A DNA stretch of 64,000 nucleotides. Source: Aromatoleum aromaticum EbN1 (lineage in GTDB: Bacteria; Pseudomonadota; Gammaproteobacteria; Burkholderiales; Rhodocyclaceae). The DNA lies in contig NC_006513.1 of NCBI RefSeq assembly GCF_000025965.1, forward strand, positions 3,410,001-3,474,000, given 5' to 3'. The translations under genes and the position numbers were made by a program. Position 1 is the stretch's first letter; every line of letters starts with the position of its first letter. A model generated the notes under the pieces. The model was not told the origin of the DNA. It worked only from the letters and a program-made list of their open reading frames with translations, and did not search any database. Positions 1 through 64,000 of the stretch are shown here, one piece after another.

Positions 1-339
1 GGAGTGTCCGCGTGCAAGGCTCGCGATCTTCAACGCCAGCACCAGGCGCACCGTCGGCGCCGAGAGCGGTTCGCCGACTCCCACCGCGTGCGACAGCACG
101 AGATTTTTCTGCAGAAGTTCGAGCTGATCGTCCGGGATGTGCGTCTGCGCGAGGCGGCCGAAACCGGTGTTGATGCCGTAGGCCGGCTCGCCGCTGCGCG
201 CGATCGCCGCAACCGTCGCGGCGCCGCGCGCGACCACCGGAAAGCAGGCCGGTTCGAGCTCGAGCCGGCTGTCGCTGAACGCGATCGTGCGCAGTTCGGC
301 GAGCGTCAATCGGCCTGGATGAAGGCAAACGGCAGTCAT
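1..339 (-). CDS. hutH: Histidine ammonia-lyase, N-terminal part (runs off the window)
   Basis: Reading the minus strand from an ATG at 339 gives 113 residues that continue past the window edge. The translation carries the aromatic ammonia-lyase N-terminal signature YGINTGFGRLAQT followed by LQKNLVLSHAVGVGEPL, typical of HutH. The enzyme deaminates histidine to urocanate in the cytoplasm; the MIO-forming Ala-Ser-Gly lies further in and is not visible. A purine-rich stretch upstream of the ATG can serve as ribosome-binding site. The gene is read away from the catabolic island and looks like its ordinary chromosomal neighbour. Partial only because of the window edge. Confidence 0.88.
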   Translation of the reverse strand, partial: MTAVCLHPGRLTLAELRTIAFSDSRLELEPACFPVVARGAATVAAIARSGEPAYGINTGFGRLAQTHIPDDQLELLQKNLVLSHAVGVGEPLSAPTVRLVLALKIASLARGHS

Positions 340-622
340 CGGGAGTTCCCCCTGGTGGCGCTTTGACCGCTCGTGCGCCGGAAAATTTGTTGCCCGGGAG
401 GCGACCGCGGTCATACGGCACTCGTCGTGCCAGGATGGTCCGCTGCCCGGGTTCGTGCAGCGGATGCCATTCACCGTTTGATCATAGACTGACGTTATTC
501 AATTTGCGTTATTCGATTGGCTGGCCCTGGAGGTGGGAAGGCGCTACCCTTGGGCATCGCGGCATTCGCAGTCTGCCGAAGACCAAAAACGAAAATCCGG
601 CCAACTCGGCGATCATCGCCCC

Positions 623-2215
623 ATGACGGCAGCGTGCACTCCGACCATCCGTTCCCGACTCGCCCTGCTCGTCACGGCGTGCATCTTGCCTGCGTCATTG
701 ATGACCGCGGCGCTGATCCATTACAACTATCAGCGCGAGAATGCTCAACTCGTGCGCGAGGTGATCGCGACTGCCCGCGCACTGACGTCCGCGGTTGACC
801 GCGAACTGGCCGCGACGGAGTCGGCGCTGAACGTCCTCGCGACGTCGCCCTACCTGGCTTCCAACGATCTCGCGGCCTTCCACGACCAGGCGATGCAGGT
901 TCTGCAAACCCGGTCGGCCAATAACGTCGTGCTGACCGATACGACCGGCCGACAGCGGATCAACACGTTCCGGCCGTTCGGTGAACCCTTGCCTTTCGGA
1001 GGGGTGATGCCGCAGTTGAGGCACGTCCTGGAAACAGGGCGTACGTATGTCTCCGGGCTTTTTGTCGGGCCGGTGGTGCACCGGCCGGCGCTCAGCGTCT
1101 CGGTACCGGTGCACCGCGACGAGCGGGTCGTCTACGCTCTGAGCATGGGTTTTTTTCCGGATCGCCTGTCCAGAATCCTCAACGAGCAGCGCCTGCCGGG
1201 CGGCTGGACCGGCCAAATACTGGATGGCGAAGGCATTGTCGCTGCCCACACTGAAGTGGAGCAGTTCATCGGGCGGAAGGGTTCGCAGGCCTTGACAGAG
1301 AGGCTCGCCGAAGCCGCCGAGGGATCGATCGAAATCCTTACCGACGCGGGCCTTCCTGTCATATCCGTTTTCAGTCGATCCGCCGTTTCCCGGTGGACGA
1401 CGGTCATCAGCATTCCCCGGGAAGCGCTCACGAACCGGCTGCAGCAGTCGCTCGGCTGGCTGGTCCTCGGTACGGTGGTTCTGCTGGGCAGTAGTCTGCT
1501 TCTTGCTTGGAGGCTCGGGGGCCGGATTGCCGGCGCTTTCTACGGATTGACCGGTCCGGCCGTGGCCTTGGGCTCCGGCGAGGCGATCGTCGTTCCCAGC
1601 TTCCGGCTACGGGAAGCCGACGAGGTCGGAGGAGCGCTGATCAAGGCATCCGCGATGTTGCAGCAGACCCGGCACAAGGCACTCCACGACGAACTGACGG
1701 GCTTGGCCAATCGGGCGCTGCTGAACGAAATCGTCAACGATCAACTGGCTTTGTCACAGCGATGCGACACCGAACTCGCTCTCCTCTACATTGACCTCGA
1801 TGGCTTCAAGTCGGTCAACGACCGCCACGGCCATGGAATCGGCGACGAGCTGCTGCGAGCCGTCTCGCAACGCATCAACAGCGGAATTCGTCGCTCCGAC
1901 GTCGCTGCGCGGCTCGGCGGTGACGAGTTCGTGGTCGTAGTGTTCGCGGCGGGAGCCGACGGGGCCGCGGCGCTGGCGCGCAAGCTGGTGGAGAGTCTTT
2001 CCGATCCGTACCGAATCGGAGAAATCTCCGTTCGCATCTCTGCCAGTATCGGCATTGCAATATATGCCGGCGTGGAAACCACCTGTGAGAAATTGCTGCA
2101 GCAGGCGGACGCCGCGATGTACCGCTCCAAGGCCAACGGCAAGCGATGCTACACCTTCATGCCGGCAGAGCAGGGTTCCGGCGCATGGCCCGATAACCAA
2201 GGCGGCACTGCGTAG
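623..2215 (+). CDS. Membrane-anchored diguanylate cyclase (GGDEF)
   Basis: A 530-residue protein from the ATG at 623; upstream in-frame codons from 533 lack a convincing start. An N-terminal membrane helix (about residues 10-32) precedes a periplasmic sensor region of about 250 residues, then a second membrane helix (LGWLVLGTVVLLGSSLLLAW), a HAMP-like linker and a C-terminal GGDEF domain. The active-site motif RLGGDEF is intact, and an RxxD inhibitory site (RRSD) sits the usual distance before it. The expected reaction is synthesis of cyclic di-GMP from two GTP, with product feedback. No EAL domain is present. The ligand of the extracytoplasmic sensor is not known. Confidence 0.9.
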   Translation: MTAACTPTIRSRLALLVTACILPASLMTAALIHYNYQRENAQLVREVIATARALTSAVDRELAATESALNVLATSPYLASNDLAAFHDQAMQVLQTRSANNVVLTDTTGRQRINTFRPFGEPLPFGGVMPQLRHVLETGRTYVSGLFVGPVVHRPALSVSVPVHRDERVVYALSMGFFPDRLSRILNEQRLPGGWTGQILDGEGIVAAHTEVEQFIGRKGSQALTERLAEAAEGSIEILTDAGLPVISVFSRSAVSRWTTVISIPREALTNRLQQSLGWLVLGTVVLLGSSLLLAWRLGGRIAGAFYGLTGPAVALGSGEAIVVPSFRLREADEVGGALIKASAMLQQTRHKALHDELTGLANRALLNEIVNDQLALSQRCDTELALLYIDLDGFKSVNDRHGHGIGDELLRAVSQRINSGIRRSDVAARLGGDEFVVVVFAAGADGAAALARKLVESLSDPYRIGEISVRISASIGIAIYAGVETTCEKLLQQADAAMYRSKANGKRCYTFMPAEQGSGAWPDNQGGTA

Positions 2216-2223
2216 CAATTTCC

Positions 2224-2247
2224 CGGCAGCGGGGTCTGCCGTCGTTT
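2224..2247 (+). terminator. Hairpin after the diguanylate cyclase
   Basis: CGGCAG (2224-2229) pairs perfectly with CTGCCG (2236-2241) around a six-base loop and is followed by a short T-rich tail. It starts 9 bases after the stop codon, so it is a plausible but weak Rho-independent terminator. Confidence 0.45.
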
Positions 2248-2530
2248 CCCGGGACCGATTTTTGACAGGGAGACGGGGTGTCCTGATCCGCGTACAGCAA
2301 CGACCGCAGCATTCGCCTCGCGTGCCGGACATCCGGGGTGCGACAGTTAATCTCGTAACTATATGATTTCGTTACACACGACTTTGACACGCTCCACTAC
2401 AACAAGGCCTTTGGCGAGGTCGCTCGCCGGAGTTCCGCAGCGCCTGATGGTCGGCCGGGCGGATCTCCGTCAGCCACAAGCAACCCGCGGTACGGCGAAG
2501 ACGACACCGCGTGCGGGAGAAGTGCGCACC
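2248..2530. other. Intergenic stretch, no gene recognised
   Basis: Between the cyclase and the end of the histidine kinase I see no credible coding frame with a start and ribosome-binding site. The only visible structure is an inverted repeat GTAAC (2355-2359) and GTTAC (2371-2375) with an 11-base A/T-rich spacer; its role is unknown. Confidence 0.4.
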
Positions 2531-4027
2531 TCAGGCACTCGTGACGACGTGGGGAATAAGGACTTCCAGGGTAGTGCCCGTGTGTGCCGACGAATCGATC
2601 CTCAATTCGGCGCCGAGAATCACTGCTCGTTCCCGAATACCGCTGAGACCATTACAGCAAATCGGGAGTGCGTCTGGATCGAACCCGACACCGTCGTCAC
2701 GAATCAGCAATTGCAGGAACTGCCCGCGCCGGGTCAGGGAAATGTCGATGTGTTTTGCCCTTGCATGCCGCGCCGCGTTGGTCAGGGACTCCTGCACAAT
2801 GCGGAAGATTGCCGTGATCGCCGTGCTGTCGAGGTTGCCGCACAACTCGTCGCCATTGATGGACAGACGGCAAACGATGCGGGTATGGGACGAAAATTCC
2901 TGCGCCAGCCATTCGATGGCGGGCGCCAGCCCGAGGTCGAGAACCTTGGGCCGGAGTGTGCTGGCAATGTCCCGAACCCGGTAGAGGATATCGTCGGTCA
3001 GGCTTTCCATGCGCAGCATCTTGGCAACCGAACGTGAATCGAGACCGCCGGCCTCCCGCATGCAGGACAAATCCATTTTCAGGACGGTGAGCAGCTGCCC
3101 CAGCTCATCGTGAATCTCGCGCGCGATGGCGGATTTTTCCTCTTCGCGAATCATGCCGACGCGCACGCACAAGTCACGCAGAAATTCCTCGGACTGACGC
3201 AACTTCTCTTCGTTGCGCCGGGCATCCGTGGCATCCAGCATGATGCCGTCCCACAGTACCATTCCGGCATCCATGAGCCGGGGCGTGGCCTGGAGACTGA
3301 TCCAGCGCTCGGCGTGGGTACCGGCACAAAGACGTCCCGCCCAGCTCCACCTGGTCAGGGTCTCCGATGACGATTTCATGGATTGGTGAAATGCCGCGAT
3401 ATCGTCGGGATGAATCAAACCGGTGAAATTGTCCGAACTGCGCCGCAGCTTTTCCGGCGCAAGGCGGGACAGGGCGACGATGCCATCGCTGACATACTGG
3501 AACCTGGGCAGATCATCGAACCTGTGCATGGCAAGCTGGAATACTGCGCCGGGTACGTTCGAGACAATCGCCTTGAAACGCGCCTCGGTCTCACCAAGAA
3601 TGCTTTGAGCCCCCCGGATATCGGTGATGTCGCGGCCATCCGCCCAGACCGATTCAACCGGGCCATTTCCCGTGAGCCGCTCGGGCGCGACATGCATGCG
3701 AAAGCAGCGCAGGCCATTTTGCGTCGGCAGCCATAGCTCCTCCGAACGCTCCTTGCCATCGTTGTAAGCCCGCTCCAGCAGATCGCACCACTGGGTCGAT
3801 ATCTCGCGGAGGATTCCAAACTGGCTCAAGCCGGCATCGGCAATGGCATCCATGGCGATACCGAAATTTCGGCAAAACGCCGGGTTGGCGTACTGAATGT
3901 CGAAATTGCCGCCGAACCGGGCGAACATATCCTTCGACTGCTGGACCCACGTGGCAAAAGCCTGGTCATAGTTGAGCTGCGGCGCCCCGGCGGCGGCGGT
4001 GACTTCCATCGGCATGGCCCGCTTCAT
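2531..4027 (-). CDS. Cytoplasmic PAS-containing sensor histidine kinase, NarX/UhpB type
   Basis: A 498-residue protein with no membrane helices. Two PAS-like regions (about 20-140 and 150-275; note FQYVSDGIVALS and FTGLIHPDD) precede a HisKA_3 dimerisation domain with the phosphorylated histidine in AREIHDELGQ (His306), then a HATPase_c domain with the N box (QESLTNAARHARA) and G box (DDGVGFD). It follows its response regulator after a 9-base gap, so the two form one operon. By analogy with the two-component systems in the ebd region of Aromatoleum aromaticum, it probably senses the hydrocarbon or its ketone through the PAS domains; that assignment is inference from context. Confidence 0.88.
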   Translation of the reverse strand: MKRAMPMEVTAAAGAPQLNYDQAFATWVQQSKDMFARFGGNFDIQYANPAFCRNFGIAMDAIADAGLSQFGILREISTQWCDLLERAYNDGKERSEELWLPTQNGLRCFRMHVAPERLTGNGPVESVWADGRDITDIRGAQSILGETEARFKAIVSNVPGAVFQLAMHRFDDLPRFQYVSDGIVALSRLAPEKLRRSSDNFTGLIHPDDIAAFHQSMKSSSETLTRWSWAGRLCAGTHAERWISLQATPRLMDAGMVLWDGIMLDATDARRNEEKLRQSEEFLRDLCVRVGMIREEEKSAIAREIHDELGQLLTVLKMDLSCMREAGGLDSRSVAKMLRMESLTDDILYRVRDIASTLRPKVLDLGLAPAIEWLAQEFSSHTRIVCRLSINGDELCGNLDSTAITAIFRIVQESLTNAARHARAKHIDISLTRRGQFLQLLIRDDGVGFDPDALPICCNGLSGIRERAVILGAELRIDSSAHTGTTLEVLIPHVVTSA

Positions 4028-4036
4028 CGCCCGTAC

Positions 4037-4672
4037 CTAGAAACAGGCTTCCACGGCGGCTTCCGGCGCATATTTGAGCAACTCGACATTGTTTTGGCAG
4101 TGCAGCTTTTGCATTGCCCGTATCTTGTGGGTACTGACCGTCTTGGGACTCACGGACAACTCGTTGGCAATTTGCGTTACGCTCTTGCCCGCTTGCAGCA
4201 TGCGCAGAATCTGGGATTCCCGGTGGGTAAGCTGCTCTTGTACCGAAGCAGTCGGCATACGCACATCGAAAAGGATTTTCTCGGCCAGATCCGGATCTAT
4301 GTAACGATGACCACTCGCCACCTTGCGGATGGCCGACAGCAGGATTTCCCGTCCCTTGCCCTTGGTCACGTAGCCGCTTGCACCACTCTGCAGCACCTTG
4401 GCCGCCAGTTGTGTTTCGCCGTACATGCTGAGCACGAGGATGGGCAAGCCTGGCCACTCGCTTTTTACCCGCCTGACCAGATCGACGCCGGACAGGCCAG
4501 GCATCGACATGTCCAGCAACAGCACATGGGCGTTGCAGGTCTTGATGGCGGCCAGCACCTCGCCGCCATTGGTGGCCTCGGCTACTACCTCGACATCCTG
4601 CATGGCGGCAATTGTCATTTTCAGACCTTCCCGAACAAGGAAATGGTCGTCGGCTACGAGTACCCGTATCAT
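4037..4672 (-). CDS. NarL/LuxR-family response regulator
   Basis: A 211-residue protein. The receiver domain (1-120) has the acidic pocket (VADDH), the phosphoacceptor Asp54 in LLLDMSMPG and the conserved Lys in GYVTKG. The C-terminal LuxR helix-turn-helix reads LTHRESQILRMLQAGKS then IANELSVSPKTVSTH. It is the first gene of the regulator-kinase operon on the minus strand. The likely targets are the catabolic operons of this island (inference). A near-perfect operator-like inverted repeat lies about 185 bases upstream. Confidence 0.92.
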   Translation of the reverse strand: MIRVLVADDHFLVREGLKMTIAAMQDVEVVAEATNGGEVLAAIKTCNAHVLLLDMSMPGLSGVDLVRRVKSEWPGLPILVLSMYGETQLAAKVLQSGASGYVTKGKGREILLSAIRKVASGHRYIDPDLAEKILFDVRMPTASVQEQLTHRESQILRMLQAGKSVTQIANELSVSPKTVSTHKIRAMQKLHCQNNVELLKYAPEAAVEACF

Positions 4673-4855
4673 GAAAATCCTCCTTGGTGGTGCTTCTGAT
4701 TCCGTAATGCCGCAATGAGAGCGGTCTTCTTCATGTATCGGTCTACTCGCAACAACCGTACCTGACAGCCAATATGTTGTTTTTATAGGACTATTTGTTA
4801 CTGAATGAAAACATCACCGAAGCCCGATGTGGACTAGATCAGCCAGAAAACAGTC
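4673..4855. promoter_or_regulatory. Upstream region of the two-component operon
   Basis: The A/T-rich stretch around 4770-4800 (unlike the GC-rich genes around it) is the likely promoter region for the minus-strand response regulator and kinase. I could not assign convincing -35/-10 boxes, and no gene is visible. Confidence 0.4.
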
Positions 4856-4877
4856 GGATGGTCAAAATGAACCATCC
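4856..4877. promoter_or_regulatory. Operator-like perfect inverted repeat
   Basis: GGATGGT (4856-4862) and ACCATCC (4871-4877) form perfect 7-base arms around an 8-base spacer, two helical turns end to end. The size fits a dimeric regulator site. It lies between the sigma-54 activator gene and the two-component operon, upstream of the latter. No T-run follows, so it is unlikely to be a terminator. Confidence 0.5.
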
Positions 4878-4972
4878 CTGCACAGGACAGTGCTCGAGAA
4901 GTCCGAAATGGTGATTTTCGGCTTGAGCTGGAGATCGCCGCTTTTCGGGCCAACAACGACAAACGTCTTGCT

Positions 4973-6685
4973 TCAGCTTTCCGGGGGGCTTTTCCGGCTC
5001 CTGAGCCGGTAGCGTAATTGCGAGCGTGTCAGCCCCAGCGTGCGCGCCGCGGAACTGACATTGCCAAGGCTGCGGGCAAGGGCGGTATCTACCAGAAGAG
5101 ATTCCACATTCTCCAGCGACACGCCCTTGTCCAAGATATGCTCAACCAACTCCCTGATTGCGTGATCTTCGCAGGCGAGCAGTTTTCCGTGCCTGTCGAC
5201 GCTGACCTCGGGAACTTCCGGCCCGTTGCGGGACGAGGTCAGAAACAGGTTCGAGACATCGATTTGTTCGCCATTCTGGGTGAGTAGCACGCCGCGCTCG
5301 ATCATGTTCTCCAGCTCGCGAACATTCCCGGGCCAGGAATAATTCATCAGTGCGTGCATGGCGCGGTTGGTTATCCTGGCCGGACGCTTGCCTTCGCGGG
5401 CGGAAAATTTTTCCACAAAGCGCTGGGCCAGCAGGGGGATATCCTGCACCCGCTCGCGCAGGGGGGGAACCAGCACCGGCAGGATATTGAGGCGGTAATA
5501 CAGATCCTTGCGAAAACGCCCCTGCTCGACGGCCTGCTTCAAATCCACGTTGGTGGCGGCGACTATCCGGACATCCACCTTTCTGGTTTTCGTGTCCCCC
5601 AGCCGCTCGATGTCGCCTTCCTGAATGGCCCGCAGCAACTTCGTCTGGGCGGACATGCTCAACTCGGCAACCTCGTCCAGAAACAAGGTACCCCAATGGG
5701 CACGCTCGAAGCGGCCAGGACGGGAATTGCGCGCCCCTGTATAGGCGCCTTTCTCGACGCCAAACAGTTCCGATTCAATCAGCGGCTCGGGCAGCGCCCC
5801 GCAGTTAACCGCCACGAAAGGACCGCTGGCACGGCTGCTCGCCTTGTGCAAGGCACGGGCGAACACCTCCTTGCCCACGCCCGTTTCGCCAAGCAACAAC
5901 ACCGTTATCTGGCTGACTGCCGCTTTCTGGATCAGCAACCACGCCGCCTTGAAGGCCGGAGATATCCCGACCATGTCGCTGGCTTCCATGGAGTCTTCGA
6001 TGGAATATCGAAGCCCCTGCACCTGCTGCTGGAGTTGCAGGATCTGGTCGGCAATGGCGTCCGGGTGGAAATGGCGCAGCAATTCCTCGGCCTCGGCTGG
6101 TGCCCAGCCCTTGAGCGGCTTGCCTATGAGTCGCGACTGCCCGGGTCCTTCCTCGCATTCCTTGAACAGGATGAATGTGCCCATTATCCCGCTTACATAG
6201 CCTGTGGCATATCCTTGTTGCATCCAGCCGGTTGAGCCCGGCTCGACACCGAATATTTGCCGGTGGACCTCCCCTTCGAATGAGTTTGACCAGAGAACCT
6301 CGGAATAATAGGTACCCTTGGCAATATCCGCATCGATGCGGACCGGGTCGACCTTGACGAAGCCCTCGAGGTTATGCAGCAGCGGTCCCTTGCGGATGAT
6401 CTCCGGATCGGGCGCGTCGGGATAAAGTTTGCGCACGAGTTCGGCATCGCACATACCTGCTGCGTAGCCCATCCGCGTCAGCAGTCCGCGCGCCCGATCC
6501 GAACCGAGCGTGTCGGCCAGCTCCTTGCGCAGGCTGCCCAACGCTTTCATGTGCAGGAGAACCATCCTCTCCTCGCCCAGCCAGATATTCCCTTCCGTAA
6601 ATTCGAAACGCAACCGTGTGGCCAGATCCTCAATTCCGAACGCCGAATCACCAGACTCGGCGAGCGCTTTCAGTTTTTTCTGCAA
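4973..6685 (-). CDS. XylR/DmpR-type sigma-54-dependent activator
   Basis: An aromatic-sensing activator with, in order, a XylR_N effector domain (EGNIWLGEERMVLLHMK onward), a V4R segment (GYVSGIMGTF), an AAA+ domain with Walker A GETGVGKE, the sigma-54 contact loop GAYTGA and Walker B TLFLDEV, and a C-terminal Fis-type helix-turn-helix (NVSSAARTLGLTRSQLRYRL). The frame stays open to 6943, overlapping the previous gene by 79 bases. I prefer the TTG at 6685, preceded by AGAGG at 8 bases, which gives 570 residues, close to XylR. A phenol or alkylbenzene-derived effector is expected for the family. In Aromatoleum, EtpR is such a regulator for p-ethylphenol and p-hydroxyacetophenone genes. No convincing sigma-54 promoter was found nearby. 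Confidence 0.88.
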   Translation of the reverse strand: MQKKLKALAESGDSAFGIEDLATRLRFEFTEGNIWLGEERMVLLHMKALGSLRKELADTLGSDRARGLLTRMGYAAGMCDAELVRKLYPDAPDPEIIRKGPLLHNLEGFVKVDPVRIDADIAKGTYYSEVLWSNSFEGEVHRQIFGVEPGSTGWMQQGYATGYVSGIMGTFILFKECEEGPGQSRLIGKPLKGWAPAEAEELLRHFHPDAIADQILQLQQQVQGLRYSIEDSMEASDMVGISPAFKAAWLLIQKAAVSQITVLLLGETGVGKEVFARALHKASSRASGPFVAVNCGALPEPLIESELFGVEKGAYTGARNSRPGRFERAHWGTLFLDEVAELSMSAQTKLLRAIQEGDIERLGDTKTRKVDVRIVAATNVDLKQAVEQGRFRKDLYYRLNILPVLVPPLRERVQDIPLLAQRFVEKFSAREGKRPARITNRAMHALMNYSWPGNVRELENMIERGVLLTQNGEQIDVSNLFLTSSRNGPEVPEVSVDRHGKLLACEDHAIRELVEHILDKGVSLENVESLLVDTALARSLGNVSSAARTLGLTRSQLRYRLRSRKSPPES

Positions 6686-6864
6686 TCGTCCGTCCTCTGG
6701 CTTGGCGGTCCCCGGCAACAGAACCCGATAAGATCGCCGCAGTGTATCAGCGATCAACCATTCCCCACGTCGCCAGATGATCCGGCGGTCGGCATCGACA
6801 TCGACATCATGATTACCGCAGGCGGAGGGCAATTGCGCTGCTGTATCAGTATATTGAGAGCATT

Positions 6865-7770
6865 TTACAATATGGGCATGATCAGCTTGAACCAGAACAT
6901 GTCGCCCTGAAACCGGTTTTCGGCGCGGGATTCCTTTTGCCACTGGAAAATCAGGTGAGAGTGAGAGGCGGTCTCGTATTTCACGCTCGGGCCAATCGCA
7001 AATACCTGGCCGCGATTTCCGTCCGCGCCGACCTTCACGCCGTCCCGTTCATCGTTGTTTGTTTGCCGCAAATAGTAACCGCTCACGCCCACGGACCAGG
7101 GGCCGATGTGTTTTCCGACCAGATAGTCCATGTGAAACTCGTCGCCCGACCGGTAGTCCGTGTCCTTGTTCCTCGTCTTCATGTTGTACATGAACTTTCC
7201 GCTGACTTCCCAGCCATCCTTGCCCAGGTAGGTCAGCGCGAACACCGGCTCGAAGCTGTAGTAGTTTGCGCCGGGATTTCTTCCTGGCGCGTTTTTCCTG
7301 TTGTACGCGCCTGTCGGCAGGTAAATATCCAGGCCGAGTGCGTAATGCCATTCCGGCGAGTGCCAGGTCAGCACGACCGGCGTGATGTTGGCATCGCCGA
7401 AGCCGGTTCGACCGTTCCTGGTGCCGGCGACATTGATCGAGAGATCCATGACTGGCGGCAGGAACACGGCCCAGCCATAGTTGGCGCCGAGCAAGGTCGT
7501 CTCCGTCACTTTCACGAAGCGCGGTGCTTCGAAAGTGGCATCGAGGCGGACGCCATTTCCGTTCGGGGCAGTGACCTTGTTGCCGCTGCGATCGCGCAGC
7601 GTCCCGGAAACATGGCCGAAATAGTTGAGCAGGTAATTTCCCGGAGGCGGAAGCGCTCCCGCGAACCAGTTTTCCGCCCCGTTCGGGTATTGATCCCCCC
7701 CTTCCTTGGCCTGCACGGCTCCGGCCATCAACGCCAGGGTTGCCAGCACCGCAATCGCGCTGTTTCTCAT
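6865..7770 (-). CDS. Outer-membrane channel, phenol MetA-pathway (SphA-like) family
   Basis: A 301-residue protein with a signal peptide (MRNSAIAVLATLALMAGAVQA) and repeated amphipathic beta-strands ending in a C-terminal hydrophobic strand, as in outer-membrane beta-barrels. Composition and motifs (ENWFAGALPPPG, YLPTGAYN, YSFEPVFALTYL) fit the family of putative transporters found beside aromatic degradation operons. It lies 32 bases downstream of the CoA ligase on the same strand, so it is probably co-transcribed with it. The likely role is uptake of a hydrophobic aromatic substrate across the outer membrane (inference). Confidence 0.8.
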   Translation of the reverse strand: MRNSAIAVLATLALMAGAVQAKEGGDQYPNGAENWFAGALPPPGNYLLNYFGHVSGTLRDRSGNKVTAPNGNGVRLDATFEAPRFVKVTETTLLGANYGWAVFLPPVMDLSINVAGTRNGRTGFGDANITPVVLTWHSPEWHYALGLDIYLPTGAYNRKNAPGRNPGANYYSFEPVFALTYLGKDGWEVSGKFMYNMKTRNKDTDYRSGDEFHMDYLVGKHIGPWSVGVSGYYLRQTNNDERDGVKVGADGNRGQVFAIGPSVKYETASHSHLIFQWQKESRAENRFQGDMFWFKLIMPIL

Positions 7771-7802
7771 TCGCCACGCCCCCGAAAGGAATACATGACC
7801 TG

Positions 7803-9797
7803 TCAGGTCAGTGTGTAGTCATGCTGGCTATTTGCGTAATCGACAAAATGATGGATCGACCGCGGATTGGCCATTGCATTGAGGTTGGCGGCCTTGTCGG
7901 CCGGAACCCCCATCAATATCTTGCGTACCGGTACCTCCATTTTCTTGCCGGTGAGGGTGGCGGGGATTTCCGGTACCTGAATGATCTTGTCCGGCACGTG
8001 GCGCGGCGTATATTCCTTGCGCAAGCGGTCGCAAATGCGCCTCTCGATGTCCTTGTCCAGAGTCAGGCCATTGGTGAGCCTGACGAAAAGCGGCATGAAG
8101 AACTGCCCATGCGGCAAATCGAGATTGACGATCAGGGCATCGTCGACCTCTTCCAGGGTCGCCAGCGCCCGGTAGATCTCGGCGGTACCGATGCGTATCC
8201 CCTGCCGGTTGAGGGTGGCATCGGAGCGCCCCAGCACGAAGCAGCCGCCGCGCGCGTTGATGCGGAAGAAATCGCCGTGACGCCAGACTCCGGGGAAATC
8301 CTCGAAATAGGCCTCGCGGTAGCGCGCATTGCCCTCGTCGTTCCAGAAACCAACCGGCATCGAAGGCAAGGGTTCGGTAATGACCAGATCCCCCACCTCG
8401 TCGATCACGGACTCGCCGCGATCGTTGAACGCGTAGGCCGCGACGCCGAGGGAGCGCGCCTGGATCTCGCCGGCATAGACGGGCAAGGTCGGGACGCCGC
8501 CGACAAAGCCGGTGCAGCAGTCGGTACCGCCACTGCCGGTGGCAATCCACAGGTCTTTCTTGACGTTTTCGTAGAACCAGGCCGTACATTCGGGCGAAAC
8601 GGGAGAGCCCGCCGGCATGATCGCGCGCAGTTTCGTCAGATCGAACTTCTTGCCCGGAACGATCCCGGCCTTGCTCATGATGTCGACATAGGTCGGGCTG
8701 GCGCCGAAGAAACTGGCGCCGCAATCCTGGGCCATTTTCCAGAGCACGTCGGGTTCGGGGTAGGCGGGATTGCCGTCGTAGAGTACCGGGCAGGCGCCCG
8801 CCAGCAGTGAACTGGCGACCACATTCCACATCATCCAGCCGGTCGTCGTGAAGAAGAAGGTGCGCTCGCCGGGGTGAACGTCCATGTGGAAGCGAAGCAG
8901 CTTGTTCTGCTCCAGCAGGATGCCGCCGTGGCTATGGACTATCGCCTTGGGCAAGCCCGTGGTGCCGGAGGAAAACAGGATCCAGAGCGGGTGAGAAAAA
9001 GGTAGCTGCGCAAATTCGAATTCCTGCGCCGGAACCGGCTCGTGGTTCATCAGCGCGTGCCATTGCAGGGCACGATCGACCGGCGGCGCCGGGTCCTGTG
9101 CATTCAGGTAGGGCAGATGAACGATGTGTTCCAGACTCGGCAATGCGCCGATGATGTCCCGTAGCTCTGTCCGGCGGTCGAAGGCCTTGCCGCCATAGCG
9201 GTAGCCATCCACACAGAAAAGAACCTTGGGCGACAGCTGGGTGATGCGGTCGAGTACGCCACGCGATCCGAAATCGGGCGAGCAGCTCGCCCAGACGGCG
9301 CCGATGCTGGTGGTAGCCAGCATGGCGATCATGGTTTCAGGAATATTGGGCATGTAGGCGACGACACGGTCGCCCGGCTGCACTCCGAGTTCGCGCAAGC
9401 GGGTGGCGAGAATACGCACCTGGCCGGCGAGGTCTTCCCATGCCATCCCGGTCAGCGGTGTGGTTTCGCTCAGAAACATGACGGCATCGGTGCCGGGGCG
9501 TTCCTGGCGCAGCACGTGCTGCGCGTAGTTGAGACGCGTCTCCGGGAACCACTCCGCGCCGGGCATGGCGCGGTCGCCAAGAACCCGGGACCACGGTGTT
9601 GACGATTCGAGGGAAAAATATTCCCACATCGAGCGCCAGAAGCCTTCGACATCTGCGACCGACCAGCGCCACAGCGCATCGTAGTCGTCGAACACCAGCC
9701 CGCACTGGTCGCGCAGCCAGTTCTGGTACGTTGTAATATTGGCATTCCTCACCCAGTCGGCGCTGGGCGTCCACAACAACTCGCCTTCCTTGATCAT
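7803..9797 (-). CDS. Acetoacetyl-CoA-synthetase-like acyl-CoA ligase (candidate 3-oxo-3-aryl-propionate-CoA ligase)
   Basis: A 664-residue ANL-superfamily ligase of the acetoacetyl-CoA synthetase type, with the family N-terminal extension (about residues 1-95) and the P-loop-like motif LFSSGTTGLPKAIVHSH. The C-terminal domain has the catalytic lysine region (TLTGKKMEVPVRK). It would form an acyl-AMP and then the CoA thioester. In ethylbenzene degraders the benzoylacetate-CoA ligase (Bal) belongs to this same subgroup, and that is the role I infer: activating the 3-oxo acid made by the ketone carboxylase. Gaps of 39 bases upstream (MDR oxidoreductase) and 32 bases downstream (channel) suggest one operon. 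Confidence 0.87.
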   Translation of the reverse strand: MIKEGELLWTPSADWVRNANITTYQNWLRDQCGLVFDDYDALWRWSVADVEGFWRSMWEYFSLESSTPWSRVLGDRAMPGAEWFPETRLNYAQHVLRQERPGTDAVMFLSETTPLTGMAWEDLAGQVRILATRLRELGVQPGDRVVAYMPNIPETMIAMLATTSIGAVWASCSPDFGSRGVLDRITQLSPKVLFCVDGYRYGGKAFDRRTELRDIIGALPSLEHIVHLPYLNAQDPAPPVDRALQWHALMNHEPVPAQEFEFAQLPFSHPLWILFSSGTTGLPKAIVHSHGGILLEQNKLLRFHMDVHPGERTFFFTTTGWMMWNVVASSLLAGACPVLYDGNPAYPEPDVLWKMAQDCGASFFGASPTYVDIMSKAGIVPGKKFDLTKLRAIMPAGSPVSPECTAWFYENVKKDLWIATGSGGTDCCTGFVGGVPTLPVYAGEIQARSLGVAAYAFNDRGESVIDEVGDLVITEPLPSMPVGFWNDEGNARYREAYFEDFPGVWRHGDFFRINARGGCFVLGRSDATLNRQGIRIGTAEIYRALATLEEVDDALIVNLDLPHGQFFMPLFVRLTNGLTLDKDIERRICDRLRKEYTPRHVPDKIIQVPEIPATLTGKKMEVPVRKILMGVPADKAANLNAMANPRSIHHFVDYANSQHDYTLT

Positions 9798-9836
9798 GAG
9801 TCCATTCCGTTTTCGTTAAGTCAGTGTGTTATTCGC

Positions 9837-10832
9837 TCAGACCGTGACCACGACCTTGCCCAACTGCTGATTTCCCTCCAGATAGCGGTGGGCTTCGACG
9901 ATCTTCTCGAGGGAAAATGTCCTGTCGATCTTCGGCTTGAGCACGCCGCTGCGCAGTCCCTCGCGAATGAAGGCCTCGGCGCGCGCCAGGCGGGCCGGGT
10001 CATGGATGATTTCGAATACCAGATAGCCGCGCAGACTCAAGCCACGGCCCACCGCAAGACCGAATGGAAATGGCGTCTGGTGCGCTTCTCCACTCAGGTT
10101 GCCGTAGAGCACCAGCGTGCCCTGGCATGCCAGGGCGGATACCAGCGGGAGAATGCTCGGCCCACCCACCGGATCGAAGACCATACGCGCGCCGTCCCCG
10201 CCGGTGATGCGCATCACCTCGGCGGCAATGTCCTGCGCCTGGCTAACGATCACATGGGCCGCACCGGCCGCTTGCAGTTCGGCGCGTTTGGCCTCGGTGC
10301 GGGTGACGGCAATCGGCACGGCGCCGACGCTGTTGGCGATCTGGATGGCAGCAAGACCAACGCTGCTGGAAGCGGCGGTAATCACCACCGCATCGCCCTG
10401 GCCGAGCCGGACCACGTCGATCAGGGCGCCGTATGCCGTCAGGTAGGGCATCCAGACTGCCGCGGCTTCCGCCGTGCTCAAGCCGGGCGGACGCTTGACC
10501 ACCGCGGCGGCGGGAACGATCGCCTGTTCGGCATAAACACCGTAGCGGTTCATCGAAAATTCCGGGATGACGCAAACCGCTTCGCCGATTTCAAAGCCGC
10601 CAACGCCTTGGCCCAACGCGTCTACCGTGCCGGCGGCCTCATAGCCCAAGCGGGCCGGCAGTTGCGCCTTTTCGATGTACTGGCCCGCACGGAAGGCGGC
10701 CTCCGCCCGGTTCAGGCCGATCACCTGAACGCGAATGCGCATTTCCCCGGGGCCGGGCTCGCCGACCTCGAGGTCTTCGATCTTCAGTACCTCGGGGGCT
10801 CCAAACTCATGAAACCGCACTACACGCGCCAT
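9837..10832 (-). CDS. MDR-superfamily zinc-independent oxidoreductase (quinone oxidoreductase-like)
   Basis: A 331-residue protein starting at the ATG at 10832, which follows AAGGAG at 7 bases; the longer frame to 10874 lacks such a site. The GroES-like N-terminal domain has the MDR signature LGYEAAGTV. The Rossmann part uses ITAASSSVGLAAIQIA rather than a classical GxGxxG, as in NADPH:quinone oxidoreductases, and the catalytic zinc ligands of alcohol dehydrogenases are missing. It opens the operon with the CoA ligase and the channel. Possible roles are a second carbonyl/alcohol oxidoreductase of the pathway or reduction of an unsaturated ketone; the substrate cannot be read from the sequence. 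Confidence 0.85.
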   Translation of the reverse strand: MARVVRFHEFGAPEVLKIEDLEVGEPGPGEMRIRVQVIGLNRAEAAFRAGQYIEKAQLPARLGYEAAGTVDALGQGVGGFEIGEAVCVIPEFSMNRYGVYAEQAIVPAAAVVKRPPGLSTAEAAAVWMPYLTAYGALIDVVRLGQGDAVVITAASSSVGLAAIQIANSVGAVPIAVTRTEAKRAELQAAGAAHVIVSQAQDIAAEVMRITGGDGARMVFDPVGGPSILPLVSALACQGTLVLYGNLSGEAHQTPFPFGLAVGRGLSLRGYLVFEIIHDPARLARAEAFIREGLRSGVLKPKIDRTFSLEKIVEAHRYLEGNQQLGKVVVTV

Positions 10833-10962
10833 GTCTTTCTCCTTGTCCGATTCTTCAATTGAAAACAGGCGCACTATTTACTGTAGAAGCGCCTCGTGCG
10901 GCCTCCCACCCTTGGCCATCGCTCGCAGCAAACGTCGGCCACGTGCGTTCCCACGTGGTCGA

Positions 10963-10990
10963 CGAATAAAAGGGGGTGATCGAGTCACCC
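10963..10990 (-). terminator. Rho-independent terminator of the RND operon
   Basis: On the minus strand GGGTGA pairs perfectly with TCACCC (10985-10990 with 10974-10979) around a five-base loop, followed by CCTTTTATT. It lies about 90 bases beyond the RND stop codon and before the MDR gene, so the two minus-strand operons are separate transcripts. The MDR operon promoter must then lie between 10833 and 10962. Confidence 0.7.
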
Positions 10991-11081
10991 AGATCCTTCT
11001 GAGGAGAAGAAAACCGTGGGCTCCCTGTCGGACGTTCGATCCCTTGGCAGGCAACAAGAAAAAGGTGCATGACCAGCTCGC

Positions 11082-13505
11082 TCAGGCCACTTCGACCAGC
11101 GCGGAGACGGTGGGCATCCGCGTCTTCGGCGACAGCAAGAAATGCCCCAGCGCGGGCAGCAGGATCAGCGCGCCGAGCATGTTCCAGACGAACATGAACG
11201 CGAGGAGTATCCCCATGTCGGCCTGGAACTTGATCGGCGAGAAGGCCCAGGTGGCAACCGCGATGCCCAGCGTGATGCCGGTGAGCACGACGACCTTGCC
11301 GGTGAAGATCAGCGCCCGGTAGTACGCTTCGGACAGGCTCATGCCGTCCTTGAGGCGCGCCAGCGTCACGGTCATCACGTAGAGCGCGTAGTCGACGCCG
11401 ATGCCCACGCCCAGCGCGATCACCGGCAGGGTCGCGACCTTGACGCCGATGTTGAGCGCGACCATCAGCGCCTCGCACAGCACCGAGGTGATCATCAGCG
11501 GCACCACCGCGCACACCACCGCACGCCACGAGCGGAAGGCGATGAAGGCGAGCACGATCACCGCCGCATAGACCAGGAACAGCATCTGCACGTTGGCCTT
11601 CTTCACCACGATGTTGGTTGCCGCTTCGATGCCCGCGTTGCCCGCCGCGTTCAGGAAACGCACCTCATCGGTGCCATGGCGCGCGGCGAAGGCTTCGACC
11701 ACGTTGACCACGCTAGCGAGCGTATCGGCCTTGTGATCCTTGAGGTAGGCATAGACGGTGAGCAGGTCGCAGTTCTGGTTGAACATCTCCCGCGGGGCGC
11801 GGGTGATGATCGCGTTGAGCATGTCCTGCGAGCGCGGAATCTCGAACCACTTCAGGCTGCCCTCGTTCATGCCGGCGTTCGACGTCTTCGCGAGGCCGGC
11901 TAGCGAGCTGGTCGCCTCCACTCCCGGCAGCTGCTGCAGCTCGCGCTCGAGCGCATCGACCGCCATGAGCGTGTCGTACTGGCCGCAGGCATATTGCGGC
12001 GTGCGGACCATGACGATGTACACGTCGCTGCTGGCCGCATAGTTGGCAGTCATGAACGCGTTGTCGCGGTTGTAGCGCGAGTCCGGGCGCAGCTCGGGGG
12101 CGCCGGGATCGGTGTCGCCGATCTTGAGCTGAAAGCTCACTGCAAGGCCCACCACTCCCATCGCCAGCCCTGTCAGCACCGCGATGCTGGCCCATTTGCG
12201 CTGCGTGAACAGATCGAGGAAGGCCCAGAACGGATGCTTGCCGTGCCCGGCATCCTGCGCGTCGCGCAGCTCCGCGCGCAGGCTGCGCTGGGCAGCCACC
12301 GGGCTCACCCCGGTATAGGACAGCAGGATCGGCAGCAGCACGAGGTTGGTGAAGATCAGCACCGCGACCCCGATGCTGGCGGTGATCGCCAGATCCTGGA
12401 TGACCTGGATGTCGATCACCATCAGCACCGCGAAGCCGACCGCGTCGGCCAGCAGGGCGGTCATCCCGGCGAGGAACAGGCGGCGGAAGGTATATCGTGC
12501 CGCCACCAGGCTGTGCGTGCCGCGCCCGATGTCCTGCATGATGCCGTTCATCTTTTGCGCGCCGTGGCTCATGCCGATGGCGAAGACGAGAAAGGGCACC
12601 AGTACCGAGTAGGGGTCGAGCTCGTAACCGAGCGTGGGCAGCAGGCCCAGCAGCCACACCACGGCCACCACCGAGCACGCCACCACCAGCAGCGTGCTGC
12701 GCAGGCAGCGGGTGTACCAGTACAGCACGGCGGTGCAGATGACGATCGCCCCGGCGAAGAACATCATCACCTGCTGCAGGCCGTCGATCAGATCGCCCAC
12801 CACCTTGGCGAAACCGGTGACGTGGATCCTGATCTTCTCCGACTCGTACTTCGCGCGCAGCACCTCGATGCGCTTTGACAGCGCGTGGTAGTCGATCCGC
12901 TCCCCGGTCTCGGCGATCTTGTCCTGCAGCGGGACGAAAATGATGCTCGACTGATAGTTGGCGGCGACCAACTGGCCGATCTCGCCCGAGCGCTCGACGT
13001 TGACGCGCACCTGCTCGATCGATTCGGGCGAGCCGTCGTAGTCGTCCGGAATCACCGGCCCGCCGTCGAGCCCTTCCTCGGTCACGCCGGTCCAGCGCAC
13101 GGCGGGCGCCCACAGCGACTTCATGTAGGGCCGGTCGACGCTCGGCATCAGGAACAGCTCGTCGCTCATCTTGCGCACGGTATCGAGATACTCTGCGTCG
13201 AAGATGTCCCCTTCCGTCGCCGCCACGGCGATGCGCAGGCTGTTGCCCATGCCCGCGAGCTGGCTGCGGTTGTCGAGGAAGTTCACGATGTAAGGGTGGC
13301 TGGTCGGGATCATCTTGTCGAACGCGGCGTTCAACTTGAGTCCGAACGCCTGGTAGCCGAGCACCAGCGTGGCCAGAAAGCACAGTGTGACAATGACCAG
13401 GCGGTTGTTGAAAAGCGCGCGCTCGGCAAACGAACCGGAGCGTGTATCGAAGTCTGCGAGATCGACAATGACCGCTTCGGCCGGAAGTGAATGTGCAACA
13501 GCCAT
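11082..13505 (-). CDS. RND/MMPL-family inner-membrane exporter
   Basis: An 807-residue protein with the symmetric RND layout: a first membrane helix (about 33-52), a large periplasmic loop, a bundle of helices (about 245-410), a second isolated helix (about 440-460), a second periplasmic loop, and a final bundle (about 640-800) with the MMPL signature GVGIGVDYALYV. Such proteins move lipids or other hydrophobic compounds using the proton gradient. Its start overlaps the YCF48-like stop by one base, so the two are translationally coupled. It is the last gene of the DUF1302-DUF1329-YCF48-RND operon, a set recurrently associated with hydrophobic substrates. Confidence 0.88.
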   Translation of the reverse strand: MAVAHSLPAEAVIVDLADFDTRSGSFAERALFNNRLVIVTLCFLATLVLGYQAFGLKLNAAFDKMIPTSHPYIVNFLDNRSQLAGMGNSLRIAVAATEGDIFDAEYLDTVRKMSDELFLMPSVDRPYMKSLWAPAVRWTGVTEEGLDGGPVIPDDYDGSPESIEQVRVNVERSGEIGQLVAANYQSSIIFVPLQDKIAETGERIDYHALSKRIEVLRAKYESEKIRIHVTGFAKVVGDLIDGLQQVMMFFAGAIVICTAVLYWYTRCLRSTLLVVACSVVAVVWLLGLLPTLGYELDPYSVLVPFLVFAIGMSHGAQKMNGIMQDIGRGTHSLVAARYTFRRLFLAGMTALLADAVGFAVLMVIDIQVIQDLAITASIGVAVLIFTNLVLLPILLSYTGVSPVAAQRSLRAELRDAQDAGHGKHPFWAFLDLFTQRKWASIAVLTGLAMGVVGLAVSFQLKIGDTDPGAPELRPDSRYNRDNAFMTANYAASSDVYIVMVRTPQYACGQYDTLMAVDALERELQQLPGVEATSSLAGLAKTSNAGMNEGSLKWFEIPRSQDMLNAIITRAPREMFNQNCDLLTVYAYLKDHKADTLASVVNVVEAFAARHGTDEVRFLNAAGNAGIEAATNIVVKKANVQMLFLVYAAVIVLAFIAFRSWRAVVCAVVPLMITSVLCEALMVALNIGVKVATLPVIALGVGIGVDYALYVMTVTLARLKDGMSLSEAYYRALIFTGKVVVLTGITLGIAVATWAFSPIKFQADMGILLAFMFVWNMLGALILLPALGHFLLSPKTRMPTVSALVEVA

Positions 13506-14629
13506 TATTGATTTTCCGTAACAACGAGTTGAGCTGCGTCGACGCGGCTCAGGCCGCGTGCTCCGGACATGACGAGTGCTCCGTCGTCGATCTGCACCAG
13601 CGCGGTGACCGCGTTGGGGGCCTTTGCTTTAAGTGCGCTGAAACTGCGCCCTTGGTCGTCGCTGCGCAGCAGGCGGCCGCTTTCGTCCGCAAGCACGACG
13701 GCGCCGTCCTTGAGCCGCACCCCACTTGTGATCGTAATGTCGTGATCGAGGGCGATTTGTGTCCAGGCCGTGCCCCCGTCCCCGCTGCGCCAGACATTGC
13801 CCCTCAAGCCGTACGCCAGAACGGTGTCTTCAGCGAGCGAAAGCGCACCAAAGAACGTGCCGGGGTAGGGCGTCCTGACTTCGGCGAAGGACAGTCCGGC
13901 ATCATCCGAGCGAAACAGCGCCCCCTGTTCTCCTGATACGAGCAGCCGGGCACCGTCGGCACGAATCTGATAAAGGTGCTTGCCGCGCGGATTCGGCAGA
14001 CGTGCCATGAAAGCCTGCCAGGACTGGCCTCCATCCTCGGTGGCAAGGGCGAGTCCGTAGGCGCCGACCGCATAGCCGCGACGTTCGTTCGTGAAACTCA
14101 CGCTCAGCAGCGGTTTGTCCGGACCGTCTTCGACCATCCTCTGTGCGTCGCGCAGCAGTCGCTCGGCGCCTTCCCTGCCGGTCGCTTCAAGGGCCTCGGC
14201 TTCTTCCAGCACCCGTTGCGCCGCCTGCCGGCCATCAAGCTGGCGCACCCAGGTTTCGCCGCCATCCCGGGAATGCAGCACGACGCCGCTGTGGCCGACC
14301 GCCCAGCCCAGTTTGTCGTTGACGAAGCAGACAGCGGTCAGCGCCACGCTCGACGGCACCGAACCTGCCTGCCGCCAGGTTTTACCGCCGTCGTCCGAAA
14401 GGAGCACTGTTCCCCGGGGGCCCACTGAAACCAGGCGATCACCCGCCCGTGTAACCGCCAGCTGGACAGCGCTGGTGGCACGCACATCTATGCTTGCCGC
14501 CACCTCCATCAGATCCGGCACAGGCTGGCCGGTAGGCGCCGCCACCGCAAGCTGACCCATCAAACTCAAAAGGGTGGCAGCCATCAGGGGCCGCACCGCA
14601 GTGTTCAGAACCATGTTGCCTACTCTCAT
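13505..14629 (-). CDS. YCF48/BNR-repeat periplasmic protein (photosystem II assembly factor-like)
   Basis: About 374 residues from the ATG at 14629 (a second ATG at 14614 is equally possible; the open frame continues upstream without a good start). A signal peptide (LMAATLLSLMGQLAVAA) is followed by several Asp-box/BNR-type repeats such as LSDDGGKTWRQ, HSRDGGETWV, ATEDGGQSWQ and RSGDGGTAWTQ, predicting a beta-propeller. In plants and cyanobacteria the family helps assemble photosystem II; in heterotrophs it accompanies DUF1302/DUF1329/RND genes, probably as an export or envelope scaffold. Its position just before the RND gene supports a joint function. Confidence 0.85.
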   Translation of the reverse strand: MRVGNMVLNTAVRPLMAATLLSLMGQLAVAAPTGQPVPDLMEVAASIDVRATSAVQLAVTRAGDRLVSVGPRGTVLLSDDGGKTWRQAGSVPSSVALTAVCFVNDKLGWAVGHSGVVLHSRDGGETWVRQLDGRQAAQRVLEEAEALEATGREGAERLLRDAQRMVEDGPDKPLLSVSFTNERRGYAVGAYGLALATEDGGQSWQAFMARLPNPRGKHLYQIRADGARLLVSGEQGALFRSDDAGLSFAEVRTPYPGTFFGALSLAEDTVLAYGLRGNVWRSGDGGTAWTQIALDHDITITSGVRLKDGAVVLADESGRLLRSDDQGRSFSALKAKAPNAVTALVQIDDGALVMSGARGLSRVDAAQLVVTENQ

Positions 14630-14777
14630 TCGCGCTTCGCCACGCCAGGGCAGACCCTGTGGATCCGCGCGGTGGACGGAGCGTCGTTCAACAGCGAAAA
14701 CCTCAGCCTGAAAATCAGGGGCCTGCCTGCCCGCGGCCAGGCAGGCCCTTGGACGACTGTCAAGCAGCCAGGCGAGA

Positions 14778-16130
14778 TCAGCGTGAAGCGTCGGCGGCGA
14801 CGGCATCTCCGGTGAAATATGTTTCTGGCTTTGGAGATATGGTTCTATAGTATTCGTCATTAACAAATACCGTGGCGGCATAGGTGGCAGCCTGAAGATT
14901 GAACACAATGCTAGGTTTCATCACCACTGCTGGAATGGACGGCACGAAGAAGGGAAACACTTGCGAAGCCCGCCATAACTTTCCTTCTGCATCATACCCA
15001 TCGACCATGCTGATAATCCACGTGTCCTCATCGAAATAATAACGGCGTTTGGGCACCGCATGACGTTTCCCCGAAACCACGGTGGCCTCGACCTCCCAGA
15101 CTCGGTGCAATTCCCATCGCACCTTATCCGGGTTTAGGTGAAATTTGCTAAAGATCTCATTTTCCTTGGCCGTGACCAGCTCATTATTGTTATACGGAAT
15201 GTACATCTCGCGCTTCCCTACGAGTTTCCACTCGTAGCGATTCGGCGACCCCATGAATCCCATGACTTCATCGAAATAGTTTGCGCCGGACGATACAAAA
15301 TCTGGCGTGTCATAAGCGACCGTAGGCGCTCGCCGCACACGGCGTTGACCAACCAGATATTGCCATGCTTGACGTGGGTTTTTGGGGTCAATACTGTCAC
15401 GAAAGACTAAAGACTCCCCAACTTTAAATTGCGGTGCGGTCGTGCTGAAACGATTTAAAAGATACTCTCCAGACCAATTTTCCAAAGTTCCATTTTTATA
15501 GAAATAAGGATGCTGATGGACATCTTCGCTCCTGGTAGCCATCGTCCTCGACCCATCCGCCGAACCTACCAAGTTCTTAAACACGAATTCAACAGATTCA
15601 CTCTCGACCCGCAACAAATGATTCCATACGACATCGACCCCCTCTTTCGGCACCGGAAATGGGATTCCCCCAAAACAACCTTCAACCGAATTCCCACCTT
15701 CGGTCGTCTTGCAGTTGGTTGCATTCTTGAAGGTATTTGCCGCCACGTGCTCCGGCACCGTCGCCGTGCGATGGGTTGGATAGACGTCGACACGGAACGT
15801 GTCCGGGTATTTCTTCAGCAGCGCCTGCGTGCCCTCGGAGAGCTTGTCCGCATGCTGGGCCATGTTGGACGCGGTGATTTGAAAGGCCGGCTTTTCATTC
15901 TGGAAAAGGTTCACCGGAATGTCGCCCACCTTCGGGCCCGCGACCGGGCCGGTGTGCCCCCCAGTCCACGCCGGGATGGTGCCCTCCTTGTTGCCGGCTT
16001 TTTCTCCGCCGAGCGGCGTCAGCGAGGTTTTCAGCTTGGCGGCTTCGTCTGCGCTCACTGCGGCCATCGTGCTCTGCATGCCTGCGCTCAGCGCCAGGAT
16101 AGAGACACACAGCAAGGTCTTTTTCAGCAT
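14778..16130 (-). CDS. DUF1329 envelope protein (LolA/B-like fold family)
   Basis: A 450-residue protein starting at ATG 16130 behind GGAGATCAAG. A signal peptide (MLKKTLLCVSILALSAGMQ) precedes the DUF1329 opening VSADEAAKLKTSLTPLGGEKAGN with the typical IPAWTGG motif. The C-terminal part has the conserved WELHRVWEVEATV and RRYYFDEDTW segments. The family is thought to bind hydrophobic ligands in the periplasm, and structural relation to lipoprotein carriers has been proposed. Second gene of the envelope operon, 28 bases behind DUF1302. In this island it could shuttle a hydrocarbon or a lipid between membranes (inference). Confidence 0.87.
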   Translation of the reverse strand: MLKKTLLCVSILALSAGMQSTMAAVSADEAAKLKTSLTPLGGEKAGNKEGTIPAWTGGHTGPVAGPKVGDIPVNLFQNEKPAFQITASNMAQHADKLSEGTQALLKKYPDTFRVDVYPTHRTATVPEHVAANTFKNATNCKTTEGGNSVEGCFGGIPFPVPKEGVDVVWNHLLRVESESVEFVFKNLVGSADGSRTMATRSEDVHQHPYFYKNGTLENWSGEYLLNRFSTTAPQFKVGESLVFRDSIDPKNPRQAWQYLVGQRRVRRAPTVAYDTPDFVSSGANYFDEVMGFMGSPNRYEWKLVGKREMYIPYNNNELVTAKENEIFSKFHLNPDKVRWELHRVWEVEATVVSGKRHAVPKRRYYFDEDTWIISMVDGYDAEGKLWRASQVFPFFVPSIPAVVMKPSIVFNLQAATYAATVFVNDEYYRTISPKPETYFTGDAVAADASR

Positions 16131-16158
16131 CTTGATCTCCTCGGTCGTTTTATAAGAA

Positions 16159-17844
16159 TCAGAACGTGCGCTGAAGCGTGAGCGACACGAAGTCGCGATC
16201 GCCGTGGAAATTGTCATAGGACAGCTCTCCTGCCGGATTGACGATCGAGCCCGAGGAACCGATGTAGTGGGTGTAATTCAAGCCGCCCTGCCAGGTCTTT
16301 CGGTAATCGGCCTTTACGCCAATGCTCAGGCTGCCGCCATTTTCAGACGGGAACAGAACGCCATTCACGGAGGAGCGCCCTGCCAGGCCATAACTGACCC
16401 CGATCGGCACCTGCAAATCAAGTCCGGGAGCGACCTGGAAATATTCCGGGGTAAAAACGAACTGGATTGCGCTCGCTTCACGCGTGGCATTCGGGTCGAG
16501 CACTGCCTTGTTGTCGGTGACGCTCAACACACGGTTGTAGGCAAACTCCCCCACGAAGGCTGCGCCCTCCCAAAGCGCATTGGCCGGCAGAACGGTGATC
16601 GCCGAAAGGCTCATATGCATCGTCTTGCCCTTCGGAAAGGTGGCGTTGTCGTCGTTGTCCGCCCCACCCAGCCCAAGGGTGACGTTGCCGGTGCCAACCA
16701 GCGGCTGATTTTCGCGGAAGGACAGTTCGCCGGAAACGTTCGTCTCCCCCAGCAGCGTGGCAAAGCTCGCCCCGACCGTGCGGATGTTTTCCGCAAAAAC
16801 CAGGACGTAATCGCCATCCACGCCGCTGGCCGGATCGGCGTTCACCCCAGGCCGGATGTAGAACTGCGGCAGCTTGTCGTGGAACTGGGCGGCGTACAGG
16901 CCGTACTCGGTGTCGCCGGCACGGAATTTGACTTGTACCCCCCCTTGGCCGGAGTCCTTGGCATCCAGATCATCGCCCCGACGTAGCGTCCCGTTCGGTC
17001 CGAACGGTCCGTACAGGAACTCGCCGCCGGCCCCGGGGAAATCCGCGAACGCAAAATAGCTGCCTGCGCCCGGCAGTCGCGAATCGCGCCATTCGTACTG
17101 GTAATAGGCGCCGACCGAGATGTCCGGGCTGATCTGCAGTTGCGCCGAAACCTGCCCGACCGGGCGGGCGACTTCCTTGAACTGCGAGTTCGGCACCGAC
17201 AGCGCACGGGCCAGATCGAGCGGGGTCTGTGCGCCCGCGATCCCGTTCGCACCGAAGAAAAGGGTTTCGCCGTAGAGCTGAGTGAAGCGCCCCGCCTTCA
17301 GGTTAAGGCCCTTGCCGGCAATGTCGGTTCGGCCATATACAAAGGCGTCAAGGAATTCCGCTTTCCGGCCGTGCAGCTTTTCAGTGGCCGTCGTGAACTC
17401 GTCGAAATCCGCGGAACGCTGGTTGAGGGACCCGGCGTGGCGTGGACTGCGGTCATTGGACTCGTTGTAAACCTGGTCGTACCAGGCTGCGCCGCTGACG
17501 CGGATGCCCATGTTGTTGCGGTAGCGCAAATCGAACTCGGAGAGCAGGTCAAACCGGTTCGAAATCAAGCCGCGGGCGAAATTACGGTCACCGTCATTGG
17601 TGTTGATCTGCGCGCCTGCATCCGAGGCCGGCCCGCTCGCGTCCTGCTGCTCGACGCGCCAGCTCGCATTGTATTTGACGGTATTGTCCCAACGCATCGA
17701 CAGATCAGGGTTGCCTGTATCGATGGTGATGCCGAAAACTGCCCCCGAAACCGCCATGCCTGTGCAAAGGGTGGCGACGGCCTTGCTGACTGACTTGATT
17801 CGTAGCGTGCAATTGTGGTTAAGACGGGGCTGCTTGTCGTTCAT
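16159..17844 (-). CDS. DUF1302 outer-membrane beta-barrel protein
   Basis: A 561-residue protein from ATG 17844, preceded by AAGGAGG at 11 bases. An N-terminal hydrophobic export segment (VATLCTGMAVSGAVFG) leads into ITIDTGNPDLSMRWDNTVKYN, the characteristic DUF1302 opening, and the chain ends in a barrel-type strand (DFVSLTLQRTF). DUF1302 proteins are predicted large porins that co-occur with DUF1329, YCF48-like and RND genes, exactly as here. It is the first gene of the four-gene operon on the minus strand. The likely role is outer-membrane passage of a hydrophobic compound; direction and substrate are unknown. Confidence 0.87.
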   Translation of the reverse strand: MNDKQPRLNHNCTLRIKSVSKAVATLCTGMAVSGAVFGITIDTGNPDLSMRWDNTVKYNASWRVEQQDASGPASDAGAQINTNDGDRNFARGLISNRFDLLSEFDLRYRNNMGIRVSGAAWYDQVYNESNDRSPRHAGSLNQRSADFDEFTTATEKLHGRKAEFLDAFVYGRTDIAGKGLNLKAGRFTQLYGETLFFGANGIAGAQTPLDLARALSVPNSQFKEVARPVGQVSAQLQISPDISVGAYYQYEWRDSRLPGAGSYFAFADFPGAGGEFLYGPFGPNGTLRRGDDLDAKDSGQGGVQVKFRAGDTEYGLYAAQFHDKLPQFYIRPGVNADPASGVDGDYVLVFAENIRTVGASFATLLGETNVSGELSFRENQPLVGTGNVTLGLGGADNDDNATFPKGKTMHMSLSAITVLPANALWEGAAFVGEFAYNRVLSVTDNKAVLDPNATREASAIQFVFTPEYFQVAPGLDLQVPIGVSYGLAGRSSVNGVLFPSENGGSLSIGVKADYRKTWQGGLNYTHYIGSSGSIVNPAGELSYDNFHGDRDFVSLTLQRTF

Positions 17845-18004
17845 GTCTTTGTCTTCCTCCTTGAGTAAATATAACTGCGTCTTTTTTTGCCTGTGGCCAG
17901 TCACGGCTGCAGGTTTGTTGCAGGAGCGTTTCGGATGGCCGGGTCAATGAACAGCAGCCATCCTCTTTAAATAATTTGGTGAATTGATCGAATGAACAAA
18001 GCTA

Positions 18005-18276
18005 GCCATCGACGGCAAGACGAGCCGGCGCACGACGAGCAAGACGGCGGTCGCGCCACTGCACCTGGTGAGCGCGTTTGCCGCCGACGTCGGGGTGGTG
18101 CTCGGGCAGACGGCCACCGCCGAGAAGTCCAACGAGATCACCGCGATTCCCGAGCTGCTCACCACGCTCGACATCAGGGGCTGCATCGTGACGATCGATG
18201 CGATGGGCACCCAAACGGCCATCGCCCGACAGATTCGCGAGCAGGACGGCCACTACGTGCTGTGCGTCAAGGACAT
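18005..18276 (+). pseudogene. Fragment of a second, diverged ISAs1-family transposase
   Basis: The frame starting at 18005 reads AIDGKTSRR, then LHLVSAFAADVGVVLGQ, EKSNEITAIPELL, VTIDAMGTQTAIARQI and YVLCVKD. It aligns with the middle of the intact transposase nearby but with many substitutions. Both ends of the gene are missing (no start, no C-terminal third), and the frame breaks after KDI. This is therefore an old remnant of a related but distinct element, not a partial copy of the two intact ones. It lies just upstream of the DUF1302 operon promoter region. Confidence 0.85.
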
Positions 18277-18304
18277 CGTATATGGATGCGTAGCTGCGGG
18301 AGCC

Positions 18305-18625
18305 CTAGCTCCTTTTCCTGCGCGACAACCTCCCCATCGACGACAAAGCCTTACCGATCCCCTCATGATCACCCCCTGGCAAGATTAGATTGGTCTGGCG
18401 CCACCGAATGGCATACGCCGGTCTTGTTCCCGAAAGACACACCTTCGTCGAGGGAAAATATAAGGCGGCGACCTCCGGATAAACATCGGACAAAGTGGAT
18501 TTTTTGTAGTCGAATTCCTTGCCACGCAATCGGAAAACGCCGATTGCACGGTAGGAATTGTCCGAGGTGAATTGACGAAAGTCGTCTGTATCAAATACGG
18601 AGAGGGGTGGCGCTCTGGCCGGCTT
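18305..18625 (-). other. Unrecognised open frame, probably a gene remnant
   Basis: On the minus strand a 106-codon frame is open from just after a TGA (18626-18628) to a TAG. The segment VFDTDDFRQFTSDNSYRAIG and then YPEVAALYFPSTKV reads like real protein rather than a shadow, but I recognise no family. The only ATG (18529) has no good ribosome-binding site. The region is squeezed between the transposase fragment and the intact IS, so it is probably decayed DNA. Confidence 0.3.
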
Positions 18626-18627
18626 TC

Positions 18628-18637
18628 AACAGCTACG
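18628..18637. repeat. Left target-site duplication of IS copy 1
   Basis: AACAGCTACG directly precedes the left inverted repeat and recurs at 19920-19929 directly after the right end. A perfect 10-base duplication is within the range for the ISAs1 family. Confidence 0.93.
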
Positions 18638-19919
18638 CAGGGCAATCGCACCTAAAATGCATAACCGATACAGGTAAACCGTTTACGATCATGCGCTTAG
18701 CGAGCCCCTGTTCACAACGTCATATTTTGTGTAGCTTACTGTCTTTTTGGGACGCCCATGAAGACAGGCCAGTTGATGCCCGTGAGCGAAGTGTTCGTGT
18801 CGGTACCCGACCCGCGCAGCAAGCGTCAGGCCCGGCACGATCTGTCCGAGTTGCTGACGGTGGCGGTGTGCGCGGTGCTGTGCGGGGCGAACGATTTCGT
18901 GGATGTGGCGCTGTGGGGCAAGTCCAACCTGGCCTGGCTGCGCAAGTTCCTGAAGCTCAAGGCGGGCGTGCCCTCGCATGACACGTTCTGCCGGGTGCTC
19001 GCGATGATCGATCCCGCGGCCTTCGAGGCGGCCTTTCTGCGCTGGGTGGGCGTGCTGGTGCCGGCGCTGGCGCCGGACAGCGTGGTGGCCATCGATGGCA
19101 AGACCAGTCGGCGCAGTGGCGGCAAGGATACGTCGGGGCCGTTGCACATGGTCAGCGCCTTTGCCGCCGGGATGGGTCTGGTGCTGGGGCAGCGCGCCAT
19201 CGATCAGAAGAGCAACGAGATCACGGCGATTCCCGAGTTGCTCGCCATGCTGGCGCTCGAAGGCACCATCGTCACGATCGATGCGATGGGCACCCAGGCA
19301 GCGATTGCCCGCACCATCCGTAGTCGTGGCGCAGACTACGTGTTGTGCGTCAAAGACAACCACCCCACGCTGACCGACTCGATTCTGCTCACCCTGGCCG
19401 GCGTGGCGGAAAAGATCGCGCCGGCTTCGCATTTCGAAGAACAAACCAAGGGCCACGGCCGCGTGGAGGTGCGCCGCTGCTGGGCCTATGATGCGGTCAG
19501 CCAGTTGTACAAGTCCGAGCAGTGGGCCGGGCTGCAATCGTTTGCGCTCGTCGAGCGCGAACGCACCGTCGACGGCAAGACCAGCGTCGAGCGCCATTAC
19601 TACATCAGTTCCCTGCCCGCAGATGCCGCCAGAATCGCGCAGGCCGTGCGCAGCCACTGGGCGGTCGAAAATCAGCTTCACTGGTCGCTCGATGTGCAGT
19701 TCAACGATGATCAGTCCCGTGTGCGCCGAGGCTATGCGGCCAACAACTTCGTGGTGCTGCGCCACATCGTACTGAACCTGCTGCGCCACAACACCACCCG
19801 CAAGGCCAGCATCAAGTCCAAGCGACTGCTCGCCTGCATGGAGGATGACTTTCGCGAAGAGTTACTTGGGTTGGCCATTTGAGCGCCTCGGGTTATGACA
19901 AGACGGTGCAATTGCCCTG
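18638..19919 (+). mobile_element. Complete ISAs1-family insertion sequence, copy 1 (1282 bp)
   Basis: The element is bounded by imperfect terminal inverted repeats: CAGGGCAATCGCACC on the left and, read inward from the right end, CAGGGCAATTGCACC. It holds a single transposase gene and is flanked by perfect 10-base target duplications (18628-18637 and 19920-19929). The identical element sits in opposite orientation at 27595-28876. The insertion lies between the decayed region and the promoter of the carboxylase operon and interrupts no recognisable gene. Confidence 0.95.
18758..19882 (+). CDS. ISAs1-family DDE transposase, copy 1
   Basis: A 374-residue transposase. The N-terminal associated domain (VSVPDPRSKRQARHDL, a family hallmark) is followed by the DDE catalytic core with the first Asp in VVAIDGKTSRRS, the second in VTIDAMGTQ and the Glu in HWAVENQLHWSLD. 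All three are present and the frame is intact, so the enzyme is probably active. The protein sequence is identical to that of copy 2, indicating recent transposition. Confidence 0.96.
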   Translation: MKTGQLMPVSEVFVSVPDPRSKRQARHDLSELLTVAVCAVLCGANDFVDVALWGKSNLAWLRKFLKLKAGVPSHDTFCRVLAMIDPAAFEAAFLRWVGVLVPALAPDSVVAIDGKTSRRSGGKDTSGPLHMVSAFAAGMGLVLGQRAIDQKSNEITAIPELLAMLALEGTIVTIDAMGTQAAIARTIRSRGADYVLCVKDNHPTLTDSILLTLAGVAEKIAPASHFEEQTKGHGRVEVRRCWAYDAVSQLYKSEQWAGLQSFALVERERTVDGKTSVERHYYISSLPADAARIAQAVRSHWAVENQLHWSLDVQFNDDQSRVRRGYAANNFVVLRHIVLNLLRHNTTRKASIKSKRLLACMEDDFREELLGLAI

Positions 19920-19929
19920 AACAGCTACG
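19920..19929. repeat. Right target-site duplication of IS copy 1
   Basis: AACAGCTACG, identical to 18628-18637 on the other side of the element. Confidence 0.93.
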
Positions 19930-20025
19930 CCGTCCGTTGCATCCTTCCTTTCGCCGCGCGCCGCCGGATTTATTTAACCGGCGGTAGGAAAATTCCTGGT
20001 CAAAGACTGCGCATATTCAGTTTCA

Positions 20026-20080
20026 GATTACAAAAAATCAGGGTTTTCCGATTTTTTTCCATATTCCCCCTACGTATATT
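20026..20080 (+). promoter_or_regulatory. Promoter/operator of the biotin carboxylase-dikinase operon
   Basis: The block GATTACAAAAAATC (20026) followed by TTTTCCGATTTTTTT and a -10-like TATATT (20075-20080) recurs upstream of the ped-ebd operon (28995-29049) with identical 49-base spacing from GATTAC to TATATT. A T-rich, poor -35 (20053-20058) lies 16 bases before the -10. GATT-N6-AATC is a small inverted repeat conserved in both copies and a candidate activator site. The 190-base leader to the first gene is unusually long. Confidence 0.65.
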
Positions 20081-20119
20081 CGTTACTCGTTACGCGTCGA
20101 TCTCAAACAGCCGAAGTGG

Positions 20120-20224
20120 GTGGAGCTGCCGAAATGGTGCTCCTGCGCACCCTGCCACCGGTTCATGGACCGGATTGGCAATGAGGCTTCCGGGATCGGG
20201 GCGATTATCGAATCGATTTTCTGA
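20120..20224 (+). other. Possible small Cys-rich peptide frame in the leader
   Basis: A frame open through the promoter region encodes, from a GTG at 20120, 34 residues including LPKWCSCAPCHRFMDRIG and ending ASGIGAIIESIF. The sequence looks protein-like (CxCxxC), yet no ribosome-binding site precedes the GTG. It could be a leader peptide or the surviving 3' end of a gene cut away upstream. The remainder of 19930-20269 holds only the promoter element described separately. Confidence 0.25.
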
Positions 20225-20269
20225 ACTGAATTTATCCCGGGCACCCCGGGCGCCAAATGAGGAATCCCG

Positions 20270-20758
20270 ATGGACATTGATCTCGAAGAACTGGCAGCGA
20301 TGGTGGAATTGCTGAAGGGGGCGGAGTTCTCCGAATTCCGTTATGAAAAAGGCGACATGCGGGTGACGATCAGCCGCGGTGGCGTGTCGGCGGGCGACGC
20401 TGCCGCACCGGTCTCCGTGCCGGCCACGCGGAGCGCTGCCTTGCCCGCTGCGCCATCCGTACAGCCGGCTGTCGTGTCACGCCCGGTGTCCGCGATGGCG
20501 ACCCCGGAAGGTGCGGAAGTGGTGACGGCACCCTTGCTCGGCTCCTTCTACGCCCGCCCCAAACCGGGAGAGGCGCCCTTCGTGAAGGTTGGCGACAGGG
20601 TCGAGGCCAAAACGATTCTCTGCATTGTCGAGGTCATGAAGCTGATGAACTCGGTGGAGGCGGGCGTGTGTGGCGTGATCGTGGCGATCCACGCGGATGA
20701 CGGGCAACTCGTCGAGTTCGGCCAGCCCCTGTTCAGCATCGCGCCGGGTGACGCCTGA
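20270..20758 (+). CDS. Biotin carboxyl carrier protein (AccB-like)
   Basis: A 162-residue protein with the AccB layout: an N-terminal helical segment (LEELAAMVELLKGAEFSEF), an Ala/Pro-rich linker (about 44-80) and a C-terminal biotinyl domain. The biotin attachment lysine is Lys124 in EVMKLMNSVEAG, with the conserved PLLGSFY strand before it. It would carry carboxybiotin between the biotin carboxylase and the carboxyltransferase encoded next. The stop codon overlaps the next start (TGATG), so translation is coupled. Its place with an OADA-type carboxyltransferase rather than AccA/AccD argues against a role in fatty acid synthesis. Confidence 0.93.
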   Translation: MDIDLEELAAMVELLKGAEFSEFRYEKGDMRVTISRGGVSAGDAAAPVSVPATRSAALPAAPSVQPAVVSRPVSAMATPEGAEVVTAPLLGSFYARPKPGEAPFVKVGDRVEAKTILCIVEVMKLMNSVEAGVCGVIVAIHADDGQLVEFGQPLFSIAPGDA

Positions 20759-22113
20759 TGGCCATGCAGCGGGTTTTTGTGGCCAATCGCGGTGAGATCG
20801 CGTTACGCATCATCGATGCGTGCGACCGGCTGGGCTTCGAGACCGTCCTGGGCGTTTCCGCGGCCGACCGCCTGTCCTTGCCCGCGCGTCGGGCTGGCCG
20901 CGTCGTGACGCTCGGGGGGCCGCGCGCGACCGAAAGCTATCTCAACGTGCCGGCCGTCATCCAGGCCGCCATCTCCACCGGCTGCACAGCGGTGCACCCG
21001 GGCTACGGCTTTCTCTCCGAGCGTGCCGACTTCGCGCGTCTATGCGCCGCGAACGGATTGACCTTCATCGGTCCGCGCCCGGAGCAGCTCGAGGCGCTGG
21101 GCGACAAGATCAGTGCCCGTCGGCTGGCCGAGTCGGTCGGCGTGCCGGTGTCGCCGGGCGGGCCGACGCGCACCGCCGCGGATGCCCTGTTGCTGGCGCG
21201 CAAGATCGGCTTCCCGTTGCTCGTCAAGGCAGCGTTCGGCGGTGGCGGGCGCGGCATGAAGCAGGTTCATGACGAGGCCGGCCTGGCGGCGGCGTGGGAG
21301 CTGGCCTCGTCGGAAGCCTCGGCATCGTTCGGCGACGGTACGGTATTCATCGAACGCTTTGTACAGGCGGCCAAGCACGTCGAGGTGCAGATCCTCGGCG
21401 ATGCGCACGGCCACCGCATCCACCTGGCCGAACGCGAATGCTCGCTGCAGTTCCGCTACCAGAAAATTCTGGAGGAGGCGCCGTGCGTTGCGTTGTCGGA
21501 CGAGGCGCGTCAGCGCCTGCATGACTACGCCTTGCGTATCGCCGACGCGCTCGACTACGTCAGCCTCGGGACGGTGGAGTTCTTGGTCGACGTCGAGCGC
21601 GGCGACATCTGTTTCCTGGAGGTGAATCCGCGCGTCCAGGTCGAGCACCCGGTGACCGAAGCCGTCACCGGTGTGGATCTCGTGCGCGAGCAGCTGCTGG
21701 TTGCCTTCGGCGAACCCCTGCGATTGCGCCAGGAGGACATCCGTGTCGACGGCCACGCGGTCGAGGTGCGCCTGACCGCACAGGATCCGGCGCAGGGGTT
21801 GCGGCCTTCGCCCGGCCGGCTGACGCACTGGCGGCCGAGCCCGGTCGGCGGCGTGCGCTGGGACACGCACATGTACGAGGACTATCTGTTTCCCCCTTAC
21901 TACGACGCGCTGATGGCCAAGGTCATCGCCCATGGGCCCGACCGGCAGGCCGCGCTGGCGCGGGCGCGGACGGCACTCGCCGGGCTGGATGTGCGTGGCT
22001 TGACGACGACACAGCCGCTGCTGCGGGAGATGCTCGATACCCCCGAGATCATTCACGACACCGTGACCACACGCTGGCTCGAGGATCGTTTCGCGAAGGA
22101 GGTTCGGTCATGA
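20758..22113 (+). CDS. Biotin carboxylase subunit (AccC-like)
   Basis: A 451-residue ATP-grasp enzyme that carboxylates biotin using bicarbonate and ATP. Visible motifs are the N-terminal VANRGEIALRII, the glycine-rich lid VKAAFGGGGRGMK, ERECSLQFRYQKILEEAPC and EVNPRVQVEHPVTEAVTGVDLV, all matching AccC. Length equals the family norm (about 450). It overlaps the preceding gene by one base and the next one as ATGA, in a tightly coupled six-gene operon. Predicted to form a complex with the carrier protein and the carboxyltransferase. Confidence 0.94.
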   Translation: MAMQRVFVANRGEIALRIIDACDRLGFETVLGVSAADRLSLPARRAGRVVTLGGPRATESYLNVPAVIQAAISTGCTAVHPGYGFLSERADFARLCAANGLTFIGPRPEQLEALGDKISARRLAESVGVPVSPGGPTRTAADALLLARKIGFPLLVKAAFGGGGRGMKQVHDEAGLAAAWELASSEASASFGDGTVFIERFVQAAKHVEVQILGDAHGHRIHLAERECSLQFRYQKILEEAPCVALSDEARQRLHDYALRIADALDYVSLGTVEFLVDVERGDICFLEVNPRVQVEHPVTEAVTGVDLVREQLLVAFGEPLRLRQEDIRVDGHAVEVRLTAQDPAQGLRPSPGRLTHWRPSPVGGVRWDTHMYEDYLFPPYYDALMAKVIAHGPDRQAALARARTALAGLDVRGLTTTQPLLREMLDTPEIIHDTVTTRWLEDRFAKEVRS

Positions 22114-23594
22114 CCGATGTTCATCTCGTCGACGTGTCCCTGCGCGACGGCAACCAGAGTCTTTGGGGGGCGGTCGGCGTCAAGACGCGCACCATCGAAC
22201 GCGTCTGCCCGGCAATCGACCGGGTCGGCTATCGCGCGCTCGAGCTTTTGTCGAGCACGCAGGTTGCCGTCGCCGTGCGTTTCCATCGCGAGGATCCGTG
22301 GGCCCGGATCGACGCCGCCAGCCGTGCCGCGCCGCGGACGCCGCTGGGCTTCCTGACCACCGGCAAGCGCTTCATCAGCTTTTCGCGCACACCGGCCAAC
22401 CTGTTCCAGCTGGCGTTCGACCTGCTGCGCCGGCACGGCGTGACGCGGATGTGGATCATCGACCCGATGCACGACATGGCGTCGGCCAGGGAAACGGCGC
22501 GCATGGCCAGGCGTGCCGGCTTCGACGAGGTGGTCGCTGGCATCTGTTACACGATCAGTCCGGTTCACACCGACGACTACTTCGCCGACCGGGTTGCCGA
22601 ACTCGACGATTGCGAAGCCATCGACTCGGTTTACCTCAAGGATCCGGCCGGCCTGCTGACCCCCGCGCGGCTGGAATCCCTCGTCCCGCATATGCGTCAG
22701 CGCCTCAAGCGCCTGCGCATCGATGAACTGCATACGCACTGCAACACCGGTCTGGCGCCGATCACGCTGCTGACCGCGGCAGACCTCGGCATCGGCACGC
22801 TGCATTGCGCGCTGCCCCCCCTGGCCAACGGGTCGTCGCATGCCCCGGCGGCGCAACTGGTCGCGAACCTGCGTGCCCGCGGTCATCGCGTGGACGTGGA
22901 TCTCGACGCGATGGAGGAGGCGTCCGCGATCCTGCGCCGTGAGGCGATGCTGCGGCGCCTGCCCTCGGGAGTGGTGCAGGCCTACGACGAGTCCTACTAC
23001 CGCCATACCCTGCCCGGCGGCGTGATTTCGACCACCCGCCGCCAGCTGGCCGAAATGGGACGCGCCGATCTGATGCCTGCGGTGATCGAGGAAACCGTGC
23101 AGGTGCGCAGCGATCTCGGCTGGCCGATCGTCATGACACCGTTCGCCCAGTACATCGTCACGCAGGCCGCGCTCAACGTGATGGCCGGCGAACGGTACAA
23201 GCAGGTCAGCGACGAGGTGGTCGACATGCTGATGGGCGACTGGGGACCGATGCCCGGGCCGGTTAGCAGCGCGTTGCTGGAGCGGGCGCACGACTCGCCA
23301 CGCGCGCGCAACCGGCATCAGGAGGCCGGGGCGCCGTCGCTGGACGAACTGCGCTCGCGCTTCGGTCGGGGTATTTCGGACGAGGACCTGCTGTTGCGCG
23401 CGCTGATGCCGGCCGAGCAGGTGGGTGCGATGGTGGACGAGCGCGAACGCGCCGGCATGGGCACGCGGGACCGCTCGCTGAAGGCCCTTGCGCAGGCGTT
23501 GGGCGACCGCAAGCGCCCGTTGTCGGTCAGCGTCTCCCATGGCGACACCCTGTTTTCACTACGCGGCAGCAGGCATACCGGGGAGGCGTCATGA
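22110..23594 (+). CDS. Carboxyltransferase of the pyruvate carboxylase/oxaloacetate decarboxylase (HMGL-like) family
   Basis: A 494-residue TIM-barrel carboxyltransferase. Family landmarks are DVSLRDGNQSLWG (metal-binding Asp plus substrate-side Arg/Gln), the barrel motif VYLKDPAGLL carrying the lysine that is carbamylated in homologues, and the metal-binding pair in HTHCNTG. Relatives transfer CO2 between biotin and CoA-free keto compounds such as pyruvate, unlike AccAD/PccB enzymes that use acyl-CoA. A ketone enolate as acceptor fits the pathway here (inference). A good ribosome-binding site (AAGGAGG) precedes the ATG, which overlaps the preceding stop. In canonical members the Asp-containing motif reads RDAHQS; RDGNQS here is a notable variant. 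Confidence 0.88.
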   Translation: MTDVHLVDVSLRDGNQSLWGAVGVKTRTIERVCPAIDRVGYRALELLSSTQVAVAVRFHREDPWARIDAASRAAPRTPLGFLTTGKRFISFSRTPANLFQLAFDLLRRHGVTRMWIIDPMHDMASARETARMARRAGFDEVVAGICYTISPVHTDDYFADRVAELDDCEAIDSVYLKDPAGLLTPARLESLVPHMRQRLKRLRIDELHTHCNTGLAPITLLTAADLGIGTLHCALPPLANGSSHAPAAQLVANLRARGHRVDVDLDAMEEASAILRREAMLRRLPSGVVQAYDESYYRHTLPGGVISTTRRQLAEMGRADLMPAVIEETVQVRSDLGWPIVMTPFAQYIVTQAALNVMAGERYKQVSDEVVDMLMGDWGPMPGPVSSALLERAHDSPRARNRHQEAGAPSLDELRSRFGRGISDEDLLLRALMPAEQVGAMVDERERAGMGTRDRSLKALAQALGDRKRPLSVSVSHGDTLFSLRGSRHTGEAS

Positions 23595-24493
23595 CGGATG
23601 TCCGCCCTGCCATGACCCGGCCGGACGCGGTGCGGGCCGCCGTACGGGCACGCGGCTGGGTGCTCGACGTCGATGGCTGTCTGGTACGTACCGCCACGGC
23701 GGGCGGTACGGGAGGAGTGCCGATCCCGGGGGCCGTCGAGCTGCTGCGCTGGCTGCGCCGCTCCGAACGGGATTTCATCGTGTGCACCAATGCGTCGCAA
23801 CGTCCGGTGCAGGACTACGCGAAGCATCTGCGGGCCATCGGTCTCGATGTGGCCGATGGCGAGATGATGACCGCCGCCACCGCGGCCGCCGACCATATCG
23901 CGATACACCATCGGGGCCTGTCAGTGCTTGTCGTCGGCGACCGCGGCCTCGAAGCGGCATTGCTCGAACGGCAGATCGAACTCGCGCAACCGGGTGGTGC
24001 TCCTGCCGGCGTGGTGGTGGTCGGAGCGGCCGATGTGTATGCGTCGTCGGTGCTCAACGCCGCATGCCTGGCCATCGCCGACCACGGCGCGGCGTTCTAC
24101 GTCACCGTCGATACGCCCTGGTTTCATGGCGGCATCGGTCGGTCGATTGCGTCCTCGTCGGCGATCGCCGCTGCCATTGCCGCCGTTACCGGGCGCAAGG
24201 CCGAGGTCTGCGGCAAGCCCTCACCGGCCATCGGCGAGGTTCTGCAGTCGCGGCTCGGCGGTGACGGGAGTCGCATCGTCGTCGTCGGCGACATGGCATC
24301 GATCGAAATAAGGCTCGCCCACCAGATGGGGGCGCTGGGTGTCCTCGTCATGAGCGGCGGTACCTCCGCCGCCGAAATTCCGGGCCTTGAACCCACGCAC
24401 CGGCCGCACCTGCAGGTGGCCGACGTCGGTGCGCTCGTCGAACTGATAAAGACCATTGAGCCTCAAGGAGACAACAATGACCAAAGCACGTGA
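23591..24493 (+). CDS. HAD-superfamily phosphatase, NagD-like (class IIA)
   Basis: A 300-residue protein with the HAD nucleophile motif WVLDVDGCL (Asp nucleophile plus general-acid Asp), motif II in VCTNAS, the cap domain typical of NagD-like members, motif III Lys in VCGKPSPAI and motif IV VGDMASIEIRLA. In the last motif the usual second acidic Asp is replaced by Glu. It starts within the carboxyltransferase stop (ATGA) and overlaps the next gene by 17 bases. A phosphatase embedded between a carboxylase and an ATP-dependent dikinase may hydrolyse a phosphorylated ketone or enol intermediate or side product; the true substrate is unknown. Confidence 0.83.
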   Translation: MTDVRPAMTRPDAVRAAVRARGWVLDVDGCLVRTATAGGTGGVPIPGAVELLRWLRRSERDFIVCTNASQRPVQDYAKHLRAIGLDVADGEMMTAATAAADHIAIHHRGLSVLVVGDRGLEAALLERQIELAQPGGAPAGVVVVGAADVYASSVLNAACLAIADHGAAFYVTVDTPWFHGGIGRSIASSSAIAAAIAAVTGRKAEVCGKPSPAIGEVLQSRLGGDGSRIVVVGDMASIEIRLAHQMGALGVLVMSGGTSAAEIPGLEPTHRPHLQVADVGALVELIKTIEPQGDNNDQST

Positions 24494-26300
24494 CCGGTTT
24501 TCATTCTTCCACGAGGCGCAGGTGCCCGCAGGCGCAGAAGGCTGGCAGCGCATGTACCCGTACTTCCTCGTTTCGCAACCCGAAGGGCAACCGGCGGAAG
24601 ACTCGCGCTTCTGGTTTGCGGATTCGATGCACTGGTCGCGCGCAGTCCATCCCTTCGACAGCATCGGTGCCGAGGCGGTGTACTACGGTGCGGGCGTCAA
24701 CAGCGCACGCAGCATCGCCTTGCCCTCGGCGCTGGGCCTGGACGTGCGCATGGTCAACGGCTACGTATATATCTGCCCGCTGCCGGTGACCGATCCGGCC
24801 GAGATCGAGCGGCGCCTTGTCCTGTTCCAGGAGCGCGCGGGGTTCTACTACAAGAACTGGGATGACCTGTACGCGCGCTGGCAGGAGAAGATGCTCGTGG
24901 CGGTCCGGCGGATGAAGGCGCTGAAGTTCGAGCCGCTGCCGGAGTTCGAGCCGCTGGAGGTGGTTACTGAAGGCCGTGGTTGCTCGGTATCCTGGGATCT
25001 GGTGGAAAACTACCACCGCCTGATCAACGACTTCTTCCTTGTCTGGCAGTACCACTTCGAGATGCTGGGCCTGGGCTACGGCGCCTATCTCGTGTTCTTC
25101 GGCCTTTGCAAACAGGCGTTCCCGGAGATCGAGGACCAGACCATCGCACGCATGGTGGCGGGCGTCGAAGGCATTGCCTTTCGGCCTGATGACGAGTTGC
25201 GCCGGCTCGCCAAGCTGGCGGTGGAACTTGGTCTGGGCGAGGTGCTGGACAGCAGGGACAGCCCGGACGAGATCTTTGCCGCATTGAAGCGCCGAACCGG
25301 CGGTGAGCGCTGGATCGCGGAGTTCGAAGCCGCGCGGGATCCCTGGTTCGACTACTTCGCCGAATACGGCTTCATGCATGACCAGGAAACGTGGAATGGC
25401 AACCTGGTGATCCCGCTGCAGGGCATCGCCCGCTATGTCGGCCTGCTGCAAGCAGGGGAGGAGATCGACCGTCCGGTGGCCCGGCTGCAGGCCGAGCAGG
25501 ATGAGATTGCCGGCGAATACCGTGCCCTGCTGACACCCGCGGAAGCCACGAAGTTCGACGAGGCGCTGGGTCTGTCACGCGCCGTCTTCCCGTTCATCGA
25601 GGAGCACAACATCTACGTCGAACACTGGTCGCATGCCGTGTTCTGGGAGAAGGTGCGCGAGCTTGGCCAGGTGTTTGTCAAGGCCGGTTTCTTCAAGGAA
25701 ACGAACGACCTTTACTATCTGAACCGCTTCGAGCTCGATCAGGCACTGTTCGACCTGGTGGAGTCCTGGGCGATCGGCGTGCCGGCACGGGGTGTGCAGC
25801 ACTGGCACGCCGAGATCGCCGAGCGTCGCAAGATCATGACGGCCCTGCGTTCCGCCTCGCCTGCGCCGGCATACGGCATCCCGCCCAAGGAAGTGACCGA
25901 CCCGTTCGCCATCATGAACTACGGCGTGACGACCGAGCGCGTGGCCGACTGGCTCGATCAGACGGCGGGTTCCAACAACGATGGGCAACTCAAGGGCATC
26001 CCCGTGTCGCCGGGCGTGGTCGAAGGCCTGGTCCGCGTGATCCGCCACGAGGACGAACTCAGCCAGCTGTTACCGGGCGAGATCCTCGTGGCGCAGATTA
26101 CCGCTCCGTCATGGGCGTCGGCGTTCTCGGTCGTTTCGGGTGTCGTGACCGACATCGGCGGGATGATGAGTCATGCGGCGATCATCTGTCGCGAATACGC
26201 CATGCCGGCGGTGGTCAGCACCGGGTTTGCCACGACGCGCCTGAAGACCGGTCAGCGGGTGCGCATCGATGGCCGCAAGGGCACCGTCACTCCGTTGTGA
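24477..26300 (+). CDS. Phenylphosphate-synthase-like dikinase, phosphohistidine (PpsA-type) subunit
   Basis: A 607-residue protein from the ATG at 24477, behind AGGAGACAACA. The first 500 residues have no standard PEP-synthase domain and probably bind the substrate, as in phenylphosphate synthase subunit 1. The C-terminal 110 residues are the swivelling PEP-utilising domain with catalytic His566 in GGMMSHAAIICREY; the Thauera aromatica subunit has its active histidine at nearly the same place (His569). The TIM barrel of true PEP synthase is absent. With the ATP-grasp subunit encoded next, it would transfer the beta-phosphate of ATP through phosphohistidine to an oxygen of the substrate. Here an enol or ketone is the probable acceptor (inference). 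No CBS-domain third subunit follows. Confidence 0.85.
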   Translation: MTKARDRFSFFHEAQVPAGAEGWQRMYPYFLVSQPEGQPAEDSRFWFADSMHWSRAVHPFDSIGAEAVYYGAGVNSARSIALPSALGLDVRMVNGYVYICPLPVTDPAEIERRLVLFQERAGFYYKNWDDLYARWQEKMLVAVRRMKALKFEPLPEFEPLEVVTEGRGCSVSWDLVENYHRLINDFFLVWQYHFEMLGLGYGAYLVFFGLCKQAFPEIEDQTIARMVAGVEGIAFRPDDELRRLAKLAVELGLGEVLDSRDSPDEIFAALKRRTGGERWIAEFEAARDPWFDYFAEYGFMHDQETWNGNLVIPLQGIARYVGLLQAGEEIDRPVARLQAEQDEIAGEYRALLTPAEATKFDEALGLSRAVFPFIEEHNIYVEHWSHAVFWEKVRELGQVFVKAGFFKETNDLYYLNRFELDQALFDLVESWAIGVPARGVQHWHAEIAERRKIMTALRSASPAPAYGIPPKEVTDPFAIMNYGVTTERVADWLDQTAGSNNDGQLKGIPVSPGVVEGLVRVIRHEDELSQLLPGEILVAQITAPSWASAFSVVSGVVTDIGGMMSHAAIICREYAMPAVVSTGFATTRLKTGQRVRIDGRKGTVTPL

Positions 26301-26316
26301 GAATGAGGAACCTATT

Positions 26317-27363
26317 ATGTTGACGTTCAATTTCGACGATCCGCTGTCGGCAGATTTGAAACTGGTCGGCGGCAAGGCGCATGGCCTGGCCATGATGACG
26401 CAGGCGGGCATTCCGGTATCGCCCGGATTTACCGTCTCGACCACGGCTTACCGTGACTATCTGGCGACCATCGGCTTGCGGCAGCGCCTGGAATCGGTGC
26501 TCGGCGCGGTCGACCGCGTCTCGATCGATGCCCTCGACGATGTCGCGCGAACCGTCCACGGCTGGTTCGTCGACATGCCGCTGCCTGCCGGGTCGCATGC
26601 GGCGGTAGCCGTGGCATACGAGCGCCTGTGCGCATCGCTCGGGTTTCCGGAGGTATCGGTCGCGGTGCGCTCGAGCGCCACGGCGGAGGACTCGGCGGGC
26701 GCGAGCTTCGCGGGCGAATACGAAACCTTCGTCGGCATGCGCGGCTTGGCGCAGGTCGAGTTGCATATCCGCCTCTGCTGGGCGAGCGCGTTTACGGCGC
26801 GCGCGCTAAGTTACGCGTGGAAGAACGGGATCGATCCGCTCGACGTCGACATGGCCGTCGTCGTGCAGAAGACCGTGAACGCACGCGCCGCGGGCGTGAT
26901 GTTCACGGTGAGTCCGCTTACCGGCGACCGTTCGCGTATCCACATCGAGGCGTCGTACGGGCTGGGGCTGGGGGTTGTCGGCGGTGAAGTGACGCCCGAC
27001 CGCTATGTCGTGGCGAAGATCGAGGGTCATGTGGTCGACCGGGTGCTCGGTGACAAGCACCTCGAATACATCGGTGGTCAGGTGGCGACACCGGTTGATG
27101 TCGAGCGCCGCGGCAAACTGTGTCTGGATGACGAGGAGGTCATGGCGTTGGCGCGGCTGGGCAAGCGGCTGGAGCGCCTGAACGGCGCGCCGCAAGACAT
27201 CGAGTTTGCCGTCGACCGCGAGTTGCCGCCCGGCCAAAACATCGTACTGTTGCAGTGCCGTCCGGTGACAGTCCTGCCGGGCAGGGGCGAGGCCAATCCG
27301 GTTTCGGCCGATGCACTCTCGCGCATGGCCGCGTCGGTGCTGGCAGCGGCGAAGCCGCATTGA
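26317..27363 (+). CDS. Phenylphosphate-synthase-like dikinase, ATP-binding (PpsB-type) subunit
   Basis: A 348-residue protein equal to the isolated PPDK/PEP-synthase N-terminal ATP-grasp domain. The start is the ATG at 26317 after GAGGAA. Motifs include [57 protein letters not shown] and the C-terminal QDIEFAVDR with LLQCRPVTVL. It would bind ATP and phosphorylate His566 of the partner subunit, releasing AMP and phosphate. The pair resembles phenylphosphate synthase, and more distantly rifampin phosphotransferase, in which the same parts are fused. Last gene of the operon; a strong hairpin follows at once. Confidence 0.87.
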   Translation: MLTFNFDDPLSADLKLVGGKAHGLAMMTQAGIPVSPGFTVSTTAYRDYLATIGLRQRLESVLGAVDRVSIDALDDVARTVHGWFVDMPLPAGSHAAVAVAYERLCASLGFPEVSVAVRSSATAEDSAGASFAGEYETFVGMRGLAQVELHIRLCWASAFTARALSYAWKNGIDPLDVDMAVVVQKTVNARAAGVMFTVSPLTGDRSRIHIEASYGLGLGVVGGEVTPDRYVVAKIEGHVVDRVLGDKHLEYIGGQVATPVDVERRGKLCLDDEEVMALARLGKRLERLNGAPQDIEFAVDRELPPGQNIVLLQCRPVTVLPGRGEANPVSADALSRMAASVLAAAKPH

Positions 27364-27403
27364 ACCTCGACAGAAAGCCGGAGGTCCGGCTTCTGTCGAG
27401 GTT
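27363..27403 (+). terminator. Long hairpin ending the carboxylase-dikinase operon
   Basis: AACCTCGACAGAA with GCCGG pairs with CCGGC and TTCTGTCGAGGTT to give a stem of about 18 base pairs with one bulged A, starting at the stop codon. No long T-run follows, but a second GC hairpin (CGGCCCCGCGGGGCCG) does. It probably ends transcription or protects the 3' end of the message. Confidence 0.7.
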
Positions 27404-27463
27404 CGGCCCCGCGGGGCCGTGTCCCGGCCATCGCTTCGTTATTGACGAATTGACAGGCCACAT

Positions 27464-27500
27464 CGTGCATCGAAACGTGCAATCCCCGTTTCGATGCACG
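27464..27500. repeat. Perfect 14-bp inverted repeat
   Basis: CGTGCATCGAAACG (27464-27477) is repeated as its exact reverse complement at 27487-27500 around a nine-base loop. It lies 60 bases past the operon terminator in a stretch without a gene. TTGACGAA occurs just to its left and again to its right. A role as binding site or as second terminator is possible. Confidence 0.6.
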
Positions 27501-27584
27501 ACTTCGCGCTGAATTGACGAACGAGCGAAACGTCCGGTCTTCGCCGCAATTCCGCCTCCGCATCGATCACGTCGCCTGACCCGG

Positions 27585-27594
27585 CCGTCCCGGG
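27585..27594. repeat. Left target-site duplication of IS copy 2
   Basis: CCGTCCCGGG precedes the element and recurs exactly at 28877-28886. Confidence 0.93.
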
Positions 27595-28876
27595 CAGGGC
27601 AATTGCACCGTCTTGTCATAACCCGAGGCGCTCAAATGGCCAACCCAAGTAACTCTTCGCGAAAGTCATCCTCCATGCAGGCGAGCAGTCGCTTGGACTT
27701 GATGCTGGCCTTGCGGGTGGTGTTGTGGCGCAGCAGGTTCAGTACGATGTGGCGCAGCACCACGAAGTTGTTGGCCGCATAGCCTCGGCGCACACGGGAC
27801 TGATCATCGTTGAACTGCACATCGAGCGACCAGTGAAGCTGATTTTCGACCGCCCAGTGGCTGCGCACGGCCTGCGCGATTCTGGCGGCATCTGCGGGCA
27901 GGGAACTGATGTAGTAATGGCGCTCGACGCTGGTCTTGCCGTCGACGGTGCGTTCGCGCTCGACGAGCGCAAACGATTGCAGCCCGGCCCACTGCTCGGA
28001 CTTGTACAACTGGCTGACCGCATCATAGGCCCAGCAGCGGCGCACCTCCACGCGGCCGTGGCCCTTGGTTTGTTCTTCGAAATGCGAAGCCGGCGCGATC
28101 TTTTCCGCCACGCCGGCCAGGGTGAGCAGAATCGAGTCGGTCAGCGTGGGGTGGTTGTCTTTGACGCACAACACGTAGTCTGCGCCACGACTACGGATGG
28201 TGCGGGCAATCGCTGCCTGGGTGCCCATCGCATCGATCGTGACGATGGTGCCTTCGAGCGCCAGCATGGCGAGCAACTCGGGAATCGCCGTGATCTCGTT
28301 GCTCTTCTGATCGATGGCGCGCTGCCCCAGCACCAGACCCATCCCGGCGGCAAAGGCGCTGACCATGTGCAACGGCCCCGACGTATCCTTGCCGCCACTG
28401 CGCCGACTGGTCTTGCCATCGATGGCCACCACGCTGTCCGGCGCCAGCGCCGGCACCAGCACGCCCACCCAGCGCAGAAAGGCCGCCTCGAAGGCCGCGG
28501 GATCGATCATCGCGAGCACCCGGCAGAACGTGTCATGCGAGGGCACGCCCGCCTTGAGCTTCAGGAACTTGCGCAGCCAGGCCAGGTTGGACTTGCCCCA
28601 CAGCGCCACATCCACGAAATCGTTCGCCCCGCACAGCACCGCGCACACCGCCACCGTCAGCAACTCGGACAGATCGTGCCGGGCCTGACGCTTGCTGCGC
28701 GGGTCGGGTACCGACACGAACACTTCGCTCACGGGCATCAACTGGCCTGTCTTCATGGGCGTCCCAAAAAGACAGTAAGCTACACAAAATATGACGTTGT
28801 GAACAGGGGCTCGCTAAGCGCATGATCGTAAACGGTTTACCTGTATCGGTTATGCATTTTAGGTGCGATTGCCCTG
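27595..28876 (-). mobile_element. Complete ISAs1-family insertion sequence, copy 2 (1282 bp, inverted)
   Basis: Same length, same terminal inverted repeats and same encoded protein as copy 1, but inverted. It has a different perfect 10-base target duplication (CCGTCCCGGG at 27585-27594 and 28877-28886), so it arrived by an independent insertion. It lies between the terminator of the carboxylase operon and the promoter of the ped-ebd operon and disrupts neither. Confidence 0.95.
27632..28756 (-). CDS. ISAs1-family DDE transposase, copy 2
   Basis: A 374-residue transposase identical in sequence to copy 1, with intact catalytic Asp, Asp and Glu motifs (AIDGKTSRRS, TIDAMGTQ, VENQLHW). Transcribed opposite to the catabolic operons on either side. 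Confidence 0.96.
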   Translation of the reverse strand: MKTGQLMPVSEVFVSVPDPRSKRQARHDLSELLTVAVCAVLCGANDFVDVALWGKSNLAWLRKFLKLKAGVPSHDTFCRVLAMIDPAAFEAAFLRWVGVLVPALAPDSVVAIDGKTSRRSGGKDTSGPLHMVSAFAAGMGLVLGQRAIDQKSNEITAIPELLAMLALEGTIVTIDAMGTQAAIARTIRSRGADYVLCVKDNHPTLTDSILLTLAGVAEKIAPASHFEEQTKGHGRVEVRRCWAYDAVSQLYKSEQWAGLQSFALVERERTVDGKTSVERHYYISSLPADAARIAQAVRSHWAVENQLHWSLDVQFNDDQSRVRRGYAANNFVVLRHIVLNLLRHNTTRKASIKSKRLLACMEDDFREELLGLAI

Positions 28877-28886
28877 CCGTCCCGGG
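28877..28886. repeat. Right target-site duplication of IS copy 2
   Basis: CCGTCCCGGG, identical to 27585-27594. Confidence 0.93.
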
Positions 28887-28994
28887 GGAGAGCCGCTATC
28901 CGGACGTATCTCCCCGCCGGGTTCGGCCGGCATTGCAAATAGGAAATATCTTAGCTTTTTGCCAGGATCATTCTTATTCGCAGGTCCGGAATTC

Positions 28995-29049
28995 GATTAC
29001 AAACAATCCTCCTTTTCCGATTTTTTTCGATATTGACTGATCGTATATT
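28995..29049 (+). promoter_or_regulatory. Promoter/operator of the ped-ebd operon
   Basis: GATTACAAACAATC, then TTTTCCGATTTTTTT and TATATT (29044-29049), with the same internal spacing as the element at 20026-20080. The -35 (29022-29027) is only a T-run, so an activator is probably needed. The remaining stretch to the gene at 29180 is an untranslated leader of about 125 bases in which I see no gene. Confidence 0.65.
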
Positions 29050-29179
29050 CACTTCACTTGCGGCGATTGGGGTGCATGCGGGCAGTACAGATTGAAAACC
29101 CGGTCTGGCAGGCGGAGACGGTCTGTTAAATACGTCGTCATTCTTGTGCGCCAGGCGATTACACGGCAAAGGGGGAATC

Positions 29180-29929
29180 ATGGCAAAACGACTTGAAGGA
29201 AAGGTTGCAATCGTTACCGGTGCGGCGGCAGGCATTGGCAGAACTTTTTGCGTGGGACTGGCGGGCGAGGGCGCCCGCGTGGTGGCGGCTGATTTGCGCG
29301 ACGTCACGGAAACCCTGGCGGAAATCAAGGCCCTCGATGGAACCGCGATGGGCGTTCAGATGGATGTTGCCAATCCGGAGGACGTGGCACGCATGGTCAA
29401 GCAGGTGACGGATATTTATGGCCGGGTGGATATTCTGGTCAACAACGCCGGCATCTATCCAACCAGTCCGATCGAGCAGATTTCCCTGGAAGACTGGCGC
29501 CGGGTGACGGCCATCAATCTGGACGGGCCGTTTCTCTGCTCCAAGGCCGTCGTCCCGATCATGAAACTGCAGCGGCATGGCCGGATCATCAACATGACAT
29601 CCACCACTTTCTTCATGGGCGTGCCTAATTTCACCCACTACGTGGCAAGCAAGGGCGGCGTCATCGGTCTGGCGCGCGGCCTAGCCGGCGAGGTCGGCGA
29701 ATTCGGCATCACCGTCAATTGCATTGCTCCGGGACTGACGAATACCCCCGGTGTTAGCGGTTCTCCCGACATATTGCAGACGTGGGACATGCTGGTCGAG
29801 GCCCAGGCGGTCAAGCGTAGGCAGGAGCCCCTGGATCTGCTCGGGCCATTGCTGTTCCTCGCGTCGGATGAGTCGGCCTTTGTCACGGGTCAGACCCTGT
29901 GCGTCGACGGCGGCTGGACGCGGCATTAA
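29180..29929 (+). CDS. ped: SDR alcohol dehydrogenase, (S)-1-phenylethanol dehydrogenase-like
   Basis: A 249-residue classical short-chain dehydrogenase from the ATG at 29180 (AAAGGGGGAATC before it). It has the NAD-binding TGAAAGIG, VNNAGIYP, and catalytic Ser141, Tyr154 and Lys158 in NMTSTTFF and YVASKGG. The wording INMTSTT, THYVASK and DLLGPLLFLASDESAFVTGQTL closely recalls Ped of Aromatoleum aromaticum EbN1, with the catalytic residues at what I recall as the same numbers. It would oxidise the secondary alcohol made by the Mo enzyme to a ketone with NAD. In EbN1 the gene follows ebdD; here it leads the operon. Confidence 0.88.
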   Translation: MAKRLEGKVAIVTGAAAGIGRTFCVGLAGEGARVVAADLRDVTETLAEIKALDGTAMGVQMDVANPEDVARMVKQVTDIYGRVDILVNNAGIYPTSPIEQISLEDWRRVTAINLDGPFLCSKAVVPIMKLQRHGRIINMTSTTFFMGVPNFTHYVASKGGVIGLARGLAGEVGEFGITVNCIAPGLTNTPGVSGSPDILQTWDMLVEAQAVKRRQEPLDLLGPLLFLASDESAFVTGQTLCVDGGWTRH

Positions 29930-29961
29930 CCACCTAATATACGAATCGGAAGGCGGTGCAT

Positions 29962-32898
29962 ATGGATGATCTCAAGAATACAGACGCAATCAGAACAGGC
30001 GTGTCATCGGCCTTTGACCAGAATCGGCGTGGCTTTCTGAAGCGAAGCGGGGCAGGCGCACTCTCGCTTTCCTTGTCTTCGTTCGCAGCCGGATTGGTGC
30101 CGGGTTTCGTGAATGCGGCGCAGGCCGGAAAACGGGGGCCGACATACGCGACTTGGGAAGACGTCTACCGCAACGAGTGGAAATGGGACAAGGTGACATG
30201 GGGTTCCCATTTGAATATTTGCTGGCCCCAGGGGTCATGCAAATTCTACGTCTATGTCAGAAACGGCATCGTGTGGCGCGAAGAGCAGGCGGCGCAAACG
30301 GCCGCGTGTAATCCCGATTACGTGGATTACAACCCGTCGGGATGCCAAAAGGGCGCGGCGTTCAACAACAACCTCTACGGCGAGGAGCGGCTCAAGTATC
30401 CGCTCAAGCGCGTGGGCAAGCGCGGCGAGGGCAAGTGGAAGCGCGTCAGTTGGGACGAGGCGACGGCCGATATCGCCGATGCGATCATCGACGGCATCGA
30501 GACCGAGGGGACGGATAGTTTCATCCTGGACTCTCCGCACGTGCACGCCGGTTCGGTTGCCAACTCCGGCGGCTACCGCATGACATACCTGCTGGACGGA
30601 GTTTCTCCCGACAACAACGTGGACATCGGCGATACCTACTCGGGAGCGTTCCACACCTTCGGCAAGATGCACATGGGGTATAGCGCCGATAACCTGCTCG
30701 ACTCCGAACTCATCTTCATGACTTGCAGCAACTGGTCGTATACCTATCCGTCCAGTTATCACTTCATGACCGAGGCGCGCTACAAGGGAGCCGAGGTCGT
30801 GGTCGTCGCTCCCGACTTCAACCCCACGACCCCGGGTGCGGACCTTCATGTTCCCGTCAAGGTAGGCCGCGATGCGGCGTTCTGGCTGGGGCTTTGTCAA
30901 GTCATGATCGACGAGAAGCTCATCGACCGGCAATTCGCCAGCGAACAGACCGACCTGCCGCTTCTCGTCAGGACGGATAACGGGAAGTTCCTTAGTGCGG
31001 CCGACGTCGACGGCGGCCACGCGAAGCAGTTCTACGTCATCGACGAGAAGAGCGGGGCGCTGCGCGAGGCGCCGCGCGGCACGCTGCGGCTGGATGGTCC
31101 GGTGGCGCTGGAAGGGACCTTCAGCGCGAAGCTGAGGGACGGCGGGACGGTCCAGGTGCGGCCGGTATTCCAGCTGATGAAGGATCAGCTCGACAAGGAA
31201 TTCACCCCCGAGAAGGCCAGCGCGAAGAGCGGTGCGCCGGCCTCGCTGATCCGCGAACTGGGGCGCAAGGTCGCGAAGAAGCGCACGTCGAGCTACATCG
31301 GCTTCACCGCCGCGAAGAGCTATCACGGTGACCTGTTCGAACGCAGCATGTACTTGGCGATGGCGCTGAGCGGCAACTGGGGTAAGCCGGGGACCGGCTT
31401 CTACTCCTGGGCCTACGCCGAGGACAACATGTTCTTCCTCGCCGTGATGAACAAGCCGACGGCGCAGGGCGGCATGAACGAAATGGCCGAAATGCAGAAG
31501 TCGTTCCACGAGCGTCTCAAGAAGGGGGATCCGACCTCCACCGACGAGATGGCCGACATCGAATTCACGAAGGCCGTGACCACCTTGATGGGCGCCGTAC
31601 CGCCGGCGATGTGGCTGTACAACCACGCGGGCTACGACCAGCTCTACAACAACAAGGCGTGGGCCGATCCGTCGCTCAAGACGACTTTCGGCGGCTACCT
31701 GAAGGAAGCGGTGGACAAGGGCTGGTGGACGAAGGATCACCTGCGTCCGGCGCCGGACAAGACGCCGCAGGTCTACATGATGATTTCGCACAACCCGATC
31801 CGGCGCAAACGCAGCGGCGCGAAGTTGTACCCCGAAGTGCTGTTCCCGAAGCTGAAGATGATCTTCGCGATGGAAGTGCGGATGTCCTCGTCGGCGATGT
31901 ACGCGGACATCGTCCTGCCCTGCGCGTGGTACTACGAGAAGCACGAAATCACCACCCCTTGCAGCGGCAACCCGTTCTTCACCTTCGTCGACCGGGCGGT
32001 CGCGCCCCCGGCCGAGTGCAAGGAGGAGTGGGAAGGCATGGCGCTCATCCTCAAGAAGGTGGGCGAGCGCGCCAAGGCCAGGGGGCTCACGGAATTCGTC
32101 GACCATTACGGTAAGAAGCGCCGCTACGACGAGCTGTATAGCAAGTTCGTCATGGACGGTCACCTGATAACCAACGAAGACTGCGTCAAGGAAATGGTGC
32201 AGATCAACGAAGCGGCGGAGGTCTTCCCCAAGGGCTACACCTACGAGCAGTTGAAGCACGACGGCCAGGTCAAGTTCACGAGCCTGGGGCAGTCGGTCGC
32301 CAAGTACGCCTGCGGCAACGAATACGACCCGACGAAGCCGTTCTTCCCGTTGCGCTGGCACGTCGATGACCGGAAGGTGTACCCGACGCACACCCGGCGG
32401 GCGCAGTTCTACTTCGACCATGACTGGTACCTCGAGGCTGGCGAGGCACTGCCGACCCACAAGGATCCCCCATTGATAGGCGGTGACCATCCGTTCCAGG
32501 TGACGGGTGGGCATCCGCGGGTGAGTATCCATTCCACGCATCTTTCCAATGCGCACTTGTCACGGCTTCATCGCGGCCAGCCGGTGGTGCACATGAATGA
32601 CCACGATGCGGCGGAGCTCGGTATCAAGGATGGCGAGATGGTGAAGATGTTCAACGATTTCGCCGACTGCGAAATCATGGCGCGACTGGCGCCGAACATC
32701 CAGCCCAAGCAGTGCGTGGTTTATTTCTGGGAGGCTTATCAGTACAAGCAGTGGAAGCCTTACGACATCATGCTTATCGGTATGCCCAAGGCGCTTCATC
32801 TGGCGGGCGGATACGAACAGTTCCGTTATTACTACCTGAATGGAAGCCCGGCGCCGGCGACGGACCGAGGGGTTCGAGTAAACATCAAAAAAGCGTAA
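29962..32898 (+). CDS. ebdA: Ethylbenzene dehydrogenase-type molybdoenzyme, alpha (catalytic) subunit
   Basis: A 978-residue DMSO-reductase type II catalytic subunit; ATG 29962 follows GGAAGG at 8 bases. A twin-arginine signal (NRRGFLKRSGAGALSLS) sends the folded enzyme to the periplasm. The N-terminal FS0 cluster site is visible as His83 with Cys87, Cys93 and Cys128 (HLNICWPQGSC and NPSGCQKG). Asp224 in VDIGDTYSG is the likely Mo ligand, agreeing within one residue with the ligand I recall for EbdA. EbdA hydroxylates ethylbenzene (and propylbenzene) at the benzylic carbon without oxygen, using water. Close relatives act on p-cymene or on sterol side chains, so the exact substrate remains open. 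Confidence 0.92.
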   Translation: MDDLKNTDAIRTGVSSAFDQNRRGFLKRSGAGALSLSLSSFAAGLVPGFVNAAQAGKRGPTYATWEDVYRNEWKWDKVTWGSHLNICWPQGSCKFYVYVRNGIVWREEQAAQTAACNPDYVDYNPSGCQKGAAFNNNLYGEERLKYPLKRVGKRGEGKWKRVSWDEATADIADAIIDGIETEGTDSFILDSPHVHAGSVANSGGYRMTYLLDGVSPDNNVDIGDTYSGAFHTFGKMHMGYSADNLLDSELIFMTCSNWSYTYPSSYHFMTEARYKGAEVVVVAPDFNPTTPGADLHVPVKVGRDAAFWLGLCQVMIDEKLIDRQFASEQTDLPLLVRTDNGKFLSAADVDGGHAKQFYVIDEKSGALREAPRGTLRLDGPVALEGTFSAKLRDGGTVQVRPVFQLMKDQLDKEFTPEKASAKSGAPASLIRELGRKVAKKRTSSYIGFTAAKSYHGDLFERSMYLAMALSGNWGKPGTGFYSWAYAEDNMFFLAVMNKPTAQGGMNEMAEMQKSFHERLKKGDPTSTDEMADIEFTKAVTTLMGAVPPAMWLYNHAGYDQLYNNKAWADPSLKTTFGGYLKEAVDKGWWTKDHLRPAPDKTPQVYMMISHNPIRRKRSGAKLYPEVLFPKLKMIFAMEVRMSSSAMYADIVLPCAWYYEKHEITTPCSGNPFFTFVDRAVAPPAECKEEWEGMALILKKVGERAKARGLTEFVDHYGKKRRYDELYSKFVMDGHLITNEDCVKEMVQINEAAEVFPKGYTYEQLKHDGQVKFTSLGQSVAKYACGNEYDPTKPFFPLRWHVDDRKVYPTHTRRAQFYFDHDWYLEAGEALPTHKDPPLIGGDHPFQVTGGHPRVSIHSTHLSNAHLSRLHRGQPVVHMNDHDAAELGIKDGEMVKMFNDFADCEIMARLAPNIQPKQCVVYFWEAYQYKQWKPYDIMLIGMPKALHLAGGYEQFRYYYLNGSPAPATDRGVRVNIKKA

Positions 32899-32928
32899 TG
32901 GTTTCCGGAACTGTCACTGGAGGTAAAC

Positions 32929-33987
32929 ATGGCGTACGTGCCAGGTGGTAACAAGAAAGAACTGAAGAAGGCGAATCGGCAACTTGCTACGGTCATTGAC
33001 CTGAACAAATGTCTGGGTTGTCAGACATGTACCGTCGCTTGCAAGAACCTATGGACCAAGCGACCGGGGACCGAGCACATGCGGTGGGCGAACGTGACGA
33101 CCTACCCTGGCAAAGGCTACCCGCGTGACTATGAAAAGAAAGGTGGCGGCTATCGGAAAGGCGAGCCGCAAGCCGGAACGATTCCCACGATGGTGGACTC
33201 GGGCGACAACTTCCAGTTCAACCATAACGAGGTGTTCTACGAAGGCAAGGGGCAGTCGGTCAAACTGCACCCGGTCAGCAAGGCGACCGGCAAGGATCCG
33301 GAATGGGGATACAACTGGGACGAGGATCAGGGCGGCGGGCAATGGCCGAATCCGTTCTTCTTCTACCTGGCCCGTATGTGCAACCACTGCACGAATCCGG
33401 CCTGTCTCGCGGCGTGTCCGACCGGGGCCATTTACAAGCGCGAACAGGACGGCATCGTGCTGGTTGACCAGGAGCGTTGTAAGGGCCACCGGCATTGCGT
33501 CGAGGCCTGTCCGTACAAGGCGATTTACTTCAATCCGGTTTCCGAGACCAGCGAGAAATGCATTCTGTGTTTTCCGCGCCTCGAAAAGGGAATCGCCAAT
33601 GCTTGTAATCGGCAATGCCCAGGTCGGGTGCGGGCCTTTGGCTACCTGGACGACAAGAACAGCCAGGTTTACAAATTGGTGCGCGAATGGAAGGTGGCGT
33701 TACCGCTCCATGGCGAATATGGAACCGGTCCCAATGTCTTCTATATCCCGCCCATGGGTGTGCGCGCGTTCGGTGCGGATGGCGAGATCACCGACGCCAC
33801 CCGGATTCCGCTCGAAACGCTGGAGGGCTTGTTCGGCACCGAGGTAAAGCGTGTCCTCGCGGTGTTGCATGCGGAGCGGGAGAAGTCGCGAACGGGTAGA
33901 GGCTCAGGATTGATGGACATCCTGATCAGCAAGAAGTGGACCGACCGATTCGGCGGGTTCACCAACGATCCCGTGATTCAGTCCTGA
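32929..33987 (+). CDS. ebdB: Ethylbenzene dehydrogenase-type beta subunit, four Fe-S clusters
   Basis: A 352-residue ferredoxin-like electron-transfer subunit, the same length I recall for EbdB. Four cysteine groups are visible: CLGCQTCTVACK, CNHCTNPACLAACP, CKGHRHCVEACP and CILCFP with CNRQCPG. In the third group one Cys is replaced by His (CKGH), the position that gives a 3Fe-4S cluster in this family (Trp in NarH). Electrons would pass from the Mo site of EbdA through these clusters to haem b of EbdC. No own signal peptide; it is exported together with the alpha subunit. Confidence 0.93.
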   Translation: MAYVPGGNKKELKKANRQLATVIDLNKCLGCQTCTVACKNLWTKRPGTEHMRWANVTTYPGKGYPRDYEKKGGGYRKGEPQAGTIPTMVDSGDNFQFNHNEVFYEGKGQSVKLHPVSKATGKDPEWGYNWDEDQGGGQWPNPFFFYLARMCNHCTNPACLAACPTGAIYKREQDGIVLVDQERCKGHRHCVEACPYKAIYFNPVSETSEKCILCFPRLEKGIANACNRQCPGRVRAFGYLDDKNSQVYKLVREWKVALPLHGEYGTGPNVFYIPPMGVRAFGADGEITDATRIPLETLEGLFGTEVKRVLAVLHAEREKSRTGRGSGLMDILISKKWTDRFGGFTNDPVIQS

Positions 33988-34004
33988 TGACATCGGAGAC
34001 GCAA

Positions 34005-34649
34005 ATGAAGGTTAAGCGAATTGATGCAGGTGACGATACGCTGCTCGATCTGGCGGCTTCCGTGTGGAACGATGCGCAAGCGATGCGGTTGCCCATGGCG
34101 CCCGTTCCGCTTGTCCTGGTGCAGGACTGGTCGCCCTTCCTGGCCAAGAGCGAAGATCATGGGGCCAACAAAAGTCTTGATGTGGCTGCCTTGCATAACG
34201 GCAAATCGTTGGCGGTGCGTCTCAAGTGGGCATCGGAAAAGCATGACCAGATGCCCGATCTGGACAGCTTCGTCGATGGCGCCGCCGTGCTTTTCCCTCT
34301 GGTTGAGGGGGCGCCGGCCATGACCATGGGCGCCAAGGGCAAGCCCACCAATGCCTGGTTCTGGAAAGCTAACCAGAAAAGCGCCATGGAAGTTGTCGCC
34401 GAAAGCTTCACTGCCGTACAGCGGTTGGAAGGCAAGGCAACCAGCGATCTCAAGACTGTCGCCCAACACCAGAACGGTGAGTGGCAGGTCATTTTCCGCC
34501 GCTCCCTGGCCAATCGTGATGGGCTGGTGCAGTTGCCCATCGGCGGCAATGGGAAGATCGCTTTCGCGCTCTGGAATGGCGGTAATAAAGAACGATCGGG
34601 GCGCAAGTCATTCTCCGGCGATTTCATGGATTTCAGTATTCAAAAGTGA
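34005..34649 (+). CDS. ebdC: Ethylbenzene dehydrogenase-type gamma subunit, haem b
   Basis: The ATG at 34005 has GGAGA upstream and gives 214 residues, equal to the EbdC length I recall; an ATG at 33987 overlapping the ebdB stop would add six residues. The family binds one haem b with Met and Lys axial ligands; Met106 or Met108 (GAPAMTMGAKG) and Lys144 (LEGKATSD) are plausible counterparts. It passes electrons to a periplasmic acceptor. No signal peptide is visible, consistent with export as a complex with the Tat-dependent alpha subunit. Confidence 0.88.
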   Translation: MKVKRIDAGDDTLLDLAASVWNDAQAMRLPMAPVPLVLVQDWSPFLAKSEDHGANKSLDVAALHNGKSLAVRLKWASEKHDQMPDLDSFVDGAAVLFPLVEGAPAMTMGAKGKPTNAWFWKANQKSAMEVVAESFTAVQRLEGKATSDLKTVAQHQNGEWQVIFRRSLANRDGLVQLPIGGNGKIAFALWNGGNKERSGRKSFSGDFMDFSIQK

Positions 34650-34658
34650 GGATGACAG

Positions 34659-35318
34659 ATGAACAGCAAACTAGAACTGGGCATGTGCCACGATAAGGAG
34701 GCGATCGAGGCACGCTCTGAAATCTACCGGATTCTGAGCGGGGTGTTTGCCTATCCCGCCAGCGACGAGCAGAAGACCTTTGTGTTGCAGGAGGCTCAGG
34801 CTGCGCTGCGCGCCGCGGCGACGGGACTGCCGTTTCCGCTTCCCGCCTTGGATGCCTTGACCGAATGGGGCGCGGAGACTGCGCTGGATGTTCAATCGGA
34901 GTACACCCGGCTTTTCGATAATTGCTCTGGCCGCCCGGCGCTGTCGCTGCACGAAAAAGATTTTTCGGCCGTTGATCAAAAGAAATTATGGGAAGAACTT
35001 ATCCGCTATTACGAGCACTTTGGCCTGCGCTACGACCTCAAGGACTGCAAGGAATGGCCGGACCATATCGGGATCGAGCTGGAATTCCTGCACTACCTGA
35101 CTTTTCTGGAAGGGACGGTGCCCGACGCGCTGACGGAAGACTATGTGGCAGCCGAGGGCGATTTTCTCGACCGTCATCTGGCCAAATGGGTTCCTGGATT
35201 CAGCCAGAGACTCAGCGACGGCGATGCGTCCTCGCCCTATGGCGCGTTCAGTCAAGTACTGGCGCAGTTCATTGTCGGCGATCGGGAGTTCATCCAGCTG
35301 CGCCGGTCGATTCAGTAG
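34659..35318 (+). CDS. ebdD: TorD/DmsD-family chaperone for the molybdoenzyme
   Basis: A 219-residue cytoplasmic protein with the TorD-like helical pattern and the motif pair EYTRLFDN and FGLRYDLKDCKEWPDHIGIELEFLHYL; the E(X)3LF-type loop is recognisable. Such chaperones insert the Mo cofactor and proofread the Tat signal of the catalytic subunit. It follows ebdC after 9 bases in the order ABCD known for ethylbenzene dehydrogenase operons. Confidence 0.88.
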   Translation: MNSKLELGMCHDKEAIEARSEIYRILSGVFAYPASDEQKTFVLQEAQAALRAAATGLPFPLPALDALTEWGAETALDVQSEYTRLFDNCSGRPALSLHEKDFSAVDQKKLWEELIRYYEHFGLRYDLKDCKEWPDHIGIELEFLHYLTFLEGTVPDALTEDYVAAEGDFLDRHLAKWVPGFSQRLSDGDASSPYGAFSQVLAQFIVGDREFIQLRRSIQ

Positions 35319-35375
35319 GCGGGGCGGTACCCGGTCGTACGCCGGAGCCGGTTTGAAGGTTCGATGAGGAGGGAT

Positions 35376-36563
35376 ATGGAAGTGTCTGCGGTTAAAGTAA
35401 TCGGCGTCGGGATGATCAAGTTCGCGAAGCCAGGCGCGCATGAACCCTATGAAATCATGGCGTCCAAGGCCATCCATGCGGCGCTTGCCGATGCCGATAT
35501 CGATTACGGCGCGGTCCAGCAGGCCTTTGCCAGTTACGTGTTTGGCGATAGCGCCTGTGGCCAGGTTGCCTTATACCGGGTCGGGATGAGCGGTATTCCG
35601 GTGGTCAACGTCAACAACAATTGCTCGTCCGGCTCATCCGCCTTGCTGCTGGCCCGTCAGGCGGTGCTGTCCGGGCAGGTGGATTGCGCCCTGGCCTTCG
35701 GCTTCGAGGAAATGCGGCCCGGCGCGCTGGGGTCGGCTTGGGACGACCGGACTTCGCCCCTGCTGGAGCTGGAGCGGATTCTTGAAGAGCAGGTTCCGGG
35801 CGTCATGTCCGCGCCCAACGCCTTGCGCCTTTTCGGCTCGGCGGCACTGGCCTACATCGACAAGACCGGCGCCAACCCGGATATTTTCGCCAGGGTGGCG
35901 GTAAAGACCCGGAATCACGCGCTGATGAACCCGCTTGCCATCTTCGACAAGCCGATCAGCGTGGAAGAAGTTTTACAGTCGCCGATGATTTTTCCGCCCT
36001 ATCTGACCCGGCTGGAAGCTTGCCCCCCGTCCTGCGGCGCGGCAGCGGCCATCGTGTGCAGCGCGGAGTTTGCACGTCGGCACGGTCTGCTGTCGCGCTC
36101 CGTCTCCATCCTGGCGCAGGCGATGACGACCGACCGCGACGCGCGCAACCGCAATCCCATCGATCTGGCGGGTGCCGACATGACGCGCAACGCTTCCGCG
36201 CAGGTTTACGAACAGGCCGGCATTGGCCCGGAAGATGTAGACGTCGTCGAACTGCACGATTGCTTTACCTCCAACGAAGTTATCACCTATGAAGGGCTCG
36301 GCCTGTGCGGCGAAGGCGGCGCGGAAGAAATGATCAACCTCGGCGACAACACCTATGGCGGAAAGTATGTCGTCAACCCCTCGGGCGGGCTCATGTCGAA
36401 AGGCCATCCGCTGGGGGCGACGGGGCTGGCTCAGTGTACGGAACTGGTCACCCACTTGCGGGGTGAGGCCGGGCGACGCCAGGTGAAAGGCGCACGCCTG
36501 GCGCTTCAACATAACCTGGGTCTGGGTGGCGCCTGTGTCGTAACGCTTTACGGCCGCAGCTGA
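35376..36563 (+). CDS. SCP-x type thiolase
   Basis: A 395-residue thiolase; the ATG at 35376 follows AGGAGG at 3 bases, whereas the in-frame ATG at 35364 lacks a site. It carries the acylation cysteine in NNNCSSGSSALL, the SCP-x signature VELHDCFTSNE, the histidine motif SKGHPLGATG and the C-terminal HNLGLGGACVV. It should cleave a 3-oxoacyl-CoA, for example benzoylacetyl-CoA to benzoyl-CoA plus acetyl-CoA, or release propionyl-CoA from a methyl-branched substrate. Last gene before a clear terminator, so the ped-ebdABCD-thiolase set forms one transcript. The CoA ligase that makes its substrate is encoded 27 kb away. Confidence 0.9.
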   Translation: MEVSAVKVIGVGMIKFAKPGAHEPYEIMASKAIHAALADADIDYGAVQQAFASYVFGDSACGQVALYRVGMSGIPVVNVNNNCSSGSSALLLARQAVLSGQVDCALAFGFEEMRPGALGSAWDDRTSPLLELERILEEQVPGVMSAPNALRLFGSAALAYIDKTGANPDIFARVAVKTRNHALMNPLAIFDKPISVEEVLQSPMIFPPYLTRLEACPPSCGAAAAIVCSAEFARRHGLLSRSVSILAQAMTTDRDARNRNPIDLAGADMTRNASAQVYEQAGIGPEDVDVVELHDCFTSNEVITYEGLGLCGEGGAEEMINLGDNTYGGKYVVNPSGGLMSKGHPLGATGLAQCTELVTHLRGEAGRRQVKGARLALQHNLGLGGACVVTLYGRS

Positions 36564-36699
36564 CCGTCTGGCGGATTTGCCCGCCTTGACGTGCCGATGC
36601 GGGGGCGGCACGGCAGCGGGGGATGTACGGTCGGGCGATGTCGATCTTTTCTTGTTGAGGTCTTCTTGATCAATCTGTTTCGGTCTCCTCCGAAATTTC

Positions 36700-36726
36700 G
36701 GGGCGCGTAAAGCGCCCCACTTTTTT
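36700..36726 (+). terminator. Rho-independent terminator of the ped-ebd-thiolase operon
   Basis: GGGGCGC (36700-36706) pairs perfectly with GCGCCCC (36712-36718) around GTAAA, followed by AC and six T. A textbook terminator 136 bases after the thiolase stop. Confidence 0.9.
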
Positions 36727-37012
36727 GAGCTGTTGCGTGGCGAATGGCGGCTCGAACAATTGAACCTAAAAACCTCAGTTACCCCCACCCTGCTTGCACC
36801 CCGAGTTTGGAATCCGGGTCGCACCGCCGGTCGAGCTTTCTGAAAAATCGAGCAGCAACCCGCATCAATGCTGGGGCGAATCCGCCAAAACCGTCATTTT
36901 CGGGGCTGAACTGTCGAACCCCGGGGGCCGTCCGGTATTCTCGTGACACCGAAATCAGCTGCCGAAGATGCGATCATGGGAGCCGACTCACATTTCCGGA
37001 GCATGATCGAGC
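36727..37012. other. Intergenic stretch at the right edge of the catabolic island
   Basis: No gene is recognisable between the terminator and the LOG-family gene. A CGGGG/CCCCG inverted repeat occurs near 36900-36922. The promoter of the next gene must lie here, but no clear boxes are seen. Confidence 0.4.
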
Positions 37013-37912
37013 ATGAAGAAACTGCACCACATCCACGCCCGCAATTTCCCGTCCGCCCAGGACGAAGTCGAGGCCGCCCAGCCTCATTCGCCGTACGACG
37101 CGCCCGGCAGCTCCTTTCGCATGGCGTTCGCGGACAGCGAATTCCTGCTGCGCGAGGAACTGCGCCCGGTGCGCCTGCAGCTCGAACTGCTGAAAGCGGA
37201 GCTGATCCAGCAGGAGCAGGGCGTCGAATCCACTGTCGTGGTGTTCGGCAGCGCGCGCTTCAAGTCGCCCGAAGTGGCAGCGGCGATGCTCGACGAGGCG
37301 CGCGCCGGCGACGATCCGGTCGCGATCCGGCGCGCCGAGCAGATGGTGAAGAACGCCCGTTACTATGCCGAAGCGCGCCGTTTTGCCGAGCTGGTCACGC
37401 AGGAACCCGACGTGCTCGGCGAGCCGGTCATCATCGCTACCGGGGGTGGCCCCGGCGTCATGGAGGCGGGCAATCGCGGCGCCCACGACGCCGGCGGGCG
37501 CAGCATGGGCATGAGCATTTTCCTGCCGTTCGAGGAAGCACCGAACCCCTGGATCACGCCGGAGCTGTGTTTCCAGTTCCACTACTTCGCGATCCGCAAG
37601 ATGCATTTCCTGATGCGCGCGGTCGCGGTCGTGAGCTTTCCCGGCGGTTTCGGCACTCTCGACGAATTGTTCGAAGTGCTGACCCTGACGCAGACGCGCA
37701 AGATCCGTCGCCGGCCGATCATCCTGATCGGCCGCGATTTCTGGGAGCGCCTGATCGACTTCGACGTGATGATCGAGCACGGCGTGATCAGTCCGGAGGA
37801 CGTCGAGCTTTTCCGCTACGTGGAGACTGCCGACGAAGCCTGGGACGCGATCAAGGCCGCTTACAACGAAGACAATCCTGCATTGGTCGCCCGGCAGCTG
37901 AGGGGGAGTTGA
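37013..37912 (+). CDS. LOG-family protein (lysine decarboxylase-like nucleotide hydrolase)
   Basis: A 299-residue protein with the LOG signature: ATGGGPGVMEAGNRGA and FPGGFGTLDELFEVLT, which form the nucleotide-binding and catalytic pocket. Shorter relatives release cytokinin bases from their ribose-phosphate forms; this longer type with a 70-residue N-terminal extension is common in proteobacteria, and its substrate is not established. Single-gene unit outside the catabolic operons. Confidence 0.85.
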   Translation: MKKLHHIHARNFPSAQDEVEAAQPHSPYDAPGSSFRMAFADSEFLLREELRPVRLQLELLKAELIQQEQGVESTVVVFGSARFKSPEVAAAMLDEARAGDDPVAIRRAEQMVKNARYYAEARRFAELVTQEPDVLGEPVIIATGGGPGVMEAGNRGAHDAGGRSMGMSIFLPFEEAPNPWITPELCFQFHYFAIRKMHFLMRAVAVVSFPGGFGTLDELFEVLTLTQTRKIRRRPIILIGRDFWERLIDFDVMIEHGVISPEDVELFRYVETADEAWDAIKAAYNEDNPALVARQLRGS

Positions 37913-37969
37913 ACCTCCCGGGTACCCGGCGCAGGCTGGATCAGCGGGTCGTCTATGCCGCCAGGACGA

Positions 37970-38515
37970 TCAGCGAAGCACCGGACGGTTGGGGAGCTGA
38001 TCCTCCCGCTGCGGCGGGGTTTCGCCAGGGGCGTGACTGGCGGGAAAATGCCGCTCCAGCGCCGCCGTTACGGCGTCGATCGCTCGGGCGAGGCCCTCTT
38101 CGTAGCGCCCGGCACGAAACTCCGCGCTCATGCTGGCCAGCGTCTCTCTCCAGTAGGCGTCATCGATGTGCCGCGCGAGGCCGCGGTCGGTGACGATGTC
38201 GATGCGGTGCTCGGCGAGCTGCAGGTAGATCAGCACGCCGTTGTTCAGTTCGGTGTCCCACACGCGCAGCTTGCCGAATTCCGTCAGCGCGCGCTCGCGC
38301 ACCACCTGCTCGATCGGCACGCGGCGGCGTAAATGGCGCCACAGGTAACTCATCGGCAGGCTCGCTTCGATGCACACGCAGATCTCGCCGGTGTGACGCC
38401 GTTCGCTGTCGTGCACGCGCGCTTCGAGGCGTTGCAGCGTGTCGTCCCCGACCGCATGGCGCACGTCGTCGGCATCGAGCCACAGGTGGCGGATCACGCG
38501 CATCACGATGTTCAT
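37970..38515 (-). CDS. TPM-domain protein (small)
   Basis: 181 residues from ATG 38515, preceded by GGGAG; the longer frame upstream is low-complexity shadow of the glycine-rich neighbour. Contains a TPM domain (about 20-150) with RRHTGEICVCIEASL, RVWDTELNNGVLIYLQL and VTDRGLARHI. It follows the larger TPM gene by 28 bases. TPM domains occur in thylakoid repair phosphatases and in many bacterial envelope proteins of unclear function; here there is no signal peptide. Confidence 0.83.
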   Translation of the reverse strand: MNIVMRVIRHLWLDADDVRHAVGDDTLQRLEARVHDSERRHTGEICVCIEASLPMSYLWRHLRRRVPIEQVVRERALTEFGKLRVWDTELNNGVLIYLQLAEHRIDIVTDRGLARHIDDAYWRETLASMSAEFRAGRYEEGLARAIDAVTAALERHFPASHAPGETPPQREDQLPNRPVLR

Positions 38516-38543
38516 CGATGACTCCCGGTCCGGTCGGGTAGCG

Positions 38544-39503
38544 CTACCATCGTCCCGAAGCGCCGCCGCCGCCGAAACTGCCGCCGCCTCCGGAACTGAA
38601 TCCGCCCCCGCCTCGGCCGCCCCCGCCCCAGATGATCGGGCCGCCAAAGCCGCCGCCTCCGCCGCCGCGGCCACCGCGGCCTCCTCCGCCGATGCCCAGC
38701 ACGAGCACGAAGATGAACGCGACGACGCCGGCGATGATCGCCAGCAGCAGGCTGCCGAGCAGCAGCTGCGCGAGCAGGCCGGCGACGCCCCCGGTGGCGA
38801 GCGCCCCGAGCTTGCGTCCCAACATACCGACGAGCACCGCCCCGACGATCGGAACGCCGACGAACAGGAACGCCCCGAGGTCTTCGAGCGACGGCGGATC
38901 GCCGCGCCCGCGGACGTCGGGCTCCGGCAAGGGCAGGTTTTCACCGCGAATGCGCGCCATCAGCGCGTCGAGGCCGGCGTCGATGCCGACGGCGAACTCA
39001 CCCCGGCGGAAAGCTGGCGTGATGGCCCGGTCGATGATGTGGAACGCGGCGAGATCCGGTACCGCCCCTTCGAGTGCGCGAGCGACTTCGATGCGCACCC
39101 GTCGGTCGTCTTTCGCGACGACCATCAGGATGCCGTCGCCGATGTCGCGCCGGCCGATCTTCCACTCGGCCGCGACACGGTAGGCGTAGGCGGCGATGTC
39201 CTCGGGAGCGGTCGTGGCCACGATCAGCACGACGATCTGGGCTCCGCGTTCCGCTTCGAAGGCTGCCAGCTTTGCTTCGAGCGCCTGACGTTCGCCGGAG
39301 TCGAGCGTGCCGGTCTGGTCGATGACGCGCGCAGTGAGGGCGGGAACCGGCTGGAGATCCTGGGCGAGCGATGCGGTCGGGCCCAGCAGTGCGAGCGCGA
39401 CGAGTGCAACGAATGCGATCGAAGCGCTCGTCAGCCAGCGGCGGGCAGCGGTCCAGACGGCCTGCAGACCGGCGAAAAGGGCGGGACAGGGGTGGCAGTT
39501 CAT
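38544..39503 (-). CDS. TPM-domain membrane protein with Gly-rich tail (YgcG-like)
   Basis: A 319-residue protein: signal sequence or helix (about 22-45), TPM domain (about 55-175; VIDQTGTLDSGERQALE, IGRRDIGDGILMVVAKDD), two membrane helices (about 207-225 and 240-275) and a C-terminal tail made of Gly repeats with Phe and Ser, ending FGGGGASGRW. This layout is standard for LemA-associated TPM proteins. Part of a lemA-TPM-TPM operon on the minus strand. Function uncertain; an envelope role is likely. Confidence 0.88.
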   Translation of the reverse strand: MNCHPCPALFAGLQAVWTAARRWLTSASIAFVALVALALLGPTASLAQDLQPVPALTARVIDQTGTLDSGERQALEAKLAAFEAERGAQIVVLIVATTAPEDIAAYAYRVAAEWKIGRRDIGDGILMVVAKDDRRVRIEVARALEGAVPDLAAFHIIDRAITPAFRRGEFAVGIDAGLDALMARIRGENLPLPEPDVRGRGDPPSLEDLGAFLFVGVPIVGAVLVGMLGRKLGALATGGVAGLLAQLLLGSLLLAIIAGVVAFIFVLVLGIGGGGRGGRGGGGGGFGGPIIWGGGGRGGGGFSSGGGGSFGGGGASGRW

Positions 39504-39545
39504 CAGATCAGGTCGGAGCGATGATCGCGCCGGGCGAGCCGTGAC

Positions 39546-40163
39546 TCAGCGCGCCCCCGAAGTGCCGAAATCGACGCTCGGCGGACGCGAGATCTCCTGT
39601 TCGTTCGCGACGGTGAAACCGGCTTTCGGCTCGTAGCTGAAGATCATCGCGGTCAGGTTCGTCGGAAAGCTGCGCGCGAGCACGTTATATTCCTGCACCG
39701 TCTTGATGTAGCTGTTACGCGCGACGGTGATGCGGTTCTCGGTCCCTTCCAGCTGCACTCGCAAGTCCTGGAAAGCCTGGTTCGCCCGCAGGTTCGGATA
39801 GTTTTCGGCAACTGCCAGCAGTCGCGACAGGGCGCCGCCGAGCTGGCTCTGCGCCTGCTGGAAGCGTTCCATCGCCTGGGGATCATCGAGCATCTCGGGC
39901 GTGACCTGGATCGCCGTCGCGCGCGAGCGCGCTTCGATTACACGGGTGAGCGTTTCCTGTTCGAAATTCGCCTCGCCCTTGACAGTGTTCACGAGATTCG
40001 GGATGAGATCGGCGCGGCGCTGGTACTGGTTCAGCACCTCCGCCCAGGCTGCCTTGCTTTGCTCGTCGAGGCGCTGGAAATCGTTGTAGCCGCAGCCGCC
40101 AAGGCCGAGCAGCGCGCACGCGGCGACGACCACGGAGAAGCGTCGGAAAAGTCTCTCGAACAT
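39546..40163 (-). CDS. lemA: LemA family lipoprotein
   Basis: A 205-residue LemA protein. The N-terminus has a lipoprotein signal with lipobox LGLGGC, then the family core YNDFQRLDEQSKAAWAEVLNQ with YQRRADLIPNLV, and the helical region ending FSYEPKAGF. Predicted coiled alpha-helical periplasmic protein. First gene of the operon with the two TPM genes, a pairing seen in many bacteria. Its cellular role is not settled. Confidence 0.92.
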   Translation of the reverse strand: MFERLFRRFSVVVAACALLGLGGCGYNDFQRLDEQSKAAWAEVLNQYQRRADLIPNLVNTVKGEANFEQETLTRVIEARSRATAIQVTPEMLDDPQAMERFQQAQSQLGGALSRLLAVAENYPNLRANQAFQDLRVQLEGTENRITVARNSYIKTVQEYNVLARSFPTNLTAMIFSYEPKAGFTVANEQEISRPPSVDFGTSGAR

Positions 40164-40413
40164 GCGGTGCGTCCCTCCATCGATTTTTGCGCGCGGGCAG
40201 CGCCCCGGTCGGGTCGGGTTGCAAACCTTCCCGTCGCTCGGCCATGCGCCATCATAAAGCCGCTCGCAGCATAGGTGTCCGGAATATTTGCGCTGCCTTC
40301 AGCCCTGTGCGGCTCGGGGCGACACAAGCGCGGCGGGCTGCCCCTGTCGATCCGCGAGGCGGGCGCGCCGACGCCGCGATTGCGGCAGCAGCGCCCGGAG
40401 AGGTCGAAAGGTC

Positions 40414-41518
40414 TCAGACGCCCTGTTTCAGGCTCGCCGCGATGAAGTCGTCGAGGTCGCCGTCGAGCACGGCCTGGGTGTTGCCGACCTCAAAGTTCGT
40501 GCGCAGATCCTTGATGCGCGACTGGTCGAGCACGTAGGAGCGGATCTGGTGGCCCCAGCCGATGTCGCTCTTCGAGTCTTCGAGCTTTTGCTGCTCGCTC
40601 TGGCGCTTGCGCAGTTCCAGTTCGTACAGCCGCGCTTTCAGCATCGACATCGCCTCGGCCTTGTTCTTGTGCTGCGAGCGGTCGTTCTGGCACTGCACGA
40701 CGACGCCGGTCGGCTCGTGCGTGATGCGCACCGCGGAGTCGGTCTTGTTGATGTGCTGGCCGCCCGCGCCGGAAGCGCGATAGGTGTCGATGCGCAGGTC
40801 GGCCGGGTTGATGTCGATCTGGATCGAATCATCGACTTCCGGATACACGAACACCGACGAGAAGCTGGTGTGGCGCCGCGCGTTCGAGTCGAACGGGCTC
40901 TTGCGCACGAGACGGTGGATGCCGGTTTCGGTGCGCAGGAAGCCGTACGCGTAGTCGCCGCTGACCTTGATCGTCGCGCCCTTGATGCCGGCGACTTCGC
41001 CTTCGGATTCTTCCATCAACTCGACGTTGAAGCCCTTGCGCTCGCAGTAGCGCAGGTACATGCGTTCGAGCATGCCGGCCCAGTCCTGCGCCTCGGTGCC
41101 GCCGGCCCCGGCCTGGATTTCGATGAAGCAGGGGTTCGGGTCCATCGGATTGGAGAACATCCGGCGGAATTCGAGCGCATGCACTTTCGCCTGAAGCTCC
41201 CCGATGTCGGCTTCGACCGCGGCGAGTGTGTCTTCGTCGTCTTCGGCTTCGGCGAGATCGAAGAGGTCCTTCAGGTCGGAAGACAGGCTTTCGATATCGC
41301 GCAGGTTGTGCACCACGTCTTCGAGTTGGCGCTTCTCCTTGCCGAGTTCCTGCGCCTTCTCGGCGTTGTTCCAGACGGCCGGGTCTTCGAGAGCGCGGGT
41401 TACTTCTTCGAGTTTCGACGATTTCTCGTCGTAGTCAAAGATACCTCCGGAGTTCGCGACCGCGGGCACGCAGGTCGTCGAGTTGCTGGGCGATGGCGTT
41501 GAGGCGTTCGGCTTCCAT
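40414..41518 (-). CDS. prfB: Peptide chain release factor 2, with programmed +1 frameshift
   Basis: The gene starts at ATG 41518. After 27 codons the frame reaches the site AGG TAT CTT TGA C, with the internal CGGAGG a few bases before it. The TGA occupies 41437-41435, and reading resumes one base on at 41436. The joined product has 367 residues, near E. coli RF2 (365). It carries GGQ in [10 protein letters not shown] and the stop-codon-reading motif SPF in [14 protein letters not shown]2 releases peptides at UGA and UAA, and the frameshift makes its own synthesis depend on RF2 scarcity. A caller that ignores the shift will truncate the N-terminus. Confidence 0.96.
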
Positions 41519-41764
41519 ACGGCACTCCGGAAAATCGGGAAAGCCGGAGAGTATACCCGGGCGGTGCTGTTACGCGGGACAGAATCTCGGACATCCGGGC
41601 AGGGATCGCCGCGGCGCTTCGAGCCGCGCGTCGGCTACAGTTGCGGCTGATGGGAAAACCACGGCCGATCACGGCTACGACCGGCCCACCCGATGAGGGA
41701 AAGAGAACGGAAGGGCTGATGGTGTTCGCGGTCTGACCGGATCCCGGATTTCGCGCTGCACAAA
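41519..41764. other. Intergenic stretch upstream of prfB
   Basis: Contains no credible gene. It should hold the prfB promoter; no clear boxes were identified. Confidence 0.4.
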
Positions 41765-41794
41765 TGAAAACGGCGACCGCTGGGCGGCCGCCGT
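41765..41794 (-). terminator. Terminator of the OmpW gene
   Basis: On the minus strand ACGGCGGCCG and CGGTCGCCGT form a 10-base stem with one G-T pair around CCCAG, followed by TTTTC. It starts about 30 bases past the OmpW stop codon. Confidence 0.75.
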
Positions 41795-41824
41795 GGTTTC
41801 ACGAGTGAACTGCGATACCGGCGA

Positions 41825-42502
41825 TCAGAAGCGGTAGCCGACGCCGACCATGTACACCCACGGGTCGATATCGATGTCGACCTTGACCTTGCCGAGCGCC
41901 GGATGACGCGCAGTCGCCTCGCCGTCGATGCCGATGCGCCACACGGCAGCGTTGAGAATAACCTTGTCGGTCAGCATGTAGTCGAGACCCGCCTGGAGTG
42001 CGAGGCCCCACGAGCTTTCGCGGTCGAGGTGGGAGAATCCTTGTGCCTTGCGTGCGCTGGTCAGCTCTTCATTGAAGAACGTCGTGTAGTTGATGCCGGC
42101 GCCGACGTAAGGCTGCCACTTCGACGAGGAGTCCATCGGGAAATATTGCAGCGAGAGCGTCGGCGGGAGTTGCTCGATCGTCGAGAGCCTGCCGTCGAGA
42201 CCACCTCCGATTCCTTTCAGGCCGACTACGTGCTTGAAGGGGGTCGCGGCGAGGAGTTCGATGCCGACATGATCGCGGATCATGTACGACAGCGTCACAC
42301 CGAGTTGCGTGTTGTTGTCGACTGTGACTTTGGCTCCCGGGATTTTGCCCGTCGCCGTGGTGGAGACACTCGAATCGTCGACTGTCGGATCGACCATGAT
42401 GGCCCCGGCCCGCACGACGATGTCGCCTTGTTTGTATGCCTGGGCGAGCGGGCTTGCCAGAGTCAGGGCCAGCATCGAGGAAAAGAGAACGGAACGTTTC
42501 AC
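41825..42502 (-). CDS. ompW: OmpW family outer-membrane protein
   Basis: 225 residues from a GTG at 42502, behind AAGGAG at 6 bases; a longer frame to 42550 lacks a ribosome-binding site. A signal peptide (VKRSVLFSSMLALTLASPLAQA) precedes the eight-stranded barrel, with the OmpW hallmarks GDIVVRAGAIMVDP, NNTQLGVTLSYM, KWQPYVGAGINYT and the terminal aromatic YMVGVGYRF. OmpW-type barrels have a narrow hydrophobic channel and are linked to small hydrophobic molecule passage and stress. A palindrome overlaps its likely -10 box, suggesting specific control. Confidence 0.92.
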   Translation of the reverse strand: MKRSVLFSSMLALTLASPLAQAYKQGDIVVRAGAIMVDPTVDDSSVSTTATGKIPGAKVTVDNNTQLGVTLSYMIRDHVGIELLAATPFKHVVGLKGIGGGLDGRLSTIEQLPPTLSLQYFPMDSSSKWQPYVGAGINYTTFFNEELTSARKAQGFSHLDRESSWGLALQAGLDYMLTDKVILNAAVWRIGIDGEATARHPALGKVKVDIDIDPWVYMVGVGYRF

Positions 42503-42539
42503 GGCTTGCTCCTTTTGTATGAAATCTTTACTGCCGTGG

Positions 42540-42566
42540 ATTGTAACCATTTCTTAATAATGGTTA
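42540..42566 (-). promoter_or_regulatory. ompW promoter with overlapping palindromic operator
   Basis: TAACCATT (42544-42551) and AATGGTTA (42559-42566) form a perfect 8-base inverted repeat with a 7-base spacer. Its edge overlaps a TACAAT -10 box (42545-42540 on minus) about 38 bases before the GTG. This is a typical position for a repressor or redox regulator site. It does not match the FNR consensus. Confidence 0.55.
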
Positions 42567-42921
42567 TATGCGCTGCACAAAAATATTTCTTTTGGGTAGA
42601 TAGATAAAATTGATCGCGACCACCGTTCCTGCCGGAGAGAACTCCGTCCGCCAAGGGGTTAGCGAGCTCAAGGTACCTGAGGGCTCGAAAAGAGCCGCGC
42701 TGGGGAAACGGAGCTTGCTTTCCCACCTTTGACTCGGTTCACGTCACGACGTGGATGCCGAGCAATACCGTCCAGCGGAGGAATCCCAGGCATGCTGCAT
42801 TGCAGCATCCGTGGTGTCGCCTGGAGATTTTATTGGAGCGATGCAGCACGCGCTGCGACCGTCCGGAGCCACTGCCATGCGGGATTTTCGCAGCGGACGC
42901 TGCGCTCGGCAGCGGGACGGG
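42567..42921. other. Intergenic stretch between ompW and recJ
   Basis: No gene is recognised. The minus strand contains a short hairpin GGCTC-TTTTC-GAGCC near 42690 and a CGCAGCG-type repeat near 42895 just after recJ that may end its transcript. Confidence 0.35.
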
Positions 42922-44613
42922 CTATACAGTGTCGAAGTGTTCGAGCATCAACTGCAGGTTGGTGACGCCGTTGTATTCGTTCGGCGCGAGCCGGTAGGCA
43001 GCATGGATGCTCGCTCCCGCGCTCTCGGCGAAGTTGAAGCGGATCGCGTCGAAGCGCACGCCGTTCTTCGATAACTGCAGCTTCAGGTGCTTGTCCTTGA
43101 GCAGACGCTGGTTGTCGACGCGGAAATGGTCCTCGAACACCGGCGCCGCGAAGCCCTGTCCCCAGATGTCCTGTTCGATCAGTCGCGCTGAATCGAGCGT
43201 CATGTAACCGCTTTCGAGCACGCCGTCGGTTTCCAGCGTGCGCGTCAGGTCGGCGGTGCCGACGAGTGATTGGACGATCTCCTCGAACGCCCCCCCGAAG
43301 CGCCGGTAATCCGTTTCGCGGATCGTCAGGCCCGCCGCCATCGCGTGGCCGCCGAAGCGCAGGATCAGGTCGGGATGCCGCTTGGCGACGAGATCGAGCG
43401 CGTCGCGCAGGTGCACGTTGGCAATCGAGCGCCCCGATCCCTTCAGTTCGCCGTCCGCGCCGCGCGCGAATGCGACGACAGGCCGGTGCAGTTTCTCCTT
43501 GATGCGTCCGGCGACGATGCCGATGACGCCCTGGTGCCAGTCCGGCTCGAACAGGCTCACGGACGCCGTTTGTCCCGGGTCGAAGCCAGCGAGGCGCATC
43601 AGCGCGTCTTCCTGCATGCCCTGTTCGATGCTGCGCCGCTCGCGGTTCAACTTGTCGAGATCCTGGGCGATGTTCAGCGCGCGGCCCATGTCGTCGCTGA
43701 TCAGGCATTCAATGCCCAGGCTCATGTCCGAGAGCCGACCGGCGGCGTTCAGCCGCGGGCCGAGCGCGAAACCGAGGTCGAAAGTGTTCGCGCGTTCGAA
43801 CTCGCGTCCGGCCGCGGCGAACAGCGCGCGGACGCCGGGCTGCATGCGCCCGGCTCGCATGCGGGCGAGCCCCTGGGCGACGAGGATGCGGTTGTTGTGG
43901 TCGAGCTTCACGACGTCGGCAACAGTGCCGAGCGCGACGAGGTCGAGCAGCTCGCCGAGGTTCGGTTCCTGCCGCCCGGAGAACGCGCCGCGGCTGCGCA
44001 GTTCGGCGCGCAGCGCGAGCATCGTGTAGAACATCACGCCGACGCCGGCGAGCGCCTTGCTCGGGAAGTCGCAGCCCGGCTGATTCGGATTGACGATGAC
44101 GTCCGCATCGGGGAGCGCGTCGCCGGGCAGGTGATGGTCGGTGATGAGCGTCGCCATGCCGTAGCTGCGCGCCGCGGCGATCCCTTCGACACTGGCGATG
44201 CCGTTGTCGACGGTGATCAGCAGGTCGGGCTCCATCCGCGCAGCCAGTTCGACGATCGCCGGCGTGAGGCCGTAGCCGTATTCGAAGCGGTTCGGCACGA
44301 GATAGCCGACGTCGGCGCCGAAAGCGCGCAAGGCCCGAACTCCGACGGCGCAGGCAGTGGCGCCGTCGCAGTCGTAGTCGGCGACGATCACCATCCGCGC
44401 GCCGGCCTCGATCGCGTCGGCGAGCAGTTGCGCGGCTTCATCGGTGCCGCGCAGCGCCCCCGGCGGCAGCAGCCCCTTGAGGCCGTAGTCGAGCTCCTCG
44501 CGCCGCGAGATGCCGCGCGCCGCATAAATGCGCGCGAGCAGCGGATGGGTGCCGCCGTCGATCAGGCGCTGGACGACGCGGGGCGGAACGGTGCGGGACT
44601 GGATGCGTGTCAT
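42922..44613 (-). CDS. recJ: Single-stranded-DNA-specific exonuclease RecJ
   Basis: 563 residues from the ATG at 44613, which overlaps the preceding stop as ATGA; an in-frame extension to 45168 is an out-of-frame shadow of the upstream gene. DHH-family motifs are present: VIVADYDCDGATA, TVDNGIAS, ITDHHLPGD, then the DHHA1 region with GGHAMAAGL. RecJ digests single-stranded DNA 5' to 3' in recombination and mismatch repair using divalent metals. Length is standard. Confidence 0.95.
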   Translation of the reverse strand: MTRIQSRTVPPRVVQRLIDGGTHPLLARIYAARGISRREELDYGLKGLLPPGALRGTDEAAQLLADAIEAGARMVIVADYDCDGATACAVGVRALRAFGADVGYLVPNRFEYGYGLTPAIVELAARMEPDLLITVDNGIASVEGIAAARSYGMATLITDHHLPGDALPDADVIVNPNQPGCDFPSKALAGVGVMFYTMLALRAELRSRGAFSGRQEPNLGELLDLVALGTVADVVKLDHNNRILVAQGLARMRAGRMQPGVRALFAAAGREFERANTFDLGFALGPRLNAAGRLSDMSLGIECLISDDMGRALNIAQDLDKLNRERRSIEQGMQEDALMRLAGFDPGQTASVSLFEPDWHQGVIGIVAGRIKEKLHRPVVAFARGADGELKGSGRSIANVHLRDALDLVAKRHPDLILRFGGHAMAAGLTIRETDYRRFGGAFEEIVQSLVGTADLTRTLETDGVLESGYMTLDSARLIEQDIWGQGFAAPVFEDHFRVDNQRLLKDKHLKLQLSKNGVRFDAIRFNFAESAGASIHAAYRLAPNEYNGVTNLQLMLEHFDTV

Positions 44614-45698
44614 CGGCGGGCGGGGGCAGGGTCGGCGACGGGTTTGGCGGGGAGAGACGGAGCCGGCGGGGTGAGCGATTCGAGAAGGGCGTCGAAAGCG
44701 AGCGGTTTGCGCCAGAATTTCCAGCGCTCGTCGGCGCGCACCACGAGTTCGAACGTGCCGCGGTCGCCGGGGGCGGTGAGAGTCAGTTTCTGCACGCGGC
44801 CATCGCCGAGCGCCCCGGCGAGCGGTGCGAGCCAGTCGCGTTCGAGCGTGGCGAGGTTGCTGCGCCAGGCGTCGAGATCGAGCTGTCGTGCCGCGTGGAC
44901 GAGCGTGTCGAGGACGACAATCGTGTCTTCGCGCAACGCCGTCGCGAGATCCGGCGCCGAGACTTCGGCTCCGGTGGCGCGCACCATGCCGCGGGCGAGC
45001 GGTTCGGCTGCCTGCACTGCGGGCAGCGTCCCAGCCGGGGCCGGTGCCAGCGCTCCAGCACCCCAGAACCACAGGCTGTTCGCAGGACGCCGTCCGGCGG
45101 CTTCGCGTGCCTGGTTGAGCGGATGGTTGTGCAGCAGCACCTGCACTTCGTTCATCGTGCGCTGCCACAGGCGGGCGTCGTCGCCTTCGGGCAGGAACTG
45201 GCGGATCGGCCGTCCGATGACGTCATGCAGCGGAAAAAGCCTGGCGCGAGTCGGCGCGGCCAAGCGGAGGTACCAGCGCGTTGGCGTGCACGCTTCGAAG
45301 CGGCCGAGATCGCCGAAATTATCGTTGAGGGCGGCGATCAGCGCGCAGACGTCGTCGTCGCCGAGTTCATCGGCCGGGAAGTCGTTGAGCAGCAGGTGTT
45401 CGCGCGCGAAGGACAGGTTCACGGGGTCGGCGCACAGCCAGGCGCCGCCCGGATCGGGCGCGAGTGGGGCCGATTCGCCGAGGCGGCGCAGCGCGGCCAG
45501 CGGCAGCGGGCCGTCGGACGAGCCGGTGCCCAGACCGAACAGGCGCGCAAGCTGGAGGTCGAGCGGCTCGAAGTCCCGGTGTTCGCGCCGTCCGCGGCCG
45601 AGGAGGCGTGCGAGTGCGGGAAGTTCGATGCCCGCTGCGGGGGCGACGAGCGAAGCGCCGGGCCAGATCAGGCCGGGAATGACGAGGTGAATCTGCAT
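44610..45698 (-). CDS. RpfE-type protein (phosphoglycerate mutase-like regulatory protein)
   Basis: A 362-residue protein opening MQIHLVIPGLIWP, with WLCADPVNLSFAREHLLL, RWYLRLAAPTRARLFPL, MNEVQVLLHNHPLNQAREA and NSLWFWGAG. This is the conserved betaproteobacterial protein usually annotated as RpfE or as cofactor-independent phosphoglycerate mutase-like, and it is typically found directly before recJ, as here. Catalytic metal-binding residues of true mutases are not obvious. Function uncertain. Confidence 0.8.
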   Translation of the reverse strand: MQIHLVIPGLIWPGASLVAPAAGIELPALARLLGRGRREHRDFEPLDLQLARLFGLGTGSSDGPLPLAALRRLGESAPLAPDPGGAWLCADPVNLSFAREHLLLNDFPADELGDDDVCALIAALNDNFGDLGRFEACTPTRWYLRLAAPTRARLFPLHDVIGRPIRQFLPEGDDARLWQRTMNEVQVLLHNHPLNQAREAAGRRPANSLWFWGAGALAPAPAGTLPAVQAAEPLARGMVRATGAEVSAPDLATALREDTIVVLDTLVHAARQLDLDAWRSNLATLERDWLAPLAGALGDGRVQKLTLTAPGDRGTFELVVRADERWKFWRKPLAFDALLESLTPPAPSLPAKPVADPAPARR

Positions 45699-45957
45699 GT
45701 AGCGACCACAACAAGAAGCGGATCGAGTCTAGCACAGCGCCTGACTGGTCCGGCGGCACCAGACGATCGGGCCAGCGCGGGAGTCGACGCCGCTCCCGGT
45801 GCGGGCCAGGCCGCAGCGTTCGTGCTCGCGTCGGCAAGGGCAGGACGCGTGAAAACGAGCCGGTTCGTCGCGATTTTTCGCGATCCTGCCGGCTGTTCAT
45901 CGCGCTGCGCCTGTCCTTGCGGCAGAATGGCGCCTTTTCGCCGCTGCCCCCCACCCG

Positions 45958-47211
45958 ATGCGTTACGAAATCCTGGTCGGTTTGCGTTACACCCGGTCGC
46001 GCAAGCGGGCGCAGGGGCGCAACCGCTTCATCTCCTTCATCTCGCTGGTGTCGATGCTCGGCACTGCGCTGGGCATCGCCGCGCTGATCGTCGTGTTGTC
46101 GGTGATGAACGGCTTCCAGGAAGAGTTGCGCACGCGCATCCTCGGCGTCGCTTCGCACGTGCAGGTCTCCGGTTTCGACGGCGAGCTCGATGCGTGGCAA
46201 CAGGTTGCCGACCAGGCTGCGCGCCATCCGGATGTGGTCGCCACGGCGCCGTACATCCAGGAACAGGGCATGCTGTCGTTCGACCAGGCGGTGCGCGGCA
46301 CGCTGGTGCGCGGCGTGCTGCCAGGGGCCGAGGACGGCGTCGCCGATTTCGTGCGCTTCATGCGCTCGGGCAGCTTCGACGCGCTGCAGCCCGGACGCTT
46401 CGGCATCGTGCTCGGGCGCGACCTCGCGTTCGCGCTGCAGGCGCAGGTCGGCGACAAGGTGACGCTGATCGCCCCGCAAGGACTGGTGACGCCGGCGGCA
46501 GTGCTGCCGCGGGTCAAGCAGTTCGAGGTCGTCGGGATCTTCGAAGCGGGGATGTTCGAGTACGACTCCGGCCTCGCGCTGATCCACCTGCGCGACGCCC
46601 AGGCGCTGTACCGCATGGACGAGCGCGTCAGCGGGGTGCGGCTGAAGCTCGACGACCTGTTCGCCGCGCCGCGCGTCGCGCGCGAGCTGCCGGGCCTGAT
46701 CGAAGGCGCTGTGGCGGTCAGCGACTGGACGCGCAGCCACGCGAATTTCTTCCGCGCGGTGGCGCTGGAGAAAACGATGATGACGATCATCCTGTTCCTG
46801 ATCGTCGCCGTCGCGGCGTTCAACATCGTGTCGACGCTGGTGATGGCGGTGCAGGAGAAGTATGCCGACATCGCGATCCTGCGCACGCTGGGCGCGAGTC
46901 CCGCGTCGATCATGGCGATTTTCGTGCTGCAGGGCGCGATCATCGGCCTCGTCGGCCTCGCCGCGGGGGTCGCCGGCGGCTTGTTGCTGGCGCACAACCT
47001 CGACGTCGTGATTCCCGCCCTTGAACAGATCACGGGCGCGACGTTGTGGAACAAGGAGATCTACTACATCAGCGAGCTGCCGTCGAAAGTGCTGCCGGCC
47101 GACGTGATCACGATCGTGTCGCTGTCCTTCGTGCTGACCCTGGTGGCGACGCTGTATCCGAGCTGGCGCGCGTCACGCGTGAACCCGGCCGAGGCCCTGC
47201 GCTATGAGTGA
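45958..47211 (+). CDS. lolC: Lipoprotein-releasing ABC transporter permease LolC/LolE
   Basis: A 417-residue permease with the MacB/FtsX-like plan: an N-terminal helix ([23 protein letters not shown] region, about 25-50), a periplasmic domain, and three C-terminal helices (about 272-295, 315-340, 378-400). The family opening [25 protein letters not shown] is diagnostic. With LolD it extracts lipoproteins from the inner membrane and hands them to LolA. It overlaps lolD by 8 bases. Confidence 0.94.
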
Positions 47212-47890
47212 AGCGACGAACGAGCCGGTGCTGGCCTGCGAAGGCCTGTCGAAGACTTTCCGCGAAGGGGCTGACGCGCTGCAGGTGCTCGACGGCGTGA
47301 CGCTCGCAGTCGCACGCGGCGAACGCATCGCGATCGTCGGTGCGTCGGGCTCGGGCAAGAGCACCTTGCTGCATCTGCTCGGCGGGCTGGACGTGCCGAG
47401 CGCCGGCGCGGTGCGCCTGCACGGACGCGATTTTTCGCGCATGTCGGATGCCGAGCGCGGTCGGGTGCGCAACGAGGCGCTTGGGTTCGTGTATCAGTTT
47501 CACCACCTGCTGCCGGAATTCTCGGCGCTCGAGAACGTCGCGATGCCGCTCTACATCCGGCGCATGGAGCGCGAGGCGGCGAACGAACGGGCGGTGGCGA
47601 TGCTCAAGGAAGTCGGCCTCGGGCACCGGCTCGACCATGCACCCGGCGAGTTGTCCGGAGGCGAGCGCCAGCGCGCGGCGATCGCGCGGGCGCTGGTGAC
47701 TCAGCCGGCATGCGTGCTCGCGGACGAGCCGACCGGCAACCTCGACCGGCGCACCGCCCAGAGCGTGTTCGACCTGATGCTGAGCCTCAACGAGCGGCTC
47801 GCGACGAGCTTCATCATCGTCACCCACGACGAACAACTCGCCGGGCGGGCGCAGCGCACGCTGCGGCTTGACGACGGCCGGCTGGCGTGA
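47204..47890 (+). CDS. lolD: Lipoprotein-releasing ABC transporter ATPase LolD
   Basis: A 228-residue ABC ATPase: Walker [10 protein letters not shown], signature [15 protein letters not shown], Walker [12 protein letters not shown] and the LolD-specific [15 protein letters not shown] segment. It drives LolCE using ATP at the inner membrane. Its start lies inside the lolC coding end, implying coupled translation. Confidence 0.95.
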
Positions 47891-47902
47891 CTCGCAGGAT
47901 GT

Positions 47903-48454
47903 TCAGCCGCCGTTGCGATGGGTGCGGCGAGCGTGCCAGGTGCGGATCAGCCAGATTCGCCACGCTGCCTTGACGGTGAGGTAGCCGAGCAGCGACAGCG
48001 TCGCCGCGAGCAGGATCAGGCCCAGCCCCAGAGGCTTGCCCAGGCCCGCCATCCAGTCCACGAGCGCGCCACCCCACGCGATCAGCGTCATCTCGCCCAG
48101 TTCAGGAGGCGGCGCGAACTCCTGCCCGTTGATGCCCATGGCCCAGCTGCCGATCTCGTAGGCGAGAAAATACAGCGGGACGATCGTCACCGGGTTCGAA
48201 TACAGCGTCGTGATTATCGCCAGCGGCAGGTTGACGCGGAATGCCACGCAGCAGATCGCCGCCGCGCCCGCCTGCAGCGGTCCGGGAATGAGGCCGCAGA
48301 ACAATCCGACCGCGAAGCCGCCGGCTGCCGAATGTCGATTCAGGTGCCACAGGCGCGGGTGCAGCAGCGTGCTCGCGAACGGCCGCAGCCAACGGTTGGA
48401 GCGAATCGTTTCGTGCTTCGGCAGAAAACGCTTGAGGATCTTGCGCATGGTCAT
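47903..48454 (-). CDS. DUF2062 membrane protein
   Basis: 183 residues from ATG 48454 (48448 is an alternative two codons on). DUF2062 motifs NRHSAAGGFAVGLFCGLIPG and YSNPVTIVPLYFLAYEIG are clear, with three to four membrane helices. Function unknown. It is convergent with lolD, with 12 bases between stops. Confidence 0.88.
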   Translation of the reverse strand: MTMRKILKRFLPKHETIRSNRWLRPFASTLLHPRLWHLNRHSAAGGFAVGLFCGLIPGPLQAGAAAICCVAFRVNLPLAIITTLYSNPVTIVPLYFLAYEIGSWAMGINGQEFAPPPELGEMTLIAWGGALVDWMAGLGKPLGLGLILLAATLSLLGYLTVKAAWRIWLIRTWHARRTHRNGG

Positions 48455-48551
48455 CCGGTTCGGAGCGGGGATTCTAATGGTTCGCCCGGCAAGTCCCAAA
48501 CGCCGCAGCGAGCTTGTCAGCGCTTCCGGCGCACAGGCATGATGCCGAAAT

Positions 48552-50900
48552 ATGCGAACGTCAATAATCGCCTTCGCCCTGGGTGTCTGGCTCTGCCAGG
48601 GTCTTCCGGAACTGCCCGGCACCGGCTGGCTGCTCGCGCTTCTCGCTGCGAGCGGGGCTGTCGCGGCGGCATCGTGGCGCGCCGAAGCTCGCACGCGGCT
48701 CGCCGGCCTGTGCCTGCTGGCGCTCGCCGCAGGCTTCGTCTGGTCGGCGGGGCGGGCACAATGGCGTCTCGCCGACGAGCTGCCGATGGCTTGGGAAGGA
48801 CGCGAGGTGGTCGTGACCGGCGTCATCGACGAGCTGCCGCGAACCCTGGATCGTGGCGTGCGCTTCGTGCTGCGTGTCGAATCGGCGTCCGCCCCGGTGC
48901 CGCAGCGGATGCTGGTGTCGTGGTACGCGCCACGCGCCCGGGCCGGCGGCGACGAGGATGCGGGCGACGAGGGACAGGTCCCGCCGCTGCGACCGGGCGA
49001 GCGCTGGAAGCTGACGCTGCGTCTGAAGCGCCCGCACGGCCTTGCCAATCCCGGCGGCTTCGATTACGAAGCATGGTTGCTGGAGCGCGGCCTGCGGGCA
49101 ACGGGTCATGTACGGGCGAAAGGGGAAAACATCCTGCTCGACCCGCTGGTGGCCGATCCAATGGTCCTTGTCCACCGCCTGCGCGATTCGGTGCGCGCCC
49201 GTTTTATCGCGACGCTCCCCGCTGCCGAATACGCCGGCGTTCTCGTCGCGCTGGCCGTCGGCGACCAGAACGCGATCCCGCAGGAACAGTGGACGGTATT
49301 CCGCAAGACGGCCGTGGCCCACCTCGTCAGCATCTCCGGATTGCACGTGTCGATGGTCGCGCTGGCGATCGGCGGCATTGCCGGATGGGGGTGGCGGCGC
49401 ATCCCGGCGCTGACGCTGCGGTTCCCGGCAAGGAAGGCGGCGGCGCTCGCCGGGCTCGCCGCGGCGGCTGCCTATTCGCTGCTCGCGGGCCTCGGCATTC
49501 CGACGCAGCGCTCGCTGATCATGCTCTCGGTGCTGGCGCTGGCGCTGTTGCTCGGGCGCGAGTCGGCAGGCAGCCGCGTCATCGCCCTCGCGTTGTTCAC
49601 GGTGCTGGTGGTCGACCCGTGGGCGGTGCTGTCGGCGGGATTCTGGCTGTCGTTCGGCGCAGTCGCGGCGATCATGTACGTCGTCGGCGGGCGCGCCGGC
49701 AGCATGCCGGGCTGGCGTGTCGCGGTGACGACGCAGCTCGCAATCACGCTGGCGACCGTTCCGGCGCTGCTCGTGCTGTTCAATGCGTTCTCGCTGCTGT
49801 CGCCGTTTGCCAATGCGTTCGCGATTCCGCTGGTGAGTTTCCTGATCACCCCGCTCGCGCTGGCAGCGATCGTGCTGCCGTTCCCGCCGCTGCTGGAACT
49901 GGCGCACTGGCTGACCGGGCTGATGATGGTCGCCCTCCAATGGCTCGCGGACATGCCATTCGCGATGTGGCAGCAGGCCGGGCCGCCGCCGCTGATCGCC
50001 CTTGCGGGGATCGCCGGCGTGCTGTGGCTGCTGCTGCCGCGAGGCACTCCTGCGCGCCATGTCGGGGTGCTGGCGATGCTGCCGATGCTCGCATGGTCGC
50101 CACCGCGCCCGGCGCCGGGCGAGTTTCGCCTGACAGTGCTAGACGTCGGCAATGGCATGGCGGTGCACCTGCAGACAGCCCGTCACGACCTGATGTACGA
50201 CACCGGGCCGGCCTACGGGCCGGACGTGGACGCGGGGGAGCGGGTGCTGTTGCCCTATCTGGGAGCGGTCGGGGTGCGGCGGCTCGATCGCCTCGTCATT
50301 TCGCACGACGACCTCGACCACACGGGTGGCGCCGCGTCGCTCGGGGAGGGCGTGAAAATCGTGGACATCCGGGCGGACCTGCCTCCCGGGCATCGGCTCC
50401 ACGCCGGCCGCGTTGCGCCTGTTTCCTGTGTCGCCGGTGAGCGCTGGCGCTGGGATGGTGTCGATTTCGAAGTGCTGCATCCGGTCGCAGGCGAGGATGC
50501 GCGGCGCGACAACGACAAGTCGTGCGTGCTCCGGATCGCCGCGCCCGGCGGATCGGCGCTGCTCGCGGGCGACATCGAGACCTCCGCCGAGCGCAGCCTG
50601 CTGGCGCGGTCGGCCCACGCCTTGGCAAGCGATGTCGTCGTCGTGCCACACCATGGCAGCCGTTCGTCATCGAGTGCGGCGTTCATCGCGGCCGTCGATG
50701 CACAAGCCGCGATCTTCACGGTCGGTTATCTCAATCCGTTCCGCCATCCGCATCCTGCGGTGTGGGCCAGATGGTCGGCTTCCGGGGCGCGCAACTGGCG
50801 CACCGACAGCCAGGGCGCGATCCGCGTCGACGTGCGCGACGGCGGCGTGAGCGTCGAGGCGCAACGCCTGATCGCATCACGCTACTGGCACGGGCGGTAA
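48552..50900 (+). CDS. comEC: DNA internalisation protein ComEC/Rec2
   Basis: A 782-residue membrane protein: N-terminal helices, the DUF4131/OB-like region, the Competence domain (about 220-500; VAHLVSISGLHVSMVAL, the family hallmark) and a C-terminal metallo-beta-lactamase domain with LVISHDDLDHTGGA and VVPHHGSRSSSS. It forms the inner-membrane channel for single-stranded DNA during natural transformation, and the lactamase domain is proposed to degrade the second strand. Complete, so competence is possible. Confidence 0.95.
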   Translation: MRTSIIAFALGVWLCQGLPELPGTGWLLALLAASGAVAAASWRAEARTRLAGLCLLALAAGFVWSAGRAQWRLADELPMAWEGREVVVTGVIDELPRTLDRGVRFVLRVESASAPVPQRMLVSWYAPRARAGGDEDAGDEGQVPPLRPGERWKLTLRLKRPHGLANPGGFDYEAWLLERGLRATGHVRAKGENILLDPLVADPMVLVHRLRDSVRARFIATLPAAEYAGVLVALAVGDQNAIPQEQWTVFRKTAVAHLVSISGLHVSMVALAIGGIAGWGWRRIPALTLRFPARKAAALAGLAAAAAYSLLAGLGIPTQRSLIMLSVLALALLLGRESAGSRVIALALFTVLVVDPWAVLSAGFWLSFGAVAAIMYVVGGRAGSMPGWRVAVTTQLAITLATVPALLVLFNAFSLLSPFANAFAIPLVSFLITPLALAAIVLPFPPLLELAHWLTGLMMVALQWLADMPFAMWQQAGPPPLIALAGIAGVLWLLLPRGTPARHVGVLAMLPMLAWSPPRPAPGEFRLTVLDVGNGMAVHLQTARHDLMYDTGPAYGPDVDAGERVLLPYLGAVGVRRLDRLVISHDDLDHTGGAASLGEGVKIVDIRADLPPGHRLHAGRVAPVSCVAGERWRWDGVDFEVLHPVAGEDARRDNDKSCVLRIAAPGGSALLAGDIETSAERSLLARSAHALASDVVVVPHHGSRSSSSAAFIAAVDAQAAIFTVGYLNPFRHPHPAVWARWSASGARNWRTDSQGAIRVDVRDGGVSVEAQRLIASRYWHGR

Positions 50901-51046
50901 GCTTCGTGACTCCACGCTTCACGTGAAGTGAGCAGCTTCCGCGCAGGCCTGGCGGTGGCTGAGCGAGTTCGCAGCGTGGTTCGTGGTCACCGGCATACGC
51001 ATCCGGGCTGCTAAACTCCGGCTTCCTAATCCAACGGCCTGAATCG

Positions 51047-51961
51047 ATGAGCCTGCTCGACACCCTGCGCCGCCTGTTTCGACCCGCGCCGCTGCCGACC
51101 CGCCCGTATCGCGGACTGCGCGAGAAGTCCGTGCAGTGCATCGGCCCCCACGGCCTGCATCGCATGGCCTATACCGAATGGGGCGACCCGGCGAACCGCA
51201 AGGTGCTTGTCTGCGCGCACGGCTTGACGCGCAACGGCCGGGACTTCGACTTCCTCGCGCAGGCGGTCGCCGACGACTACCGCGTCGTCTGCCCGGACGT
51301 CGTCGGCCGCGGGCGCAGCGACTGGCTCGGCGTCAAGACCGATTATGGCTTTCCTCTTTACGTCGCCGACATGATCACGCTGCTCGCGCGGGTCGATGCC
51401 GATACCGTGCACTGGGTCGGCACGTCGATGGGCGGCATCATCGGCATGCTGATCGCCAGCCAGCCACACACGCCGATCTCGCGCCTGGTGCTCAACGACG
51501 TCGGCCCGGTGATCACCGCGGTGTCACTGCAACGGATCGGCGAATACGTCGGCAATGCCCCCAAATTCCCCAGCATGGCTGCCGCCGAAGCCTGGATACG
51601 CGAGATCAGTGCACCGTTCGGCCCGCTGACCGACGCGCAGTGGCGACACCTCACGGAATATTCGGTCAGGCCGGTCGAAGGCGGTTTCGCCATGGTTTAT
51701 GACCCCGGGATCGGGGATGTCTTCCGCCATACGCCGATCACCGTCGATGTCGATCTGTGGGATGTGTACAAGGCGATCCGCTGCCCGACACTGGTGATTC
51801 GCGGCGCGGAATCGGATCTGCTGGAAGCGGAGACCGTTGCGCGGATGGCGCAGTCCGGGCCGCGCGCGCAGAGCGCGGAGTTCCCGGGCGTCGGTCACGC
51901 GCCGGTGTTGATGGACGCGTCGCAAATTCGCATCGTGAGCGACTTCCTGCGCGCCTCCTGA
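51047..51961 (+). CDS. Alpha/beta-fold hydrolase
   Basis: A 304-residue alpha/beta hydrolase: oxyanion region CAHGLTRNGRDF, nucleophile elbow VGTSMGGIIG (Ser), acid in RGAESDLLE (Asp) and catalytic His in GVGHAPVLMD. Substrate cannot be deduced. It is followed 12 bases later by the DUF599 gene on the same strand. Confidence 0.88.
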   Translation: MSLLDTLRRLFRPAPLPTRPYRGLREKSVQCIGPHGLHRMAYTEWGDPANRKVLVCAHGLTRNGRDFDFLAQAVADDYRVVCPDVVGRGRSDWLGVKTDYGFPLYVADMITLLARVDADTVHWVGTSMGGIIGMLIASQPHTPISRLVLNDVGPVITAVSLQRIGEYVGNAPKFPSMAAAEAWIREISAPFGPLTDAQWRHLTEYSVRPVEGGFAMVYDPGIGDVFRHTPITVDVDLWDVYKAIRCPTLVIRGAESDLLEAETVARMAQSGPRAQSAEFPGVGHAPVLMDASQIRIVSDFLRAS

Positions 51962-51973
51962 GCAACGGACGCA

Positions 51974-52675
51974 ATGAAGGAATTCATGACGGCAATCTCG
52001 GCACCCGATTGGGCGGGACTGTGCTGGTTCCTCGTCGCGTGGGTGGGCTATGGCTGGTTTTCGGAACGCAGCCGCTGGGCCCGAGACGGCCTGATGGGAG
52101 TCACCCACCGTTACCGGCTGGAGTGGGCGCGCCAGCTCGTGCAGCGCGAGATGCGCATGACCGACGCGGCGCTGGTCGGTAACCTGATGCAGAGCGTGTC
52201 GTTCTATGCGAGCACGACGATCTACATCATCGCCGGCCTGCTCGCAGTGCTCGGCGCACTCGACCAGGTGATCCGCTTTGCCGCCGACCTGCCGTTCGCA
52301 CGGGAAACCTCGCGCGCAGTATCGGAAGTGAAGCTGCTGCTGCTATTGACGGTGTTCGTCGTCGCGTATTTCAAGTTCACGTGGTCGCTGCGCCAGTTCA
52401 ACCTGCTGTCGATCCTGATCGGCGCGAGCCCGTACATTGGCCGCGGCGAAAATGCCGAGGCGACGGTGAACCGGCTCGCGACTGTGAACTGGCTGGCCGG
52501 CGACGAGTTCAACCGCGGCATCCGCGCCTATTATTTCGGCATCGCCGCAGTCACCTGGTTCATCCAGCCGTGGCTGTTCATTGCGGTCACGACGATCGTC
52601 GTCATCGTGCTCTATCGTCGCGACTTCTCGTCGCCGCTTCTCGCGTCGCTGGTGCAGGCTCGCGCCGGCCAATGA
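51974..52675 (+). CDS. DUF599 membrane protein
   Basis: A 233-residue protein with four predicted helices (about 12-28, 75-95, 115-135, 185-215) and the DUF599 motifs SFYASTTIYIIAGLLA and FTWSLRQFNLLSILIGA. Function unknown; probably co-transcribed with the preceding hydrolase. Confidence 0.88.
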   Translation: MKEFMTAISAPDWAGLCWFLVAWVGYGWFSERSRWARDGLMGVTHRYRLEWARQLVQREMRMTDAALVGNLMQSVSFYASTTIYIIAGLLAVLGALDQVIRFAADLPFARETSRAVSEVKLLLLLTVFVVAYFKFTWSLRQFNLLSILIGASPYIGRGENAEATVNRLATVNWLAGDEFNRGIRAYYFGIAAVTWFIQPWLFIAVTTIVVIVLYRRDFSSPLLASLVQARAGQ

Positions 52676-52696
52676 GCGGCTGCACGGCGACAGCTG

Positions 52697-53137
52697 CTAG
52701 CCGGTCGATTGCGGTCCTCGCGGCTGGCCGTCATTCGCGGACGCTTCCGGTTCGAGCCGGATCGATGCCGAATTGATGCAGTAGCGCAAGCCCGTCGGCT
52801 GCGGGCCGTCCTCGAACACGTGCCCGAGGTGGGCGCCGCATTCGTGGCACAGCACTTCGGTGCGCTGCATGAAGTGGCTGCGGTCCTCTGCGGTCTCGAC
52901 GTTTTCGGGCGCCGCAGCGGTCCAGAAACTCGGCCAGCCGCAGCCGGCGTCGAACTTGTGTTCCGAACTGAACAGCGGCGCGCCGCAGCCTATGCAGTGG
53001 TACTCGCCTTTGTCCCAGCAATCCCAGTATTCCCCGGTGAAGGCGCGCTCGGTGCCTTTTTCCCGCGTGACCTGGAATTGCGCGGGAGTGAGCTGCGCGC
53101 GCCATTCGGCTTCGGGCTTGTCGACTTTGCGGCTCAT
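52697..53137 (-). CDS. msrB: Peptide methionine (R)-S-oxide reductase MsrB
   Basis: 146 residues. Two zinc-binding CxxC pairs (CIGCG, CHECG), the family motif [11 protein letters not shown] and the catalytic cysteine in [11 protein letters not shown] are all present. It reduces the R form of methionine sulfoxide in proteins using thioredoxin. Length is normal. Confidence 0.96.
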
Positions 53138-53176
53138 GTACGACTCCTCATGTCGGGCCCGACTGCCGGCGCTGCT

Positions 53177-54346
53177 TCAGTGCAGGTGGCGGGGTGCGGC
53201 CTCGCCGTGTTCTTCGGGCATTTCGGCGTGCACGATCTCCCCTTCAGGGGAAGGGTAGAGCGGCGCGCCGCAGTCATCGCAGTATTCGAGCGGGAAACGG
53301 TGGTCGAGGTTCACGATTTCGGTGACGCCGCAGTCGCGCAGCACCGCTTCGATCTGTGCCGGACTGTCGGCGTTGTCGTCCTCGGCCCCGAGCAGCGGCC
53401 AGACGACGCCGTGCACCACCTCGTCCTTGCCGCGCAACGTCAGGCCGACGCGGTATTCCTCGAGCTCGCGCTCGTGGAACGGCGCGATCACTGCGCGCAG
53501 GTTGCCGGCCGGCGCTTCCATCTCGGCGCCGAGGAAAGCCACCGAGGCGCGGATCGCGTACGGCCGGCTGTCCTTGTCGGCCTGCCGGCTGGCGGCGAAA
53601 TAGGCGTCGGGCAACACGACTTCCATCGCGCAACCCGGCAGCAGGGGCATCAGGCACGCGCCTCCCTGCTTGCGCCACTGGCTGAGGGACTGGTCGCGCG
53701 ATCCGCCCGCCTGTTGCCAGCCGAACAGCGCTTCGCCTTTCGGCACCGCGATCGCGGCAAGCAGATAGCGGGTGTCCGACAGGAACTGCGCCGTCTCGGG
53801 CATCCCTTCGGTCTCGATATGCAGGTCGCGGCCGGAAAGCGCCGCCTGCCCCAGCTTCGCGGCGAATTCGGCAGTGGGGCTGTAGCCCTGCGGTAACTGG
53901 TCGGGGCTGAAGAGAAAATCGGCCAGCGCGAGCTTGACGCGATCGGCGAGGACGTGGGCCTGCAGATGCACCCGCAGGTTCGCGAGCACCGCGGGCGAAA
54001 CGGTCGTCGCCGGGATGCGGTAGCGCGACCACGCAAGCACCGGCGCGGCGATCAGCAGGACGTCGTGCTCGGCCGAGACGCCTGGTGCGCTTTCGGCGCG
54101 CGATTCGATGAAGTCGGCCAGTTCGTCGTAGCCGGGCGAGTCGGCGCTGTACAGGTGGTCGAGCGCGGCGTTCAGGGTCTCCTCTTCGCTGTCGGCGAGC
54201 AGGCGGTCGATGGCCGCGCACAAGTGGCGGTCCCAGTAATGGTCTTCGGCACGGCTGCCGGATTCGGCCAGGCCCGTTGCGAGCCAGATCAGCTGTTCGG
54301 CTTCGCGGCCCAAACCACCGCGGCGCTTTTGACGTGTTCGTTTCAT
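53177..54346 (-). CDS. DUF2863 family protein
   Basis: 389 residues from ATG 54346, behind AGGAA at 6 bases. The sequence (EAEQLIWLATGLAESGSR, EDHYWDRHL, and a C-terminal CDDCGAPLYPSPEGEIVHAEMP) matches the conserved DUF2863 protein of betaproteobacteria as I recall it. The C-terminal CxxC might bind metal. Function unknown. Confidence 0.8.
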   Translation of the reverse strand: MKRTRQKRRGGLGREAEQLIWLATGLAESGSRAEDHYWDRHLCAAIDRLLADSEEETLNAALDHLYSADSPGYDELADFIESRAESAPGVSAEHDVLLIAAPVLAWSRYRIPATTVSPAVLANLRVHLQAHVLADRVKLALADFLFSPDQLPQGYSPTAEFAAKLGQAALSGRDLHIETEGMPETAQFLSDTRYLLAAIAVPKGEALFGWQQAGGSRDQSLSQWRKQGGACLMPLLPGCAMEVVLPDAYFAASRQADKDSRPYAIRASVAFLGAEMEAPAGNLRAVIAPFHERELEEYRVGLTLRGKDEVVHGVVWPLLGAEDDNADSPAQIEAVLRDCGVTEIVNLDHRFPLEYCDDCGAPLYPSPEGEIVHAEMPEEHGEAAPRHLH

Positions 54347-54384
54347 GAAAATTCCTGTTTGGGTGTCGATCGCCGTTATCGGAG

Positions 54385-55218
54385 TCAGTACACCGGGCGG
54401 TTCAGCCGCACGGCCTGCAGAATGGTAGCTGATATCTCTTCGATGGACTTGCTGGTGGAATCGAGCCACTGGATGTTTTCGCGGCGCATCAGCTTTTGTG
54501 CCGCGTCGATCTCGAAGCGGCAGTTTTCGATCGACGCGTAGCGGCTGTTCGGGCGCCGCTCCTGGCGGATCTGCGACAGGCGCTCCGGCGCGATCGTCAG
54601 GCCGAAGAGCTTGCTGCGATGGCGATGCAGCTCTCCGGGGAGTTTGTTGCGTTCGAAGTCTTCCGGAATCAGCGGATAGTTCGCGGCCTTGACGCCGAAC
54701 TGAACCGCCAGATACAGGCTCGTCGGCGTCTTGCCCGAGCGAGAAACGCCGACGAGGATCACGTCGGCGTCGGCCAGTTCGCCGTCCGTCGACACGCCGT
54801 CGTCGTGCGCCATCGCGAAGTTGATCGCCTCGATGCGCGCCTTGTAGTCGCTGCTCTCTGCGATGCCGTGAAAGCGGCCGACGGTGTGCGTCGAACGCTG
54901 CCCGAGTTCGGCTTCGAGCGGATTGATGAACTGCTCGAACAGATCGACGAACAGCGCATCGATTTCGCGCAGCCCGCTCAGCGGGTCGGGGTTGACCAGC
55001 GTGCTGAAGACGATCGGGCGCACGCCGTCCGTCACCGCGGTTTCGCGGATCTGGCGCGCGCAGTCGAGCGCCTTGTCGAGATCATCGACGAACGGCACGC
55101 GGACTTGCCGGAAGCGGGCGCCGGGAAACTGGGCGAGGAGGCTGTGGCCGAGCGTTTCGGCAGTGATGCCAGTGCCGTCGGAGATGAAAAAGACGGTGCG
55201 GATGGGAGTGTCGCTCAT
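54385..55218 (-). CDS. ppsR: PEP synthase regulatory kinase/pyrophosphorylase (DUF299)
   Basis: 277 residues from ATG 55218, the length of E. coli PpsR. Family motifs are [15 protein letters not shown], the P-loop [18 protein letters not shown] and [10 protein letters not shown]. It inactivates PEP synthase by ADP-dependent phosphorylation of the threonine beside the catalytic histidine and reverses this by phosphorolysis. Divergent from ppsA with a 108-base shared promoter region, the usual arrangement. Confidence 0.95.
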
Positions 55219-55326
55219 GTTTTGCGCCGGAAAAGTGGCATTGGGGAAAACCTGCCGTGCGGCAGAGCAGCATTTTTCGCTAAAATCGGATTTTGCTTTC
55301 TCCCCCACAAAACCGAAAGGCCATTC

Positions 55327-57693
55327 ATGACTCGTTACGTCATTCCCTTCACTGAACTGCGCATGTCAGACGTGGAGCAGGTCGGTGGCAAGAACGCCTC
55401 GCTCGGCGAGATGATCAGCCAGCTGCCTGCCAGCGTTCGTGTTCCCGGCGGTTTCGCGACCACCGCCGACGCGTTCCGTGAATTCCTGGCCCATCAGGGG
55501 CTTGCCGGGCGCATCAGTGCCGCGCTCGAAACGCTCGACGTGGATGACGTGAACACGCTGGCGAAGACCGGCGCGCAGATCCGCCAGTGGATCGTCGATA
55601 CGCCTTTCCCGGCCAACCTCGAAGAGGAGATTCGCACAGCGTACAACGCGTTGACCGCCGAAGGCGAGGGGAGCTTCGCGGTGCGCTCGTCGGCGACCGC
55701 CGAGGATCTGCCCGACGCGTCGTTCGCCGGCCAGCAGGAAACTTTCCTGAACATCCACGGCTACGAGCACATCCTGCACGCGATGAAGGAAGTGTTCGCG
55801 TCGCTGTACAACGACCGCGCGATCTCGTACCGCGTGCACAAGGGCTTCACGCATGCCGAGGTCGCGCTGTCGGCGGGCGTGCAGCGCATGGTGCGCTCGG
55901 ATACCGGCGCGTCGGGCGTGATGTTCACGATCGACACCGAATCCGGTTTCAACGACGTCGTCTTCATCACCGCGTCCTACGGGCTCGGCGAGACGGTGGT
56001 GCAGGGGGCGGTGAACCCGGACGAGTTCTACGTGCACAAGTCGACGCTCGCGCTCGGCAAGCCGGCGGTGATCCGCCGCAACCTGGGTTCGAAGCTGATC
56101 AAGATGGTTTTCGCCGACAAGAAGGAGGCGGGCAAGTCGGTTCGCACCGTCGATGTCGCCGAAGCCGATCGCGTCAAATTCTCGCTGACGAACGAGGACG
56201 TGCTCGAACTCGCGCGTTACGCCGTGATCATCGAGAAGCATTACGGCCGGCCGATGGACATCGAGTGGGGCAAGGACGGCGGGGACGGCAAGCTGTACAT
56301 CCTGCAGGCGCGTCCCGAGACGGTGAAGAGCCAGTCGTCCGGCCACGTGATGGAAAAGTACCGCCTCAAGCAGTACGGCAAGTCGCTGACGCACGGCCGC
56401 GCGATCGGCCAGAAGATCGGCGTCGGCACGGTGCGGATCGTTGCCGACGCGTCCGAGATGAGCCGCGTTCAGGCCGGCGACATCCTCGTCACCGACATGA
56501 CCGACCCGAACTGGGAGCCGGTGATGAAGCGCGCCAGCGCGATCGTCACGAACCGCGGCGGGCGCACCTGCCACGCGGCGATCATCGCGCGCGAGCTCGG
56601 CATCCCGGCGATCGTCGGCTGCGGCAACGCGACCGAAGTGCTCGACGAGGGCGACTCGGTGACCGTGTCGTGCGCCGAAGGCGACACCGGCTACGTCTAT
56701 CGCGGCCGGCTCGACTTCGAGGTCGTCACGACCGACATGGGCAACCTGCCGGAAATTCCGGTCAAGATCATGATGAACGTCGGCAACCCGGAGCTCGCGT
56801 TCGAGTTCGCGCAGATCCCGAACGGCGGTGTCGGCCTTGCGCGCCTCGAGTTCGTCATCAACAACATGATCGGCATCCACCCGAAGGCGATCCTCGAACT
56901 CGGCCAGGTCCCGGCGAGCCTGAGGGACGAAATCCTGCGCCGCTCGCGCGGCTACGCGACGCCGAAGCAATTCTTCATCGAGAAGCTCGTCGAAGGGGTC
57001 GCGACGATCGCCGCGGCGTTCTATCCGAAGCCGGTGATCGTGCGCATGTCGGACTTCAAGTCGAACGAGTACCGCAAGCTCCTCGGCGGCGAGATCTACG
57101 AGCCGGAGGAAGAGAACCCGATGCTGGGCTTTCGCGGCGCGTCGCGCTACATTGCGCACAGCTTCCGCGACTGTTTCGAACTCGAATGCACGGCGATGAA
57201 GAAGGTGCGGAACGAGCTTGGCCTGACGAACGTGCAGATCATGATTCCGTTCGTGCGCAACGTCGAGGAGGCCGCCGGCGTCGTCGAGTTGCTCGCCGAA
57301 CACGGCCTGAAGCGTGGCGTCAATGATCTCAAGCTGATCATGATGTGCGAGATCCCGTCGAACGCGTTGCTCGCCGACGCGTTCCTCGAGCATTTCGACG
57401 GCTTCTCGATCGGCTCGAACGACCTGACGCAGCTCACGCTCGGCCTCGACCGTGACTCCGGCCTCGTCGCGCATGCGTTCGACGAGCGCGACCCCGCCGT
57501 CAAGCAGCTGCTGTCGATGGCGATCCAGTCGGCGAACCGCCTCGGCAAATACGTCGGCATCTGCGGCCAGGGCCCGTCGGATCACGCGGATTTCGCCGAA
57601 TGGCTGATGGACGAAGGCATCCAGACGATTTCGCTGAACCCGGACACGGTGATCGACACCTGGCTGAAGCTCGCCGCGCACGTCAAGAACTGA
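55327..57693 (+). CDS. ppsA: Phosphoenolpyruvate synthase
   Basis: 788 residues from ATG 55327. Domains in order: ATP-grasp PPDK_N (about 1-340; [19 protein letters not shown]), swivelling domain with catalytic His416 and regulatory Thr414 in [14 protein letters not shown], and a C-terminal PEP-binding TIM barrel ([26 protein letters not shown]). It converts pyruvate, ATP and water to PEP, AMP and phosphate for gluconeogenesis. It is the full-length housekeeping paralogue of the split dikinase in the catabolic island. Confidence 0.96.
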
Positions 57694-57773
57694 TTCCGCG
57701 AGCCCGCTGCCCAATGAGCGACTCCCCATGCGGGAGCTGCTCGATCCCTGCCATCCGCTGAAAAGGAACAACA

Positions 57774-58157
57774 ATGAGCGCAATCGATGCCGTGACCCGG
57801 GAGCTCCTGGACAAGACCGAATTCGTGACCATCGTCACGGAAGGGCCGGACGGGCCCCACGTCGTGGGCAACTGGGGCGAGTATCTGCGCCGGCTGGGGT
57901 TCGACGAGGACCGGCTGGTCATGCCGGCCGGCTATTACCGCAAGACCGAGGAGAACCTGCAACGCAACAATCGCGTCCAGGTGCTCGTCGCATCCCGCTC
58001 CGTCCAAGGGAATCACGGTCCGGGACAGGGCTGCGTCCTGCGGGGAACGGCTGCCATCGTGGAAGAGGGCGAACTCGCCGAGCGTGCGAAGTCGGCTTTT
58101 CCGTGGGCGCGCGGCGCACTCGTGATCACCGTCGAGAGCGTCCAGACCCAGCTCTGA
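57774..58157 (+). CDS. Pyridoxamine 5'-phosphate oxidase-like FMN-binding protein
   Basis: 127 residues, a small split-barrel protein with EFVTIVTEGPDGPHVVGNWGEY and NNRVQVLVASRSVQG, and a C-terminal VITVESVQTQL. The fold binds FMN or F420-like cofactors. It is too short for true PdxH; the reaction is unknown. Starts at ATG 57774 behind AAAAGGAACAACA. Confidence 0.75.
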   Translation: MSAIDAVTRELLDKTEFVTIVTEGPDGPHVVGNWGEYLRRLGFDEDRLVMPAGYYRKTEENLQRNNRVQVLVASRSVQGNHGPGQGCVLRGTAAIVEEGELAERAKSAFPWARGALVITVESVQTQL

Positions 58158-58213
58158 TCGTCAGGCATCCCCGATTATCCGAGGCTGCCCGACGAGGAGC
58201 GGCCTTCACCGCG

Positions 58214-58357
58214 ATGCGGCAGGCGCTCGCGGTCGTCGAGGGCAGTACGCTCGACGGCGTGCCCTACGTTCTGCGCGGCAAGCTGGGCGGAGGCGCGTTC
58301 GGCGTGACGCGCTTCAGTGAAAAAGGAAGGTTGAGCCTGGGTGATCCGGGCAAGTGA
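58214..58357 (+). other. Possible 47-residue frame or gene remnant
   Basis: From ATG 58214 the frame reads MRQALAVVEGSTLDG, then VPYVLRGKLGGGAFGV, protein-like but not assignable. No ribosome-binding site is visible. Nothing else is seen in 58158-58460 apart from the AAGGAG serving the next gene. Confidence 0.25.
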
Positions 58358-58460
58358 GGGCGGGAGGAGATACGCGCTTACGACCCTTTCTTGCTTTCCC
58401 CGTCCGCGTGACCCAGATTTCTATCTCTAACGACTGCCATTCAGGAAAGGAGTTTTTCCG

Positions 58461-59249
58461 ATGAGCGAACGGCTGGATGGGAAGGTCGCTGTCGTCACCG
58501 GCGCCGGCAGCGGCATCGGCAAGGCGATCGCCGAGCATCTCGCGCGCGCAGGAGCAACAGTCGCGGTCACGGACCTCGATCTGAAGAGCGCCGATGAAGT
58601 GGCGCGCGGGATCGTCGCTCTGGGCGGGCAGGCGAGCGGGCTCGCGATGGACGTGACCGACGAAGCGGCAGTCGATCGCGTCATCGACGAAGTGGCGGCG
58701 AAATACGGCAGCGTCGATGTGCTGGTCTCGAATGCCGGCATCCAGATCGTCAACCCGATCGTCGCCTTCTCGTTCGCCGACTGGAAGAAGCTGCTGGCCG
58801 TCCACCTCGACGGCGCGTTTCTCACGACGCGCGCGGCACTGCGCCACATGTATGCCGACGACCGCGGCGGCGTCGTGATCTACATCGGCTCGGTCCATTC
58901 CCATCTGGCATCGCCGTTGAAGTCCGGCTACGTGACGGCCAAGCATGGCCTGCTCGGGCTGGCACGGGTGCTGGCGAAGGAGGGGGCGGCGCACGGCGTG
59001 CGCTCGCACGTCGTCTGCCCGGGTTTCGTGCGCACTCCGCTGGTGGACAAACAGATCCCCGAGCAAGCGAAGGAGCTTGGGATCAGCGAAGAGGAGGTGG
59101 TCAGCAAGGTAATGCTCGGCGATACCGTCGATGGGGAGTTCGCGACGGTCGACGAGATCGCCCGCACCGTGCTGTTCCTCGCCGCGTTCCCCGGTGCCGC
59201 TTTCACCGGTCAGTCGTTCATGGTGAGTCACGGCTGGTACATGCACTGA
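58461..59249 (+). CDS. bdhA: 3-hydroxybutyrate dehydrogenase (SDR)
   Basis: 262 residues with [16 protein letters not shown], active-site [22 protein letters not shown] (Ser, Tyr, Lys) and the subgroup-specific [20 protein letters not shown]. It interconverts 3-hydroxybutyrate and acetoacetate with NAD, linked to polyhydroxybutyrate use. AAGGAG lies 8 bases before the ATG. The patatin-like gene follows in the usual pairing. Confidence 0.92.
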
Positions 59250-59303
59250 GCAGGCAGCGGATTCCTTCGCGCCTCCAGGCGCGATGTGCCCGCCCCTCCT
59301 TCG

Positions 59304-60485
59304 ATGCCGATGCTATCCCGCTCGCAGCGCAAAAAATTGCCGTTCGAGACTGTCGCCCTGGTGCTCCAGGGCGGCGGCGCGCTGGGGTCGTATCAGGCGG
59401 GCGTCTTCGAGGGGCTGGACGAAGCGGGCATCGAGCCGGACTGGCTCGCAGGCATTTCGATCGGCGCGTTGAACGTCGCCCTCATCGCCGGCACTCCTCC
59501 CGGGGAGCGGGTCGATCGCCTGAGAGCGTTCTGGGAGACGGTGTGCCAGCCGGTTTTCGTCCAGCCCGCCGCCGACCTGGTTCAGCACTGGGTCGAGCAG
59601 TCCGGTGCGGATGCACGCCGCCTCTTCAACGCGGTGGCCGCATGGCGTGCGGTGGTCGAAGGCCAGAAGGGATTCTTCACCCCTCGTCTGCCGCCGCCGT
59701 GGATGGCGCTGACACTACCGGAAGCAGACGTGAGCTATTACGACACGTCCCAACTGCACGAGACGCTTTCACGGCTCGTGGACCTCGATCGCATCAATGC
59801 GGGGCAGCCGCGGGTATCGGTGGGAGCGGTCAATGTGCGCACCGGTAATTTCGAATATTTCGACAACACGACGGGCCCGTGGAAGGGACGCCTGCGGCTG
59901 GAACATTTCATCGCTTCCGGCTCCCTCCCGCCCGGTTTCCCGCCCGTTGAGATAGACGGCGAGTTCTACTGGGACGGCGGCCTCATATCGAATACCCCTC
60001 TGAGCCACGTCCTCGAGGCCCAGCCTCGGCGCGACACACTGGCGTTCCAGGTGGACCTGTGGAGCGCGCTGGGAACCGTTCCGACGAACATCTGGGACGC
60101 GCAGGAGCGCCAGAAGGACATCCAGTATTCGAGCCGCACTCGCGCGATCACCGATCTGATGGCGCGCGAGCAGGAACTCCGCCGCCTGATCCGGGAACTC
60201 CTCGAGTACATCCCGGACGATACGCGCCTCGGCGACGAGTGGTGCCGCAAGGCGGGTCCGTGGGCCTGTGGGCGCCAAGTCAGCGTGATCCACCTCATCT
60301 ATCAGGAAAAGGAATGGGACGGACTCGCGAAAGACTACGAGTTCGGCCCCCTGACGATGCGCGACCACTGGGCGAGCGGTCTCGAGGACATGCGTAGCAC
60401 GCTGCAACACTCCGACTGGCTGGAGCGTCCGCCCCGGGATCAGTCCTTCGTCACGCACGCCCTGCACGCCCCGCCCGGTTTGTGA
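59304..60485 (+). CDS. Patatin-like phospholipase (DUF3734)
   Basis: About 393 residues from ATG 59304; a GTG at 59286 in frame is an alternative and neither has a strong ribosome-binding site. The patatin motifs are complete: oxyanion LQGGGALGSYQAG, nucleophile GISIGALN and Asp of WDGGLISNTPL. A DUF3734 C-terminal extension is present. Serine-Asp dyad lipases of this type are often next to 3-hydroxybutyrate dehydrogenase; the natural substrate is unclear. Confidence 0.88.
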   Translation: MPMLSRSQRKKLPFETVALVLQGGGALGSYQAGVFEGLDEAGIEPDWLAGISIGALNVALIAGTPPGERVDRLRAFWETVCQPVFVQPAADLVQHWVEQSGADARRLFNAVAAWRAVVEGQKGFFTPRLPPPWMALTLPEADVSYYDTSQLHETLSRLVDLDRINAGQPRVSVGAVNVRTGNFEYFDNTTGPWKGRLRLEHFIASGSLPPGFPPVEIDGEFYWDGGLISNTPLSHVLEAQPRRDTLAFQVDLWSALGTVPTNIWDAQERQKDIQYSSRTRAITDLMAREQELRRLIRELLEYIPDDTRLGDEWCRKAGPWACGRQVSVIHLIYQEKEWDGLAKDYEFGPLTMRDHWASGLEDMRSTLQHSDWLERPPRDQSFVTHALHAPPGL

Positions 60486-60506
60486 GCCATCCGGGCGGGG
60501 AGACTT

Positions 60507-62756
<2,250 letters not shown>

Positions 62757-62814
62757 TCAAGGCTTTGGCGGGTCTAATTTTCGGTCCTCCAGTTTTCGGT
62801 TGGAATCAACAGGG

Positions 62815-62836
62815 ATGGGCGTTAGCCCATTTTTTA
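62815..62836 (+). terminator. Hairpin with T-run in the rimP leader (attenuator candidate)
   Basis: ATGGGC (62815-62820) and GCCCAT (62825-62830) pair perfectly around GTTA and are followed at once by a T-rich run. It has the form of an intrinsic terminator yet sits just 16-20 bases before rimP, in the leader of the rimP-nusA operon. Because NusA modulates termination, autoregulation through this hairpin is attractive (inference). Confidence 0.7.
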
Positions 62837-62851
62837 TTTGTGGGCGTGGAA

Positions 62852-63280
62852 ATGGACGTCGAAGGTCTGGTTGAACAGGTGGTCAGCGGGCTCGGCTTCG
62901 AGCTGGTCGATTTCGAGACTTCCCCGAAAGGGCGGCTGATGCGCGTCTTCATCGATATCGAGCGGGGCGTGACGGTGGACGATTGCGCCACGGTCAGCAA
63001 TCAGCTCACCCGCGTGTTCGAAGTCGAGAACGTCGACTACGACCGGCTCGAAGTGTCCTCGCCAGGCCTTGATCGGCCGCTGAAAAAAACCGCCGACTTC
63101 GAACGCTTCGCGGGCGACGAAGTGCAGGTCCGGCTGCGCATGCCGATCGGCAATCAGCGAAATTTCATCGGGGTGCTCGAGGGACTGAGCGAAGGCGTGG
63201 TGCGTTTGCACACCGACAAAGGCGACGTCGCCTTTCCCTTCGATGAAATCGAGAAAGCACGCCTGGTACCCAAGTTTTGA
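62852..63280 (+). CDS. rimP: Ribosome maturation factor RimP
   Basis: 142 residues from ATG 62852. Typical RimP: GLGFELVDFETSPKGRLMRVFID, VSNQLTRVFEVE, YDRLEVSSPGLDRPLKK and the C-terminal SH3-like PFDEIEKARLVPKF. It acts in 30S subunit assembly. First gene of the rimP-nusA operon, 26 bases ahead of nusA. Confidence 0.95.
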   Translation: MDVEGLVEQVVSGLGFELVDFETSPKGRLMRVFIDIERGVTVDDCATVSNQLTRVFEVENVDYDRLEVSSPGLDRPLKKTADFERFAGDEVQVRLRMPIGNQRNFIGVLEGLSEGVVRLHTDKGDVAFPFDEIEKARLVPKF

Positions 63281-63306
63281 GCTTTCGGATGTGGAGGTTT
63301 TGATTA

Positions 63307-64000
63307 ATGAGCCGCGAGATATTGCTGCTTGTGGATGCGCTGGCGCGCGAAAAGAATGTGGCCAAGGACATCGTCTTCGGCGCACTGGAGAGTGCGCTCG
63401 CCTCCGCAACCAAGAAACGCATCAACGATGAAGCCGACGTGCGTGTAACGATCGATCGCGACACCGGGGACTACGAGTCTTTCCGCCGCTGGGTCGTGAT
63501 GCCCGACGAGGAGGTCGTCAACGACGAAGCCGAGATGGGCATCATCGACGCCCGCGAGATGGTCCCGGGTATCGAGCTCGGGGAATACATCGAGGAGCCG
63601 CTCGAGCCAATCGATTTCGGTCGCATCGGCGCCCAGGCGGCCAAGCAGGTCATCCTGCAGCGCATCCGCGACGCCGAGCGCGAGCAGATCCTGAACGACT
63701 TCCTCGAACGCAAGGAACACCTGGTTTCGGGCTCGATCAAGCGCATGGAGCGCGGCAACGCGATCATCGAGATCGGCCGGCTCGAAGCCGTGATCCCGCG
63801 CGACCAGATGATTCCGCGGGAAAACTTGCGCGTCGGCGACCGGGTCAAGGCATTCCTGCTGCGTATCGATCGGGGCGCCCGGGGCCCGCAGTTGATCCTG
63901 TCACGCACCGCGCCGGAATTCGTCGGCAAGCTCTTCGAGCTCGAAGTCCCGGAAATCGAGGACGGGCTGCTCGAGATCAAGGCCTGCGCACGCGACCCTG
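63307..64000 (+). CDS. nusA: Transcription termination/antitermination factor NusA, N-terminal part
   Basis: 231 residues before the window ends. The N-terminal RNA-polymerase-binding domain ([28 protein letters not shown]) and the beginning of the S1 domain ([31 protein letters not shown]) plus [19 protein letters not shown] are evident. It modulates pausing, termination and antitermination. Cut only by the window edge. Confidence 0.97.

Follow-up and report, generated by a model that had tools for sequence, protein, structure and literature searches.

Described ketone carboxylation systems

Aromatoleum aromaticum EbN1, a nitrate-breathing soil bacterium, serves as a model for how alkylbenzenes are broken down without oxygen. 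In its ethylbenzene pathway (EbdABCD1, Ped1, ApcABCDE, Bal), the ketone carboxylase Apc is hydantoinase-type and biotin-independent, and the section of PMC5214803 cited here proposes that it uses phosphoenol-acetophenone. A separate p-ethylphenol locus encodes the p-hydroxyacetophenone carboxylase XccABC/HacABC (C1:196-200 kb), in a route where a flavocytochrome, not Ebd, oxidizes the side chain. Phosphate-assisted biotin-dependent carboxylation is known from aerobic lignin degraders, with the Hpe system of Rhodococcus rhodochrous GD02 (HpeHI, HpeCBA, HpeD) as the example. In the excerpts of PMC9618137 and PMC12167813 used here, the dikinase phosphorylates the ring hydroxyl of a phenolic ketone, carboxylation works only on the ketone so phosphorylated (shown for HpeCBA) and the phosphatase takes the phosphate off after carboxylation. 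AcvABCDEF of Sphingobium sp. SYK-6 is presented as the same kind of system in an excerpt of PMC9618137, and T/SxxGGxxxH as the catalytic histidine motif of the swivel subunit in one of PMC12167813. In the open-licence literature, we found no report of an Hpe-type carboxylase set paired with an ethylbenzene-dehydrogenase-type enzyme and no substrate assignment for the second ebd island of EbN1; a text match to "ebdA2" in PMC10715001 consisted of primer names.

A six-gene operon of the Hpe/Acv type

The window analyzed here is a stretch of 64,000 nucleotides of EbN1 (NC_006513.1, positions 3,410,001 to 3,474,000). A sequence-only reading had claimed that a coupled six-gene operon in it, beside ebd-type genes, encodes a ketone carboxylase made of a dikinase, a biotin carboxylase and a phosphatase. 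Indeed, the + strand carries all six open reading frames, closely packed (20270-27363), each assignment is supported by Pfam and NCBIfam profiles (Table 1), and the motifs of the biotin site (VEVMKLMN), the HAD phosphatase (LDVDGC) and the swivel domain (TDIGGMMSH) are unbroken. The KinA2 and KinB2 frames open at 24456 and 26269, with likely starts at 24477 and 26317. Against A. toluclasticum, dN/dS is 0.09-0.22 across the six genes. Judged from its sequence, this is a genuine, intact operon maintained by purifying selection.

Table 1. Features of the ebd2 island (window coordinates)
Feature	Coordinates	Strand	Evidence
BCCP2, biotin carboxyl carrier protein	20270..20758	+	TIGR00531 126.7 bits (cut-off 115.2); biotin site VEVMKLMN
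BC2, biotin carboxylase	20758..22113	+	Biotin_carb_N, CPSase_L_D2, Biotin_carb_C; 50% to p-ethylphenol-locus BC
CT2, carboxyltransferase, PYC_OADA type	22110..23594	+	Pfam/NCBIfam; 46% to p-ethylphenol-locus CT
HAD2, HAD-IIA phosphatase, HpeD-like	23591..24493	+	Hydrolase_6/Hydrolase_like; LDVDGC motif
KinA2, dikinase swivel and substrate-binding subunit (HpeH/PpsA type)	24477..26300	+	PRK08296.1-5 (NCBIfam) 1036 bits over 578; TDIGGMMSH
KinB2, dikinase ATP-binding subunit (HpeI/PpsB type)	26317..27363	+	PPDK_N 302.9 bits
Shared promoter element upstream of operon	20026..20056	+	TATATT at 20075-20080
Shared promoter element upstream of ped2-ebd2	28995..29025	+	TATATT at 29044-29049
Third element copy (2 mismatches), upstream of minus-strand efflux/acsA2 block	18481..18511	-	TATATT at 18457-18462
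Ped2, SDR alcohol dehydrogenase	29180..29929	+	47% to Ped1 of ebd1 locus
EbdA2, molybdenum hydroxylase alpha subunit	29956..32898	+	EthbenzDh_ebdA 2265 bits; 77% to EbdA1
EbdB2, iron-sulfur subunit	32929..33987	+	
EbdC2, heme subunit (EB_dh)	33936..34649	+	True start probably further in
EbdD2, chaperone	34659..35318	+	Nitrate_red_del
TioL2, thiolase	35364..36563	+	83% to p-ethylphenol-locus thiolase
AcsA2, acetoacetate-CoA-ligase-like beta-keto acid CoA ligase	7803..9797	-	TIGR01217 816 bits; 78% to AcsA1
Zinc-type alcohol dehydrogenase	9837..10874	-	A. toluclasticum counterpart directly 3' of operon
Reg2, sigma-54-type V4R regulator, phenol-sensor family	4973..6943	-	54% to PheR, 44% to EtpR
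Two-component system: histidine kinase (2531-4027), LuxR-type response regulator (4037-4672)	2531..4672	-	
Efflux block: MMPL/RND protein, Ycf48-like, DUF1329, DUF1302	11082..17904	-	76-97% to p-ethylphenol-locus efflux cluster, protein by protein
Insertion sequence, copy 1	18637..19919	+	Own 9-bp target duplication AACAGCTAC
Insertion sequence, copy 2, identical, inverted	27595..28877	-	Own 9-bp target duplication CGTCCCGGG

The operon is of the described Hpe/Acv system type, not a new enzyme type. Its gene content is the six-gene hpeHICBAD set (two-part dikinase, BCCP, BC, CT and NagD-like HAD phosphatase in one operon), KinA2 carries the catalytic-histidine motif as TDIGGMMSH, and a beta-keto acid CoA ligase is encoded nearby, as in Hpe/Acv. 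Whether this combination was known had been left open; it exists, and was already described in 2022. There are differences. The kinase genes lie downstream in EbN1 but upstream in Hpe/Acv, genes for a molybdenum alkyl-arene hydroxylase and for a thiolase are linked to the EbN1 operon, and EbN1 is an anaerobic degrader. Moreover, its proteins form their own clade among the fetched relatives, in trees built without the R. rhodochrous GD02 and Sphingobium sp. SYK-6 proteins. CT2 belongs to a clade of 9 (SH-aLRT 100) and KinA2 to a clade of 10 (support 100), and the kinase tree did not group KinA2 with the carboxylase-linked kinases encoded upstream of their own carboxylase. Phenylphosphate synthase PpsAB(C) is a relative in this dikinase family, again with two subunits (44% and 37% identity). 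However, the tree places KinA2 outside the clade of 11 PpsA rows (support 100), so we rejected its membership there, although the two clades are neighbors: that of KinA2 joins the phenol-phosphorylating PpsA clade with support 98. No phenylphosphate carboxylase occurs among the annotated neighbors of the operon.

A third island around an ebd paralog

The operon is part of a third EbN1 island, around an ebd paralog, distinct from the published locus for p-ethylphenol and from the ebd1 locus linked to apc. All 17 of the published primers tested match the genome, in accord with its identity as EbN1, and published primers put XccABC/HacABC at about C1:188-211 kb. That locus has homologous BCCP, BC, CT and HAD proteins, and its AcsA1, TioL1 and efflux block are close paralogs of ebd2-island genes, but identity is 37-50% in the carboxylase subunits and 33% in the HAD protein, and no kinase was found there. 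The ebd-type neighbors are real: EbdA2 scores above the EbdA equivalog cut-off of 2000 bits, and H192, D223 and K450, which we take to be the catalytic residues of EbdA, are aligned and kept. PDB 2ivf, the solved ethylbenzene dehydrogenase, is the other EbN1 ebdA, at 1.39 Mb. The ebd2 island and the ethylbenzene pathway have in common an Ebd-type dehydrogenase, an SDR dehydrogenase, ketone carboxylation, CoA ligation and a related two-component system. They differ in the type of carboxylase and in EbdA itself, where W200/I217/M226 in all four aligned EbdA1-type sequences are N200/N217/S or T226 in both EbdA2-type ones; these three hydrophobic-to-polar changes, close in sequence to the catalytic residues, were picked from 162 positions that differ consistently between the paralogs.

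The sequence-only reading had also held that hydantoinase-type ketone carboxylases are absent. This is true of the window, and an Apc-type identity for the operon was rejected because hydantoinase-type subunits are not encoded at the locus. It is not true of the genome. C1:1414892-1416571 matches PDB 5l9w, the delta subunit of acetophenone carboxylase, with 1317 bits across all 560 residues, and PF02538 (hydantoinase-type) has three whole-genome matches, all outside the window.

Linkage of the operon to ebd2

In A. toluclasticum, ped2-ebdABCD2-tioL2 is contiguous, with the operon directly after. This genome has one close EbdA (91%), the next being a 37% relative, and we found in it no ortholog of ebd1 or of ApcD (best match 28%), so the operon is the only visible candidate for ketone carboxylation there. 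A long promoter element, found by comparison and with a pattern built from four of its five sites, has three genomic sites in EbN1, all inside the ebd2 island, and two in A. toluclasticum, which precede the two corresponding operons. It was found neither at the p-ethylphenol locus nor in any of five other genomes searched, and the reversed pattern gave no site in seven genomes. As far as sequence can indicate, the linkage, the shared promoter and the missing ebd1 and ApcD tie the operon to ebd2, and the first and second of these lend support to the earlier placement of the carboxylase after an ebd-type dehydrogenase. Scans for standard promoters gave nothing above chance: six sigma-54 sites in the window (6.36 expected) for Reg2 or the operon, and no sigma-70 consensus in 18500-30000 (2.0 expected).

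In other gene neighborhoods, a search of which the sequence-only reading had proposed, the outcome is mixed. The set adjoins ebd2 in A. toluclasticum, but ebd lies inside the locus in only 1 of 80 fetched relatives, so the linkage is narrow (two Aromatoleum species). Gene calls are poor in very GC-rich relatives, where neighbors may have been missed. Neither ebd nor a flavocytochrome was found in the extended annotated region upstream of the locus of Rhodocyclaceae AWTP1-18 (L039); four annotated + strand cell-shape genes lie there, the fifth gene being a LysR regulator. Among plasmids, a search for ebd gave no match at 1e-150, and one for the carboxyltransferase returned 17 records, with none above 46% among the 15 matches listed.

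Proposed pathway and substrate

We put at roughly 75% the probability that the operon specifies an Hpe/Acv-type ketone carboxylase, both biotin-dependent and phosphate-assisted, in a second alkyl-arene pathway started by Ebd2. The route builds on the observed gene set, motifs, linkage, shared promoter and paralogy. Ebd2 would hydroxylate the side chain of an ethyl-substituted phenol, and Ped2 would oxidize the product to a hydroxyacetophenone. By analogy with published homologs, KinA2/KinB2 would transfer phosphate to the ring hydroxyl by way of a KinA2 phospho-histidine, and BCCP2/BC2/CT2 would carboxylate the acetyl methyl group of the phosphorylated ketone. HAD2 would then remove the phosphate, and AcsA2 and TioL2 would convert the beta-keto acid, by activation and thiolysis, to hydroxybenzoyl-CoA and acetyl-CoA. 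If correct, such a pathway would join oxygen-free side-chain hydroxylation to phosphate-assisted biotin carboxylation and extend Hpe chemistry to an anaerobic alkyl-arene degrader.

The sequence-only reading had instead the dikinase make perhaps an enol phosphate, here of acetophenone or propiophenone, ketones with no phenolic hydroxyl, from Ebd2/Ped2, for the biotin carboxylase to carboxylate. PEP synthase, a dikinase relative, makes an enol phosphate, and phosphoenol-acetophenone is the proposed substrate of Apc. However, this is highly unlikely, because in the homologous system the dikinase targets ring hydroxyls and the carboxylase takes only a ring-phosphorylated ketone. Moreover, a profile search of KinA2 gave PF00391 alone and no PEP-binding barrel, whereas the barrel (PF02896) was found in the control, a PEP-synthase-like gene at 54496-57693. 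A dedicated phosphatase would be needed if the phosphate outlasts carboxylation, as a ring phosphate does. The polar residues gained by EbdA2 also argue against a non-phenolic ketone, and EbN1 already has Apc. The A. toluclasticum ebd2 route, with no ApcD ortholog, does need another carboxylase; nevertheless, we give very little credence to enol-phosphate activation of a non-phenolic aryl ketone with biotin carboxylation as a replacement for Apc where ebd2 occurs without apc. It would be a third chemistry for anaerobic ketone carboxylation.

Alternatively, the operon could serve p-hydroxyacetophenone, or lend its kinase in trans to the p-ethylphenol locus, its proximity to ebd2 being incidental. 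No kinase could be matched at the p-ethylphenol locus, which has a carboxylase and a HAD phosphatase, and full-length relatives of the swivel subunit occur at just two places in the genome, the ebd2-island operon and the phenol locus. 4-Hydroxyacetophenone and acetovanillone are the preferred substrates of the known Hpe enzyme. We nevertheless consider this unlikely: the operon encodes a complete second carboxylase and phosphatase, its promoter element is common to ped2-ebd2 and absent from the p-ethylphenol locus, and A. toluclasticum retains the ebd2 linkage. The kinase source for the published p-hydroxyacetophenone pathway, if a kinase is needed, becomes a question.

For the proposed Ebd2-started pathway, we infer that the substrate is most probably an ethylphenol, perhaps m-ethylphenol. 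The meta isomer is favored because p-ethylphenol has its own EmhCF route in EbN1, presumably with a chemistry requiring a para hydroxyl; to our knowledge, this flavocytochrome route cannot handle meta-alkylphenols, whose breakdown the ebd2 island might explain. The phenol-anchoring His and Trp are kept in Reg2 and its A. toluclasticum ortholog, and another regulator, next to the operon in A. toluclasticum, has neither. Published HpeHI speaks against the meta isomer, being about 18 times slower with 3-hydroxyacetophenone (0.038 U/mg) than with 4-hydroxyacetophenone (0.69 U/mg). Neighbors pointing to a ring hydroxyl in the meta position relative to the side chain occur in 2 of the 8 fetched relatives in the window's clade (L028 and L030), both post hoc neighbors in actinobacteria without ebd, and the two genes have no homolog in the other 72 loci. 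Annotation for such genes covered part of the neighbors in the clade and, outside it, those of L039 alone. We consider the meta position about as likely as not. The neighbor annotation of L024-L030 is otherwise mostly uninformative on ring position.

Insertion sequences around the operon

Two identical, inverted insertion sequences bracket the operon, their transposase gene has seven full identical copies in the genome, and the remains of an older transposase are found at about 18005-18275. The operon might thus be carried by a composite transposon or be in decay, and in either case play no part in an ebd2 pathway. A composite transposon was rejected, as each copy is flanked by a separate, exact 9-bp target duplication and the outer flanks are unlike, which indicates that the two inserted independently. 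With six open genes under the dN/dS values given above, we regard either version as extremely improbable. Indeed, A. toluclasticum has the same arrangement without this insertion sequence.

A ketone carboxylase operon beside ebd2

The six-gene block reported in the sequence-only reading is present where it was placed, on one strand and with near-overlapping genes. Family searches identify its products as a BCCP, a biotin carboxylase, a PYC/OADA-type carboxyltransferase, an HAD-IIA phosphatase, a PRK08296-type swivel subunit (KinA2) and a PPDK_N ATP subunit (KinB2), and catalytic motifs are intact. The same set makes up the published ketone carboxylases hpeHICBAD of Rhodococcus rhodochrous GD02 and acvABCDEF of Sphingobium SYK-6 (PMC9618137). 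The proposed ketone carboxylation was right. The operon is genuine and intact; ketone-carboxylase operons of its kind were first reported in 2022, and here the set sits in a pathway context that is new, with a specific, testable substrate class.

Coordinates of the features discussed (C1, EbN1 chromosome)
Feature	Sequence	Position	Strand
Carboxylase operon (BCCP2, BC2, CT2, HAD2, KinA2, KinB2)	window	20270-27363	+
LuxR-type response regulator	window	4037-4672	
Efflux-type block	window	11082-17904	
Transposase remnant	window	18005-18275	
PEP-synthase-like gene	window	54496-57693	
Second V4R-type regulator, A. toluclasticum	L023	16713-18515	
p-ethylphenol locus	C1	178001-218000	
HAD phosphatase of p-ethylphenol locus	C1	195475-196356	

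The link to the neighboring ebd genes also held. A. toluclasticum MF63 is the closest relative. There the operon comes directly after a contiguous run of ped2, ebd2 genes and tioL2, and the window IS transposase has no match in this arrangement. The same contig further holds acsA2 (78%), the V4R regulator Reg2 (80%), a histidine kinase (58%), the efflux block and a zinc-type dehydrogenase. Among 17 genus genomes, a close KinA2 (89%) occurs only in EbN1 and A. toluclasticum, and a PpsA-type relative at about 45% occurs in 16. The A. toluclasticum genome has a single close EbdA (91%), otherwise just a 37% relative, and its best ApcD match is only 28%. With two candidates scored per genome, EbdA at 76% or more was found in 4 of 297 family genomes: EbN1 and three others (G017, G100, G116), whose EbdA is closer to EbdA1 (80-87%). 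ApcD lies near EbdA in G100 (96%) and G116 (87%), whereas G017 has only 24-33% hydantoinase-type relatives there.

The kinase and its target

In the Hpe/Acv systems (PMC9618137), 4-hydroxyacetophenone or acetovanillone is first phosphorylated by the kinase on its ring hydroxyl. The carboxylase takes no ketone but this phosphorylated one, and the phosphatase follows after carboxylation. The characterized Hpe kinase carries the motif T/SxxGGxxxH (PMC12167813), which reads TDIGGMMSH in KinA2. By family search, the PEP-binding barrel is missing from KinA2 and present in a PEP-synthase-like gene of the window. Its absence argues against an enol phosphate; given also the ring-hydroxyl target of Hpe/Acv, the enol-phosphate step suggested from the sequence is probably wrong. 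The PEP-synthase-like protein has 1065 residues, with a PPDK_N domain beginning only at residue 294 and no Pfam match in its long N-terminal part at the threshold used.

A scan of species genomes yielded 325 carboxyltransferase relatives. The best 80 loci were kept, with a swivel subunit in 45, an HAD phosphatase in 69 and EbdA in one. Where these 80 extend at least 8 kb either side (n=41), the swivel subunit is present in 26 and missing from 15, one of which (L050) has the ATP subunit. Seven of the swivel-less long loci (L042, L047, L054, L055, L059, L091 and L093) pair a carboxylase cluster with an HAD phosphatase, and no kinase match lies within about 8-10 kb.

In a quick tree built without bootstrap, the window carboxyltransferase and L023-L030 form a clade of nine (SH-aLRT 100); a long-branch warning concerned L096, outside this clade. 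The order BCCP-BC-CT-HAD-KinA-KinB is common to the eight fetched members as far as contigs extend (L027 begins inside BCCP, L028 stops inside KinA); elsewhere among the best 80, the swivel subunit is upstream in 33 of 37 swivel-bearing loci. The swivel-subunit tree gives the same grouping (10 rows including a duplicate, support 100) and joins the window clade to the Aromatoleum PpsA clade (98), not to carboxylase-linked upstream-type kinases; both trees were made without the GD02 and SYK-6 proteins. This suggests that kinase and carboxylase did not come into the operon together, as one unit, from upstream-type systems. Since characterized members of the KinA2/PpsA family act on phenolic hydroxyls, the PpsA affiliation fits a phenolic substrate. 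In Rhodocyclaceae AWTP1-18 (L039), a Ped2-like SDR (49%) directly precedes the kinase-carboxylase set, no ebd was found upstream of that set, and DUF1329, Ycf48-like and MMPL genes are present, as in the window.

Substrate clues

EbdA2 retains the catalytic residues H192, D223 and K450. Three positions that are W, I and M in all four EbdA1-type sequences are N200, N217 and S226 in EbdA2, with T at the last of them in A. toluclasticum; these are three of 162 positions that differ consistently between EbdA1 and both EbdA2, and some nearby changes, such as A478F, are not polar gains. Reg2 is missing cysteines of the zinc site. Both Reg2 (by alignment) and its A. toluclasticum ortholog (by eye) keep the His and Trp to which PMC10715001 ascribes anchoring of the hydroxyl in phenol sensors. 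A second V4R-type regulator, adjoining the operon in A. toluclasticum, has neither residue and probably responds to a different signal.

Two clade loci carry markers, a 3-(3-hydroxyphenyl)propionate-type hydroxylase above the NCBIfam cut-off in Nocardioides L028 and a 3-hydroxyanthranilate dioxygenase in Nonomuraea L030, that imply a ring hydroxyl meta to the side chain. No homolog of either turned up elsewhere among the 80, so such a gene is present in two of the eight clade loci and in none of the other 72; the observation is post hoc, and other ring-position markers were annotated only in clade loci and L039. Counting against meta, the published Hpe kinase is slow with 3-hydroxyacetophenone (PMC12167813). 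In L030 the carboxylase set is joined to 3-hydroxyanthranilate meta-cleavage genes. As its substrate, 2-amino-3-hydroxyacetophenone, a kynurenine-related ketone, would fit.

Relation to published EbN1 loci

The genome consists of a chromosome of 4,296,230 bases and two other contigs. It has two close ebdA genes (77% mutual identity); the one outside the window encodes the ethylbenzene dehydrogenase of known structure (2ivf). About 20 kb from that gene lies the one for the delta subunit of acetophenone carboxylase (5l9w). The supposed absence of hydantoinase-type carboxylases therefore stands for the window and fails for the genome. Seventeen of the primers published for EbN1 were compared with the window plus three further stretches; every one matched exactly: 13 in the p-ethylphenol locus, two in ebdA1 (1.39 Mb) and two in ppsA1 (1.87 Mb). 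The window therefore comes from EbN1 itself or a closely similar strain. By this placement, the window island is distinct from those published loci. Proteins of the window efflux-type block share 76-97% identity with those of the p-ethylphenol efflux cluster. Primer ebA335_F matches both the p-ethylphenol copy and the copy in this block, so earlier transcript measurements for that gene may combine signal from both (the forward primer was compared).

The p-ethylphenol locus has an HAD phosphatase. Neither Hpe/Pps-type kinase subunit has a match within 178-218 kb, though the related HpeCBA carboxylase requires a phosphorylated ketone; a swivel-subunit search of the whole genome found only two full-length relatives. 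XccBCA is described as clustered with hpeHI homologs in PMC9618137, and in EbN1 the window operon alone fits that description.

Insertion sequences and a shared promoter element

Two identical, inverted IS copies of 1,283 bases lie in the window, and the genome has seven full identical copies of the transposase gene. Each IS copy is bordered by a separate, exact 9-base target duplication, and the outer flanks differ; the two therefore inserted independently, into an island already in place.

A first pattern from the operon upstream region of both species had one other window match, upstream of ped2 (3 mismatches, 0.01 expected). A fuller element, GAYTACARANAATCNNNNTTTTCCGATTTTT, combines four sites, those preceding the operon and ped2 in each of the two species. 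At up to 3 mismatches it has three EbN1 sites, all in the window, and two in A. toluclasticum, with none in five other genomes or in 100 shuffles of the window, and the reversed pattern is absent from all seven genomes; since the four founding sites are bound to match, the independent results are the third site in EbN1 and the lack of matches elsewhere. TATATT follows at equal distance (counted by eye) at the three EbN1 sites and the A. toluclasticum operon; A. toluclasticum ped2 has a weaker match there. The third site points toward the efflux/acsA2 block, but between it and the DUF1302 gene lies what is left of a related, older transposase (74% identical). The LuxR-type response regulator is the obvious candidate for binding GAYTACARANAATCNNNNTTTTCCGATTTTT.
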